From Ascidia mentula (taxonomy: Eukaryota > Chordata > Ascidiacea > Phlebobranchia > Ascidiidae): DNA of 64,000 nucleotides. The DNA is taken from NCBI GenBank assembly GCA_947561715.1, contig OX387198.1, positions 18,975,645 through 19,039,644 on the forward strand. Direction: 5' to 3'. The translations under genes were made by a program, and so were the position numbers. The notes beneath the pieces were generated by a model. It saw only the letters and a list, made by a program, of their open reading frames with translations, was not told the DNA's origin and ran no database searches. Positions 1-64,000 of the stretch are shown piece by piece. Each line of letters opens with the position of its first letter. Position 1 is the stretch's first letter.

Positions 1-232
1 TCACATTTCTCGTATGTTATGTTGTGTTTACGTGGCATCTGTATTTTTATTAACGTCGAGTAATACGCCACGAACCCATTTCAACATACGGCGGATAACG
101 CGCTGTTTATTGTATGCACGGAAGACAGCTAAATATCCGGCTATTCAAATTACGTGACCCTTCCATCAACACAGCTGTCTTTTTAAATGAGTCACGTATC
201 AGTCCGAACCCAAACGACCCTGTATGCGTTTT

Positions 233-241
233 CTATATAAG
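233..241 (+). promoter_or_regulatory. TATA-box-like promoter element
   Basis: The sequence TCTATATAA lies about 320 bases upstream of the first candidate coding exon of the microexon gene. Transcription would start near 260-270. Just downstream are short direct repeats of the type ATAGAGTCAC (about 273-325). The motif is seen; its use as a promoter is inferred from position only. A very short upstream reading frame (ATG CAT TAA at about 427) lies in the presumed leader. Confidence 0.35.
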
Positions 242-559
242 CCACACATCTTTGGGTAAAACAGGGAGTCATATAGAGTCACATAGAGAAATATAGAGTC
301 ACGGAGAGTGGTATAGAGTCATTTAAGTCAAGACATTAAGTCGATAATTTTCAAGCCAAACAGACATACATTTTAGTACGCGTGGTTTGTATAACGTTTT
401 ATTGTAATATTCGTGCGACTGTTATTTATGCATTAAACCGACAGATTGACTTTGGTTTAGATAGTAGCCTTTTTATCAGGAGTCAGATATACGGCAGTGT
501 TAGTTTTTTGTGTAGACGTTTTAAATAACGCCCTACACTGCTTTGAACGTTACAGCAGA

Positions 560-3500
560 ATGAAGGACTTTCAACGTAAGTTCTTTTTGTCTTAAATTTT
601 AGATTTGATTAACCCACTGCCTATTATTATAGTTGGCTGCCCAGGCACTCCTTCGATGAGTTAAAGAGGTATGTAGTGTTTTTTTGTGCCATAAAGGGAA
701 ATTGGGACCCTGCAGTTGCAGTAGCAATTTCCTAAATTGCAGTATTAAGTTTGCCTAGTTACAATGAATATGATAATTATTGTTGTTTCTTGTGCAGAGA
801 AGGGAAGATAAGGCCAGATGTAAGTAAATAATGCATTATTCACATATTATTGCTACAAAACGTGCAGTGCATACAAAAAATATTGATTTTGCAGATGGCT
901 GAATAAGAAGGAGTTTTTTCAAAGGGTAAATTAAATTTTTATTGCTGGATTCTTATTTAGAAACATTTTTCACAGGAACAAATTAAAACATAGTGTAGCT
1001 TAAAAATAAAAGAAGTATTATATTTAAATATACTTGTTGCACCATTCCTCATTCAAACTACTTTATACAATCGGCTATTACATGATGTTAGCAATAATTT
1101 TATAGAACGCAAACATGAGAGGAAGGGTAAGTTGCAATTATGTTGTAATGTAAGTAATTTTGAAGTATTTGTAGTTGCTTAAGGTTTTGTGTTGCAGGGG
1201 CAGAGGCTTTTCTCAACAAGTAAGTGGCAATATTTAGCTTTCGTGTGTGTTTTGTCATATTTATCACAAAAATGTTTTAGGGTCGAAGCTCCCAACTACG
1301 TGTAAGTATTGATATCCTTAAGGCCGGGTCCACACAGAAACTGTCGCGAGCGTAGCGTACGCCCGCGCGCTGGCGCATTGGCTTCCACACAGAGAGAGAA
1401 ACTTTGGGCTGGCGAGCTCGCGCGCTGGCGGAAAGAAAAAATCGGCGTCCTCACTCACGCTCGGCGTATTTTCGCTGCCAGTTATCACACTTGGTGCTTT
1501 GTTTTGTATGGCGTTCAAAATGTGCTGTTTATTACCCAAGACATTACGGCCGTGGTGAATGCTGGTGTTAATGATGAGAAAGTGTTAAAAGGCAAAAAGT
1601 ATTGCATTAATCAAAACCATTACCAAGAACAACTGAAGTATGTTTGGCTGGTTTTGCACAACTCATGCAATTACCACATTCACAAGGCCCTGTTTAAAAA
1701 CTTTTGCCTGCATCTACAATGGAACAATAACACCAAATGAAACCTTTTTATTTTGTGGAATTGACTAAAACACAAATGAACAAGTAATACGAGAAATGAA
1801 AAGTTACTGGTTTGAAATCAATGGCGGATATTATGATCATTATGTTTATTAGGACTTTAATCACTGGAGTAGTTGTCATGGTGAACTGGTATTCTTTCAT
1901 GTTATTGAATTTATTGGGTTCCTTTTTAAATTTTTCTGAACAATGCTGCTAAGTTTTGGCAACGAGTGCTGAATAAACACAGAAAAATGTATAGGCAACA
2001 TTGAAGAAAACCTCGCAAAGAAATAAGAGCACATATTTTAGACAAATATACAGTATCATGAAACCATACAATGTATCACTTAATTAAAGCATCACATCAC
2101 ATGCAATTTTTAAAGCTAAACAGTAGATGATGCAAAAGATAACTATACCAAATATAACAATTCAACATTTTGAAAACATGAGCAACCTTTATTATGGTAT
2201 GAGCAAAACCAGCAACATTTTCTTAAACATGTTGATTGTTAGTGGATGCATGTTCATATTCCAATGAAAAATACTTCACTTTAAAATAGAAAGGAGGCTT
2301 GCTCAAAGCATTTCAAATAAAACCACATGAACTACTGCTCCAAAAGATATTGAAATCATGTCTAAATATCCATTAGTTTATTGGTTTTTAGGTGAATTGG
2401 CCAGCAAGAGCACAATTTACATTTTCTATTTAAACAGCTTTTTCACTAGCTAAATGGAAATACCTAAACTATGCAAAAGCTGAAACCTGGAAGATATAAA
2501 CATGTCATATAAACATGTATAATCAACGTGTAAATTATCTTGATAAGTTGATTTTGCCCTTCTACATAAAACTAGACATGTTCTTTTGAAGCGTTAATTC
2601 AACTAAAACTGTTCTTACAACTTTATAAAGCTAACATGATTTAACAAATTTCTATTTTGGTTTCAAAGGTAAAATGTCTTGTTAATTAAAGTTTTTAAAA
2701 AAAAACAGTTTGTGATTAATTTTCGAAAGTAATTAAACTCAAAAAATACTCTAGACCACATCAAACTTCCACTTACAACACCTATACCTTCGACCCACAA
2801 CCTAATTCCAAAGCTTGCGGGCGTGAGCTAAATCAAAATGATTTCGCCGGCGTATACGCTCAGCGGCAAGTCGCGGGCGTATTACGCCGAACGCTCGCAA
2901 GCCCGCGACCTCTTGTGGGCGAAAGTATACGCCCGCGGCAATGAAACAAACAAAGAATCCGCCGGCGCAAAGCGTGTGGACCCGGCCTAAGATCTTTTAC
3001 AACCCATTAGTATTTATTTTTTTTAATTTATTGAACACATTTCTTATTTCCATTTGAAACTTCACAGCAGAGAAGCCCGTCTGTTAGAGTAAGTGTCATT
3101 AAACTACATTAAATTATTTATATTGGAAATTCTAAATTTGTTTTATTTTTGCATATCTTCACAGCAGAGAAGCCCGTCTGTTAGAGTAAGTGTCATTAAA
3201 CTATATTGAATTATTTCCATTGGAAACTCTAAATCTGTTTTATTTTTGCATATCTTCACAACAGAGAAGCCCGTCTGTTTGAGTAAGTGTCATTAAACTA
3301 TATTAAATTATTTCCATTGGAAACTCTAAATCTGTTTTATTTTTGCATATCTTCACAACAGAGAAGCCCGTCTGTTAGAGTAAGTGTCATTAAACTACAT
3401 TAAATTATTTCTATTGGAAATTCTAAATTTGTTTTTTTTTGCATATCTTCACAGCAGAGAAGCCCGTCTGTTAGAGTTAAGTGTCATTAAACTATATTAA

Positions 3501-3852
3501 ATTATTTCCATTGGAAACTCTAAATCTGTTTTATTTTTGCATATCTTCACAACAGAGAAGCCCGTCTGTTTGAGTAAGTGTCATTAAACTATATTAAATT
3601 ATTTCCATTGGAAACTCTAAATCTGTTTTATTTTTGCATATCTTCACAGTCGAGGAGCCTTTCGGGTCCCAGGCCAAAACGTGTAAGTAATGACCCCTTT
3701 TTTTGACAATTGTGGTGGTTAAACTTGTGTACGTGTTTTGCAGGCGAGAAGTCTTTAACGTGAGTGGAATGAGTTTTCACGAAACCTTTTTTTAAACAAT
3801 GTGTTTTTCTTGCCAGGTCTGCAAAATAAAATTCGTTTCGTTTTATTTGTGA
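560..3852 (+). CDS. candidate microexon gene, hypothetical repetitive peptide of about 93 residues
   Basis: I do not recognise the product. Thirteen short exons bounded by AG...GT sites give one unbroken frame: 560-575, 1106-1126, 1198-1219, 1281-1301, 3068-3088, 3165-3185, 3265-3282, 3362-3379, 3455-3475, 3556-3573, 3650-3682, 3744-3759 and 3817-3852, starting ATG and ending TGA. All use GT donors and AG acceptors; the donor after 3475 (GTTAAG) is the weakest. From exon 4 to exon 11 every junction has the same phase, so exons can be skipped or duplicated without frame loss. The peptide is charged and repetitive. The middle is six copies of a six- or seven-residue word of the REARLL / EARLF kind, preceded by related words (AEAFLN, VEAPNY) and followed by RGAFRV and REVFN. 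No signal peptide is evident; the tail is hydrophobic-aromatic (KFVSFYL). The organisation recalls the micro-exon genes of schistosomes, but no homology is claimed. It could also be non-coding or a decayed gene. Confidence 0.5.
633..925 (+). other. additional candidate microexons (633-668, 798-819, 895-925)
   Basis: Three more short segments are flanked by good splice sites: TATTATAG / GTATGT, TTGTGCAG / GTAAGT and TTTTGCAG / GTAAAT. Joined after the ATG exon in the frame used by the rest of the gene they bring stop codons. The first two are open together in another frame (WLPRHSFDELKR, then EGKIRPD). They may be alternative, untranslated or frame-ending exons, or belong to another transcript. 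RNA evidence would decide. Confidence 0.3.
1322..2987. mobile_element. PIF/Harbinger-type non-autonomous element in an intron
   Basis: A 14-base perfect terminal inverted repeat, GGCCGGGTCCACAC, stands at both ends, with a 3-bp TAA duplication outside (1319-1321 and 2988-2990). A 3-bp TWA duplication with GG-starting ends is the PIF/Harbinger signature. Both subterminal zones are rich in CG-containing words such as CGCCCGCG. No transposase is visible in the AT-rich interior; reading frames at 1309-1740 cross the left end and are not credible. The element lies between microexons ending at 1301 and starting at 3068, so it would be spliced out with the intron. Confidence 0.8.
3045..3650 (+). repeat. 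tandem array of six 97-bp units, each holding one microexon
   Basis: Six near-identical units with a period of about 97 bp carry the block AGAAGCCCGTCTGTT between a TATCTTCACA(G/A)CAG acceptor and a GAGTAAGTGTC donor. Units alternate between two sequence classes. Units 1, 2 and 5 have ACAGCAG, which allows a 21-base exon; units 3, 4 and 6 have ACAACAG, which allows only an 18-base exon. The intronic parts are as well conserved as the exons, so the duplications are recent and include intron sequence. The following exon at 3650 begins with a diverged version of the same word. Confidence 0.9.
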
Positions 3853-3859
3853 CTGTGAC

Positions 3860-4335
3860 TGTTTTAATAAGTTAAAAAAGTCAAAATTAAAGTGCATATG
3901 ATACGGTCAAAACAACTTTGTGTAAAACTAAAGGTACATCGACAACAAACATATATACAAAGTTTTTTAGGTCTACGTGAACTAAAACATGTATAACTGC
4001 ATAAAAAGTAGCGGCGACCAAAAATCATAAATATCATTACATGAAATGTGACGGTTTATAATGGACGAAAGTGCAAAAGAACAAGAGAAACAAAATGTGG
4101 TCACTATAAATAGTTTCAAACGACCAGCACGAGTCATACAGACAACTACGTAGATGAACAATACGCACAAGAAATAAAATGGCATGGGCATTGATAAAGG
4201 AACTGGAGAGATATACTTTACTTTATAGTCAAACAAGAAAGTTCCAACCACGCCCTAGAGGCCTTTCTTATGTGGTCGCTGACCGTTTTGGTAACCCAGA
4301 CGCCTCGCCAATAGCCATATGAAACTGGGAAGAAA
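3860..4335. other. gap, no gene seen
   Basis: AT-rich sequence after the end of the microexon gene. A stretch at about 4142-4190 resembles one at about 30068-30115 (shared word AGATGAACAATA followed by AAGAAATAAAA), so it is probably part of a dispersed repeat. No coding signal is seen. Confidence 0.4.
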
Positions 4336-4339
4336 TATC

Positions 4340-4497
4340 ACTCTGCGGAAGTGTTACACCTCTCAGAAAGAGCCGGATTGGTCAAGTTTACCATCACTCA
4401 TTGAGTGTTACACCGTTTAGGTCAAAGCCCAAATGGTACGGTATGAAATTCACCCCGCAGAAGTGTTACACCTCTCAGAAAGAGCCTGATCGGTCAG
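4340..4497. repeat. pair of about 42-bp direct repeats
   Basis: The block AAGTGTTACACCTCTCAGAA followed by AGAGCC and GATCGGTCA (or GATTGGTCA) occurs at about 4345-4383 and again at about 4458-4496. A partial echo, GAGTGTTACACCGTTTAGG, lies at 4402 between them. It sits just outside the 3' end of the MULE coding region and may be its subterminal sequence. Confidence 0.6.
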
Positions 4498-4604
4498 TTT
4501 TTTGTCACACAATAAAACCCGATAAAATATACAATAATTAGTGCAAATTGCTTTTTTACAATGATAATAAAATTCTTAATTGGCAAAATTTCAGTCATGT
4601 CAAT

Positions 4605-5567
4605 TTACAATGTGCATGCAAATCGTTTATCCTCTTCTGCTTGCTTCTGTGATAAACCCACACATTTCATGTGAAACCATTGACCACATTGAGTGCACTC
4701 AACCCAAAGAGTGTTCATGGTTTCGTCCTCTTCAGCTTCACATGCTTTACAGGTGTCTTTATCATTTGTGCCTTCGAGGCATTTGCCAGCAATTACTTTG
4801 AAGATTTCGGTTCGATAATTATATGTGCAAACATTCTGCTGAAGACTTTTGTCTGTTGCTAGCCATTTGGCATACATACAAGTCATAACTCCACAGCTTG
4901 ATCCATCCAACTGTTGTGTTCTCTGTGGAGTTTCTATAGTGGTAATATTCCAACCAAATTTGGTTGTTAAAAGATAATTCACCATATCTTGTGCAGTCCA
5001 AACATTGTTATCAGTTTCTACATCAGGCATTGCCAAAGGGTCTATATAAAGCATTTTGTGGTTGGAGATGTCAATGACAAGTAAAACCCAATGAAACCCG
5101 GAAGGATTCCATGGTATAAAAATCTTTTGTTTCACCTTTAAATTCACCCCTTCCCAAACTTTTTTGATTGAAGCTTTCCTCTGTAATGTTTGAGCCACAG
5201 TAGAACAAACATATAGGGTGTGTTGGTGCTTGTTAGTTAATTGCCATAGGTAGCTGTTGATAACTTCATCAAAAAGCCAACCGACATTGAATCTGCTGTC
5301 ATGCCTTTTAAGTTCACATACTTCAGCTGGCGGCAATGCATCATCCAGAGATTTCAACTCCAACAAAGAAATTGAATGAGGGCCATTTTTTAAAATTTTA
5401 TTGGAAGGTTTAAAGCCCTTAATATGAGCTGTGATGCTTTGTTGCACCAATGACTTTGTGTTCTCTACTCTATCCATAAAATCATCATTAAAAGATTCAT
5501 TTTTGTCACAAGCGTTTGCCTTCTGTGGTGTCCTTTGTTTTACATTTTTCTTGACTAAAGGAAACAA
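4605..5567 (-). CDS. Ulp1-type (C48) cysteine protease with C-terminal PHD finger, transposon-borne
   Basis: The 320-residue frame contains a Ulp1/SENP-like catalytic domain at about residues 95-260: histidine 159 in GFHW, aspartate 176 in YIDP, and QLDGSSCG around cysteine 225. These match the His-Asp-Gln-Cys set of this family, which removes SUMO or related modifiers. A PHD-type zinc finger follows (C273, C276, C291, C294, H299, C302), although the frame ends shortly after and the last zinc ligands are not complete. MULEs in several eukaryotes carry Ulp1-like domains, so this is read as a transposon gene rather than a host protease. The frame probably began in upstream exons; the first ATG here is only the first one available. 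Confidence 0.7.
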   Translation of the reverse strand: MFPLVKKNVKQRTPQKANACDKNESFNDDFMDRVENTKSLVQQSITAHIKGFKPSNKILKNGPHSISLLELKSLDDALPPAEVCELKRHDSRFNVGWLFDEVINSYLWQLTNKHQHTLYVCSTVAQTLQRKASIKKVWEGVNLKVKQKIFIPWNPSGFHWVLLVIDISNHKMLYIDPLAMPDVETDNNVWTAQDMVNYLLTTKFGWNITTIETPQRTQQLDGSSCGVMTCMYAKWLATDKSLQQNVCTYNYRTEIFKVIAGKCLEGTNDKDTCKACEAEEDETMNTLWVECTQCGQWFHMKCVGLSQKQAEEDKRFACTL

Positions 5568-5576
5568 AGTGGTTAC

Positions 5577-5864
5577 TTAGTGCAGTGGTCGCATAAGGTT
5601 GGCAAACTGCCCAACTCGTGAAGAAAATGGGTTTGGCTTTGGTCGCTTGCGAGGCAACTCATCATGAGAACCCTTTTCAGGAAATGTAGGCTTTCGTTTT
5701 CTCCTCAAAGACTTCAGCTCAGGGGTTTGAGTAATTCTAAACCCGGAATCATATGAACATGCTTCAGAAAACTTGGCAATAACTGCATTGACATCAGAAA
5801 TGCCTTCATCCAAAACCTGCTTGGAGCGGACATCATAGGAGAGGTCCATCAAATGTTTCACCAA
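5577..5864 (-). pseudogene. MULE ORF segment between SWIM and protease parts
   Basis: A 95-residue frame with a basic stretch (LRRKRKP, LPRKRPKP) that looks like a linker or nuclear localisation region. It overlaps the SWIM-containing frame by a few bases in another frame; a one-base shift near 5880 would account for this. It ends just before the protease frame. No domain is recognised. Confidence 0.4.
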
Positions 5865-6322
5865 ATCAATAAACTGTTGGTGGCTTTGTTTGCGGCCGCT
5901 GGTTTTGTCACTTGCAATGTTTTTTTAGGTTTGTTGAGAATTGATTGGTGGGCACAAGAAAAATTGATTTCTTTATTCTCAGTCACAGAATTTGAAACAG
6001 ATTCGACTGAAAGTTTGTTTACAACAGCAGGATCCAAAACCATGTAAACAGAGTTGCTGTACCATTCTGGCAGACTATGCCATCCCACATCTGCATACTT
6101 GTCAAATATTGCAAACATATGCTTGCATGGTAAAAAATTTCGCAAAAAGTCATGACATGTGCATTTGGGAAAATTCCTATCGTTACCAAATTTTACAGAG
6201 TATATTTCAGAAGTTGAGCTGCTTACTACAGTAAACAGGCCTTCTTTTTTACATATTAAACTTGCCTGAATGTTTGCAGATTCTCCAATACGCTTGATGC
6301 AATGTGTAACGTGCTTTTTCAA
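5858..6322 (-). pseudogene. MULE transposase C-terminal part with SWIM zinc finger
   Basis: The translation includes CTCHDFLRNFLPCKHMFA, the C-x-C...C-x-H pattern of the SWIM zinc finger found at the C-terminus of Mutator-type transposases. The first dozen bases at the high-coordinate end belong to the adjoining BEL LTR; MULE sequence begins at the CAATG duplication. The frame closes shortly after the linker. Confidence 0.75.
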
Positions 6323-6759
6323 CGGATCGGCGGCGTTACACGCTACACAGCAGTTTTGGCCTTTATTCCAAATGTGTTAAAAACGCGTCCCAGTTCTCCT
6401 AGGTAGTGGCCAAGCCCGCAGAACACAACAGACACTTGTATTCAATACAACAAAAATGACCAGCACAACACCAACGGAACAGGAACGGTTTCTATCAACA
6501 AAAAGAAACACAATTGTACATACGGTTTGCAAACATTCTACTACACTCACCAAACTGTTTTGCGACCGATCTATCAGCAGGCACAGGTTGCCCGTTGCGA
6601 AATCACATTCACAATCTGCATCAATCAGATGCCGGCAAAACTTCCAAAGGTCACAGTTTTTAGAGATAAACACAGTTATCAGACGTAAACATTATCTACG
6701 CCTTATTCAAGTAGAATCCTTATTCAAATAGAATCAGGTTAAAGCACATGCCAAAAAAC
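6305..6759 (-). repeat. 3' LTR copy of BEL family 1
   Basis: It matches the right LTR from 9579 to about 9998 almost base for base, including TGTAACGTGC at 6305 and GCACATGCC near 6750. Two spliced-leader words stand in tandem at 6702-6734. The inner boundary is approximate. Confidence 0.75.
6702..6734 (-). other. two tandem spliced-leader words inside an LTR
   Basis: In minus-strand reading, ATTCTATTTGAATAAG (6734-6719) is followed by one G and then ATTCTACTTGAATAAG (6717-6702), which differs at one base. The first is identical to the 16-nt spliced leader of Ciona mRNAs. The partner LTR of the same element has only one copy at this place. Confidence 0.85.
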
Positions 6760-6782
6760 CAATTTTTACAGCGAACAAAGAT

Positions 6783-7241
6783 TCACAACTCATTCTCCTG
6801 CGCGGGGATCACCACGCAGAGTTTAGTGATGGGTCTCTTGAGGAAACCGCCGGCCGTCTTCACTGCAACGCTCCTCACCACCTGGTGTTTATCATGGAAT
6901 AGTTCGGTGACTTTTCCAAGAGGCCATCGACATCGTGGAGCAGAATCATCGACGAGTAGCACAACATCACCTTTGGAAAGATTACTTCTCCTGGTGTGCC
7001 ATTTTTGTCTGGAGATGATTGTCCGGGGGTACTCCCTCAGCCATCGTTGCCAAAACTCATCGGCAACATGCTGAACCAGGCGGTATCGGCGTCTGGCGTA
7101 GCAATCGCTCGGGTAGGTCATCGTCGGCGGCAATCCCACCGATGGGTTAATTCTTAATAGGTGGTTTGGCGTCAAGGGCATGTATTCACCAACTTCCAGG
7201 GAAACTTCAGTTAGAGGTCGTGAATTTATGATGTTCTCCAC
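6783..7241 (-). mobile_element. BEL family 1 integrase C-terminal region
   Basis: INSRPL, LTPNHLLR and RRRYRLVQHVADEFWQRWLREY are the hallmark blocks of the BEL/Pao integrase tail. The frame ends shortly before the 3' LTR. Confidence 0.8.
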
Positions 7242-7681
7242 CTCACGCCCCTGCCTGTACCAATAAGTAATGTGACAGACCCACCTTTGATTTGCGGTAA
7301 ATGTACTCCCTTCAGATGCTTGGGACGAACAGGTGTTCCAAACTTTGGGACATGCTCAGGCGGGACAGGGATTTCGTCAAGTAACGTCACTTCCGGTAAA
7401 TTGAACTCCTCTCCTCCCCTCAAGGGCAGTACTGACATGGAGATTTTCACGGTGTTCAGCTCCTTTGCACCATTGATCGAACCGAGCTGCATACGAACGG
7501 GTTCGCCTTCTACCTCAACATCCAACATGTTGATCAGCCGTTTCTCACAGAAGGTTTTGTCCGAACCAGTGTCCAGCAGAGCATGTGTTTCAATTTCCTT
7601 GTCCCCGACGCGGACTCGAACAGGAACAATGTCTAACCAAGCGGACAATGAGTTGCTACCATGACAGCCCACGGTATTCAA
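7226..7681 (-). mobile_element. BEL family 1 aspartic protease region
   Basis: The block ALLDTGSDKTF is the aspartic protease active-site motif, in the context typical of BEL/Pao polyproteins. It lies directly after gag. Confidence 0.75.
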
Positions 7682-9531
7682 GCAACTACCCTGCGTAAAG
7701 ACGCCGAGTCATTTCCATTTTTGTCCTCCGAAGATGCGTCCGTCGGTCGAGGTCTCGCCGGATTGTGCAGTAGCACATGATGGTATGCACTTCCACAACC
7801 TTCCTCATCGCAAACCGTCTCACTGCTACAATCGACAACCATGTGTCCCACTTCAAGACACCGGAAACACAAACCTTTCGCTCGCACAAATTGTCGTCGC
7901 TCACGATGCGATTTTCGTTTGAACGCATAGCAGACGACGAGGTCATGCGGCTTTGCACAACAAGGACACGGTTTCTTTCGTTGTGTTGACTGTTGTTCGT
8001 TCTGCACCGATTTCTGTGCACTAGTAGTAGCAATGGCGTTGTATGACGTCGCCTTTTGTCGTTTGATACCTTGATTCTTTTCAGGGCCTGAAGGAAAGAG
8101 ACCTTTCCCATATATCGAGTTGGCTTCCTCACTCTGCTTTACAACGAAATTTGCAAAATCCACGAAACGCGCGACTCTACCCGTTTCCCTTTGCAATGCA
8201 ACAGATACAGATACCCACTTACATTGCATCTCCACAGGTAGCTTGCTAGCAATAGCAACAATAAAACCGACGGAATCTACGGTAGACATACCAGTGATTT
8301 CCTCCAATGATACGCAGCATCTCTTAAGGAGGACGGCCAACTTTTCCAAACCGTTGGGGTCGTTTCGTCCAATCTTCGGACTTTCTTGCAACTTCCTCTC
8401 GCAGCAACGAGCGATGATATGTGGTTGACCATAGCGTTCGTACAATTCTTTCCAAGCAAGTTCGTAGCTGATTGCAGGGTTGGAGGATGACGTATAGTGC
8501 CTCAGCTTTTCATTGGCACTCGGTGTGCAATGTTGCAGCAAGTATGTAAGTCTTAAATCATCACAGTCCAATCTGCTAGCAATATGAATTTTGTATCGAT
8601 TTGCAAATGACCAATAGTCCATAGGGTCCCCATCAAACTTTGTTATTTGTGGTTTTGGCAGAAAACGTTCACCAACCTCCGTATAATGAGGTCTAAACTG
8701 TGTCGTAGAGGTATGTCCATTATGTGGCGAGTAAATGTTATCACGTGGTACCTTTTGGCGACTAGGACGTTCGAATTCCTTGAGCTTCATTTCATTTGGT
8801 TTAGGATCTTCGATCACTAATTCTTCAGGATCCTTGGGACACACTGTGTCTTTCCGGAGTTCGTATTTTAACGAACAAACACTCCCAACTTCTTCCCATG
8901 CGTTCAGTTCGGCTTCTGCTAATTCTAACTTCCGTTGAGATTCGCGATCAGCGATTTCAGCTTCCAATTTTCGTTTAGCTAGTTCTCGTTCAGCTTCCAA
9001 TTTTCTTTCTTCTAGTTCTCGTTCAAGAGTGAACTCGGCTTGTTTTAATTCCTCTTCTTTTCGTTCTTCATCTTGCTTGCGTGCTAAACGAGCAAGATTT
9101 AGCTTCACACGACTTTCCTTTAACTTAATACTGTATGTCGAGCTCCTAGAAGATCTTACGCTCCCAGTGTGAATAGTGGATTCACATCGTTTCGACGTTC
9201 TACTTGCGGGCGGTGAACGGCTACCAGCTTCCGAGACAGGCACCGGTGTTCAAATGTCTCGCAGCCACTGCCTGACGCGAGTGTCAAATTCGTTCTTGCC
9301 TCGAACACAATCCCTTTTTCGAGACACACTTCCCGGCATCGTGGCCTCATCGGACATATCTTCACACAGGTTCATAACCTCGGTGTAGCTTGCTTCTACG
9401 GCAAGCAACGCTTCTTGCAGTTTTTCCTTTTCGCGGTTGAACATCACCCTCTCAGCATCGAGGTAATCATCTTGTAACTGTTTTAATGCACAGCCAAGCC
9501 GTTTTCTCTTCTTCTTTGTCAGGACAGGCAT
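7678..9531 (-). mobile_element. BEL family 1 gag region
   Basis: Two reading frames (9250-9531 and 7678-9243) cover a gag of the BEL type: an N-terminal coiled-coil, a long Glu/Lys/Arg-rich coiled-coil, a conserved FDGDPMDYWSFANRY block and a distal zinc-knuckle zone (CFRCLEVGHMVVDC). These are structural proteins of the retroelement particle. Treated as a fossil part. Confidence 0.75.
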
Positions 9532-9578
9532 GTTGTGACGTCACAAACGGTTGTAACAATGACAGTTTGAAACTTGTA

Positions 9579-10135
9579 TGTAACGTGCTTTTTCAACGGA
9601 TCGGCGGCGTTACACGCTACACAGCAGTTTTGGCCTTTATTCCAAATGTGTTAAAAACGCGACCCAGTTCTCCTAGGTAGTGGCCAAGCCCGCAGAACAC
9701 AACAGACACTTGTATTCAATACAACAAAAATGACCAGCACAACACCAACGGAACAGGAACGGTTTCTATAAACAAAAAGAAACACAATTGTACATACGGT
9801 TTGCAACCAAACTGTTTTGCGACCGATCTATCAGCAGGCACAGGTTGCCCGTTGCGAAATCACATTCACAATCTGCATCAATCAGATGCCGGCAAAACTT
9901 CCAAAGGTCACAGTTTTTAGAGATAAACACAGTTATCAGACGTAAACATTATCTACGCCTTATTCAAATAGAATCAGGTTAAAGCACATGCCAAAAAACT
10001 GGCAACGCAAGTACAAGCAAACCTAACCACGCGGTCTGCACGCGCAGCCTTTGTTATGAGTGTTGCGTCAAACATAGAAAGCATAACAAAAGCAGTAACG
10101 AAAAGGAATAAACAATTTTGGTTTGGGAATCTACA
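9579..10135 (-). repeat. 5' LTR of BEL family 1
   Basis: In minus-strand reading it begins TGTAGATTCCC and ends GCACGTTACA. The end at 10135 is fixed by the CAATG duplication, and the outer 160 bases match the solo LTR at 38770-39298. The spliced-leader word lies at 9959-9974, about 161 bases from the LTR start. Confidence 0.8.
9959..9974 (-). other. spliced-leader word inside the 5' LTR
   Basis: Exact 16-base match, on the minus strand, to the ascidian spliced leader ATTCTATTTGAATAAG, about 161 bases from the LTR start and in transcript sense. This is where the U3/R border, that is the RNA 5' end, would be expected. Confidence 0.85.
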
Positions 10136-10282
10136 CAATGTTTCACCAATTTTCTTGGACGATTTTGAAGAAAATTGGAAACATCTGCGTTGTAACTTCT
10201 GTAATCTCCAGATGATCTCATGTTTTCTTGCTTGTACCTTTATATGATGTAATTATATTGATTTCGCTTGCCACTTCCATTT

Positions 10283-10940
10283 GAAAGTAACCAAAAAAAT
10301 GGTTGTAGGAAACTTACTTCTCATATGCATTTGGAAGGAATTCTTTGTGCAAAATTGTGATTAAGCCAGATAATGATTTATCTGTCCTGAATCGAACATG
10401 ACATCCTTTCAAAACTCGGTTTTGTCTTTCAATACCATTGTTGGTACGAATCAAAACCTTTAACTGGTCTGCTCGATAGAGCCACATCCATCTCTAAAAA
10501 ATATTGCACTACCTGCAAAAATCTAAGAACATACATATATTTAATTATAAAACCTCTTTTTCCTTAAGCCAAACATTTGTGAAGTATTTTTGCAGTTTCA
10601 CATTGTTTATCCACACAGAACTGGACTGAAATAGATGTAATGCTCTGTCGCAGCTTTCCTCACATTCAGCATTAGCAATTCCTCTCCTAAATGATAAAAC
10701 TTCATCCTTGTCTGGAGCTACTTGATTTTCAGACTTTTTCACCCATCTTTCCCATGCCTGTTCGCGATGAAAATCGCAAATAAAGACACGGACATCTAGA
10801 AAAATTGCAACAAAATATATGGCATGTATATTTTATGCACACTTTGTACCTGCAAAAATACTTTCAATGGCGTGAATCTCTGCATCACATTTGTCGACCA
10901 TAAAAAATGATGGGTTCCATTCAGGAGTCCATTGCATCTA
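10283..10940 (-). pseudogene. MULE transposase core, two exons
   Basis: Minus-strand reading gives NPSFFMVDKCDAEIHAIES then, after a short intron, VRVFICDFHREQAWERWVKK and a 65-residue continuation to about 10545. A second intron (about 10500-10545) leads to RTNNGIERQNRVLKGC and FLPNAYEK. These are typical Mutator-family blocks: the DDE aspartate region, CDFHREQAW, and the TNNGIE glutamate block. The exon ending near 10940 follows an acceptor TGATAG. Upstream exons are missing from the neighbourhood. Confidence 0.75.
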
Positions 10941-11376
10941 TCATGTCATATTAAAGAACAGTTCCTAGTATCGTGATGCTATTGTTTGACACGCAATTGC
11001 TTTGTCCCGACACCAACCTGTTACAATTAGCCACGGGCACTTTTCAAACTCACGTCAACTCGATTAGAACGAACGAACATTCATCATTCATGCTAAATGA
11101 CACAAGTAGCGCTCCGTACACCTCATTAAAACGTTCTACACCAATTTTGTCATAACCTTTAACACTAACGTCATTTTTAATATGGTCTTCTTCTTACCTG
11201 AACTCAATTAACTGCAGTAACTACGAGCTATTGTTTGAGACCAGTTTTTATGCGATGTTTGTAAGTTGTCGATGTGTTTTCTTGTTTTAATGAATATAAT
11301 TGGAGGGTAAATCTTAAAGGTCTGCAGATTTTGTTTAAACAGTAGAGCAGGAGTCAGGCAGTGTTATATTTTGTAC
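10940..11376. other. gap, possible LTR of the neighbouring Gypsy copy
   Basis: No coding signal. The stretch lies upstream of the MITE and the Gypsy gag, so it may contain the Gypsy 5' LTR, but no second LTR copy was found in this window to prove it. Confidence 0.25.
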
Positions 11377-11779
11377 TACCGTATTTTGCGGACCATAAAG
11401 CGCACCCGATTATAAGGCGCACTGTCAATAAATTGCTTTGATTAGTTTTTTGTTCATACATAAGGCGCACCGGGCTATAGAACGCAACGTATTTTAAGGA
11501 GTATGGGTTACCGTATAAAGCTCATTAAACAAAAACTTGTTACGTAATAAATGTAAGCAAGTCACAATAGTATGAATATCACAGTTGCTAGTTGCTTTTA
11601 CCGTAGTTTATTGTGTAAGACGGTGGTTTATTTATAATAGTATCGGTACTGGTTTTGAGTGTAGGCAATAAAGCACTACTTGATCCATACATTAGGCGCA
11701 CCGGCTTATAAGGCGCATGATCAATTTATGAGGAAAAAAAAGGATTTAAGTTGCGCCTTATGGTCCGTAAAATACGGTA
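11377..11779. mobile_element. palindrome-ended MITE
   Basis: It begins TACCGTATTTTGCGGACCAT and ends with the near inverse, TTATGGTCCGTAAAATACGG then TA. Internal words such as ATAAGGCGCAC recur near both ends in opposite sense. The terminal TA may be the target duplication. Elements with CCGTATTTT...GGCGCA ends are widespread in animal genomes. I do not assign a superfamily. It sits immediately before the Gypsy gag. Confidence 0.75.
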
Positions 11780-14067
11780 CGTCCCACCACGGGTCAGTGC
11801 AAATTTGTTGACTCGCCTTCGTGATACTTGAACACGCAAATTAACCTTCTGAATTTTTACGCGCTTTAATATGTCGCAAAAGTCTACGAGTTTCATTCCC
11901 AAGTTCCTAAAGAGTGCGATTAAATCAAAAGGGGTTGAAACGTCAGAACCAGCATTGTTGATCACGCCAGGTGATTTTGCCTCGACACACGCAACTACGC
12001 AAGCAGATCCGTCAGATGTTAGTTTGTCCAGCAGTGAAGAATCAAATAACGACATGCAAGATCATGATTTGTATGGTTTTACAAGTGGTTTAAACGCACC
12101 AGTCAGCACCGCTACGCACTGTTCTGTCGCAATCTCTCACGTAACTACCACTCACGTTGTTTCAGACTCGCCTGGATTGACATATTCTATAGCTCAACCC
12201 CGCTCAAGTTATTTTGTGCACCCTGGCAACATTGATCAGGCAGCGTCTATGTTTTTGCCCTCGAGTCAAGCACCGTTTTCGACGCCTTGTTATTCTGGCA
12301 TTCCTGCACCTAATATTGCGTCTAGAAGAATTGCATCTGTGGCACCCATGTCAGCTAAAGTAAAGTTGCCCCCAATGTGGCAGGATTCTGTTAAGTTGTG
12401 GTTGGCAACGGTTGAGATTATTTTTCAGAACCATCGGGTCACGTCTGACGAGGAGAAATTTAATTTAACCATTTCTTCTCTTAATCAGGAACAGGCGCAA
12501 CGGGTTGGTCACATCATTTTGGGCAAGGTTGGTTGTCGTTCTTATGGTGATTTAAAACAAGCGCTTTTGAAGGCGTTTGATAGCAACCCCATAACAGAGG
12601 TACATGAATTGTTTCATGATTTAACACTGGACAATAAACATCCAAGTATTTTGTTAAATCGCATGAAAGTTCTTCTGGGTAACTACCAAGAACTGAGCCC
12701 AGACGCAGAGAAACTGTTAAAAAAATTGTTTTATGATAGATTGCCTGCTCATATCAGAATGATATTGGCACCCGATTATGGTTTGTCTGTAGACATATTG
12801 GCTGAGAAGGCTGATCACATTACGTTGATCAGCGAGCCTGGTAAGTTTCAACCAGACAGAGTGGTCAAACATCACGCAGGTGCTTCGGACGCGAGAAACA
12901 TTATGGACAACACTCAAATGGTCATAAATGACAACATTGCAGGTTTTGAAAACGGCTCAAACCGTTTCGTCCGTCACCCCACGGTTTCAAACGCCAAGAT
13001 GGCAAAATGGCGGTTATTACAGGTCTGGTAATTTCGCGGAGCGCAGCAATAGTTATCGGCCGCCTCCTCGTCGAGATTATAATGCTCGACCACGCCCGAG
13101 GGCATCTAACTTTAATGGCATACAGGACTACCAACGTCCGCGTTTCTCTCAGGCGCCACCTTCCGACTTGTGTTATTACCACAGCAGGTATGGGTCGCAT
13201 GCAACTACTTGTACTCCTCCCTGTTCATTCAACCGTCAAAAAAACGGGCAACGCCCCTCTCATTAAGGGTGAACAATGTAAGGGGCGAAACACATAAGCT
13301 GAATTTCCTTGTAGATACTGGCAGTGCCCTCAGTTTAATTCCCCGTAAAATGAAGTGCGCTTTGGGAAACGAATTTCAATCATACGGGGAAGTAGAGTTA
13401 TCTCTCAACTTTAATGCCGGCCGTTTTACGTGGACATTTCTCGTTTGTGATGTGGATTCTTGTATAATAGGTGCCGATTTTTTGAGTAATTTTAGGTTGT
13501 TGGTTGATGTACACCACAAGCGTTTGTTGCGCAGCGTAAACGCGATGGGTAAAAAGTCACTTAAACGATCTACTAAAATATCGGATAAAAGTTCTGTTAA
13601 ACAGACAGACCATGTCATGATCAGTCGTGTAAATGTTGCTAGCGTAGAAAGCACAACGCACGATACCGTCTTAGAAATAGATCGTTATCGAAACATTTTG
13701 ACGCAGTTTCCCGCTATCACGCAACAGATTTCAGGTGATCGACCCCCAAAACATAACGTGATGCACAGAATAGACTGCCGGGCGGCCTGTGTCGTGTCGT
13801 CCAAGAAGGTTGTCGCCGGAGACGCTACATGTCGCTAGAGAGCTTTTCGCGAAACTGGGTTCGTCCTTCTTGTAGTCCTTGGACTTCTCCCTTGCATGTT
13901 GTCCCGAAAAAGGATAAAACGCTTCGATTTGTGGGTTATTATAGATCCTTAAATTTATTAACTGAAGACGATTCTTATCCATTGCCTTATTTGCGCGATT
14001 TTACAAATAATTTGCATGGAAAAACCGTGTTTAGTTCCGTGGATTTGCTCTCGGCGTATTATCAAAG
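11780..14067 (+). mobile_element. Gypsy-type LTR element, broken copy (gag, protease, start of RT)
   Basis: A gag-like frame at 11871-13031 (LPPMWQDSVKLWLATVEIIF and following helices) is followed by a basic nucleic-acid-binding stretch (12928-13266). A protease region (13170-13838, FLVDTGSALSLIP) and the start of a reverse transcriptase (13829-14066, WTSPLHVVPKKD) come next. The copy stops abruptly near 14067, where CACTA-like sequence on the other strand begins. Family: Gypsy, with an insect/marine-invertebrate type gag. Broken, with several breaks. Confidence 0.75.
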
Positions 14068-14078
14068 TTTCATGTCGT

Positions 14079-14620
14079 TTAGTATCTAAAATATAGATGG
14101 TTGCTTAATGCACTGATAGCAGTGGAAACAACAAAGTACTGCACCCAAACTGATGATTTAAGGCAAGCATAATCCTCCAAAACAAGTGAAATTAGCTTTC
14201 CCTGCAAAAGTTCTCCTCGTCTGTGGTTAAATGTCCTTCTCATTCTATCCTCTATTACAATATCATCGGCATTTTTATGGTCTTTTATATACTTAATGTG
14301 ACTTTTCACTGTGTTTACATCTTCAGTTTGCATTGACATCTCTTCCTTAGAAGCATAAATAAATTTTCATTAAAAAAACTATTTTGTTATTTTGGCCAGA
14401 ACTCATTGAGTAAATTAATCATAATTGTGGCAATGCATGCTTGATGTAAACAAATTCTTTACTTGCACTTTTCTTCTTTTGCATTGAATTTCCTCTGTTT
14501 CTTTCACTTGAACTTTTGCATGACCATACTTGGCTTGCATTAGTTTTCGTTTTTGCAAGTTATTAATTGAGCGCCGACTGTCCTTAAATTTGTTGATCAA
14601 AGAATTTCGCCACAAATTCT
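14079..14620 (-). pseudogene. later exons of the same transposon-associated gene
   Basis: Two exon-like frames occur: 14415-14620 (WRNSLINKFKDSRRSI, basic region with RKLMQAKYGHAK) and 14079-14340 (IEDRMRRTFNHRRGELLQG, then SLVLEDYACL). They match the middle of the family whose N-terminal exon lies at 19303-19550. The low-coordinate end abuts the broken Gypsy copy. Confidence 0.45.
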
Positions 14621-14976
14621 AAAATATAGATCCATTAATTTTTATTTTCCAATTAGAGCATTGCAAACATCATGATATATCCGGCATTCAGGATACCTTT
14701 CAATAAAAAGCACACATTAGAAACTTTATGCACCTAAAATGAGCTGTGAAAGTACAATCTTACATGGTATATTTAAGTTGTTACACAACATAAACGGAAC
14801 GAAACAGCAGTGCACAGTAACATAGGTTGCAATAGAATGCCCTTGACGGCACAGAGGAACACTTATATATGAGGTGGTCACGTGACACCACCACGTTGTG
14901 CAATCATTCAGGCGAAACACACTACATCCCCCCTTTCCTCAAATTACTGTGCACTGCTGTTTCGTTCCGTTTATGT

Positions 14977-17364
14977 CAGGGGTGCACAACCTTTTTACTA
15001 CTGCCGGCCGCAACGCACGCACTACTGTGTCCTAACGGCCGCCGTTGAATATACTGCTTTTCCAACGATATACCCCTGATAATTTCGACAAGTTGACGTG
15101 AGCAATATAAGAAAGGAAAGAAAATGATTCCATACCTGAAAATTGTGCACTATTTATTATTTACAAATTACGTATATACAACGTAACGAAGAGTTGAAGT
15201 ATTTAATGGCTGCCTTGTTCTTGCACGCCCATAGACAAACTTTCGAAATTAGGTTGCTCGTTGAAATCATCAGACGAAGACCCGACTCCAAATTGCTGTC
15301 CAACATACGTGTTCGGTACTTGTTCTTCAAATACTTCATTTTTGAAAACGCTGCTTCGCACACGTAAGTGCTTCCAAATAGAACAAGAGTTTTTCTGGCT
15401 AATTCTTGCAGTTTAGGATATTCAACTGCACTTTTCCAGGTATCCAGCAAACCTTCTTCGTCTTTAAATTTCTTGACTAGCTGCTCGTTATTTTTCAACT
15501 CAACCAGCTCCATTTGAAGACGTAACGGTGCAATATCGGTTTCCACCAGATGTGGAAAAGCAACGATTCTGATTGTTTGCGAAATTTTCTCAAAATCTTT
15601 AAAACGGTTAGCGAATTCCTCCAACAGCCCGTCGAAAACGCCGGAAAATATATCGATTGGAATATTCCCAACATTTATTTCTTTGCTGTCAATCAGCGCT
15701 GTCACTTGCGGAAAATGAAAGAAATTGCGTTGCCTTAGATGACTTTTAAAGAGTAGACATTTGTCCCGGAAATCTTGTACTCTTTTGTACAGGAGACAAA
15801 CTGTTGTTGTTTTTCCTTGCAAACTTTGGTTCAGATAGTTGACATGAGTTAGAAAATCCACCAGAAAAGCAAGAGATGTGAGGAAGTCAACGTTGATCAG
15901 GGGGCAATACTTGTTTTTAAAGCCATAATATTCTGTTATTTCTTTTCGCAAAAGCAGAACACGGCAAGACGTCTCTCCCTGAGACAACCAACGGACGGAG
16001 GAGTGATAAAGCACGTCCTCTGCTGACGTATCACTTGAGCTTAAAATTTCTTGAAATTGCCTGTGATGAAGAGCATTTGTCCGAATGAATAAAATAATAC
16101 CATTTACGTCTTTCAGAACGTTACTTAAAGCAACGGATTTGGCACACAATGCTTCCTGGTGGATAATACAGTGAAGATTAACGAGCTCGTTATTTTCATG
16201 CTCCTTACATACGTAATCTGACAATCTTGTCACAAATCCTTGTTGCTTACCCGTCATGGCAGGTGCGCCATCCGTGCAAATGCCACGAAGACTTTTTAAA
16301 TCTAATCCGGACCGAATGCAGGCATTTTTGACTGCATCAAATATGTCTTCACCACGGGTGCGGGTAGCCAGTGTTTCCATTGAAAGAAGATCCTCACACA
16401 ACTCAAAACTTGTAGATAGAGAACGAACGAAGACTAGCAGTTGCTCAGAGTCGTTGATGTCCGTAGATTCGTCAACAGCGAGCGCAAGTAAACTTCCTTC
16501 TTTATTAACTTTTGCTTTCAGAGAGAGCTTCAACTGCTGAGCGATGTCAGATTGCCGGCGTTGCACAGTAGCGCGCGAGAGAGGAATCGATGAGTAATCT
16601 ATTTCTTTGCCGGGATGAATGCATTTCACAACGTCCATGATACATCGCTTAACAAGTTCCCCATCGGAATAAGGCTTTCCTGCAACACCAAGATGATATG
16701 CCACTCTGTAGGAAGCTTCGCAACGATGATTGGTGGAGTGAACGAAAGACGAGATGCAAGCGGTTTGCTGACGTACACGCTTTTTTAAATTTTCGACACA
16801 GACCTTCCTAGACTCTCCATCCAACTTTGCATAGGCGTGTGACAGATGCCGCTGAAAATGCTGCTTTGCATTATCCCCTTTTACAGTTTTAACGATTTGG
16901 CTGCAAATTAAACACTTCATGGTATGTGTTGCTGTCTGCATCATAAAGTAATCCACCTCCCATTTGGGATTAAACGCCCTTTTCTCTTCTTTTAGCAACC
17001 TTTTGCGTTTCAGTGACATGACTGATTGAGTCCACTGTTTAGCTTTTTGACAAATGTACATGCGTACATGACAATTGACAATTTACAGACATGCTATCAA
17101 TGTTTTGTGACGTCACCATCCGTATTGTTTCGCTTTGTCTCGCATGTAATTCAAAAGTTGCGGTGGCTGCAACAGTTACTACTCGCTACAGCGAACGAAT
17201 GTGTACAACGCGGAAATGGAAATGGGCCTAATTAAAAGCTTAACTCTTGAGTCCGCTTTAAAAACAAGTTTCAGAAGCAACGACGGCCGCCAATGCATGT
17301 ATTTGCATATAAATGTGCACGGCCGCAAAAAATAGCGTCCGCGGCCGCAGGTTGTGCACCGCTG
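14977..17364 (-). mobile_element. hAT DNA transposon, apparently complete
   Basis: The ends are CAGGGGTGCACAACCT and, inverted, CAGCGGTGCACAACCT (15 of 16 identical). A perfect 8-bp duplication, GTTTATGT, flanks them at 14969-14976 and 17365-17372. The single transposase gene is open over 634 codons. The element is 2388 bp, lies in the LTR of a Gypsy copy and is younger than it. An intact frame, good ends and an exact target duplication together suggest recent mobility. Confidence 0.9.
15157..17061 (-). CDS. hAT transposase (BED finger, ZBED5/SCAND3-like group)
   Basis: The protein would excise and insert the surrounding 2.4-kb element. A zinc finger of BED type is visible at C50, C53, H68 and H72. 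The RNase-H-like catalytic positions fit D197 (LAVDEST), D264 (CTDGAPAMTGKQQGF) and E569 (CEAAFSKMKYLKNKYRTRM, within the hAT C-terminal dimerisation block); VRWLSQGE is the conserved tryptophan block. The frame is uninterrupted. The natural start is more likely the second ATG (residue 16, about position 17016), giving MSLKRKR, as in relatives. Similarity to domesticated vertebrate ZBED5/FAM200/GTF2IRD2-type proteins is by motif only. Confidence 0.88.
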   Translation of the reverse strand: MYICQKAKQWTQSVMSLKRKRLLKEEKRAFNPKWEVDYFMMQTATHTMKCLICSQIVKTVKGDNAKQHFQRHLSHAYAKLDGESRKVCVENLKKRVRQQTACISSFVHSTNHRCEASYRVAYHLGVAGKPYSDGELVKRCIMDVVKCIHPGKEIDYSSIPLSRATVQRRQSDIAQQLKLSLKAKVNKEGSLLALAVDESTDINDSEQLLVFVRSLSTSFELCEDLLSMETLATRTRGEDIFDAVKNACIRSGLDLKSLRGICTDGAPAMTGKQQGFVTRLSDYVCKEHENNELVNLHCIIHQEALCAKSVALSNVLKDVNGIILFIRTNALHHRQFQEILSSSDTSAEDVLYHSSVRWLSQGETSCRVLLLRKEITEYYGFKNKYCPLINVDFLTSLAFLVDFLTHVNYLNQSLQGKTTTVCLLYKRVQDFRDKCLLFKSHLRQRNFFHFPQVTALIDSKEINVGNIPIDIFSGVFDGLLEEFANRFKDFEKISQTIRIVAFPHLVETDIAPLRLQMELVELKNNEQLVKKFKDEEGLLDTWKSAVEYPKLQELARKTLVLFGSTYVCEAAFSKMKYLKNKYRTRMLDSNLESGLRLMISTSNLISKVCLWACKNKAAIKYFNSSLRCIYVICK

Positions 17365-19302
17365 GTTTATGTTGTGTAACAAACTACAACAATACATGGT
17401 GTCAGAAGCTGGACCTCAAGATACCTAAGTGATAGAAGAGTATGGCTTTCCAGATATCGCCGTCGGAATGCTTTGATTTTAACAAGCCGGAAAGCTGGAG
17501 GACATGGATTCGCAGGTTTGATCGCTACAGATCAGCGTCTAAATTGTCTGACGAATCAAAGAAAAAGCAAACTGATACACTCAAAGTTTGATGAATACTT
17601 TGATGTTCGTAAGAATGTAATTTATGAACGATGCCAGTTTAATTCACGTGCGCAAAGACCTGGAGAAACTATTGATGAATTTATAACTTCACTATTTTCA
17701 CTAGTCGAAAGCTGCAATTATGGCGAACTAAAAGAAATGATAAGAGATCGTATCGTGGTTGGGTTGCTTGATAAAAGTTTGTCTGAGCGATTGCAACTAG
17801 ATCCTAATCTAACTTTGAATAAAGCAGTGAATATGGCCAGAAACACTGAGATTGTGAAAAAGCAGCAGGTGGAAATGCGTCGCACATCTCATTCCTATGC
17901 CGACGTTGAGCGCGTTCAAGTTTACCGATTTATACCCCAAGATTTTTTCGGGACTTGGACAATTGACACCCACTTATGATATAAAACTCATACATTCAAC
18001 AAAACCATTTTGTCTCACTTCACCTCGCAGAGTGCCACTTCCTTTACATAAGAAATTGTGTACTTAAACCTTTCTCGTGTACTGAAAAACAAAACCGTTA
18101 GAATATGTGTGGACTATACTCACTTAAATAAACATGTTTGTCGCGAACGACTGATGCTGCCTACTGTTGATGCAACACTTGCTCGCCTATCCGGTTCTAA
18201 ATATTTTTCTAAATTGGATGCTAATTCGGGATTTTGGCAAATTGTACTCTCAAAAAAATCTCGATTGCTCACCACTTTCATAACACCAGTGGGGAGGTTC
18301 TGTTTTAATAGATTACCTTTCGGTATAACATCTGCTCCAGAACATTTCCAAAGACAAATGTCACAAATATTGGACTCACTTCAAGGAGTTTTGTGCCACA
18401 TGGACGACATTCTCGTGTTTGGAGACACTCAGACACATCACGACGAGCGTTTGATGGAAGTCCTGTCGCGCCTACAGCAGGCTGGAGTAACGTTAAATGC
18501 AGATAAGTGTGTCTTTTCTGCGAAACGAATCGGTTTCTTAGGTCATATCATTGATGAAAATGGTATTTATCCAGATCCTTCAAAAATAGAAGCAGTAGTG
18601 TCCATGAAACCTCCTAACGATATAACGGGATTGCGCAGGTTTTTGGGTTTAGCAAATCAACTCGCAAAATTTGTTCCCCGTTTGGCAGACATATCTAAAC
18701 CGTTGTGTGGACTGTTACAGAAGGATGAACCATGGCAGTGGCTTCGTCCACATGAAGAATCTTTTAAGGCAATCAAAGATCTTCTCACGAGCGCTGACAT
18801 TCTTCAACATTATGATCCTCAGGCAGAAACTGTAGTTTCTGCTGATTCATCATCGTATGGACTCGGGGCTGTTTTATTACAGCGAAGAAACGGTAACTTT
18901 CGTCCAGTAGCCTACGCATCACGAGCACTAACGAAAACAGAACAGAGGTACGCTCAAATTGAGAAAGTAACGCCAAATAAGGGTCTTCGGCTTTGCTCAG
19001 AAGACTTTTTACCGTCTTTACAGCCCTTTCCGCTTCTCCATTGCTTTGTGGATACCGTGGGCTGCTAGTCTGGTGAATGAAGCCATATTGGTTGGCGAAA
19101 CACTGAAAAAGATAGGAATTGTATTGTGGGCCGTTATCCGACATCACTATGTCTGGAATCACTTGACGGCACAGAGGAACACTTATATATGAGGTGGTCA
19201 CGTGACACCACCACGTTGTGCAATCATTCAGGCGAAACACACTACACTTTATGCACCTAAAATGAGCTGTGAAAGTACAATCTTACATGGTATATTTAAC
19301 TA

Positions 19303-19550
19303 TGTCACAATACAAAATGTCTACAATGCGGCGCCGAACTGGAGGGGGAATGGGTTTTGTTGAGGCATCATCACTAAGAATGGTGTTCTTAATATCCACA
19401 GGAAAGTCTGGAAGTTTATAAATAGGCCACTTTCCAGTCTCTTCATTGGAACTATCATGAGACTCATCAGTTGATAATTTAATAGTATTAAACGAATCAC
19501 TGCTGGCTAGTATGTTATAAAGATTTTTAATATACTTGTTGTAAAAAAAT
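19303..19550 (-). pseudogene. first exon of a transposon-associated second gene
   Basis: Minus-strand reading gives NEETGKWPIYKLPDFPVDIK, then a short spacer, PPPVRRRIVDI and DIVKYTM, followed by a GTAAGA donor. The pattern is known from SAM-domain-type uncharacterised proteins that travel with transposons in fishes and invertebrates. It pairs with exons at 14079-14620 on the same strand. Confidence 0.45.
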
Positions 19551-19570
19551 CATGCCATTATCAGTTAATA

Positions 19571-21450
19571 TTACATTAAGTTTTTTTGAAGGTGGGGTGT
19601 GTCTTTTTCCTCCCAGTCCACCCAGTCTTCATATTCATCACTATAATATTGCAGGGAATATTGCTGTTTTTCTTTGGTTGTGAAACAAAATGAATTTTCA
19701 ATTTCTTCTTGGCAAAAATGAACTGTGAGGAAAACTTGGAAACACAAATGCCAAACATTTTGTAAATTCAGCATATACTTGACTTCACCAAAAACATACT
19801 CATTCTCAATAAAGTCAATAACATGATTATCACCAACTTTGTATTTTGCACAGTCAATAGATAATTCTTTAGCCCTTTGAATCAAACAGTCACCATTTAT
19901 CTCAGAGTCTCCAACTACTTTTACCGAACATGAAAGACCATATTCTTTAGACTGTTCCCAGCACTTTAGGTATTGTATCCTTTTTGCCACTGTTAAACAA
20001 ACATTTTTAAAATTGTGGGAGCGTTTTATTGCCTTTTTTACTCGCTGATGATAGGGCTCAAATCTTCGTAGTGGTCCAAACTTTAGTCATTTTGGTGTTA
20101 TACAGCTTGGTGCTAAATCAATAAGAAAAGAATAGAAATCATGTAAAGTAACTGATCTAAGAGCTTGAAATTTTTGGAGCAAACACATATCCTGGCTAAT
20201 TTCAAGTACAACTCCCAGGGTTCATAGTTAGTAGGTATCAGATGGCCAACAATAAATGGTAATAAACAAAACAGACACCAAGCTTGAGAAGCAGTTAATG
20301 CCTGACCCTCTAATCCATGCTTCGGGTCTATTTTTGTTGTCATTTGGTCCAAATTTAAACTGTGAATTACACCTTCAAGAACATCATGCATTATGTTCGG
20401 GGGTAAAGCATCGATGACATTGAACGACTCCAATGCATCAAATGGTGATGCGCCATGGACTCCATATGCGGGTACCAACTGGGGGTCATTTTCTTCGGAA
20501 TGCACATGATACTTGTGGCTGCTTTCATGGAACTTTTCTTTCAATTCGGAATGCCTTCCAAGACAAAATCTGCATATCGAGCCACTACTAAAACATCTGC
20601 GAAATCCACCAATCTCATGGCTTCCCAGGTTGTCTGCGGAAATAGTTGCTAAACCACCAAAAAAATGCTTTTTAAAACCATCCTCTAGTGTAATTAAAAC
20701 ACCATCCTTTTCCAAAGCAGACAAGTCCTTAAGTATTGGCTTAAGTAAAGTGGTGTAACCGTACTTCTTCACTGTGCTTGCTTTAATGACAGCAAGCAAA
20801 TGAATGTTTTGCAAAGAAGACCAATATTTTTCTTCAATGTTGCCAACAATGTAATAAAAACATGTAAGCTTATACACACATTTACTACTTCCCAATGGAT
20901 TACACACCTCAACATCATCACAAAAGATCTCCATTACATTTGAAGTAAGGGTGGCTTTTGAATATCATACCATGACTGTAGTTTGACAGTTTAGTAAATC
21001 TCAAAATGCTGTCCAACACATCAATATGGGAAATGTAATGTTGAAGCGATTATAACAATGGAATATATTGAAAAGACTCCTTGCCTAAAGGCATTTGATA
21101 TTTAACTGGTTCAATCAAACCCACAGAAAGGCAGAATTGCCGATATACAGTTTCTTGCCTTATGTTAAACCAAACTGTTTCTATACTTGGTACATCATGA
21201 ATTTCATTAGAGGAAGTTAAAATTTGATATTGTGTAAATACTTTATCAAAAATAGACTTGAACACTGATATAGGCAAAACATGCTGTTCACGACAAGCCA
21301 TACACAGCAGTGAAAACTTTCTAATTCCACCGGATCATCGGATGTGTCGACACAGACCGGATCAGGAGCATTGGCTTCATTTATTAATTCGGTGATACAA
21401 TCTACTTGTGATTCAGTAGAACTGTGTAGGTCGAAATGTTCGCAAAACAC
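19571..21450 (-). pseudogene. CACTA-like transposase, several pieces
   Basis: The pieces in order are 21050-21450, 20113-20934 and 19571-19990. The middle piece has DNLGSHEIGGFRRCFSSGSI, CRFCLGRH and LPPNIMHDVLEG, the conserved region of animal EnSpm/CACTA-like transposases. Sequence around 20040-20100 continues with FGPLRRFEPYHQR and NFKNVCLTVAKR, also typical. The last piece is an acidic C-terminal domain. Frames are not continuous, so the gene is probably dead or has introns I have not resolved. Confidence 0.6.
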
Positions 21451-21904
21451 TCAGAAAATTTACAAACTAACCCGTTTTCACAGTCCTCTTTTGAATGATC
21501 AATTCGCAAATGCAATAAGATTCTTTTACGAGAGTTCTTTCGAGTTTTGCCATCTGGTTACAAACAATATTTAGCCTATACAAAACTTATGATTTGAACC
21601 TGGATCCAATAATTTTGTACTTTTTTCACAATTAACGTGTAATTAATTAGTTAACTGCAATTACCACGCTACTTTTAAATCAACCGAGAATTAACCTAAA
21701 GATTGCTGATTGGCTCGTGCGCTTTCGAAAGAGAGAAGACAACCTCACGAGTCCCGGATGTAAAATATTTCAAAAACGGGGACAAAATATTGTGAATAAT
21801 TATTCAAGAAGTCATGCCACAATTGTATGAACGTAAGTACACATACTTATCTATATTTATGAGCAGTTCCGTGTATTTCTACAATTAACATAACAATCCA
21901 CCCT

Positions 21905-21990
21905 TTACCGAAAAGGTGGATATGGACTTTTCCACCCATGGTTTCAGGGAATAGGGTGGAAATTTTGTCCAAATCCACCTTTTCAGTTTA
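21905..21990. repeat. small foldback element
   Basis: Two arms, CGAAAAGGTGGATATGGAC and the inverse of CTGAAAAGGTGGATTTGGAC, are separated by a short loop. The whole can form a long hairpin. TTTAC stands outside both arms and may be a target duplication. No coding content. Confidence 0.6.
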
Positions 21991-22094
21991 CAGTGTAGAC
22001 TCAGTTCTCCAAGTAGTCGAATTTTCCCTGTTACCGGCGCGTGTCACTATCTGCATTGCCAGAACGAACAATATCGTTGAAAAACGGCCAACGT

Positions 22095-22600
22095 TTAGGA
22101 GAGTTCCTTAAAAAGTTGGTTGGTGGCATCTTGTAAAACCGAGTTCAGTTGATGGCCTGCACAATGGAAATAAAGCGCTTTCGGGTTCTCCTTTAAAATT
22201 CGATTTTGAACCCCACTCACTTTGCCGGCCATGTTACCTCCGCCGTCGTATCCCTGGCCTCTCAAATCTTGAATAGAGAGATTACAGCGCAATAAAGCAT
22301 CTTTTATCGTTTTGCATAAAGTCTCGCCGTCAGTATGAGCTGTATTTCAAAAACCTAAAAAGATTTCGTTGCTTTGCAATGTCACAAGTTTCGTCACCAC
22401 TTTGCTGTTTCACGTCACTAAGCAATTTTCGGAGAACTTTAAGACCTAATAATTTCATTTTGAATTTCCGGCGACAAAAACTTAGTCGCAATGTCCTCAG
22501 CCAAATATTAGTGAATATCAGCGTTAAATTGACCTAACAATTTTTTCATCATTATGGCCACGTAGTGGCAATCCAGCTTGGCCAGAAAAACAGATTGCGC
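22095..22600 (-). pseudogene. hAT transposase fragment (TTF/ZMYM-like group)
   Basis: DLRGQGYDGGGNMAGKVSGV and FHCAGHQLNSVLQDA are the conserved middle of the hAT transposase group that resembles ZMYM/TTF-finger proteins; GQGYDG carries a catalytic aspartate. Upstream codons run to about 22600 with breaks. No full-length gene remains. Confidence 0.65.
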
Positions 22601-22629
22601 TATATTTTTTAATTTAAACAAAAACCAGG

Positions 22630-24920
22630 GGTGACATGTCACCCCTAAATCGACGCCTATGGTACCAAACAAAAATTTGGCTCACAATGTCAAAATATAG
22701 TGCAGATCTGCATAAATTTTCCTTGACGTTTTTTTGCATCAGTTTTTTCCAGTGGGATGTATTTGTGACTTTTGTCACGTTTATACCAAGTATGCGGCAA
22801 GGCCAAAAACGCTTCAGAAATAAGTATATCGATTTCATGTGCTGTTGCAGCTCTTTCTAGGATTCTGAAAGAAAGATGTATACAATTGTAATAAAAAAAT
22901 TATCATATTAAATCGAGTCTCACTTCTCAAAGTTCCTTTTCTTGTCCTGGCAACAGGATTATACTGGAACATTCTCAGCCTGAATATGCAATGAAGTCAC
23001 TGTTATGGCATACAAATTGCTCATGAACTACAATGGAGCAGATAGGAACAATATATTACACTACACCAATTCAACTAGGCAAAACGGCTTTAAATTCTAC
23101 ACTTGATATGAGGAAAAGCATTAAAATTCTACCAGTACAAGTAGTAATAGTATCTGCTGAACTACCATGACCTTTAAACAAGTGCTTCATTATTGTTCCC
23201 CGATCGTTTTTAAAGTGGGCCTGTAGGTACCTTTAACTAAAATACAACGAGATGCAGTAGGTTTTATAATGTGATGAAGCGAAGGGATGAACAACATACA
23301 TTAAAATGATTACAGTTCAACATAAAAAAACTAGTTCAACGTTTCAGGAAAAGCGTGGTCTTCTAAATCTGCTGAATAATGTTCAATTCCCGCCAGGGTT
23401 GACAAAAGCACCAGAAAGGTCGCAATGAACACGTTCGTTAAATAGGCAACATGTTGTTTAGGTAGACTTTTAACCCTTTTGGCCGACCACGGTCGCCTTC
23501 TAGTAACGTCTCATTTAACACGTTGCTTATTTAAGCAACGTGTGAATTTTGACCCTTCTGGCGCCAACCAACACTAAGCAACGTGTTGATTCAGACGAAT
23601 TATGACCCTTCTGCAAAATTGAAATCATTTGGAGCTAAACTACATCTGTGGAAAGTACAACTTGAAAACAAAAACACTGCACATTTCCCTACCTTGCAAG
23701 AGCAAAAGCCTTCTACAACAGCCAAATATGCCCATAGTTAGATATTTTTGCCTTTCCTTTCAATGTGGTTGCAACTGATGTTCCTAGTAACTTCCAACAT
23801 GAAATAATAGAACTCCAGAGTGACGGTACGTTGAAAGCGATGTACCAAAACGTTCCACTGCTCAACTTTTATCAACGCTACATAAATAGCTGATAATTTT
23901 CCAGTCATGCGGAAACATGCTTTGAAATATGTGTCTCTGTTTGGAAGCACCTACCGTTGCAAGCAGTTTTTTTCCAAATTGAATCTAACAAAAAGTCGGC
24001 TTCGCTCCAGACTGTGATGAAAACGTGGAGATGCAGTTAAGAGTTGCAACATCTTCTAAAAACTTTCAGCCATCCCACTAGCTGTGAAAGTGAAACAAAT
24101 CATTGCCTACTTCTCTGCATATTTTATCTCTAAATAAAATTTCGAAATTTTTATTGGCCCGCCTGTGTTATTTCTCATTTTATGTGGCCCGCAATACTTA
24201 AAAAAGGTTCCCCACCCCTGGTCTAAGGAACCAGGTAACTTCACTTAAGAAATCACTATATTACACATGATGATTTGTTTGAGTGGACAATACCTTACAG
24301 GACCATAAAATATAACCAACAAAAAAACTATTACTACAGATTTTAGTGCAACAGTTTTACTATTCAAGTCATTCTTTTCAGTACCTAATATTTAACAAAA
24401 AGTATTTTAAACTGGAACACTTGTGTGGATAAAAATAATAAACCCTCCTTCGCAACTATTTTTCGGGGTTTGTTTTAAATTGTGTTCAAACAAAAGTATT
24501 CAGACAAAGCTAATACCTGTTTCATCACAGTGACAAAAACAGCTCCCAGACTTTGTGGTTTAATGCAAATGACCCAGAAAGAGAACTTATTTTGCCACAG
24601 CACCTATATATAGAAAAATGTATACTTCTAGCACAGTCTTGCACAAACAAGTTTATGATCTCCCATGCGTTGTTAACAAGATTGGGTGATTGTCATAGGC
24701 GTCGATTTTTTAACGTTTTGGAAATGCGCAAAAAACATTTCGTCAGTCGTATCGCCCCAAACATCGGTAAACGAAGCAAATTATGTTTCGTGCCACTTTG
24801 TTAACTAGTGTTTGTCCTGATTGTAACGGTGATAATACAGGTCGTTTGAAACTAGCTTAACGTATAGTATAATATGTGTTTTTTTGGCAATAATATGTCA
24901 CCCCTATATCGACGCATCTA
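22630..24920. repeat. hAT-like end motifs
   Basis: The word CACCCCTAAATCGACGCCTA at 22640 recurs as the partial inverse CATAGGCGTCGATTT at about 24695-24710, and as CACCCCTATATCGACGCATC at about 24900. At 22632 the sequence GGGGTGACATGTCACCCC is palindromic. The right end of another hAT-type element, AAAGGTTCCCCACCCCTG, lies near 24207-24224 next to GGCCCGC-rich sequence. These look like ends of degraded non-autonomous elements; partners were not paired with confidence. Confidence 0.45.
23519..23543. repeat. short near-perfect palindrome
   Basis: CACGTTGCTTA-TT-TAAGCAACGTG can form an 11-bp hairpin. The related words AAGCAACGTGTTG and CAACATGTTG lie within 120 bp on either side. No gene is nearby. 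The role is unknown; it may be the centre of a decayed element. Confidence 0.5.
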
Positions 24921-24924
24921 TAAA

Positions 24925-25480
24925 ACGATAGTCGTTATATGCTTTCATCCCAAGTTGTCAATGGGAGATCTATGCTTTATAGACATGTTTTACTTATATC
25001 TTTTGCTGTGAGTGGATAAAATGACAATGCATAACAAGAATACCCTGCCCCAGTAACTGTTTTCTTATTACACAACTAAATAAAAATTAAACCAGTTTTA
25101 CAATGTTTTCCATTCCTACGCATATGGCTTGCTACCAGCTCTCGCACGACTAAAGCGCATTCTATGACGTCACGCAACAAAAATCTCATATTTTCCTAAT
25201 GTTGCGAATATTAGTGTCACGGAATTATTTCCTACTTCAAAAACGGCCCGGACCCTGCAGTACAAAGAGCCTTACAATGGTTCGCTAAATGGGCGTCTCT
25301 TTAATAAACGGGCTAAAACGATGGTAAAACGTGCATATGACATGTGCGCTGTGATGCTACCCATGTTGCAATCTATGTATGTTGTGATTGTTACAGTGTT
25401 CAGAAGAGTCTGTGGACCCCTGAAAACACTTTGCGGACCAACTAACGACTATTCATGCTGAGACTTGCACAGGAAAATTG
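24925..25480. other. gap, no gene seen
   Basis: AT-rich sequence with no convincing frame and no repeat partner recognised in this window. Confidence 0.3.
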
Positions 25481-25481
25481 T

Positions 25482-25697
25482 TTACACTACGAGTGGACAG
25501 TCCGTAATATAATTATTATTTTGCGAGTTGTACTATAGTTAGGGTATACCCTAAGCATTGAAAGAAAAATAATAAGTGTCTTGTCACAAAGTGGAATTTA
25601 ACCCTACAGAACACAACTAACACAAATGACTTTTTATTCTGAAAAAGTGTTTTCACTACGTGTGGACAGCCCGTAATATAAGTAGTATTTTCCGACT
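25482..25697. repeat. pair of about 47-bp direct repeats
   Basis: CACTACGAGTGGACAGTCCG followed by TAATATAATTATTATTTTGC (about 25484-25527) recurs as CACTACGTGTGGACAGCCCG with a matching tail (about 25653-25696). Together with the central AT-rich part this may be a small non-autonomous element. Confidence 0.5.
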
Positions 25698-25960
25698 CGG
25701 GCGTTGGGTTATGTGTCCAGTTCTTTAATTGCCAATGGCATTCCAATAATACTTTCGAGGCCCAGAAAGTCAGGACTCCACACCATATGACACACGGTGT
25801 GTCAACTTCCGTCTTTTTTAGTCACAAATTTACACGCGTGTTGCATGTCAATCGTGGCCTCACACTTGAAGTGTGTTTTTTCTTTAAAGCTTTAGTTTTT
25901 TTTAAAACACAAACTCAGCGTCTTTTACACAAACGTAGAGATTCAATTGTTGCGTCATAC

Positions 25961-26000
25961 CTGATGAAGTTTCGCCGCACGGCAGACGAAACGTCGTAAA
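25961..26000 (+). other. hammerhead-like CTGATGA...GAAAC core
   Basis: CTGATGA (25961-25967) is followed by a hairpin that can pair GTTT with AGAC and GCC with GGC, then GAAACGTC (from 25988). This order of conserved blocks is that of a hammerhead ribozyme core, as known in Penelope-like and other retroelements. I could not find a convincing stem III with cleavage site, so it may be a relic. Confidence 0.3.
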
Positions 26001-26289
26001 ATACAGTACGTTTATGCCAGAAGAGCAGTACATTTTTAAATGCAATATGCCTGGCAGCAACAGGAATTTCATATTAATTAAACGTAGAGACTCTTGGGCA
26101 GCTTTTGCATGCTATACGAACCCACGTTTTATTTCCGCATATTCAATATTGTAGCAGCAGTGGACTGCAAATATTTGCTTTTAAGTTACCGGTATAACGC
26201 ATCAGGCTTAGTGTTGTATTGCCGTAGTTGGGACGGCTTTACAGGATAATGTTCTTTTCCTTGTCTGTAACTGTATAAACCCGAATTTT

Positions 26290-27910
26290 TTTACCTTAAC
26301 GAACTTTTAAATAGAAGTGTTTTGCCAACTGCGATTGTGATCGTATTGTTTACATGTGCAGTTGTTTCGTTTTCTCCTTCGTTGCACACGGGTTGCAATT
26401 GATTTCGATCACAGCCAAACAAAACCAAAACTTCGTCTGGAACAACGATATTGAAATGCCGCCAGAACCAGTGAAAAAAAAACAATGCACTGTTGCGACC
26501 CTGCAAAGGGTTTTTCCTGCTCCACGTGGTCCACACAACAGAAAAAAACTATACTTTGTAACTGTGAACAGTGGAATTATTGCATTTCTTGTATCACTTC
26601 AAATTTGCAATAATTCTCCGGAAATTTTGCCGGTGGCGCACATAATAATCGAAAGTTGGTGCAATAATTTTAGTTTCCTCGGGATTGCGACAAATTTCTG
26701 ACTTTGCCACCAAACTTCTCCCGACTAGAATGGGAATGTGGCGGTGTGGTAAGAATTCGTATAGGGACGCATCTTGCAGGCGGTCTTGGTACATTTTAAT
26801 TAACTTCATGAGCAAGCACCATGAGATACTGGTGAGCGACATCGTGGTCTTGCACGATGTCACAAAAAAAATTGCAAATCTGTCAGAGATCCTAAAATGA
26901 TTTTTATCGCTTTGTTGCAATTATGCTATTTCTTTCCAGTCGATATGACTGGCATGATGGGATATAGTATTCACTTGCGGCAAAAACAATAGCTACCAAT
27001 TTTTCTTTAGCACGATGGGATGCTGATTGCAAAAAGCATTTCTTCTTGAGCCTGCATATTATGTACAAATCGCACATATCCTAGCAGAAGTGATTCGTTA
27101 CCACTCAAAGTTGATTCGTCTGTTTGCATGCAAAACCGAGGAAGCATTATGTTGTAAAACAGTTTCAATTATTTCTTTTGCGGCTGGTAACGCTAGGTTT
27201 AACTGGTAGTGTGCGGCTTTGCCGTATTTGTTATTAGCTTAGATAAATGGTACGAAGCAATTAGTCCATAATGCATTCTGTTGAGGTGGTTTTGGAGTCG
27301 ACTCGGCTTTATTCAAATCAAATCAATGAAACCATAAAGGTTATATCGGAGAATCGCAGCCAGTCACTTTGGAAGGTGATGGGTTACGAAAGGTGGCCAC
27401 CCGGCCGTACTGGCCAAAGCAAAACCCATCGAAACGCAAACTCGCTTCTCAGAACGTTTTCTTTGGGTAAAGGGGAAAACGGATGTTAGTATTGAGATGT
27501 AAAAAATGGGTGGATATAAACTGGAGAGCGATCTAATGAAAGGATTTATTTATTCCCGTATACTTTAGAATGCGGAAGCCGAAGGGGGTGTGAAATAGGT
27601 TGTTATTCGATGCATTTCTTGTGAAATGGACGTGTACTGTGTCTACCAACGGCTTTGGCCAATTCGAGTTCTAATTTCTTATATAATGACGTGGATTTGA
27701 AAGGAATTTGCCGATCCTCCACCCCAAGCACCAATAGCGTACTGAATATGGGAATATACAAATGAATAGTAAACGTTTCTCAATGTTTAAACGTCATAAT
27801 TTCGCAACTGAAACAAAGTGCCGCATGCTTGTGACAATTTCTTTTCCAAATAATGAATGCGAGTTCTCCAGGTTTACACACCGAGGTACTTAATATTATC
27901 TGATCGCAAA
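26290..27910. other. long gap, no gene assigned
   Basis: Several medium frames occur on both strands (for example 26354-26701 plus and 26594-26920 minus). None shows a recognised domain, and they overlap each other. An inverted stretch around 27380-27420 (GGTGGCCACC, GGCCGTACTGGCC) can form a hairpin. Confidence 0.3.
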
Positions 27911-27916
27911 AGTTTC

Positions 27917-28100
27917 ATGTCTATGGTGGCCCATCGTTGCCACGAGTTTTCATTGAATATAAATTAATTTTGAATAACATTTTTTTCTATTTTGATATGA
28001 ATTTGCATTTCATTTTTAAACTCATTTTCATTATGAAAGGTAAATTTAATTTCATTTTGTAATTCATTTTTGTTTTTAAAATGCATGAAATATCTATCAT
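27917..28100. repeat. isolated end resembling the IS3EU-like element terminus
   Basis: TATGGTGGCCCATCGTTGCC followed by about 150 bases of reiterated ATTTTGAAT / TTCATTTTTA words resembles the left end of the large element at 51784, which has TATGGTGGCCCATTGCTATC followed by reiterated AAAACAAAAATG words. No coding part is seen here, so this could be the end of a degraded or non-autonomous copy. Confidence 0.4.
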
Positions 28101-28486
28101 GTTACACACAAGCATTGCACTTACTAATACTTTTCTTGATTTAATGATCTACACAAAATAAATCCTTTTTTTGTTGTCTGTAAATTGTTAAATCACCAAT
28201 CACAACATGCCACTTACCGAATGTTGTTCTTCTTTGTACTAAAAAATATTGTATATTTAACATTAAACTGTAACATCATTCTGATAATCTGTGATTGTGT
28301 TTTTGAATAAATTTGCAATGGGTTATTATATAAACCTGACGCCTTTGTGTTTTCATAGTTGATATCACTCTCAATATACCTTTAAACAACCATCATGAGG
28401 TTTTCAGGCTTGGCAGCCCAGGCAATGCAGCCCAGCTGGATCATCCACTTTTTCCTGACAAGTCGAAGCAAGATTTGAAAAATCAA

Positions 28487-28559
28487 GCTCCCGGTGAGGT
28501 TTGAACTCACGACCCTGGGCTAACCAGGCCCAACGCTCTACCAACTGAGCTACAGGAGC
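28487..28559 (-). tRNA. tRNA-like gene, copy 1 (anticodon possibly GGT, Thr)
   Basis: The 73-base minus-strand sequence has acceptor arms GCTCCTG / CGGGAGC, D stem GCTC / GAGC with AGTTGGTA loop (A box), and T arm GTGAG-TTCAAAC-CTCAC (B box). The anticodon arm TGGGC-CTGGTTA-GCCCA implies anticodon GGT. One extra base before this arm, and T after the anticodon, are irregular. TTTTT follows within a few bases and would end Pol III transcription. It may be a functional tRNA, a tRNA-derived SINE head or a pseudogene. Confidence 0.6.
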
Positions 28560-28838
28560 TCAGTGGTTTCACGGGGTATATTGTGGCCAAGGTACACTGG
28601 TGCGCAAGCGCACAACTTGCCAGGCAACCTTCACATATACGTAGGGGATCTCTACCACCGTATCAGATGACGCAGTAATATTTCATGCAATGGCATGATA
28701 GGCAGGATCGCCCCACTGCGCAGGTCCTTGCTTGGCGATCACAGCTAACGTATCGCGATCATGAGGTTTTCAGGCTTGGCAGCCCAGCTGGATCATCCAC
28801 TTTTTCCTGACAAGTCGAAGCAAGATTTGAAAAATCAA

Positions 28839-28911
28839 GCTCCCGGTGAGGTTTGAACTCACGACCCTGGGCTAACCAGGCCCAACGCTCTACCAACTGA
28901 GCTACAGGAGC
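28839..28911 (-). tRNA. tRNA-like gene, copy 2
   Basis: Identical in sequence to copy 1 at 28487-28559, with the same downstream T-run, in the second tandem unit. The same reservations about the anticodon arm apply. Confidence 0.6.
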
Positions 28912-29179
28912 TCAGTGGTTTCACGGGGTATATTGTGGCCAAGGTACACTGGTGCGCAAGCGCACAACTTGCCAGGCAACCTTCACATATACGAAGGGGA
29001 TCTCTACCACCGTATCAGATGACGCAGTAATATTTCATGCAATGGCATGATAGGCAGGATCGCCCCACTGCGCAGGTCCTTGCTTGGCGATCACAGCTAA
29101 CGTATCGCGATCATGAGGTTTTCAGGCTTGGCAGCCCAGGCAATGCAGCCCAGCTGGATCATCCACTTTTTCCTGAGCC

Positions 29180-30390
29180 GACCTGAGCCGAAGCATTGGC
29201 GTAAATTATGATTTACGCCTTTTATTAATTTGTTACAAATCCGTATTTCAGTAAACGTGGTTTATTTCAATGTTAACAAGCTACACTTGAAAAGTTATAG
29301 TATCCTTTCTTTTGTTCCAACTTTCAATAACTTCGTGGCGCACATATTTGGCGCGATTTTTTCAAATTGAATTTTGAAAAAGGGGGTGACGTCACACACT
29401 ACCGCCTGCGGAACAGATTGGGAGTTTGCTTGAGGGAATGTGACGATGCGTTGACGGTTATATCGTTAGCGAACAAAGGAATTGTTGGGAGGGCATCTTA
29501 ATTCGGCCGCTACTGTCTGGGCGATGGAAACTTTGCGCTGAATATGGAGACACCATGGCTTGTAATGCATAATTGGTAATGCAATGAATTATATGCATTC
29601 TATGATTTTACAATGCCTTGAGTGCAGTACCCAAACCGATAGACCTATATAAATTATATTGTCCAAACCCGAAGACCCATAAAATAAGAAAGAACATAGA
29701 ATTAAATGTTTAGGAATTGCCTAAATTCGTCATTACTCCAATGGAACAAATCCGAAAAAAGAAAAAATTTGCGCAGCCAAACAGTCAATACTATATATTA
29801 CGAGATTTATCCCGTATTTTTATCAGCTTACCCCAGGGCTTGAGATATAGTTTGGGAATAAATCACAAAAACATAGTTTACTTGTCATATGCGTGTCAAC
29901 GATATGATAAACTTCCGATCTTTATTACCGACAATCAGTGATAACGCTTTTTCATGACAAACTGGGAAAGATCACAGATAGCCAGTTGTCTCCACTAATG
30001 ATTCAGTCATAGCAGAGCTTCACAATCATATAAATCAAACTCAAATCATGTTTATTTTGCGCGAAAAAGCAACTACGCAGATGAACAATATACAAAGAAA
30101 TAAAACGGCATGCCCATGTAAAGGTGATTTCCTCACGAATAATGAGATTGCAGCCAGTCGCACTGGGAAGGAAGGTGGCGCTCCAAGGTCTGAAACGACA
30201 ACGGATCCTACGGCAGTAAATTATACAGTGGATAAAAACACAATAAACGACAAGAGGACTAGAAAGAAAAGGTAAACGGGCTGCTAACAGGGTCGTTAAA
30301 ATATTTAATATCAATCAATCAGCTGCGTTATTTTTTTCTCTACGCTCGGGAATCGGATTTTCTCGTAAGATTGAGACCTTTAACTAAAGG
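29180..30390. other. gap, no gene seen
   Basis: No convincing frame. A stretch at about 30068-30115 resembles 4142-4190 (shared AGATGAACAATA), which suggests a dispersed repeat. Confidence 0.3.
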
Positions 30391-30392
30391 TC

Positions 30393-30655
30393 GGGGATTG
30401 CATTGTGGCGCGCGGGGGAACCCTTGATAAAAATACACGCTCCTCATCTTCACAATGCGCGGTTGCATGTACCGGTTTCCCACTGGCTCTCAAGGTCATG
30501 GCGAAACTGCGAGCATTCTCTATTGTTTATGAAAAAAATTTACCCTGCTATTTGTGAGCTGAAAGATTTCGCCAGCAAACATTTAACTGTTGCAACAATT
30601 GGTAAATTTCTAGACGCTTCAAACCTGGATTGAATCGGGCGTCTCTGGCAAATTG
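30393..30655 (-). mobile_element. R2-like LINE fragment
   Basis: This is the inverse of 41905-42180 with only scattered differences (for example the shared words TACCGGTTTCCCACTGGC and CCTTGAGAGCCAGTGGG on opposite strands). The longer copy lies in an R2-like LINE, so this is a fragment of the same family. Confidence 0.6.
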
Positions 30656-30666
30656 GATAATTAACA

Positions 30667-31830
30667 CTATGCGAAAAATACACAATATAAACACAACACA
30701 AATAAAATTTCAAAATTGGATTTGCGGCAACCAGTTCCTTGAAGTGGTAATTTCCAACGACTTTTCGCCATTTCTTCACTTGTTGATGCTGATGCATCAG
30801 TTGGAAAAAGCTCCACTAGAATTAATTTCGAACTTGAGCACCTTGGTTCCAACTGCGAAAAAATGAATCGGAAGGCACCATCAGCTGTCATCAACGTTGC
30901 ACTCTGCGTTGTAACACTTTCCAGTTCTTTATGCGTAAATATGTCTGGATCATGTACAGTAAACTGTTCCACCTAGTTTTGCAATCCAAGCTTAATTGAA
31001 GTTGCCTTCCTTCACGAAATCTTGCAGTTTATCATTTTTAAGAGGAGAGAATGCCGAAACGTCCTTGCCAGTTTTCGTACTTTTTCTACGGCCACAAAAA
31101 TCTCCTGTCTTAGAATGGCACACTTTCATCTCTTGTCTCTTCCTAGCCCGATACGGTAGACAAATCGTCTGTGTCGGAATCTTCCCCGGTAACCGTTGTG
31201 ATGTCATCGGTATCTTCTTCAGTTGCTTCTTGCGCTGTTTTAATGGGCGTGCTTTGGGGTGATTTATAGATGCAAAGCATGAGCGAAACACTGCTGATGT
31301 TGAGCAGGTGCCAGTTCGCCGAACTTTATCATTACAGATGCACCGTCTGTTACACAGCCGCGGGTAAGATTCCAATAACCCGACCCATTATGGCTCCAGA
31401 ACTTTGCGTCGTGGCATATTTACATACCTTTTGTTTTGAGCTGTAAGTTCTTTGCCGTCTCGTAGAACTTAACATTTCCATTAGGAAATTTAAAACCTTC
31501 GGCGTCAAGATCCTTTTTCATAAATTGGCTGTTTTCAATTTGCCGAAAAGTTACACCATCAACAGCTGCTGATCTTGCCACTGTCTCTTCCAAACTTCCT
31601 TTTTGTTGTTGTGAGCATTGAAAGAATTGAGCCCTGCTTTTGGGGATTTTGATTCCCGGTTCTCCACTGCTCTTTCTTTTCATTTGATGCTTGTATTCCA
31701 AATGCCTTTGCAGCTAATAACAGAACTAGGGCAAATATTGCATTTTGCTTTTTTTGTTCCGGGAATTTTGGTAAAATGCGCCTGGTTTTGCTACTCGAAC
31801 TCTGCATGTTGACAAGATAATATACTTTCA
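30667..31830 (-). pseudogene. hAT-like transposase N-terminal region, degraded
   Basis: Minus-strand frames around 31420-31830 contain a CNIC...C zinc-finger-like start and DGVTFRQIENSQFMKKDLDA, similar in pattern to the BED finger and the DNA-binding helix after it in hAT transposases. Downstream frames (30992-31375, 30667-30972) are Lys/Ser-rich and unassigned. Assignment is tentative. Confidence 0.35.
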
Positions 31831-31955
31831 ATGTAATGTAACAAGTAATAATGCGGATGTCGTGGAAAACACACAACCGAATGACGAGACACCCCGCTGA
31901 CAAAAACAATTACTTTTCGTCCCTTGGGCTTCGAAAACATGACCACTTCTCTCGG

Positions 31956-32360
31956 TGTTACATCGCCACTATGTTATGTGATGTATTGATAATTTGACGT
32001 CAGCACAATGTACCGTTGTTACGTCACAAATACCGTTGTTCCCGTAGAACCCCAGTGCATGCCTGAACTGTTGTTGGCTAAGTTTTAGTTTTGGTTAGTT
32101 TAGTTGTCGTGCACTGCTGTAGGAAACTAATATTATTTCTATTTGAATAAGACAATTTAAGTGCAAGTTGAATCTGCTAACGTTGTTTCCTGTTGTGTGA
32201 AATTGGGAAGAAGCCGATATTTTTGTGACTGGTTCCACAATAGTTCGGTAAGCAGAATTGTGCATGTTTTTGGTCGCTAATTCAACGCGTGTTGTGTGTT
32301 AAGAACCATTGCAGAATTCCCGTCTGTTGCACTGTCCGGGCGCAACCAGTCACGCCCGTC
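31956..32360 (+). mobile_element. solo LTR of BEL family 2
   Basis: It begins TGTTACATCGCCACT and shares with the LTR at 50035-50445 the words TTTGACGTCA, CCGTTGTT(A/G)CGTCAC, GATAATTTAAGTGC-like and TGCACTGTCCGGGCGCA. No coding part adjoins, so it is read as a solo LTR. A spliced-leader word lies at 32137-32151. The right border is approximate. By eye it is clearly diverged from the 50-kb copy, so it is older. Confidence 0.65.
32137..32151 (+). other. spliced-leader word in BEL family 2 LTR
   Basis: TTCTATTTGAATAAG matches 15 of 16 bases of the ascidian leader, in the sense of the LTR and about 181 bases from its start. Confidence 0.75.
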
Positions 32361-32639
32361 TGACTTGTTTCGTCCACTTTCAAAAAAGGAAATTATTCTC
32401 TTCTTCATCAATTTTGCCATATTCCCGGGAAGTGAAATAAAAAAAAGTGACTGATCCAACTAGGCTACATTGCCTGATCATGCCATTGCATGTAAATATT
32501 ACTGCTGTTTCCCAATGGTGTTTTTTTTCGCTCTCATATTTACATGTAATTTTGGAAATATTAGATTTTTTTGGTTGTTTTTCTGCTGAACACAAATGAA
32601 ATAAACCAAACATTATTTGATAAGCAAAGTGGAGCCTAT

Positions 32640-32850
32640 AATATGATTTGTGTAAGCTGCAGACAGATGGCCACTGTTTCGACCTAAAAGGTCTCCAAAG
32701 TGGAAGTCTTTGCTTGGCCGTTTGGTCAGCAAAGTCGTCTGACAGTCACACCACGAATGGCCATCTGTCTGCAGCTCACACAAACATTATTTATTCATAT
32801 TATATGCGCAAAAGAGCCATAATAATCAATGAGAGCTGCAGACAGGGTGT
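32640..32850. repeat. inverted arms and a dispersed GCTGCAGACAG repeat
   Basis: GCTGCAGACAGATGGCCA at about 32657 is inverted as TGGCCATCTGTCTGCAGC at about 32758, giving a hairpin of about 140 bp. Right after it, GCGCAAAAGAGCCATAATAA followed by TCAATGAGAGCTGCAGACAG (about 32807-32846) recurs at about 63694-63735. This is a repeat family of unknown type. Confidence 0.65.
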
Positions 32851-33200
32851 ATCACCTTTAAAACCAACATGGTGGTCGAAGTTGCCATGTCAGGTGGTTC
32901 GGCATCGATTGGTTCAACAACCCAAGAAAATTCTTCTCAGACAGTTGCGTTTCTTTTTTGCCTCTGCCATGTTTGGCAATAACATCATTGGAGCAAAGAC
33001 CATGTGCAAATTTCTGAAAACTTTGCCACTTAAGATTTCTGCAGCTATCATTGATGACAAAAGACCAAACACCACATTACATAAGTTGATGGTCAGTCAA
33101 CCAGCCCAAAGTGGAATGTGAGTTGGTAGCATTTTCCATTAAAGCACAGTAAGTTTTACGTTGAGGGTTAAAACAAAGTGATTAAGAACGGAAGTTTTAT

Positions 33201-33647
33201 TTAATGGAGTGTTGTGCCGTATAAAATCAGAAATTGGTTTACGAACTTTAAAAACAACATTTTCTTCAGGACTGTGTCATTTGCATATTTTATTCCTTGT
33301 GAAGCCACAGAGGATGAGTAATATTTAGTTCCTGTTCGTTTCCGCTTTTTAAATTTTGATTCTACAAGCTGTGTCTTCTTTGGAGGATTTTCTTTTGCAG
33401 CACTGGAATATTTGCTGTGACTAATTTTAATATGCATAAACGAATCGCAGTAAATTTTTGTCAAAACTTTGATAGATTTGAAATACTTGACATCACGAAA
33501 GTTCTGTTCTATTATGCCCTGTGTTTGGTTATTGCACAATATAGTTTGGTCATGTGATGCCTTCATGATATTACAAAAATTATTATTTTGATTGTATAGT
33601 TGCTCTTGGGAATCAGTAGTTATACCTTTTCGTGCATGTCGCGACAA
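33201..33647 (-). CDS. hypothetical frame of 148 residues
   Basis: A Lys/Ser/Asn-rich frame with the segment CNNQTQGIIEQNFRDVKYFK, which resembles the final part of some transposases, followed by a basic stretch (KKRKRTGTKYY). I do not recognise the family. No introns, partner genes or ends were found. It is probably a transposon remnant. Confidence 0.25.
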   Translation of the reverse strand: MSRHARKGITTDSQEQLYNQNNNFCNIMKASHDQTILCNNQTQGIIEQNFRDVKYFKSIKVLTKIYCDSFMHIKISHSKYSSAAKENPPKKTQLVESKFKKRKRTGTKYYSSSVASQGIKYANDTVLKKMLFLKFVNQFLILYGTTLH

Positions 33648-34065
33648 GCATCATTCGAGGTTGAGCAAATTCTGCTTGCTATTATTTCGAAAACCTTTGC
33701 ACAAAATTCTGGGTTATAATAAACATTTTTTGCTGACAGTGGGTTGCAATGCTGCTTGTAATGATAAGATTGAGTAAACATTTTTAGTTTCGTTTATCAC
33801 CTGTTTTAGAAAAAAAAAATCCGTTTCATTCACATTTAACCTTCACAATTTGTGCAGCGATTATAAAACAACATTCTACCATCAATTATTATTAGATTTG
33901 GTTTTCTTGCAACACTGCGCAATTTTACACTATCAATTCAAACATTTTCTGAAAAATGACTTATGGGAAGAGGAGTGCAAATTTGAAAATTTCAATTTGT
34001 CTGAGCAAACTCAAGATGTACAAATCCACTAGGTGTCGCACACGCATATATATGAACGATCGATG

Positions 34066-34390
34066 GCGAATAAACGCTCAGAAGTGGGATCTTCAGAAGC
34101 ATGGCTTTTCAGGCGCAAATATCACCACCAGAAATGAGTTGAACAAGGAAAGTTCAAAAAAGCAAGTAAATCTTTTATTGTATTTGCTGGGTGACAAAGG
34201 TGATGATATCCTTTCGTCATTCTGTTTATCAAACGAAGATTCCGCAAAATTTGAGGTAGTTTTGGGAAAATTTAATGACATGTGATGAATTCATAACTTC
34301 TTTGTATGTCCAAGCGGACAAATGCAACTTTCCAAACATGAAAGAAGAATTAATTCGTGACGAAAATATTCGACCGCTGTCATCGCCATC
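34066..34390 (+). mobile_element. Gypsy gag fragment
   Basis: QVNLLLYLLGDKGDDILSSF and a following acidic segment are the conserved gag region of Gypsy elements of the K02A2.6-like type. It is isolated and broken. It may have belonged with the pol remnant at 36.6-37.6 kb, but there is no proof. Confidence 0.6.
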
Positions 34391-34399
34391 TACAGTTTG

Positions 34400-35100
34400 T
34401 TTCGCTGTATAACAGCTGTGCACAGCTAAAATACACACAACCTATTTGCTTGGGCTTGCGTAAAGTGACAAAATACACGATATTCGTTCTCGTTGTTGAA
34501 CTCTCGTAAATTTCGTTTGCATTTTAACTGAATTAAACGACACAAAGCTTTGGTCTCGGTACAGTTTAACCGCTTCAAAATACCTCATGCGAGTTTGTTT
34601 TTTTGACGGTAGTAGCACACAACTTGCCTGCGCAAAAACCTTCAACCAAGACACAATCATATGCTCTAAATAAGCACGAAGCAAACCATCCCGGTGTACC
34701 AAAAACATTGGTTGGTGCAAAAGCTATGAATATTCATTAAATGCAGGCGTCCGTTGTGTTTGGCCGCAAAAAGTACGTTTGGTTGAAAATATCTAGCCAC
34801 GCACGAACTTAGGCTTAAAATATTGCGCATTTAGCACATTATAACAGAACATTTCGGAAACGGCCAAATTTTCGATTTACGACCAAATGTACTTTTATAC
34901 ATAGTATAGTATTATAGAATGTTCTAGTTGATTTGTTTTGTGAAAAGACACGTAAAAGTTAAAAACAAAACCTAAAAGCGGTTTTACATTACTGCCACAG
35001 CGGAAAAATGTGTAATTTGGTAAAAAACGTGCAGAAAAAGCACGATCTCGGTAATGATTCATTCCGCTAGGTGGTGCTATCACTCCGGATTTGAGAGGTA
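34400..35100. other. gap, no gene seen
   Basis: AT-rich sequence without a recognised domain or repeat partner. Confidence 0.3.
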
Positions 35101-35852
35101 TCTTACAATTGATGCGAAAAATAGCTTATAGCAAGCATACCAGAGGAGTGGGACCAGTGCCTTCACAAAAAAACAGGAGACATTGCGAGAGCACTAAGGC
35201 TTTGTAGTCCTGGCTTCAAACCGCCAATACCATTCAACCCAAAGCACAAGCTGTATGAGAGTCCTTAGTCAATAACAGAGCACCTTGGCGGCAAATATAT
35301 AAAAATATACCTCAAGCTACAGTGGAAACTAAATCAATAAGCTTTCAAATTAAGCTAAATCTCAGGACCATTGTGACCAACAAAAAGTTAAAATTATCTG
35401 AAATTTACAGAAACAGGTCCATGCGTCTTTTGCGAAAATGCCGCTGAAACGGTTTTACATTTATTTGTAAATTTCCATATTGTAAAACGTTACTGGGAAA
35501 ATGTATGCGGTTGGCTTCGTGCCTTGCTGTTCGGTTTACATCAAAACAACACTATTTTTGAATGCTTTTCAAACTGCGCTTATCTTTGTGCCCGATTTGT
35601 AATTTATCGATGCAAATACGCTCAGAGGCAACCAACAACAACAAGATCTATTGAATTAAACATCGCCAATGAGAAATACCGTACCGAACCAAATTATTAC
35701 ACAAGAAAATTGTCGCTACGCTGTTGACGTGAAGCATATACCCATGTAGCTTGACTCTTGTGCTGATTTCTCGCCATTATGTTTAACCTTTGTTGCCTAT
35801 TTAGCCTTTTCTTCAATTGTACGCCTTTGGCGTCCTTTTTCAATTAAAAAAA
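35100..35852 (+). mobile_element. 3' end of an L1-like LINE
   Basis: Plus-strand frames encode the C-terminal end of a LINE ORF2: a CPFC...H...C-like knuckle in ETVLHLFVNFHIVKRYWENV, then FECFSNCAYLCARFVIY. The copy closes with a small hairpin (ACGCCTTTGGCGT) and a poly-A run at about 35840-35852, as LINE 3' ends do. It is 5'-truncated and its frames are broken. Confidence 0.6.
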
Positions 35853-36609
35853 AAATGATGCGAGACTCTAGAAAGAGGCAAGAAAGAAGTTCGCGTGAAT
35901 CCTGATAAACAGCAATGTATAAAACAAACATTCCTCAAGCTGTGGATTCGGTTGGAACACTTTTGAAAAAAGAACAACCATTGTGTGAATGACAAGGAGC
36001 AATATGTGTATTTTCCAGCAGTTCACAACAACCTGTTGTAACTGCACACCTGGTCACGTGACGACACAAGCAGTGCCAATGTTATCTATTCCTTTTTTTC
36101 ATGTGTTTCTTACGTTTTTTCTTGCGTTTTTAGTGTTTATGCGCTTGATGCATTCGAATAAATGACTTCAGAAACTTAAGTGCCAGAAGAACGATTTTGT
36201 TTAATTAGTAGGCTATGCCTGGCAGCAAAAATAGCAGTATACTTTTGAAAAAGGCCAAATGCCCAACACAGTTTGTAAAAACCATAATCCCCCTGAACAT
36301 ACTTACAAATGGGTAAGTCTTTCTGTTTTCCAATCTGAATTCCATTGCTTTGTCAATAAAAGTTTGCTAAAAAAAAAAAAAATGATTGCAGCTGCATTAA
36401 GACAGCACATTGGGGGGTTTTGCAAAGGCTAACTGCTAAATTGTCAGTCCTAGGGGGTGTACAAACAGCCCCGGTGGGGCCCCAATACATCTAATTCTTA
36501 ATGAATTGTGTAGAGGAGGGTTGGTGGCTTCACTTGATCGCAAATGGAGGTAACTTTCTGTGATTCATTTTTTCACAAAACAAACCTACACATTTTTCTG
36601 CTTTTTTGG

Positions 36610-37618
36610 CCAAATTATCCGAACGGCAGTAATAGCTTCCTTGCCAGTATCTGATCGGCAGCACTGCCAAAGCAAGTGGCCTGCAAAGTTAGACTGCAAA
36701 TTAATACCTTTTAAAAGAGTCTCGGAAGACCTGTCCATTCAACAAGGTTTGATTATGAGAGGCGATCGTTTGCTAATACCTTCTTCGTTGCGTTCAAGTG
36801 TGCTAAAAAATATTCATGCTGGACATCAAGGGGTTGTAAAATGTAGAGAGAGGGCGAAATCTGTGTGGTGGCCCGGAATAAATACGGACGTTGATTATGT
36901 TATGTTGGCAATTGTGCCGTTTGTGCGAAATGGCGTAGAAACTCTGCTGAACCACTTAATCCGTCTGTATTGCCAGATTATCCGTGGCTTGCGACTTTTT
37001 TCTGTTTAACAACAAAACGTACATGTTGGTGGTGGATTATTTTTCCAGATTCATCGAAATCGACCAAATGTTAAAAGACACCATTTCGGAGAGTGCGATA
37101 CTGCATTTAAAGTCTGTTTTTGCTCGCCATGGCATTCCTGAAGAGGTTGTTTCCGACAACGGGCCACAATTCGTTTCAAGAAATTTTAAAGAATTTGCAG
37201 CTGCGCATAGGTTTAGGCACGTTACTAGTAGTTCATATGGCGAAGCGGAGCGTGCAGAAGACATTACCGCAGCGTTGCTGGCATACCGATCAACCCCGCA
37301 GAATTGTCGATGGGTAGAAGAATGCGGACTACCGTCCCCATGAGGAAGGACCTCCTTGTGCCTAATTGGAACTTCCTGAAAGAATTTCGGCGACGTGATC
37401 AAAGAATTAAAGCGGACCAAAAAAGACAATATGATGCACGACATCGCGCACATCGGTTACCCAACCTATGCCCAGAAACATATGCCTGGATTAACCGGGA
37501 CGGTGATTTTCGTCACTGCGAAGTGATGTTACCTCATGTTACACCGCGGTCATACATTGTCCGTGGGGACAGTGGTGAACTGAACAGCCCTAGTATACTA
37601 CACGCTTTGGTGGATTAG
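36610..37618 (+). mobile_element. Gypsy pol remnant (integrase)
   Basis: Parts are an integrase zinc-binding region (HAGHQGVVKCRERAKSVWWP), an integrase core (DYFSRFIEI, GIPEEVVSDNGPQF) and a C-terminal tail to 37618. Family: Gypsy, K02A2.6-like. Broken, with a few breaks. LTR-like sequence follows. Confidence 0.7.
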
Positions 37619-37689
37619 TTAAAAAACCGAAACGCCTGGATTTGTAGTGCAATTGTGTTTTGTTGTGCCGAATATGTTCATTCCAAAGC

Positions 37690-38285
37690 TTACCCCTAGG
37701 GGGTAACGCTATTTCATGAGCGATCGGTGGGCGTCCCAGTGACAGTTGCCCAAATGGCTGGAGGCAAACCCAATATCAATGGCCAAACGAGGAAATCGAT
37801 GAAGAAAATCTTATTTCCCGACGCATGGGTGCGTTTCGACGCCCCACGTGGCCTCGTCATTGCGATGGCCGTCACCTGTTGTTGACGCAATGTGATTTCT
37901 GCCCAGTACTCTTCTATTTGAATAAGGTGTAAGCAGCAAAAGCTGTCCACCTCATTTGTATGAGTTGTGTGGTTGAGCTATGATGAAACGCCAGAAAGAA
38001 GCGGAAATTCTGTCAAGGAATTGACGGGAATATTGACTGTTCGTCCCGGAAGGCTGGAACGGAGTGCAGATGTTCATCTGACTTGCCAACCGGGGGTGGT
38101 GATGAGGAATTCTCCTTCCACTTCGACAGTCAATTTGACGTATGAGGGAAAAGAACGAATACGTTGCCAACTGTGCTCTGAGGTCCTGCCCACGGACGTC
38201 AAGGCACAAGGACATCTCCGGCTACAGCTGCGGCAGATGCGACAAAACTTACGAGCGAATGTCTTACTCAAAACTTCTTCCATTA
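37690..38285 (+). mobile_element. probable 3' LTR of the Gypsy remnant
   Basis: A purine tract (CCCCTAGGGGG) after the last pol codons is followed by sequence without coding signal, as expected for a polypurine tract and LTR. The 22-base word starting GGTGGGCGTCCCA recurs at 47137. A spliced-leader word lies at 37912-37926. Borders are uncertain because no second LTR copy is in the window. Confidence 0.4.
37912..37926 (+). other. spliced-leader word in the presumed Gypsy LTR
   Basis: TTCTATTTGAATAAG, 15 of the 16 leader bases, on the same strand as the pol remnant, roughly 210 bases beyond the purine tract. GTGTAAGC follows it. Confidence 0.6.
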
Positions 38286-38769
38286 AAATTTAAATGAGTT
38301 ACAAGATTCTTTTGGTCTTCCTTTAACTACCCCCAAAGAAATGCTTTCACATACTTATGATTTTTTTAAGTTGTTATATTCTAATCAAAATCTTGAGTTA
38401 CCAAACCACGAACATTTTTCTTAAACAACCTCCCAAGTGTGTCCCTGATTCCTTTTCAGTTTTTCGTTTTCCTCACGGTGAAACCCCGGGCTTCAGAGTT
38501 TTACAAACTGTTCTGGGACCAATCAGCTCTTAATTTCTCTTTGCTTAATGCTTATACCCCTTCTAATTAAACATCCGGCCATATTACTCTTATTTTCAAA
38601 AAATCTGAAGAACTATCGCCCCATATCCCTTCTTAATTCTCACAAAGTCACTAAATTTACGTATTAGGGGAGACTTTATTTTACGTCACAATTAGGTATT
38701 GTTAAGACACTGATACAAAAGCTTTATGTCTCCTTCAAACATATTATAAGCGAAAAAGTCAATTTAGAG

Positions 38770-39298
38770 TGTAACGTGCTTTTTCTGCGGATCGGCGGCG
38801 CTACACGCTACACAGCAGTTTTTTGGCCTTTAGCCCAAACGCGTAGGTAGTCGAGCCCGCGAAACACAACAGTCATTTGTATTCGATACAGGAACGACCG
38901 GCACAACAACGCGCCAGGAATGGAACGGTTTCTAGTTAAAGAAACACAATTGTACATTCAATATATAAACAAATTCACACTATGGCAAATTCAATCGCAC
39001 TTGCCGAACTGTTTTGCGGTAGTGACAACATCCAGTAAACTTTTCAATTGTTGCAAAGCAGTCAACAAACTATTTAGCGTTTTGCAACTAACATCCTTAT
39101 TCAAATAGAATGAGTATTATTATATGTACCACAATAACTGGCAACACAACTAGCAATGAAAAAAAACATAACCATGCGGTCTGCACGCGCACGTCTACTG
39201 CGCAGCCTTTGTTACACAACAACGAGAGCCGTGCCAAACATAGAAAACATAACGAAAACAGTAACAAAAAGAAAGAAATTTTGGTTTGGGAATCTACA
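38770..39298 (-). mobile_element. solo LTR of BEL family 1
   Basis: In minus-strand reading it starts TGTAGATTCCCAAACC and ends GCACGTTACA, matching the right LTR at 9579-10135 along its length. The flanks TAGAG (38765-38769) and CAGAG (39299-39303) fit a 5-bp target duplication with one change. It is nested in an L1-like LINE. By eye it is noticeably diverged from the 9.6-kb LTR. Confidence 0.8.
39096..39111 (-). other. spliced-leader word in the solo LTR
   Basis: Exact 16-base match to the ascidian leader, in transcript sense of the LTR, about 187 bases from its start. The surrounding LTR bases differ from the 9.6-kb copy, whereas this word is unchanged. Confidence 0.85.
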
Positions 39299-42200
39299 CA
39301 GAGGCTGGATGAAATGATCGAATTGTAGCAAGGAAAAAGCCTCAAAGTTCGCCACGCCCCGATTCCTGAAATCTTGAATGATATTTTATGCGCTAATGCC
39401 CCAATGCTGACATTACGCCAAGTTTGATTTCAGATATTTGTTAAATAAACAAAAAAACGTCTGTTTAAAACTTGCTGTCCGAGATATCCCCAGTCACGTC
39501 GGATGTTACCCCAGTACCGGGGTGACTTCCGGTTTGACCTTCATTATTCTGCAAAAAATCGCAATTCGGACTCCTTTTTTATCTCTCTTGGCTTCCGAAA
39601 AGCTTTCGATTCCACTTCTTTTGACTGGCTCCTCTTACAATTAAAACTAAAGCGCTTTCCCCCACTTCAATGGGTTTCCCGGTCAGGAGAGGTGTCAGGC
39701 AAGGTGACCCCCTTAGCCTGACCCTCTTCTTGCTGCCCTTCAAAACCACCCTTCAATTAGATCTATTCCCGCACACCGGCCGCGACTTACTCTTAAGTTA
39801 AAACCCCTTTATTTACGCTTAACAAATCCTGAAAAAAAACCTTTTCAGTTGACATCCTTCTTTACCCGATTATTTAAAGACTTTTCATTTTCGCATTGCT
39901 AATAATTTGTTACCCGTTAAGTCCACATATATCCCCTTTCTTTTAGTACTTTTTGTTCTACTCAATATGAAACTAATCAACATTTATTTTTTGAATGCAC
40001 GCATATTCAATCAATTCGTTCCTTAGTTTTTTCAGTTCTCGAGCACTTATGCCACAAAACCCCTATTATTTTTATAATCCTACTTATTTACATTTTCCCC
40101 AACCCCTCAACGATAATACACCCGAGCACTGGCTATGATTTTGAACACCACCCTTACCCACACAATATGGAAAACCTGTAATAAAATTAAAAAGAATCCA
40201 AATGTTGTTAAAAATATCCCCAGAAAACTGACCCAATCCTTACGACAATCTCTCAACTTTAAATATGCGGACATGGACAGACCCTCAAGCCAGAGATTTT
40301 TTAAATAATTAACAGGACCCCACAAGAGTGTACCACGTTTCTAGCGCTTTCTTCCCCTCCCTAACAATACTGTAATCCTCCCCTTTTATATTGCGCTCTC
40401 TTCTTGTACATATTGTAAATACCTGATCAATCCTTTTTTTGCGCTAGCTTCCCTTGTTGTTTGTCCCCTTTCTGTTACTCGCTGGGCACCTTCCAAGTGC
40501 CCGAACAAAATATACAATAAAAAAAAAGGTGAAGGTGCAGCATCTGAAGCTAAAAATCTGAAGTTCAAAGGTCCTTTGCAGGATCTTCAGCATCCAGGTG
40601 CGAGCAGGACTACTTTGATTCCGAAGTACAATAAAGACCTCGAGGATGTCGGAAAGTGGCGACCAATTAACATCGGGTCCACCAAGATCCTGGCAAGACG
40701 GCTCCAAGGAGCAGCAACCCTGAATTACCGTCAGAAGGCATTCAGACCCGTGGAGGGTTGTGCCGAGAACGTAATATTGCTGAATAGCTTTATCAAAGAA
40801 GCTTCAACAGCCAAGCGTCGCACGAACTTGGCAGTGGCAATCCTAGATCTTGCCAAAGCCTTCGATACCGTGAGCTATCACTCTGTTATCCGTCAAGCAA
40901 AAGCAAGACATCAAGCAAGTCAATGTGAAGGCATTGGCTTTCGCTGATGATCTAGTCCCTCTCCCGAAGGATTACAAAGCATGATGATGGAAACCACCGG
41001 TGTACAATTGAAGGCAACGGCTCCAGAGAAAGAAGTGTACAACCATCGGGATTACCAACACCCGGGGCAGAACAAACACGACGAGAATTCGAACCTCTCC
41101 ATTCGTCATTATTGGAGAAGATCCAGTTCCCGTTATCCGTCCTGGCGAGTGGACAAAGTACCTGGGGGTGCAAATAGCCCCCCAGGGAACATGCAAGCTT
41201 CAAAAGAATGCGATCAGGGAGAACTTTGTGCGGCAAAACAAGGCTAAAGCCTCAGCAAAGGATATTCATCCCGAGGTGGAGTTACAGTCTGGCGATTACA
41301 TCCCAAACAGTAAACACCTCGAACTTCATCGATCGTGAAATGCGGAGGGCTCGGGATCCCCTGTTGTGCAGAGACGTACTTCTTCTTGACGTTGCGCCTA
41401 AAAGACAGATTGGCAAGATCGGAGGATCCTGCGATCGTAGTTTTGGCATTGACCCTCCAAAAAAGAGATTCCGCGCAGAAGCCGAAATTTGAACAGAGCC
41501 TCCACAACATCGGCTCGTCGGCTCCGCTTTTCTGAGAAGGTCCAGGGATACCGATCTCTGCACTATTCAGACAAGTATTGCAATAACTGGCTAGTCGGCG
41601 CAACGGCAACTTTAACCGGACGAAATTTTGTTCAGGGATCTCAAACACTCCCTAGGCGCGAGAGCATAACAAGAGGACGTCCGGGCAATGGCGCAGTGCA
41701 CCGAAACTACGGATGGCAGAACTGTCACGTGACGAACATGGCTCGTCTTGCAAGGCATAGCGCTGTTCTGCAGGTGTTGGTCGCGCGTTAAGAGAAGATA
41801 ACTGACTGGTTCAAGAAGAGCCCATACGGCGAGTGGAAATGCGAAATGACCCAGGATGACGACTTAGTTCGGATGGGATCATTAGCTAAGTGTCTCGAAA
41901 GGCCACCGCCCTGTGCCAGAGACCAAGTGGACGCCCGATTCAATCCAGGGTTGAAGCGTCCAGAATTTTACCAATAGTTACGCCAGTTAAATGTTCGCTG
42001 GCGTATCTTTCAGTTCACAAATAGCAGGGTAAATTTTATTTGCCAAACAATAGAGAATGCTCGCAGTTTCGCCATGACCTTGAGAGCCAGTGGGAAACCG
42101 GTACATGCAACCGCGCATTGTGAAGATAAGGAGCGTGTATTTTATCAAGGGTTTCCCTGCGCGCCACAATGCAATCTCTTGATACATCCCGACGCTCGTA

Positions 42201-43771
42201 GTGGACAAAATCACGCAGCTGGTTAACGGTCAGCCAGACGTAATGGATGGAAATCAATCAGGGCACCTGATGTCAAGCGCGAGGGATTGCACCTCAAACC
42301 AGATCTGGGGCGGCATTACGAACACATCTCGCTAAGTTTAGCGAGCTCGGTATTGACGCACGACCTCGTTAAGTCGAGATTTGGTGTTACGAACCCCCGT
42401 CTCGCTGACCGGACCTCGCTAAACTCCTCGCTAAGTAGCGAGGAGCTGAGACCACTCGCTAACGCCAAAATATTCCGGACAAAGCCGCACAGCTGCGTCG
42501 GCAATTAATAATGGCTGTCTATTTGGCCGCTAAACGCTCATATAAACGAAAAAAGGTAAGACAAAATCCCCTGGAAATGTCGGATTTAGAATTAATTTCA
42601 GAATAGCGAATGCCCAAAGCTGTGATAATGGAATTGTGCAACCACTTGCACCAAGATTTAAATCCAAAGAGTGCCAGTAAAAGATGTCTTACAGTGGAAG
42701 AACAAGTTTTGATATCATTAAAACTTTTGGCATCAGGAAGCTTTCAAAATTCAGCAAAAGGACAATATTAATGTTTCACAACCAACTGTCAGTGTATTGC
42801 TAAGTCGATTTATGGATAGTTTGATTTCAAAACGACATCAATTCATCCACATGCCAAACAGGATGTCTTCAACAATGATAAAGCAACACTTTTACTCAAT
42901 TGCACGGTTTCCTGACGTCATAGGGGCCATTGATGGAACACATATTCCCATAATTGCACCAAGTGAGGAAGAACATCTCTTTGTCAACAGAAAGGGTTAC
43001 CATTCCATCAATGTGCAGGCAAGTTGCATACTTTTCCCTTGAGATAAATTGGTTTTGACTTCAAATTCTGTTTGCAGGCTATATGTGACGCGAATATGGT
43101 ATTTCTGGATGTGGTATGCAAGTGGCCTGGCTCATGTCATGATTCATTCATTCTTCGACAATCAAATGTGTACCAGGAGTTTGAGAGTGGAAAATATCAC
43201 GATGACATTTTGCTGGGTGACAGTGGTTATCCATTAAAACCTTGGTTAATGATACCTCTTAGCCATCTAAGTACCCCTTCACAACAGAAGTATAATAAGG
43301 CTCACAAACAAACACGGCCAACTATAGAGAAGTAAGTTACACTTGTCTTGCACCTCATAACATTAACATAAATGATAATAAAGCTTTGTTGTTTAGGGCA
43401 TTTGGGGTCGAATTCACCAAGCAGGATTAACTTAATCCGGATTAGGGCTTAATCCGGGATTAATTAATCCCGGTTTAAGCCTGGAGTTAAACTGGTAGTC
43501 ACCAACCAAGATTAAACCGGGATAACTTAATCCAAGGTTTAATCCACGATTTTGCTGAGTCACCAGAAAGCGCGAGTGGCAATTTTGGCTTATGTAGTGA
43601 TTCCAAACGTGTAAAAGTGTATTGAATATGTCAAAAACACAAAAGTTTCATTATATTATTAATTTTATGGCTTCTGATTGTGCATGAGAATTGTAGCAGT
43701 TGCATTTTTGTAATTACAATGTATTCAATTAATTTAATTTATCTATATTTCTGCGGATTTCAGTTTAAGTA

Positions 43772-44533
43772 GTGAAAATGCCTCGTTCAGCAAACTTTAG
43801 CTCATTGGAAAAAGATCTTTTGATTTCATTGATTGAGTCATATCATGACGTAGTAGAATGCAAAAAATCTGATCATTTAACAAAAAACCAAAAAGATGAT
43901 GCTTGGAAGAAAATAGAACAAGAGTTTAACAGCAGTTCAGTTAGTCAATCAAGGTCGATCGAGCAGCTTAAATGGCTGTGGAAAAATATGAAAGCATCAA
44001 GCAAAAAAAGTGCTGCTTTCAATAGAAGAGAGCGTGTAAAAACAGGAGGTGGACCACCATCAATTTCATCAGACAGCACTTCAGAGAAAGTTGAAGGTTG
44101 AATTGTTTATGTCATGCACATCTACTTCTAAAACCACTACTATTGTCTGTATACATTGTAATTAACATACTTTGCAGCTTTAATATCAACAGTTCTCAAT
44201 CCATTGTGTAATGAATTTGATGACGATGCAGTATTAGATTTAACTGATTGCACAGATCCTAACACTTCAGCCTCAGGTGACACATATCACACCATTTTTC
44301 ACATTAGTCATACTAATAATATTTGCTTTGTTGCAGTTTATTCCAGTGTCAAAGATGTTTATACCAAACCAGAAATGATTTTGGTAGTAGACACTGAAAA
44401 GAAATCATTTGCAGAACAGCTGCATGACAAAAAAATGAATCTGTTACAACTTGAAATTGAGCAAAGAATAAAAGAACATGAAATTAAAATGCAGATATAT
44501 GAACAAAAATTAAAAAAACACAAGGCAGAATAA
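43772..44533 (+). CDS. Harbinger Myb/SANT-like DNA-binding protein
   Basis: Exon 1 (43772-44097) encodes FSSLEKDLLISLIESYHDVV, KKIEQEFN and SIEQLKWLWKNMK, a Myb/SANT-like domain of the type that accompanies Harbinger transposases and helps bring them to the DNA ends. Candidate introns (about 44098-44177 and 44276-44336) join to an acidic exon and a last exon with a long Lys/Glu coiled-coil (LHDKKMNLLQLEIEQRIKEH), ending at 44533. Splice sites are by eye; the donor near 44098 (GTTGAA) is weak. Confidence 0.7.
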
Positions 44534-44679
44534 TCTTGCATTCTGATATTTGCATGCCAATTCAGTTCCATTCACTGTATTTGTATATTGTGATTATTTC
44601 TTTTCTGTTCTTTTTCTATTCTGACCACCTTCTTTCTGTTCTTACCTAACAAAATCACCATATTTTTCAGGTGTATTTG

Positions 44680-45747
44680 TTAAAAATTTTGTGTTATAAT
44701 ATGGTTTCGTAAAACCCGACCTGCAACAGATGGTTCTTGATTGTTATTGGATGCATCAAGTACACTGATATGTTCATTGGGGTCATCAAACTCTTCGAGA
44801 ACTTCACCCTTTCGCACAGCATAGTTGTGTAAGCAGGCTGTGGCAACTATAATGGTAAGTGTATTTTTTACATTTGTTCTGATTGGAATCCTCAAACAGC
44901 GAAAACGTTGTTTCCAAACTCCAAATGCACGCTCAATTTTTGTTCTTGTGGTAATGTGTGAACAATTGTAATTTCTTTCTTTCTGGTTGCTTGGATTCAG
45001 AAGTGGTGTCATCATATAATTTCTGCAAGCATATCCTCCATCACCAAGTAGTAACCCTTCAATTAATTTGTTTTCTAGTTGGTGACACAAGTGACTGTTG
45101 TCAAATATCCTGCAGTCATGAGTGGAACCGGGCCATCGACAAACCAGATTGGTGAAGAGCATATCAGGATCACAGACAGCTTGCACATTGATGGAGAAAT
45201 ATCCCTTTCTGTTTCGATATATTTCTGCAGTATCTCCACCAGGCGAGACTATGGGGACATGTGAACAATCAATTGCACCAATCACATTTGGAAAACCAGC
45301 CACTTCATAGAACCTGGCTTTCACAATTTGCAACAGTTCATTAGATGGAAAATCAATGAACATTTTGTGTCTCTTTGCCACTGCTTTTGATACTCTGTGA
45401 ATAATTCGGCAAGAAGATGATTGGCTAATGCCTATTAGATCACCATCTGTCTTTTGGAAATGCCCTGTTGCAAAAAATCTCAAAGCAGTGCATATTTGTA
45501 AAATAGGTGGAATATAGTGGTTCTTCGTAGTGACACAGTATAGATCATTCTCTATTAACTGTAATAACTGAATCACATTTTCCTTGCAAAACCTAAATCG
45601 ACTTGTAAATTCTGCTTCATTAAACTTTTCCAGAGGGTTTATTCTATCGCGTATATTTCTTCTGATTGTTGTATTGTGCTCACTTGTATCGTTTTCAATG
45701 AAATCCAATAAATCTATTACATCCATGATATGTTTTACAATACCCAC
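44680..45747 (-). CDS. Harbinger transposase (DDE_4 type), 355 residues
   Basis: One open frame covers the whole protein. The catalytic triad fits D160 in VIGAIDCSHVPI, D211 in CRWPGSTHDCRIF and E272 in TKIERAFGVWKQRF. A helix-turn-helix lies in the N-terminal third (ICTALRFFATGHFQ...GISQSSSCRIIHRVS). It is convergent with the Myb-like gene. With both ends intact this copy could be mobile or very recently so. Confidence 0.9.
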   Translation of the reverse strand: MGIVKHIMDVIDLLDFIENDTSEHNTTIRRNIRDRINPLEKFNEAEFTSRFRFCKENVIQLLQLIENDLYCVTTKNHYIPPILQICTALRFFATGHFQKTDGDLIGISQSSSCRIIHRVSKAVAKRHKMFIDFPSNELLQIVKARFYEVAGFPNVIGAIDCSHVPIVSPGGDTAEIYRNRKGYFSINVQAVCDPDMLFTNLVCRWPGSTHDCRIFDNSHLCHQLENKLIEGLLLGDGGYACRNYMMTPLLNPSNQKERNYNCSHITTRTKIERAFGVWKQRFRCLRIPIRTNVKNTLTIIVATACLHNYAVRKGEVLEEFDDPNEHISVLDASNNNQEPSVAGRVLRNHIITQNF

Positions 45748-46989
45748 TAGTCTTATCTAAGGAGATTTTTAAATATTTTTATTTTTAAACTTTTTTTGCA
45801 AATTTTTGATTAAAATATATTTCTCAGACGTTTTTAGAAAATTTTACCAAGTTTCATAATTTTAAAACACCTCTAACGTTGTCAAATTCGACTTAATCCA
45901 ACCTTAAACCTGGGGTATAGCAGGATTAAATTTTCGGTACTTTAATCCTGGATTAAAATATAATCCCGGTTGGTGAATATGGCATTCTGGGATAATCCCA
46001 TGTTTAATCCAGGATTAGCTTAATCTTGGATTAATCTAACTTGGTGAATTCAACCCTTGGTGTTTTAAAACAGAGATGGAGAGTTATTGATCACACAGGA
46101 GGAAGGTTATGTTATTCACCTTTACAAGTTTGTAAAATTACAATGTGTTGTTTCATTCTGCACAATATTTGTCGCCTTCACAATGTGCCACTGCCAGCAA
46201 ATGCTGACATAGATTCACTACTAGACACCACCACAACAAATGAAATTCATGACTTACAAGGTAGTATTGTGAGAGATTCCATTGTTTCTACATTCCAATA
46301 AAGTCATGTTTGTGAAATGTTTTTGCGTTTGTTTATTGAAAAAAGTGGCTGCACAGCAACAGATTTGGACTTTTCAAAAAACTACAGTTTACACGATGAC
46401 TAAACACAAGAAATAAAATGATTCGTCATAAAACTTGCAAAACAATGCCGCCAATGTCCACGTGAAGCTCAACTACCAACACAAAAAGCCTTCCGTAAGA
46501 TGTCGCATAGCGCGACTTCCTAATTTTGCTGAGACAGACGTCTTTTTTCTCACGATTTTGACGCATTCTCTCGTTTCTGCGTCAGGCTTTAGCGAGGCGT
46601 TTGCGAGGACACTTCGTAATACCAAATATGTTACCGAGTTCCTCGCTCGTTAAGTCTCGTTAACTTAGCGAGCGAGCAAGTGTTCATAATGCCGCCCCTG
46701 TTCTTTTGCTAGAAGTCGACCTGCCAGGTGTTGGACACTTCCATAGTGGCCGACAACGTGTCCCGGGCAAGTCAAACGGTGGGCTAAGGAGCGAGCAGGG
46801 TGTACGACTGTGTTGTACTCCGCTGTGATCCTCAACTGGCGAGACTCCATGGCGGGTGAAACGATGCCCTGCTTATAGACGATCTGGCTTTACCGCCGAC
46901 GCTCTTGCGCCTTCTGTCTGCGGTAACCCTCGAACAGGGATATCGGATCTGGCAGTTGTTTAGTAGGGGCACGTATAGATGATGCCGAC

Positions 46990-48480
46990 TAAAGGGGGAA
47001 TCGAACACCGTGCACAGGCGCATTGGAAAACCACCGTGATTTACATGTGCAATATGACTGAGGCGGAATGTTTGGTTCGACCTGTGCAAATGCTGGTGCA
47101 CTTAATTTTGTAGTCAGGATTTCAATCTTGTAGTTGTCGGTGGGCGTCCCACTGACAGTTGCAAGTTACACATTGTTTTTGGTGGAAATCCTGCCAGGTT
47201 AGTACCTGCCGCGCTCATATAGCAGTAGTTGCTAATTACTGTCACTGAGTTTAACCGTCTATAACTTTTCTATGGACGCTAGACGAAAACCTACAACACA
47301 AAAGTGGTTTGAAACAGCCCACTCTACACATTTGTCCGCTTTTTTTTTACTTTAGCTCAATGTTTTCAATCAGCTATAATGCAAAATGCAACCACTTGAA
47401 CAAAAGGCGCTTCTGAACCGTAATGCATACGTTTTAATTGCCCAATTAACAGATAAATAATTACCTCTAACTAATTAACAAACTACCGAAAAAAATCAAA
47501 TAGAAAGGTATGTTTTTTGATTATTTAAAGAAACTACTGCGTTCAAGCTACCCCTTGGAAAAAAAAAGTAGGTCGCTAGGAGCTCTATAGCGCGAAATAT
47601 GCGCATTTGAAAAACGCGCCAAAATGTGAGGGCTTAAAGGGTAAGTCCTCATCAGTTGCATGTAAAACATGAAAGCATTAGTTGAGTTTTTTTATTACAT
47701 GGAATATTCATAACATTTTCAGCAACAAAATGAGAAAGGTTTGAAGCAAAGTGTTTCTGGTTACCATCAGTCGGTTTATTTTTTAAATTTGAAAGATCGA
47801 TTTCGCCTACAAAGGCGTCATCAGTTTCTGCAAATAAAGGAAGATACTAAACTTGATCCACATGTAAGCCTACGTAACATAGAAATCTGTGCAAATATTA
47901 ACGCTACGATTTCGTAAAGTATTTCAACTCTGCTCGGTGTCATAATTTATCATATTGTACGTTAACAACAGGGGCTGTACTGCGTGATGTCAAATAGGTG
48001 GAAATTAAGCCTAGAAGTAATCAGAACAATACAACCAAACAATCAAGTTCTATGACAAAAGAGAAACGTTTTGACCGCTTACCTGCAGCACACGAATAAA
48101 TTTACACCGATCACAGGACAATGAACATTTCCGTCCAAGCTTATGTTAAGGTACATGTTGGACATTCTGATAAGTTGTATTATATACCGTTGTTTGAATG
48201 AGGTACACGATTATTAAAAGGTTAGCTCATTCAAAACGTGAAAGTATTTTGTGGTGAAATCTACCACTGCAAAAGCATAATGTGTAAAATGGGACTTATT
48301 TGTGTGATACTGTCGATTTTCAAAGAATATTACAAGTGAGTTTTTTGATGGCTATGTTGCTTAAGTGTTAAGTGACCAATGTCCCATGGTTGCTGTATAC
48401 AAAGCACTGAAGTGTAGTCACAATAAACATGCATAAAATGTTGTTTGTAACTATTTATTGCAGCAGAACTTGTGTTTTAG
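46990..48480. other. gap with scattered repeat words
   Basis: The word GGTGGGCGTCCCACTGACAG at 47137 also occurs at 37730. On the minus strand at about 47797-47825 stands CTGATGACGCCTTTGTAGGC followed by GAAATCGA, a second hammerhead-like core with a CGCC/GGCG stem II. No coding region is seen. Confidence 0.4.
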
Positions 48481-48483
48481 AAA

Positions 48484-48860
48484 AATGCAAAAGCGCAACA
48501 ACAAAGTTTACTCCAAAGTCAGTTCAGGTAGGAGGGCATAAATATTGTTAAGAAGGTTTTTGAGCAAGAAACATATTTACAAGAAAACAATAACGAAACA
48601 AATCTGCAGGAAGCAAACAAACTCTACAATTGTTTACATTGCGATGAAAGCTACACCCATATTTCGTCTTTACGAAGACATGCCCAGCTTTGCTCAATAC
48701 AGAATCCCAGAACCTTATGAATGCCATTGGTTTATTCAACCCACATTGGAAAATGCACCAATGGAGACTGAAAAAATACAGCTGAATCTAGAATTTTTGC
48801 ACAAATTGGTGGAGATCCACTTAATACGAAGGAAACCAAAATTCCTGCAGAGAAGATGAC
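48484..48860 (+). pseudogene. C2H2 zinc-finger-containing fragment
   Basis: The frame through about 48548-48720 reads LYNCLHCDESYTHISSLRRH followed by AQLC, a C2H2-type finger. Upstream, MQKRNNKVYSKVSS (from 48484) ends at a CAG|GTAGGA donor-like site. Stops follow at about 48720. It is too short to name: either an exon of an unseen gene or a transposon scrap. Confidence 0.35.
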
Positions 48861-49395
48861 TAATGAGGCGACCCCTTGTGTACATATTTTTTCGAACTCA
48901 ACATCGCAATAATTGACGAGCAACAAATAAATTTGTAATGTTTTTTGTCTGTTCTGTTGGGCGTTGTTAAATGACTAAGGTGTTTTGGGGGGCGGGGCAG
49001 AAAAAAGTTTAAGAAACACTGAGCTGTGGTACCAAAGGATAAACCAACCAACATTGATTGATTCAAATGATGTTTGTTTGCGCTATCTTGAAATTGCTGT
49101 TCAATCTTATTGTTTATAAAGTAGTTTAAAGAAAATCAGCTTTTTAATTCGTTGAAAACCATGGGGTTCTGGCTGAAAATAATGGACTAAATTTCAGTTC
49201 AACTGTTTTTTTTATGTTTATAGCTAACTAACTCATAAGCGAAATCATTTTTTTTAAATAATCTGCTGACGTAAATCAGAGCCTTGCTGCTTTACGATGA
49301 ACACCAAATTTAAACTTTTTTATTTCATGGAGGTGAGGAAACGCGATCCCGCAAGGAACAAGATAGGAGATATCTGAAACATTGTAAACACGTGT

Positions 49396-50445
49396 TTGTA
49401 CCTCTATGGAACATCACACCACGGAGCACCAAAGCATATCTTCAGCGACAATGGCACAAATTTTGTTGGTGCCGAGAAAATACTAAGAGAGTCGTTGCAA
49501 GCATGGAATCAGCTTCAAATCTCTGAATTTCTGCTTCAGAAACAGACGTCGTGGTCATTCAACCCTCCTGCTGCAAGCCACATGGGTGGCGTTTGGGAAC
49601 GTATGATTCGTTCTGTTCGTCGGATCATGTCCTCGCTTGCTGGTTCCCAGGTGATGTCTGATGAAGTCTTGGAGACCTTGTTTGTGGAAGCTGAATCTAT
49701 AATCAACTCAAGACCCCTTGTCCCGGTGACATTTGATCATAGGGACGAAGAACCGCTGACCCCGAATCATCTCCTGCTCATGAGAGGATCCCCCAACCTG
49801 CCTCCGACGATTGCAGAGAAAAAGGATTGCTATACAAGACGGCGTTGGCGTCAGGTGCAGTTTCTCCTCAACCTTTCCGAGCGATGTCAGCTCGGGTTGC
49901 TAGATGAACTCCGGGTAACTGCTCGGTCTTCTGAAGATACCTTCGGACACTGATTTTTTGCCGCGATGCGCACGATATTGGCGATGTGTTTGTAAAAATG
50001 TTTCATGTTAATCCCACATTTTTGGGGGGGGGGGTGTTACATCGCCACTAGTATGCTGTGTGTGTGTTTTCTATGTTGTGATTGTTTGACGTCATCTCAA
50101 TGTGCCGTTGTTGCGTCACACGAACATTTGTCTTAGTGGAACACTGCTGTTGACTTGTTATTGTCTACCAGTGCTGCTGACCTATTGTAAATGTATTTTC
50201 TATTTGAATAGCCTATTGCATAAAGATAATTTAAGTGCCAATGTTTTCCGCTGACTGGTTGATCTGAAACCTTCCGAAATTTGTGACTCTGGTGCTATAA
50301 TAATTCGGAAAGCAGAATTTGCTTATTTCTGTGTGTTGTCAAAATAAAGCGGATTTGTTCGTTTTCTTGGAAGAGGGTTGCGCGTTACGACTATTATAGA
50401 AAACCCCCTGTTGCACTGTCCGGGCGCAGGAGTCACGCCCACCCG
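49396..50445 (+). mobile_element. BEL/Pao element family 2, 3' part with LTR, broken
   Basis: The integrase region at 49396-49953 has [34 protein letters not shown] and [20 protein letters not shown], typical of BEL/Pao. A G-run serves as polypurine tract (about 50023-50034) and the LTR begins TGTTACATCGCC at 50035. A solo LTR of the same family is at 31956. The 5' parts are not in this window. Broken copy. Confidence 0.75.
50035..50445 (+). repeat. 3' LTR of BEL family 2
   Basis: It starts TGTTACATCGCCACTAG after the purine run and shares the CTGTTGCACTGTCCGGGCGC block near its end with 31956-32360. A partial spliced-leader word, TTCTATTTGAATA, is at 50198-50210, about 163 bases from the LTR start. 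The right border is approximate. Confidence 0.65.
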
Positions 50446-50569
50446 CACTGCCAAGGGCAGCGTAACATCGTAATGTTATTTCTTTTGAAGAACTGGAATG
50501 TCTAAGAGTGTAATTAAAAACCTGGCAATACCTACACAATAGCCAGAAGGATCCAGCAAAGCATTCAGT

Positions 50570-51480
50570 TTTTAGCTTGAACACACGCATGAATGCATCA
50601 CAAAGTGTTTGTAAAAATATTTCGGTCGTTTCTTGGGGGACACTTGTAGCCAGGGCGGTTGGTTTAGTTAGGGACCGTTGCAAAGGAGGCAGACCGAACA
50701 ATATAGTGTTTCGATACTCCATGAGGCAATCGCGAAATAGCCAAATGCCTCTAAATGTCAAAGTGAAGAAATTCAAACAAGCGCGGATAACGGCGGGAGA
50801 GTAACTATTTCTCTCTAGTCAAGGCGTCAGCCTGGGTCCTTTCGGACTGCACAACAAGACCTACAAATGTAGATAGAGAGCGGAGGAGTGGTTGGAGGCC
50901 GATCGTAACTTGCCGAACGAAGGGGTCGATGAAGAAACCGTCCTCGACGCCCCATATTTGCAAGTGAAGAAATGTTTCTCACTGGGGATCACCCACACCC
51001 GGGGAAAGACTTCAACCCACAGGGTGCGGATCACTCCATTCCACACCATCGAAGAGGACCATGTGAATACCATTAAACCCGGGGAGTGGGTGAGATACTT
51101 GGGCATCAACATCCGCCCTCAGGGGACCTGCAAGATGCAAAAAAAGGAGATAACAACGGACCTCCAGCGGCATCATATCATCCCGAGATGGAGCTACAGG
51201 TTCGCCGTCTCTCCAATGACTTTATACACCTTCCGACAAAGCACGGACTGGGCATTCTTCTACATGAAGGGTGCTTCATTGCAAAACAACGTCTGCGGGG
51301 CAGGCTTGTCGAATCCTTGGATCCTGCAGTAGCTGTCTTAGCCCCGACTCTGCACAACAAGACCCTACAACATCTTCGAAGAAGACTGCAGGCAGAGGTC
51401 GGGAGCGGAGAAGAAATAACAACAGCCACCATTCTCCGCGCCAGACAGCTACGACTTGCCGAATTTATTGTTTTCATAAT
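50570..51480 (+). mobile_element. R2-like LINE fragment
   Basis: Frames 50892-51332 and 51086-51541 carry LQVKKCFSLGI, PGEWVRYLGINIRPQGTC and IPRWSYRFAV, matching in order the C-terminal half of the R2-like reverse transcriptase at 41.0-41.3 kb. It is truncated and broken. Confidence 0.65.
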
Positions 51481-51783
51481 TATTCGAAACTTTTTTCCTG
51501 CATGCAACACTGATACGCAAAGTTTATTGCCACCGAAATGATTAAAATCAACTTTAAGCATTTGGTAGAGCAGTAGAGGTTATTCTTTAAGTGCCAATAA
51601 AAGGCTGTATGATAGAATGGGTTCCAATCCAGCACATGTTTACTTTAAATGTTTCGGTGGGTATTATTTATATGTTATAACAGGTCACAAAAACCTTGAT
51701 AACAAATAACAGAAAAATCGGAAGTCGGCTAATATCACAGACTGGGTCCCAAAAACTAGTAATTTGCGAAATGTATGCTTACT

Positions 51784-52345
51784 ATGGTGGCCCATTGCTA
51801 TCAACAGCCTGTTTCAAAAAACACATATGAAAAACAAAAATCAAAACAGAAACGAAAAACAAATGTGAAAATAAAAAAACAAATAAAAACAAAATAAAAA
51901 TTAAAACGCAACTGAAAAACAAAACAGAAATGAAAACACAAATGCAAAACAAAAATGAAAACACAATTAACAAAACTACACGTGGCCCAGCGCTATCATC
52001 CCAATGACAAATGGGATCAATTACGTGATGGCCCATCGCTATCAAAATCTATAGATATCGTATGCGTTGCCCAGCTGAGTTCGAACTCGAACGGTCTGAG
52101 GTGCTTCATTCATATGCATACATTAAAAAGTAATTGGGAGTTGTCCTCGGAAGCGTCCTACAATTCTCTAGGTGACTAGAGTTCTTCTGTGGCAAACATC
52201 AATCGATCCGGTTAAAAGAAGCAAATGCTACGGATTATAGCATCTTAGGCGACGGCAGGCTGCATGTTTTATGACCTTAGGTTAATGTTGAGAAAAATTT
52301 GGCAACGTGTGCAGCTGACCTAAGGTGTATCCATATCTCCTAATA
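51784..52345 (+). repeat. left inverted repeat of the IS3EU-like element
   Basis: The inner 390 bp match the right-hand repeat in inverse. Three copies of GGCCCA(T/G)(C/T)GCTATCA-like words (51794, 51985, 52023) may be transposase binding sites. A run of about 170 bp of short A-rich reiterations separates the first from the others. Confidence 0.75.
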
Positions 52346-52436
52346 CCATTTGATGTTTTTTATGCAGCTGCCATACTCAGCAGGCTGGCTAAGGTATATG
52401 CTGTTATAAATTATTTCCATTACCCATCTGCGTAAA

Positions 52437-53551
52437 ATGTGGCAACAAAATGTTAGACTGAAAAACTGTTTGCAAAAGTGTGTTGCAAAAAATTTTAAGC
52501 GAAAGGAAATCCTAAGTTTGGTGAAAAAAAAGTTCAGTGAATATCGATGGAGTATTGCAACTTTGGACCGTCGTCTTCGTTTCTTTGACATTTCTTATAT
52601 TTGCTATGATACACCTCTTGAAGATGTGTGTGATGCAGTTGATAAGGAATTACAAGGTCCTGGCAAACTATTAGGTTACAGGGCAATGAACCAAAAACTC
52701 AGATGCAATCATAACATCTTTGTTCCAAGACACTTGGTGCAACATGTATTGGCACAAAAAGATCCAGAAGGAGTTGCTCTTAGAAATGTCAAGAGAAAAA
52801 TCAAAAAACCCAAACAACCATTTAAAAGTGATGGGCCACTTTATTTGGTTTCTTTGGATGGACATGATAAGCTATCAAAATTATACTTTTCCTCTTGCCA
52901 TATATGGTGCATTAGACACATTTTCCAGAAAAATTTTGTTTTCTTTTTGTAACCTATTCCAACTCTAACCCATTAATAATCGGAAAAAAGTATCTGGAAT
53001 ATCTTTACACATGGAACATTATGCCACGATTTTTGAGACTTGACAGGGGAACTGAAACTGGTAAAATGGCAACTATTCACACATTTTTAAGAAACAAACT
53101 TGAAGACCTTGTGGACCCCACAGATAGTGTTATATATGGGCCGTCCAATACCAATAAAATTGAGCGTTGGTGGAGGGAACTCCACGAAAGGTTGGAGATG
53201 TTTTTCAAAACACAGCTTAGGTCCTTAATTCTTAATGGAAAATACAATCCACATTGTGCATTGGATCGTCAACTTCTGTTTTATGTTTATGAACCTATTG
53301 TAGCCCGAGAGTGTGATATATTTGTTAATAATTGGAACAGTCACCGAATAAGACATCAAACCAATGTTCATCTGCCAACCGGAATTCCAGACCACCTTTT
53401 TGATTGTCCGGAGTCATATGGTTCATCTTGCAAAGGCCTTTCAATTACAAGAGAAGATCTTAAAGAAGTTGCAGAATTATCTGGTGTGCTTTCTGCTCCT
53501 AATGACGAACTTAAAAAAGGTGTTCTGAACTTTTACCTAACCCTCAGTTGA
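52437..53551 (+). pseudogene. IS3EU-like transposase (integrase core)
   Basis: The first frame (52437-52952) has an IS3-like helix region (SIATLDRRLRFFDISY, then LLGYRAMNQKLR) and PLYLVSLDGHDK with the first catalytic Asp. The second frame (53021-53551) has FLRLDRGTETGKMATIH (second Asp) and NKIERWWRELHERLE (Glu). Between them QNYTFPLAIYGALDTFSRKI is read from another frame, so shifts near 52870 and 52935 break the gene. This integrase-core protein type is common in aquatic invertebrates and fishes. It cuts and joins the element ends. Confidence 0.75.
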
Positions 53552-53559
53552 TACTAAAA

Positions 53560-54520
53560 TTTGTTATTGTGTAACAACATTACTACTGTCTAACACAAGT
53601 TTGTTTTGGTCAATGAGTTGTTTTAATTTTTTTTTGGATTTTTTTAGTTTGGATTCACCAATTTTGTACCTTCTCATTCCCAAATATTAAGTTTTTGTTT
53701 ACATGCCTAAACCAAATGTATTGAAATTTAACATGTACATATGTAGGCTGCTTATCACTGGTTGTTTAAAATTTTATTTACCCTTACAGTCGCAAATACC
53801 TGTTTAGACGCTGACTGGTTCATCCACAATGCAAAACGATAGGGTGCGGCCAGGTAGGAGTTGTGATAACCTCAATATATGTTTGGCTTTTTTGTGATGT
53901 AAAGTGTGGCACGGCAATAGTATGTGTCAAAGAGCGCAACAACTCCCAACATATGCAAGGAGTTTATCATATTTTATGACAGACGAGTCCCAGCTGTTGA
54001 TACTAAACCACTGCTTTCCATGTTTGTGTAGTATTAACCTAGATGTGTTGACTAAATAATGCTGTAAAAGATGATACATTGTAATAACTTTGCAAGCATT
54101 CATTTGTACTACAGTAACATGTAAGCATTTGGTTCAATAAAAAAATGGCACATGTACAAAATATCATTTTGGGATGGCAGTGTATGTTGAATAGAAATAT
54201 TGAGAATGCCACCAAAGCTTTGTAAAATACTAAATAAAACAGAAGAAAGAAACCCAAGAAACATGAATGACACTGCATGTACACTTGTGTGCAGAGGCTC
54301 AAGAACCACCAGGCAAAATACAGTGTGTGTGCTCCTATTCTTGTGTGTTGCTTCATGTTTATTGAATCTTGATCAGTAACACAATGACGATCAAGCTATT
54401 TGGATTTCAGAATATAATTTTTATTTACTATTTTGAGCCCAGATTGTAGTGTGACGCAAACAAGGAGAACAAGACCACAACATGTGATAAGTCATAAGCC
54501 TGATTGTAGTAAAATTTTAG
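53560..54520. other. region between the two convergent transposon genes
   Basis: AT-rich sequence. TTCAATAAAAAAATGG near 54132 and GAATAGAAATATTGAG on either strand could serve as 3' ends, but no gene is seen. Confidence 0.3.
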
Positions 54521-54529
54521 ATGTAGTCA

Positions 54530-55483
54530 GGCTTATTTGGTTTCAGACAGACTCTTTTCAGCATCTTCTTGTTGCAATGGTGGTAATTTCATCATTTCAC
54601 AAAATTTGTTGCAAGCATGGTGGCAGATAAAGTTGTCGATAGCAGTTGTTGATAGATTACCAGCACAGAAAAAAACCTCGAAGTTGTCATCTGTTAAAGT
54701 TGTGGTAGCAAACTTTATCGCCAGTTAATTTGGTGCAGGAACCATCGTTATTGACATGTTTTTCAAACGTTCCCTCACAAAAAGCTTCAATGGTAGCAGG
54801 GCTTTCAGTAATAAATGTCATCATACTTTAGAGTTTCACCAAAAGCAACTGGTGCTTTTGCTGACAATTTCTGTGAAATTTGCCTGGCCACAGCATGCAT
54901 TTGGACTTGTTTTCGACAATGATCTTCGACAGACATATTCATATCATTCTCTATAGTAGCCACTGCCTCCTGTTTGTACAATTTTAAAACTAGTTTTTCT
55001 CCTTTCCACTGTGTTGGTGGCAACTGGTGTGCCATATACGCATTTCGAAATGCACCACTTGCAAAAGATGAAGTGGAAACTTGTAATGTTGAATTGCTCA
55101 TTTTAACCCATGTACTGTCACTCAATGAAAAAGACTCTAGTTGTGTTGAAATGATTTTAACTTCGTTTTTAATGACTTTGCCAGCTTTAAGTAAAGTGCT
55201 AATGGAAATTGATTTGGGCACATAGCCTGACTTTGTAGGATCACATATCTTCTTGTTTTTAGATAGGATTCCAAAAATCTGATGTAAAGAAACTTTTTGC
55301 CTTTGACTTGGTCCAGTCTTCTGCATGATGGACCACATCACATGTTCCCTGTGGAGCCTGGTAATATTTTTCACAAGCTAATTTAATGTTGTTAAGATTT
55401 ACCTCATCGAATGGGAATGGTACAAAGTCTCTTGTGTCTAATGGGTTAAACTTTTTCAGTCTTCCAGATGGGGTTGATGACAT
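54530..55483 (-). pseudogene. alpha-kinase-like gene carried by the transposon
   Basis: Minus-strand blocks in order are an N-terminal region (55483 to about 55260) and FASGAFRNAYMAHQ with WKGEKLVLKLYKQE (the nucleotide-binding lobe of alpha-kinases of the eEF2K/MHCK type). SPATIEAFCEGTFEKHVNND follows (near 54770), then FFCAGNLSTTAIDNFICHHA with CNKFCEMMKLPPL (zinc-binding C-terminal part). The blocks fall in more than one frame and the central DIQG-like segment is not seen, so this copy looks broken. Alpha-kinases phosphorylate Ser/Thr; what a transposon gains from one is unknown. Confidence 0.65.
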
Positions 55484-55863
55484 TCTTTTCCTTGACTTTT
55501 CTTGCGTTTCATGCCAACTCTTTTTTCAAAATCATCCCAAACAAGCTAAAAGTATTTATTTAAGTAATGTTGAAGTAATGCTTCCCAAATCATGAATATA
55601 CAACAGAGTTAAGGATATTTATATCACCCACAAAGGCACTGTCAGATTATTGAAATAAGAGACTGACAATGCAGGTGAAATCTATATACCTGAAATGAAC
55701 CATTGTTGGCTCTTTCTAAGTAAGTTTACAAAAAATTCAATCTAAGACTAATGTTCGTTTTTCTGCCAACACGTATTTTAACCGCGTGGTTTAATATGGA
55801 TACACCTTAGGCCAGCTGAACATTTCCAAACAACGTTCTAATGTAAACCCAAAACATGCAGCC

Positions 55864-56349
55864 TGTGGCAACACGCATGTTTTCCCTGGCCTAGTTCTGA
55901 CCACGCCGCATGTTTCCTGAAATTCAATACTGGAACACTAGACGGAAAGGATGCAGGCGGAGCTAAGCCTTCCTGCAGAGTTCAAACCAAGCTGCTGATA
56001 CCCTGCTGGACAACCACGTTTTTCCTGAATGTTTGTTATAAAACGCCCTCGTAGTAATTGTTCGCTCTCTCAGTCGCTCGTATTCTCTCGGCCCTGTCGT
56101 TATTCTTCCCATCGCGCTGTAAACGTTCGCACGTTCTTTTAATAGTTAAATTCGCTGCAATTCAGTCACGTGTTAAACGCGCTTGAAACAAGTTAAACTT
56201 AAGCCACCTGGTAATTGCAATCGTGTGTTTCCATTAATAAAGAAGTCTGTTCACGGAGCTTTTAATTCAGTAGTCTATATCAGCAAGAACACGCAAACAG
56301 ACTTTAGCTTCAGCAAAGCAGCGACTGGGAATCTTACTTGTACGCTGCA
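55864..56349 (+). repeat. 5' LTR of the env-bearing Gypsy copy
   Basis: It has a TATAAAA box near 56037 and ends at TACGCTGCA before the primer-binding site. It differs from the right LTR at only a couple of bases plus one short length difference. No spliced-leader word is present. Confidence 0.9.
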
Positions 56350-56603
56350 CTGGTGACCCCGACGTGATCACAATTGCTCTTACCAAGTTGGTTTGTTCCG
56401 TTTATTTTTGAAAAATATTCTACTGAATTGCATTCTTGCGAGTCTCACAAGTCTTTTTGCTCTTACCAGAACTGAATCTATCTTCTTGGAGGATCGTCGA
56501 GAACCGCTTCTTCGGAAACTACGTTCCCAGACGCTCCTTTGTCACGGTACTGTACAATATTTCATTTTATTTTTGTTTGTGTGTCGCTTTTCTTAGTATC
56601 AGA

Positions 56604-57330
56604 ATGAGTTGGTTTCCGTTTAAACAATCGGACAAGCCAGGTAGTTTGCGAAAAACACCTTCGCGCGGAAGGGTTCGTTTCACACCAGACGAGTTAGATA
56701 AGGTTCGTGAAGCGATGCGGGACGATTGTCGCATGATTGATACACGGCTAGGCCCGGTGCGCGCAAAATCACCACATGCTGGACCATCAGGTTCGCAACG
56801 ATTTTCGACGTTGCCTGATGATTTTAGCAGTCGTGTGAATCCAGCCGACGAGCGCTTACCTAAGTTGACTCGATCCCCTAGTACATCTCCAGTCAGAATG
56901 TCGCGAAGAGGATTAGTGCCGACGCCAAGTGTTCCAAAGCTTACTTTGCCTGCTGTTTAGACGAGCATGCCTCGAGCGTGGTTCAAAAGCGTTGAGCAGA
57001 CATTGGGAAGCTGTGGAATTAGTGGCGAGTCGCAGATGTTTAATTACGTTGTGTCTAGCCTTGGTGAGGAACAAATTTCTAAAGTTGGCCACGTGGTTTT
57101 GAGTAGAGCTCATGATGAACCATACTCTGCTTTAAAGAATGCGCTTATTACGTTTTATGAAAAAAGCGAAATAAGTCGTCTTAATCAGTTGTTGAATGAG
57201 ACGTCATTGAAAGGTAGACGCCCCACCGAGTTATTACATGAGATGTTGTCGTTGTTGGATGCAAGAAATGGTTTGGACCCGATGACCGAACGCTTGTTGA
57301 ATCGGTGTCGAAGAGGTAGAATTTTTGGGA
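56604..57330 (+). mobile_element. Gypsy gag region
   Basis: A basic, Ser/Pro-rich N-terminus starting MSWFPFKQSDKPGS is followed by a helical capsid-like part (VVSSLGEEQISKVGHVVLSR, EKSEISRLNQLLNETS). It resembles the gag of the Gypsy copy at 11.9 kb in layout (IGHIILGK-type block). Fossil part. Confidence 0.65.
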
Positions 57331-57369
57331 CATCAAGTCACTTGTCATGGTTTTCACCCGTTAGAAAAC

Positions 57370-59286
57370 AAGGCCTAAAACGATAGAAGAATTACGTAAA
57401 TTTCTTGGCATGCTAATGTTCTATAGAAGATTCATTCCACACTGCGCTGAACATACCCAAGTCTTAACGGCCATGTTGCAGAAAGCCTTCAGGAAACGCA
57501 AATTCATTGATTGATCCCCTGAACAAATAGTGGCGTTTGACAAAGCTAAGGAATTGTTGAGCACGGAAACCATGCTACATTATCCAAAGTTTAATGGCAA
57601 GTTTTCATTGGTTTGCGATTGCAGTAACTTTGCTATGGGAGCGGTGTTAAATCAGTTTGAGAATGGTCAATGGTTGCCACTTGCATTTTTCTCTCGGAAG
57701 TTGAATTCCGCTCAAAGTAAATACTCGACGTTTGACCGAGAATTGTTGGCTATTTATGAAGCAATAAGGCATTTCAAACCTTTATTACGTGGTAGAGATT
57801 TCAATGTTGTCACCGATCATAAGCCATTGGTAAAAGCGTTTCACTCCATGTCTGACAATCTTTCACCACGTCAAGAACGGCATTTTGATTACATTTCACA
57901 ATTTACATCTCAGATTGAACACATCCAAGGTTTACAAAATGTTGTCGCGGATTGTTTGTCAATTTCCGGAGACAATCGACTTTCACGAGTTGTCAGTAGA
58001 ACAGGACACTTTGCGCTTTCAGAACTTGCTAGAACAGGATTGTAGGTCTCTTCAACTTGTGAAACGAAGATGGCCAGAAATTAATGTCGATCTCATTGGA
58101 GATATTTCCACAGGTGTTTTTAGGTTGGTTGTTCCTACTGGTTTTAGAAAACAAATTTTCAACACGGTTCATTCTTTATCACATGCTGGAATTAGAATTA
58201 CTGAGAAATTGATTGGAGAACGGTACGTTTGGCCAGGTATGAGAAAAGATATCCATGAGTGGTGTAAAACTTGTTTACAATGTCAAGCCGCAAAGGTACA
58301 AAGGCATAACACTGCGCCGCTAGGAAGTTATATTGAGCCACAGGAGCGTTTTACCGATCTTAATTTGGATGTCGTAGGACCTTTACCAAATTCTAATGGT
58401 TATAGCTATATCTTTACTATCATTGATAGATTCACAAGGTGGTTAGAAGCTATTCCTCTCACTAACATTTCTGCTAGTAATTGTGCTGATGCATTTCTAC
58501 TCAATTGGATTTCGCGGCATGGAGTTCCTCTTCGTATAACAACAGATCGAGGATCTAATTTTGTTTCCGGTTTATTTACGGATCTTTGTGAATTAAATTA
58601 TGTAATAGCACGAGCTATCACCCAATCGGAAATGGCCTGATCGAGAACACCCATCGAAGATTAAAGGCAGCTCTTAAAGCAAGACCAATGGACTGGCATT
58701 CAAATTTAGGTTTGGTAATGTTGGGTATACACGCTAGTTACAACCAGGAATTAGATTGTTCCCCGGCCGAATTGGTTTTTGGAACCACTTTAAGATTACC
58801 TTTGGAATTCTTTGAAGATACTGCATCTGTCTCTCACCGTTCAGAATACGCAACACAACTTTCATCCTTATGTCAAATCTAACCTTTTCAGCAAGACGAC
58901 CACAACCACCTCGCAAATCTTACCTGGACAAGGATCTTCAAACGTGTACCCATGTCTTTGTTAAAATAAGAGGCCACAGAACACCACTTCAAAATCATTA
59001 CAAAGGACCATACAAAGTCTTAGAAAAGCATGACAAATACTTTGTATTGGCTATGTCCGGACGGGAAGATAGTGTTTCCATTGATAGGATTAAAGTAGCT
59101 CATTTGCCTAATAACATACCTTCGGATTCTGGCACACTAGATACTGTTCAGGACACTCAGGATACCGTATTAGACCAATCTAATCTACCTCTTGTTACAG
59201 ATTTCGAGACACCAGAAACACCGGAACCAACAACGTTCACCAGACGTGGTCGCGAAATCCGAAAACCATTAAGATTCAGACAATAA
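57370..59286 (+). mobile_element. Gypsy pol region (RNase H and integrase)
   Basis: Recognised parts are the end of the RT domain (IEELRKFLGMLMFYRRFIPH), RNase H (FSLVCDCSNFAMGAVLNQFE, DFNVVTDHKPLVKAF), integrase zinc-binding and core domains (VWPGMRKDIHEWCKTCLQCQ, FTIIDRFTRWLEAIPL) and a C-terminal tail. Several breaks. Confidence 0.75.
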
Positions 59287-59289
59287 GCC

Positions 59290-61071
59290 ATGTTCATAAA
59301 AAGTGTTGTTTCCGTGAGAGGTGAAGTACAATTTAAATTATGCCACGAAACAAGTTCACGTGGCGAATATAGTGTGGTTGAACCCACATCCTGCCACCGT
59401 AATGTCCCCCCAATTAAAATTCCAATATTCATGTGTCAAACTAACATAGACTCTTTTGATAGTGTTCATTATTTCTTCGGAGCTAAAACTCACGAAATTA
59501 CGACAAAAGCAGGTTCCCCTCCAGTTCCAAACGTCTGCGAGGGATGGAAACGAAATCTGGTTGCAGACAACATCGGGACATTACAACCGATCACGGAAAC
59601 GTCCTGGACTACGGAAAATAAACTAACAGTAGAGTATAAATGGCCTACCTCGGCACACGGTAGTGTTGTGAATGCTTTACTGACTAAGTCGGATATTCTT
59701 TATGATCATTTGCAAAAACAAATGAAAAGTGCTATTGGACTTTTGTCCAATTGTGATGTGAAGAAAGGTTTCTGTACTGTTGGCACTAGAACCTTTATTT
59801 GGGATCCTCCCTCTGACATTGATTGTCCAAATACCACTCCTTTAGGTGTACATAAAATGTCCCTTCATTATAACAAAGGCCAAGACAAACCTTATCGTTT
59901 AGAAATTAAAGAATTGGGAATAAGTATTCATCATGAGGCACAATGTCCCCCGGGTACTTCTAATTGCTATGGAACTAATACGTTTTGTGATCCTGGTGGG
60001 TTAATTCTTGCCTATCACAATTGCTCGACTTTAGAAATGTCGCCCACTGTTATGAATAATAATATTCGTAGAATCACAGGAAACCCTGATGCTAGATTTG
60101 TTACAGAAGTCGGTGACGTTGTGAATGAGAAGTTCGTACACCTGACTGCAGAGCTTCATTACATGGAATGTCAGATGAACTCTGTGTTAACCACAATCTA
60201 CTCCTTATTGGCCAGGCAATATCCAGGAGAATCTCTCAGTGGACTCCTCGGCGAACCCAAAGCTGCCATAACAATAGGTGATCTTATAACTGAACTGAGT
60301 TGCCAGGATATTAGTGGTATTATATTGCACGATTTACGTGTCGGCAACCTTTTCGCAACTCGTCCCGTCATAGAATTTCGTAATGCAGCTGGTAAAAGTG
60401 TTAAAGGCCAGTTGTATCGCGACGGGTTTGTCTACAAGAACGTAAAGTTTCTTGAGAATTACATCCCTGGACGAGTCATGACATTTAAAGTAAAGGGAAA
60501 GTATTATACATATGAGAATTATACTTTAGCTCATGTAAATACAAAGGTTCGTGAGTTGCAACCACGAATAACTCCAATTCATTATACCCCCTATAGTGTC
60601 GATTTCCAGTCTATAATGTCGGAACACCCTAGACCTTCTACTGGTCTTGACGACATGACCTCTATGCTTATGGCATTAAGTCAAGCACGACTGACGCACG
60701 ACAAGTTGTATCATTTTATTAATTCTAATCTTAAGTCTAACGTAGACGCCGACATGGGTTACGTTGCCAAGACTGCACAGAACGTGGTAACAAATGTTTT
60801 TATCTCAGCAATCAGTGAGATTACTAACCCCATCTTATGTGGTATTTTTACGATATTCTTCTTTTTGGCCATGATATGGGGTGGTGTTTTGACATTCTGG
60901 GCATCTAAGTATTATGTTCCCATAGTTTGGAATGCCATTGGAGATAAAGTCCGTACTTATAGAACCACACCTAGCCAACCGCCTGATGAGTCGGACAATG
61001 CAAATAATATTACGGACTATGAATTATCGACCCGTAGTGGAAACTCTGAGCGAATAGGCCAACGCTTATAG
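59290..61071 (+). mobile_element. env-like frame of the Gypsy copy
   Basis: A 593-codon open frame follows pol. Its cysteine-rich ectodomain-like part and several N-x-S/T sites precede a strong membrane segment (about residues 533-560) and a short polar tail, the layout of an envelope glycoprotein. No clear signal peptide is seen at the first ATG, so the true start may be supplied by splicing, as is usual for env of Gypsy-type elements. The family of the envelope cannot be set by eye. Confidence 0.6.
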
Positions 61072-61353
61072 GCCAACGCTTAACGCTATCCTCAGTTACC
61101 CGGACGTGCCTAATTAATTGATCGGATTTTCTTGTAAATATGCATGCATTCCTTTTGAGCATTTTACTGCCAGTTTTTCATTTTTTTACACAGAAAAATA
61201 ATCCACCGTGACAGCTTGCGACCACGACGGAAACACAGACGATGACCAGCAAAGCAGCAAGCCAATTCAACTCGATTCACCGCACAACAACCTAACGACA
61301 AGACATTACCGGATTTCGGATAGAAACTATCATCTTGACAAGGAAGGGGCATG

Positions 61354-61816
61354 TGTGGCAACACGCATGTTTTCCCTGGCCTAGTTCTGACCACGCCGCA
61401 TGTTTCCTGAAATTCAATACTGGAACACTAGACGGAAAGGATGCAGGCGGAGCTAAGCCTTCCTGCAGAGTTCAAACCAAGCTGCTGATACCCTGCTGGA
61501 CAACCACGTTTTTCCTGAATGTTTGTTATAAAACGCCCTCGTAGTAATTGTTCGCTCTCTCAGTCGCTCGTATTCTCTCGGCCCTGTCGTTATTCTTGCC
61601 ATCGCGCTGTAAACGTTCGCACGTTCTTTTAATAGTTAAATTCGCTGCAATTCAGTCACGTGTTAAACGCGCTTGAAACAAGTTAAACTTAAGCCACCTG
61701 GTAATTGCAATCGTGTGTTTCCATGCTTTTAATTCAGTAGTCTATATCAGCAAGAACACGCAAACAGACTTTAGCTTCAGCAAAGCAGCGACTGGGAATC
61801 CTACTTGTACGCTGCA
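61354..61816 (+). repeat. 3' LTR of the env-bearing Gypsy copy
   Basis: Near-identical partner of 55864-56349. The AGCC target duplication follows at 61817-61820. Confidence 0.9.
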
Positions 61817-62129
61817 AGCCTGCCGTCGCCTAAGATGCTCTAATCCGTAGCATTTGCTTCTTTTAACCGGATCGAATGATGTTTGCCACAGAAGAACTCT
61901 AGTCACCTAGAGAATTGTAGGACGCTTCTGAGGACAACTCCAATTACTTTTTAATGTCTGCACATGAATGAAGCACCTCAGACCGTTCGAGTTCGAACTC
62001 AGCTGGGCAACGCATACGATATCTATAGATTTTGATAGCGATGGGCCATCACGCAATTGATCCCATTAAGATGATAGCGCTGGGCCACGTGTAGTTTTGT
62101 TAATTGTGTAAAGTTGGTGTTTATTTAAA

Positions 62130-63040
62130 AAAAGGTTGCTATCAAATACCCGTTCGCACTTTTCTCGGTCATTTTATGCTGCCATCCCATTAGTCTTGGA
62201 CAATTAACTAAGCCGCGCTAGAAGTTCGCACTTGCAAACGTAAGTCTGGTCTCAGAGTCGAATTTAGTATTTATTACCGACTGGAATCAATTGGTACGCT
62301 GCACCGCGATCACTTTTGCTTTTGTCAGGTTGGTTTCTAATTTACTTGTTGAGGAGTAAATCATGGTAGAAGTCTAACTGCTGTAAGCATGTTTTGTCTA
62401 TAACACTATGCTAAGCAAGTAAACGTCTATTCTTCATGGTTATGTCAGTATGTATGTTTTAAGAAGGGGACGTTAAGTTTTTTTTGGCATACGTGTTTAA
62501 CGTTACTTAATGGTGATTATTATCTGTGATAACACAAAGAAAAACAAAACTAATAGCTTTACAAGAAAAGGAGACATTCTACATCTAGCTCACAAGATTG
62601 GGAAAAAAGTTTGTAGGAGAGTAAAACGAGTACACAAAGGTTCTCAGAGTAATTACACCAAAAAGAGAATATCAAAATTCATCATGTGTTTATTTTATTT
62701 TTTCTGCCCATGCGGCAAAATAGAACATCTCATAACAAAAAAAAAAAAAAAATTTAGGCAAAAATTGTTTTAAGTCATAAACTTTTGCATGCATTTGTAT
62801 AACCTTCTTCAAATGTATTTTGTGGTGCCTTTTCTTTCTTTGCAGTTTGTTTTACTATACTTTGCTATCTTATGGTCAAAGAAAAGGCAAAAAAAGGTGC
62901 ACAAAACTAAATAAAAAATTGGATTAATTAAATATTTGGCTTTGTGACTGAACCGAATTCTATCCTACAACTTGGTCTGCTGACAAATGTTTCTTTTTAT
63001 TATGACACACCAAGAGTATTTTGTTACCAGACATCAAGCA
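62130..63040. other. gap, no gene seen
   Basis: AT-rich flank to the right of the IS3EU-like element, with a long A run at about 62740. No convincing frame or repeat partner. Confidence 0.3.
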
Positions 63041-63372
63041 AGGACACATTTGTACCCTGTACCAGATTGTGGGCAAACATTTGTTAATGTTACCAACCAC
63101 AGAAACATCCAGATGTAGCAAAAGAATAATTTTTTCACGACAACCAAGGGATAAGATGTGTCCAAATACTGCCACAAGGTTGTGTTATGTTTTAAAGCTC
63201 ACATGACATCCACATTTATAGTAAGGATTTTTTGGACCTGTATGTGCAACAGATGACAACAACTGGTGTTGGTAAACACAGCAATCCTGTCAGTGACACT
63301 GTGGCGTTATCATACAGGAAACAAATTATTCATGCCATTAGTAATCCTCAAAATGTGTATGAAAAGATATAA
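63040..63372 (+). other. possible coding remnant
   Basis: One plus-strand frame from about 63205 reads DIHIYSKDFLDLYVQQMTTT, GVGKHSNPVSDTVALSYRKQ and IIHAISNPQNVYEKI before a TAA. The even codon pattern suggests an old exon or transposon gene, but I do not recognise it. Upstream sequence is cysteine-rich but broken. Confidence 0.25.
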
Positions 63373-63689
63373 CCCTTTCAACTGGTAAATACAAGCATTA
63401 CATAGTAATTTGATTCTAAAGTTTCAAACCCATTTACATTCTAAAAATGATTTGAAAACCTTTGCCCACCAGTCGGTTGATCGGTCACTAAAATATTCTT
63501 CTTCCTGTTTCAACAGCGTGATTGGACAGAATTTATTATTATTCTATTATAACTCTGCTTGCCCACTGTCCAACTGATTAAATGTAATAGAAATTGGCAA
63601 CTTACAGTATTGGAGTAGGCCCAGATAAACACCCGAAAACCGTAACCTGTAGTGCAAAATTAAAATTTACAAAACCACTAGAATTATAT

Positions 63690-63790
63690 CAGATGCGCAA
63701 AAGAGCCATAATAGTCAATGAGAGCTGCAGACAGGTTTCGACCTGTAAGGTCGCATTAGTGCAGCTGGTGACCGTGGCACATGCTGGCTG
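63690..63790. repeat. copy of the GCTGCAGACAG dispersed repeat
   Basis: GCGCAAAAGAGCCATAATAG followed by TCAATGAGAGCTGCAGACAG (about 63694-63735) matches 32807-32846 with one or two changes. A TTTCGACCT(G/A)(T/A)AAGGTC word follows here and also occurs at 32680-32696. Confidence 0.6.
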
Positions 63791-64000
63791 GTAGACTAGC
63801 AGGCACACAGATTTCCACTTTGTGGTACCTTTCGGTCAATGGGTACCAAACTACCCAAGCCAAATCGCGACATCCAGCAAGTCTACAAACCTAATGATCG
63901 CGGACATGCGCGGTGGGGCGATCGTGCCATTGCAAAAATATTGGGCGAAACTGTGGATGCCCGTCCAGGCGAAATCGACTTTTCACGATTAGCCTACTAA

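Follow-up and report, generated by a model that had tools for sequence, protein, structure and literature searches.

As a rule, the only template for the terminal repeat of an LTR (long terminal repeat) element is the element itself. The locus described here raises the question of how the spliced leader (SL) of the host comes to lie inside such a repeat, in transcript sense. The window (the whole stretch of DNA that was analysed) is 64,000 nucleotides of the genome of the ascidian Ascidia mentula (contig OX387198.1, positions 18,975,645 to 19,039,644 of the forward strand). Positions given without a contig name are those of the window.

The SL word and the BEL elements of the window

The 16-base word ATTCTATTTGAATAAG is found without mismatch at three places of the window, all on the minus strand (9959-9974, 39096-39111 and 6719-6734; word search). 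The first-pass annotation, which lists the first two places, had named it the leader of Ciona mRNAs, and the same word is given for Ciona in the available portion of PMC7986045. Nine matches with at most three mismatches occur in the window, against a mean of 1.65 and a largest value of 6 in 100 shuffles. Words with one mismatch are also found on the plus strand, at 32136-32151 and 37911-37926. The former is included in a segment (32002-32158) that is 72% similar to another locus of the genome (L010) from the upstream flank through the SL; the two possibly represent a further SL-bearing repeat family. The surroundings of the latter, also read on the plus strand, look unique.

The first SL word belongs to BEL1, a BEL/Pao element (6300-10140) that has an LTR pair and the target-site duplication CAATG on both sides (left, 6300-6304; right, 10136-10140). 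CAATG at both outer ends assigns the 5′ and 3′ LTRs to one insertion. The 5′ LTR (9579-10135, minus strand; 557 bp, TGTAGATTCC...CACGTTACA) carries a single, exact SL unit (9959-9974, minus strand), which had been placed 161 bases into the LTR in transcript sense; the LTR ends and the flanking 5-bp repeats agree with this placement. The 3′ LTR of the same insertion (6305-6759, minus strand) lacks the first ~136 bases of U3. It reads SL-G-decayed SL at 6702-6734, minus strand: an exact outer unit (6719-6734) and an inner unit with one mismatch, T7C (6702-6717), separated by a single G (17-base step). One SL unit and a second indel of 17 bases separate the two LTRs; sequences are therefore also altered after insertion (or by slippage). 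Both a BEL-type gag and a Pol C-terminus are present on the minus strand: a gag-type ORF with DUF1759 (7681-9249; PF03564, E 7.1e-11), an aspartyl protease piece (7229-7708; PF13650, E 2.1e-5) and a BEL/Pao Pol C-terminal piece with DUF5641 (6786-7355; PF18701, E 1.2e-29). Reverse transcriptase (RT), RNase H and integrase were not found in the three ORFs scanned. They appear to be deleted, since the protease ORF overlaps the DUF5641 ORF; with the loss of U3 in the 3′ LTR, this makes the copy look defective.

The word at 39096-39111 lies in a solo LTR (38770-39298, minus strand; 529 bp) of BEL2, a related family, with the flanks TAGAG/CAGAG (4/5 equal). It is exact, and its placement 187 bases from the start of the LTR, in transcript sense, is borne out by the LTR ends. 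The BEL2 solo LTR and the BEL1 5′ LTR are 71-72% identical over their two alignable parts. The strand of both SL words (9959-9974 and 39096-39111) is that of the BEL gag and pol pieces.

Other features of the window are as follows. An ORF with a Ulp1-type peptidase C48 and a PHD finger (4608-5576, minus strand) adjoins the BEL insertion. A tandem array with a 97-bp period is found at 2993-3659, a hAT-type ORF with a Spin-doc zinc finger at 15160-17082 (minus strand) and a DDE_Tnp_4 transposase ORF at 44683-45756 (minus strand). A 300-bp direct repeat with 352-bp spacing (28419-29070) includes a tRNA match on the minus strand in each copy. Two identical 300-bp repeats bracket RNase H and integrase ORFs at 55864-61653, where a further ORF weakly resembles herpes glycoprotein B (E 4.6e-6, which does not reach the curated cut-off); this segment may be an LTR element with a possible envelope gene.

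SL RNA genes of the host

The SL of the species itself is this exact word: SL RNA genes with the same 16 bases are found in the same genome. Gene-type copies (SL|GTAAGCATC: the SL, then a GT donor) number 1661 genome-wide. The arrays read (contig C1) consist of tandem units of 719-720 bp, in which the SL is followed by GTAAGCATCACGCCCTGCTTGGGCTACTTTTTTGAC. Read by eye, this sequence appears to include a GT donor, a stem (GCCC/GGGC) and an Sm-like run. The stem is present in the computed fold, the energy of which is not unusual (z -0.68). Each ~720-bp unit read also has a second gene-like SL copy, in which the same GTAAGCATC is preceded by the variant ATTCTGTTTGAATAAG (L031, C1:15238500-15243500; L032, C1:15288000-15293000). 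The period of the SL array exceeds the maximum of Tandem Repeats Finder (500), which is why this program gave no hit there.

Exact copies outside the SL RNA genes

The genome (195.8 Mb) includes 2157 exact copies of the SL word and none of the reversed word; ~0.6 copies are expected by chance (calculated by hand from base frequencies). The reversed-pattern control also gave 0 in the gene-type and SL+next-base searches and in that for a G before the SL. The 496 exact copies that are not of the gene type (2157 minus 1661) are distributed as SL+A, 108; SL+GV, 86; SL+C/T, 133; SL+GTB, 146; other SL+GTA, 23. The distinct SL flanks that were read (66) fall into 25 clusters. An upstream flank is shared within BEL1/BEL2 and within families A, B (L004-L006), C and D, besides single pairs. 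Some of the non-gene copies read lie in LTRs, others in insertions with unrelated upstream sequence.

Of the adjacent SL+G pairs at 3-12 kb, 36 share a strand and 1 does not, as expected for LTR pairs. This count covers 182 listed copies: 82 of the 86 SL+GV copies (four members of tandem triples are omitted) and 100 listed of the 146 SL+GTB copies. Six same-strand SL+GTG copies are found at C70:4925923-4949391, with gaps of 3922, 3918, 3925, 3550 and 8153 bases; they form a tandem or nested array of SL-bearing units.

LTR families that carry the SL

The SL is found inside the LTRs of four groups that are dissimilar outside it: BEL/Pao, Ty1/copia (family C) and families A and D. In blastn with the SL masked (E 0.1), A, C and D matched neither one another nor BEL, whereas BEL1 and BEL2 matched each other. 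The SL lies 161 bases into the LTR in BEL1, 185 and 187 in BEL2, 161 in A, 251 in C and 407 in D, and the base that precedes it varies among the families. LTR ends with 5-bp target duplications were identified for BEL2 (L021/L020, ATCAC), copia C (L008/L009, GCATA), A (L014, ATCAG; L012, GTGAC) and D (L088, a solo LTR flanked by AACGT). LTR ends and 5-bp target duplications are also found in many BEL1 copies. Family C is assigned to Ty1/copia by its LTR pair with the duplication GCATA and by an RT of this type (RVT_2, PF07727, E 1.5e-19) encoded in L009 on the strand of the SL, upstream of the 3′ LTR. In BEL2, Integrase_H2C2 and DUF5641 precede the 3′ LTR of L020; the gag match of L021 is weak and under the curated cut-off. 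A gypsy RT and an RNase H are found upstream of a D unit in L086, but without a matching target duplication.

The word is the SL of the species, is sense-oriented in dissimilar LTR families and has poly(A) signals only downstream. AATAAA/ATTAAA was found in four of the six LTRs read, at +333 (BEL1), +96 (A), +38 (C) and +18 (D) relative to the SL, and not in the two BEL2 LTRs. No TATA-like word was found at start-site distance upstream in five of the six LTRs; copia C has TATATA at -17.

Proposed origin and renewal

The DNA end-products alone are observed; the RNA steps given here are those that we infer from them. Transcription would start in U3. The outron would be replaced by the SL through trans-splicing, which would lead to a genomic RNA of the form cap-SL-R. 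Minus-strand strong-stop DNA would copy the SL and then transfer to the 3′ LTR, and both LTRs of the new element would carry the SL where U3 meets R. The only AG of the SL is at its end, and the LTR groups read showed none directly before it, so that a copied SL can act in turn as a 3′ splice site; its terminal AG would then receive a fresh SL in each cycle. Slips of strand transfer would lead to tandem SLs, with the older units inside.

The host SL was probably written into the LTR when trans-spliced element RNA was reverse transcribed, and the copy can then be re-used and renewed. The parts of this reading are not equally firm. The origin by reverse transcription of trans-spliced RNA is very probable; continuing renewal of the SL is only somewhat more probable than not. 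A bolder reading, also somewhat more probable than not, is that in at least two superfamilies (BEL/Pao and Ty1/copia) and the two other dissimilar LTR families the host SL is a self-renewing first segment of R and the U3/R boundary is rewritten in each round. If this is true, the 5′ end of the element RNA comes from the host SL RNA and not from the element.

Tandem units, decay and conservation of the SL

The BEL sample includes 31 LTRs: the best 30 of 46 matches (40 of 175 candidates scored) and the solo LTR. The exact SL is found in 20 of the 31, so the word is not missing from most LTRs of the family; the other 11 are without the exact word. At least one SL-like unit with two mismatches or fewer is found in 28 of 31. 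Two units are recognisable in 18 of 31, at a 17-base step (SL-G-SL′) in 17 of these 18. In the two-unit LTRs, the upstream (outer) unit is exact in 13/18 and the downstream (inner) unit in 0/18: exact SL copies are seen outside older, decayed ones. The inner T7C is common by descent, so this contrast does not represent 18 independent events. T7C is the inner unit, below an exact SL, in the main group of LTRs; in L058 and L059 it is the outer unit, above a C4A unit. This shift of T7C from outer to inner suggests that fresh SLs are added outside and that old ones move inward. L093 has three exact SL units and a partial fourth. In copia C, L008, L009 and L023 have an exact SL and, after it, a decayed unit of 16 bases; L073 has a single SL.

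The copia tally covers 22 of 37 LTR matches; the other 15 miss the SL place or lie beyond the listed contigs. Matches that cover the SL place have the exact SL in 13/13 cases at 86% identity or more (C1-C70); the 8 at less than 86% (C1-C69) have none among the SL copies listed. One match at 81% on C70 has a G6 variant near the expected SL place.

Dispersed copies that vary at position 6 number 34 (20 G, 12 T, 2 C; reversed control, 2), and those that vary at position 11 number 5, including 2 A-to-G (reversed control, 1). G6 is the variant of the second SL gene: its 20 dispersed copies compare with 2 for the control variant, A-to-G at position 11. The T6 variants (ATTCTTTTTGAATAAG without a following G) are without a known donor SL gene; 7 of the 12 lie in C71:18050362-19439818, perhaps as a local amplified family.

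The word is indeed the same in two LTRs of the window that otherwise differ, which had been read as a sign of selection or repeated renewal; by itself this counts for little. Compared with the 5′ LTR of the window (L033), 15 of 22 other distinct copies keep the SL exact; conservation equals or exceeds that of the SL in 86 of 544 16-base windows, a count that includes the SL itself. Compared with the solo LTR, 15/23 copies keep it exact, and its rank is 17/516. Near-identical copies were collapsed for both comparisons, and the short L055 was left out of that with L033. Within BEL LTRs, the SL word is not uniquely conserved; it is one of several conserved blocks.

This last property is also what would be expected if each family had captured the SL once or a few times and had then inherited it under selection on the LTR, perhaps as a direct SL-like start site, without continuing trans-splicing or renewal. 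Such an account is unlikely, although it is the best of the alternatives. It would explain old LTRs with a decayed SL, the 11 of 31 BEL LTRs without the exact word and the 8 of 8 copia matches under 86% (C1-C69, SL place covered) that have none among the SL copies listed; slippage could make the tandem units. It does not readily explain why fresh exact units lie outside decayed ones in two superfamilies and why T7C passes from outer to inner, nor why dispersed copies include G6, the variant of the second SL gene. A direct start is also disfavoured by the lack of a TATA-like word at start-site distance in five of the six LTRs (all but copia C, TATATA at -17).

Marks of reverse transcription and non-LTR insertions

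RT can copy the cap as an extra G. A G directly precedes the SL in 118 of 241 SL+H copies (next base not G), and G makes up 19% of bases. The test on isolated copies used the 160 of these 241 that lie on contigs C1-C70 (28 clustered, 132 isolated): G precedes the SL in 71/132 (p 1.3e-18 vs 19.3% G). These values refer to SL+H copies, most of which lie outside the LTR families read. In 33 loci outside the LTR families, G is found at -1 in 18 and at each position from -2 to -8 in 2-5; L022, one of the 33, is BEL-LTR-like, and without it G at -1 is found in 17/32.

L078 is a complete insertion: ATAAGTCTGGTTA, G, SL, 207 bases, ATAAGTCTGGTTA. It is the one clear insertion among the 33 loci searched with the SL at its 5′ junction and a target duplication. 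A duplication of comparable length was not found in the other 32 loci, where L013, L025 and L082 have matches of 8-9 bases only.

A hammerhead-like motif, CTGA.GATGC..GC[GA]AAA, follows the SL directly or closely in 13 of the 33 loci (L013, L016, L024, L072, L074, L075, L077, L078, L080, L081, L082, L089, L090), the upstream sequences of which are unrelated. A hammerhead ribozyme was not confirmed at this motif by Rfam, at the gathering threshold or with E up to 1. The more permissive search gave two weak hammerhead hits elsewhere in L078 and L082, and hairpin-family matches at fold-backs in L074 and L075. In L074, L075 and L081 (at about position 1500), the upstream flank is an inverted copy of the post-SL sequence, as if the cDNA had folded back on itself.

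The non-LTR insertions demonstrate that RNAs led by an SL undergo reverse transcription in this genome. They lend some plausibility to a host accident, in which RT switched template to the SL RNA or to a trans-spliced host mRNA during synthesis of the element cDNA. This is nevertheless very improbable: several families would have had to undergo it at a similar place, each time in sense orientation and with the junction precisely where the SL ends, and the SL RNA intron (GTAAG...) is absent after the SL in the LTRs read. Still less credence is given to a cis-element of the LTR (promoter or weak poly(A) signal AATAAG) that equals the SL by chance, or to an SL gene that received its leader from an LTR. 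The word does contain AATAAG, which is near a poly(A) signal, and it does sit in LTRs; against this, dissimilar LTR families share these 16 bases with insertions whose upstream flanks are unrelated, a bias to G is found just before them, and the same word is the Ciona SL in the available portion of PMC7986045. A purely cis-regulatory word is rejected on the dissimilar LTR families and the unrelated flanks. Chance is rejected by the nine matches in the window (shuffle mean, 1.65) and by the 2157 exact genomic copies vs 0 reversed. The proposal of the first-pass annotation that the leader was written in by reverse transcription is supported by the dissimilar LTR families, the G bias, the tandem SLs and the variant SL.

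Significance

If the preferred reading (the host SL written into the LTR from trans-spliced element RNA) is true, part of the terminal repeat is supplied by a host RNA-processing reaction, and the DNA records which RNAs were trans-spliced before reverse transcription. It would also show how an outron-bearing promoter can live in U3, and ~496 exact copies could serve to study how the SL evolves, how caps are copied and how strands are transferred. A link between RNA splicing and retrotransposition becomes testable. In such genomes, a search for SL RNA genes or for reads that bear an SL will also hit transposons.

Comparison with known systems

Trans-spliced element RNA and genome-encoded SLs are already in print, in the portions of the sources cited below that were available. 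The SL as a regular part of an LTR was not described in the titles and abstract openings surveyed, which does not prove its absence from the literature.

The BEL1 element resembles BEL/Pao elements by its gag DUF1759, aspartyl protease, DUF5641, TG..CA LTR ends and 5-bp target duplication. The copy of the window differs from a typical BEL/Pao element by the host SL in its LTR and by the lack of RT and integrase in the three ORFs scanned.

The systems that follow are compared from the available portions of the papers. Hydra: the SL is found on ~30% of TE Iso-Seq reads (PMC12220107). Element RNAs can thus be trans-spliced there as proposed here; the evidence in that portion is RNA, with nothing on the SL in LTR DNA. 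Caenorhabditis elegans: Cer1 (gypsy) is likewise an LTR retrotransposon whose RNA receives SL1, which is found on a spliced 2.4-kb RNA and not on the 8-kb GAG-POL RNA (PMC3315495). Since the latter is not trans-spliced, no SL would reach the LTR in this way. Echinococcus: the transcript of a solo LTR is cis-spliced to an ancestral SL acceptor (PMC4558846). Schistosoma mansoni: six SL exons are merged to transposable elements, and trans-spliced, retro-transcribed elements were suggested (PMC5832876). Assembly chimeras were allowed for in that case and the position in an LTR is not given in the portion available, whereas the present genome has hundreds of copies, LTR anatomy and target duplications. 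Dinoflagellates: retrogenes carry a relic spliced leader, DinoRL (PMC12014239). As proposed for the present LTRs, reverse transcription of trans-spliced RNA writes the SL into the genome, and repeated rounds lead to tandem relics. DinoRL differs in that host mRNAs are retroposed and the re-spliced relic loses its first seven bases. In the present elements, the SL lies within the LTRs of mobile elements and has its only AG at its end, so re-splicing could restore the whole SL.
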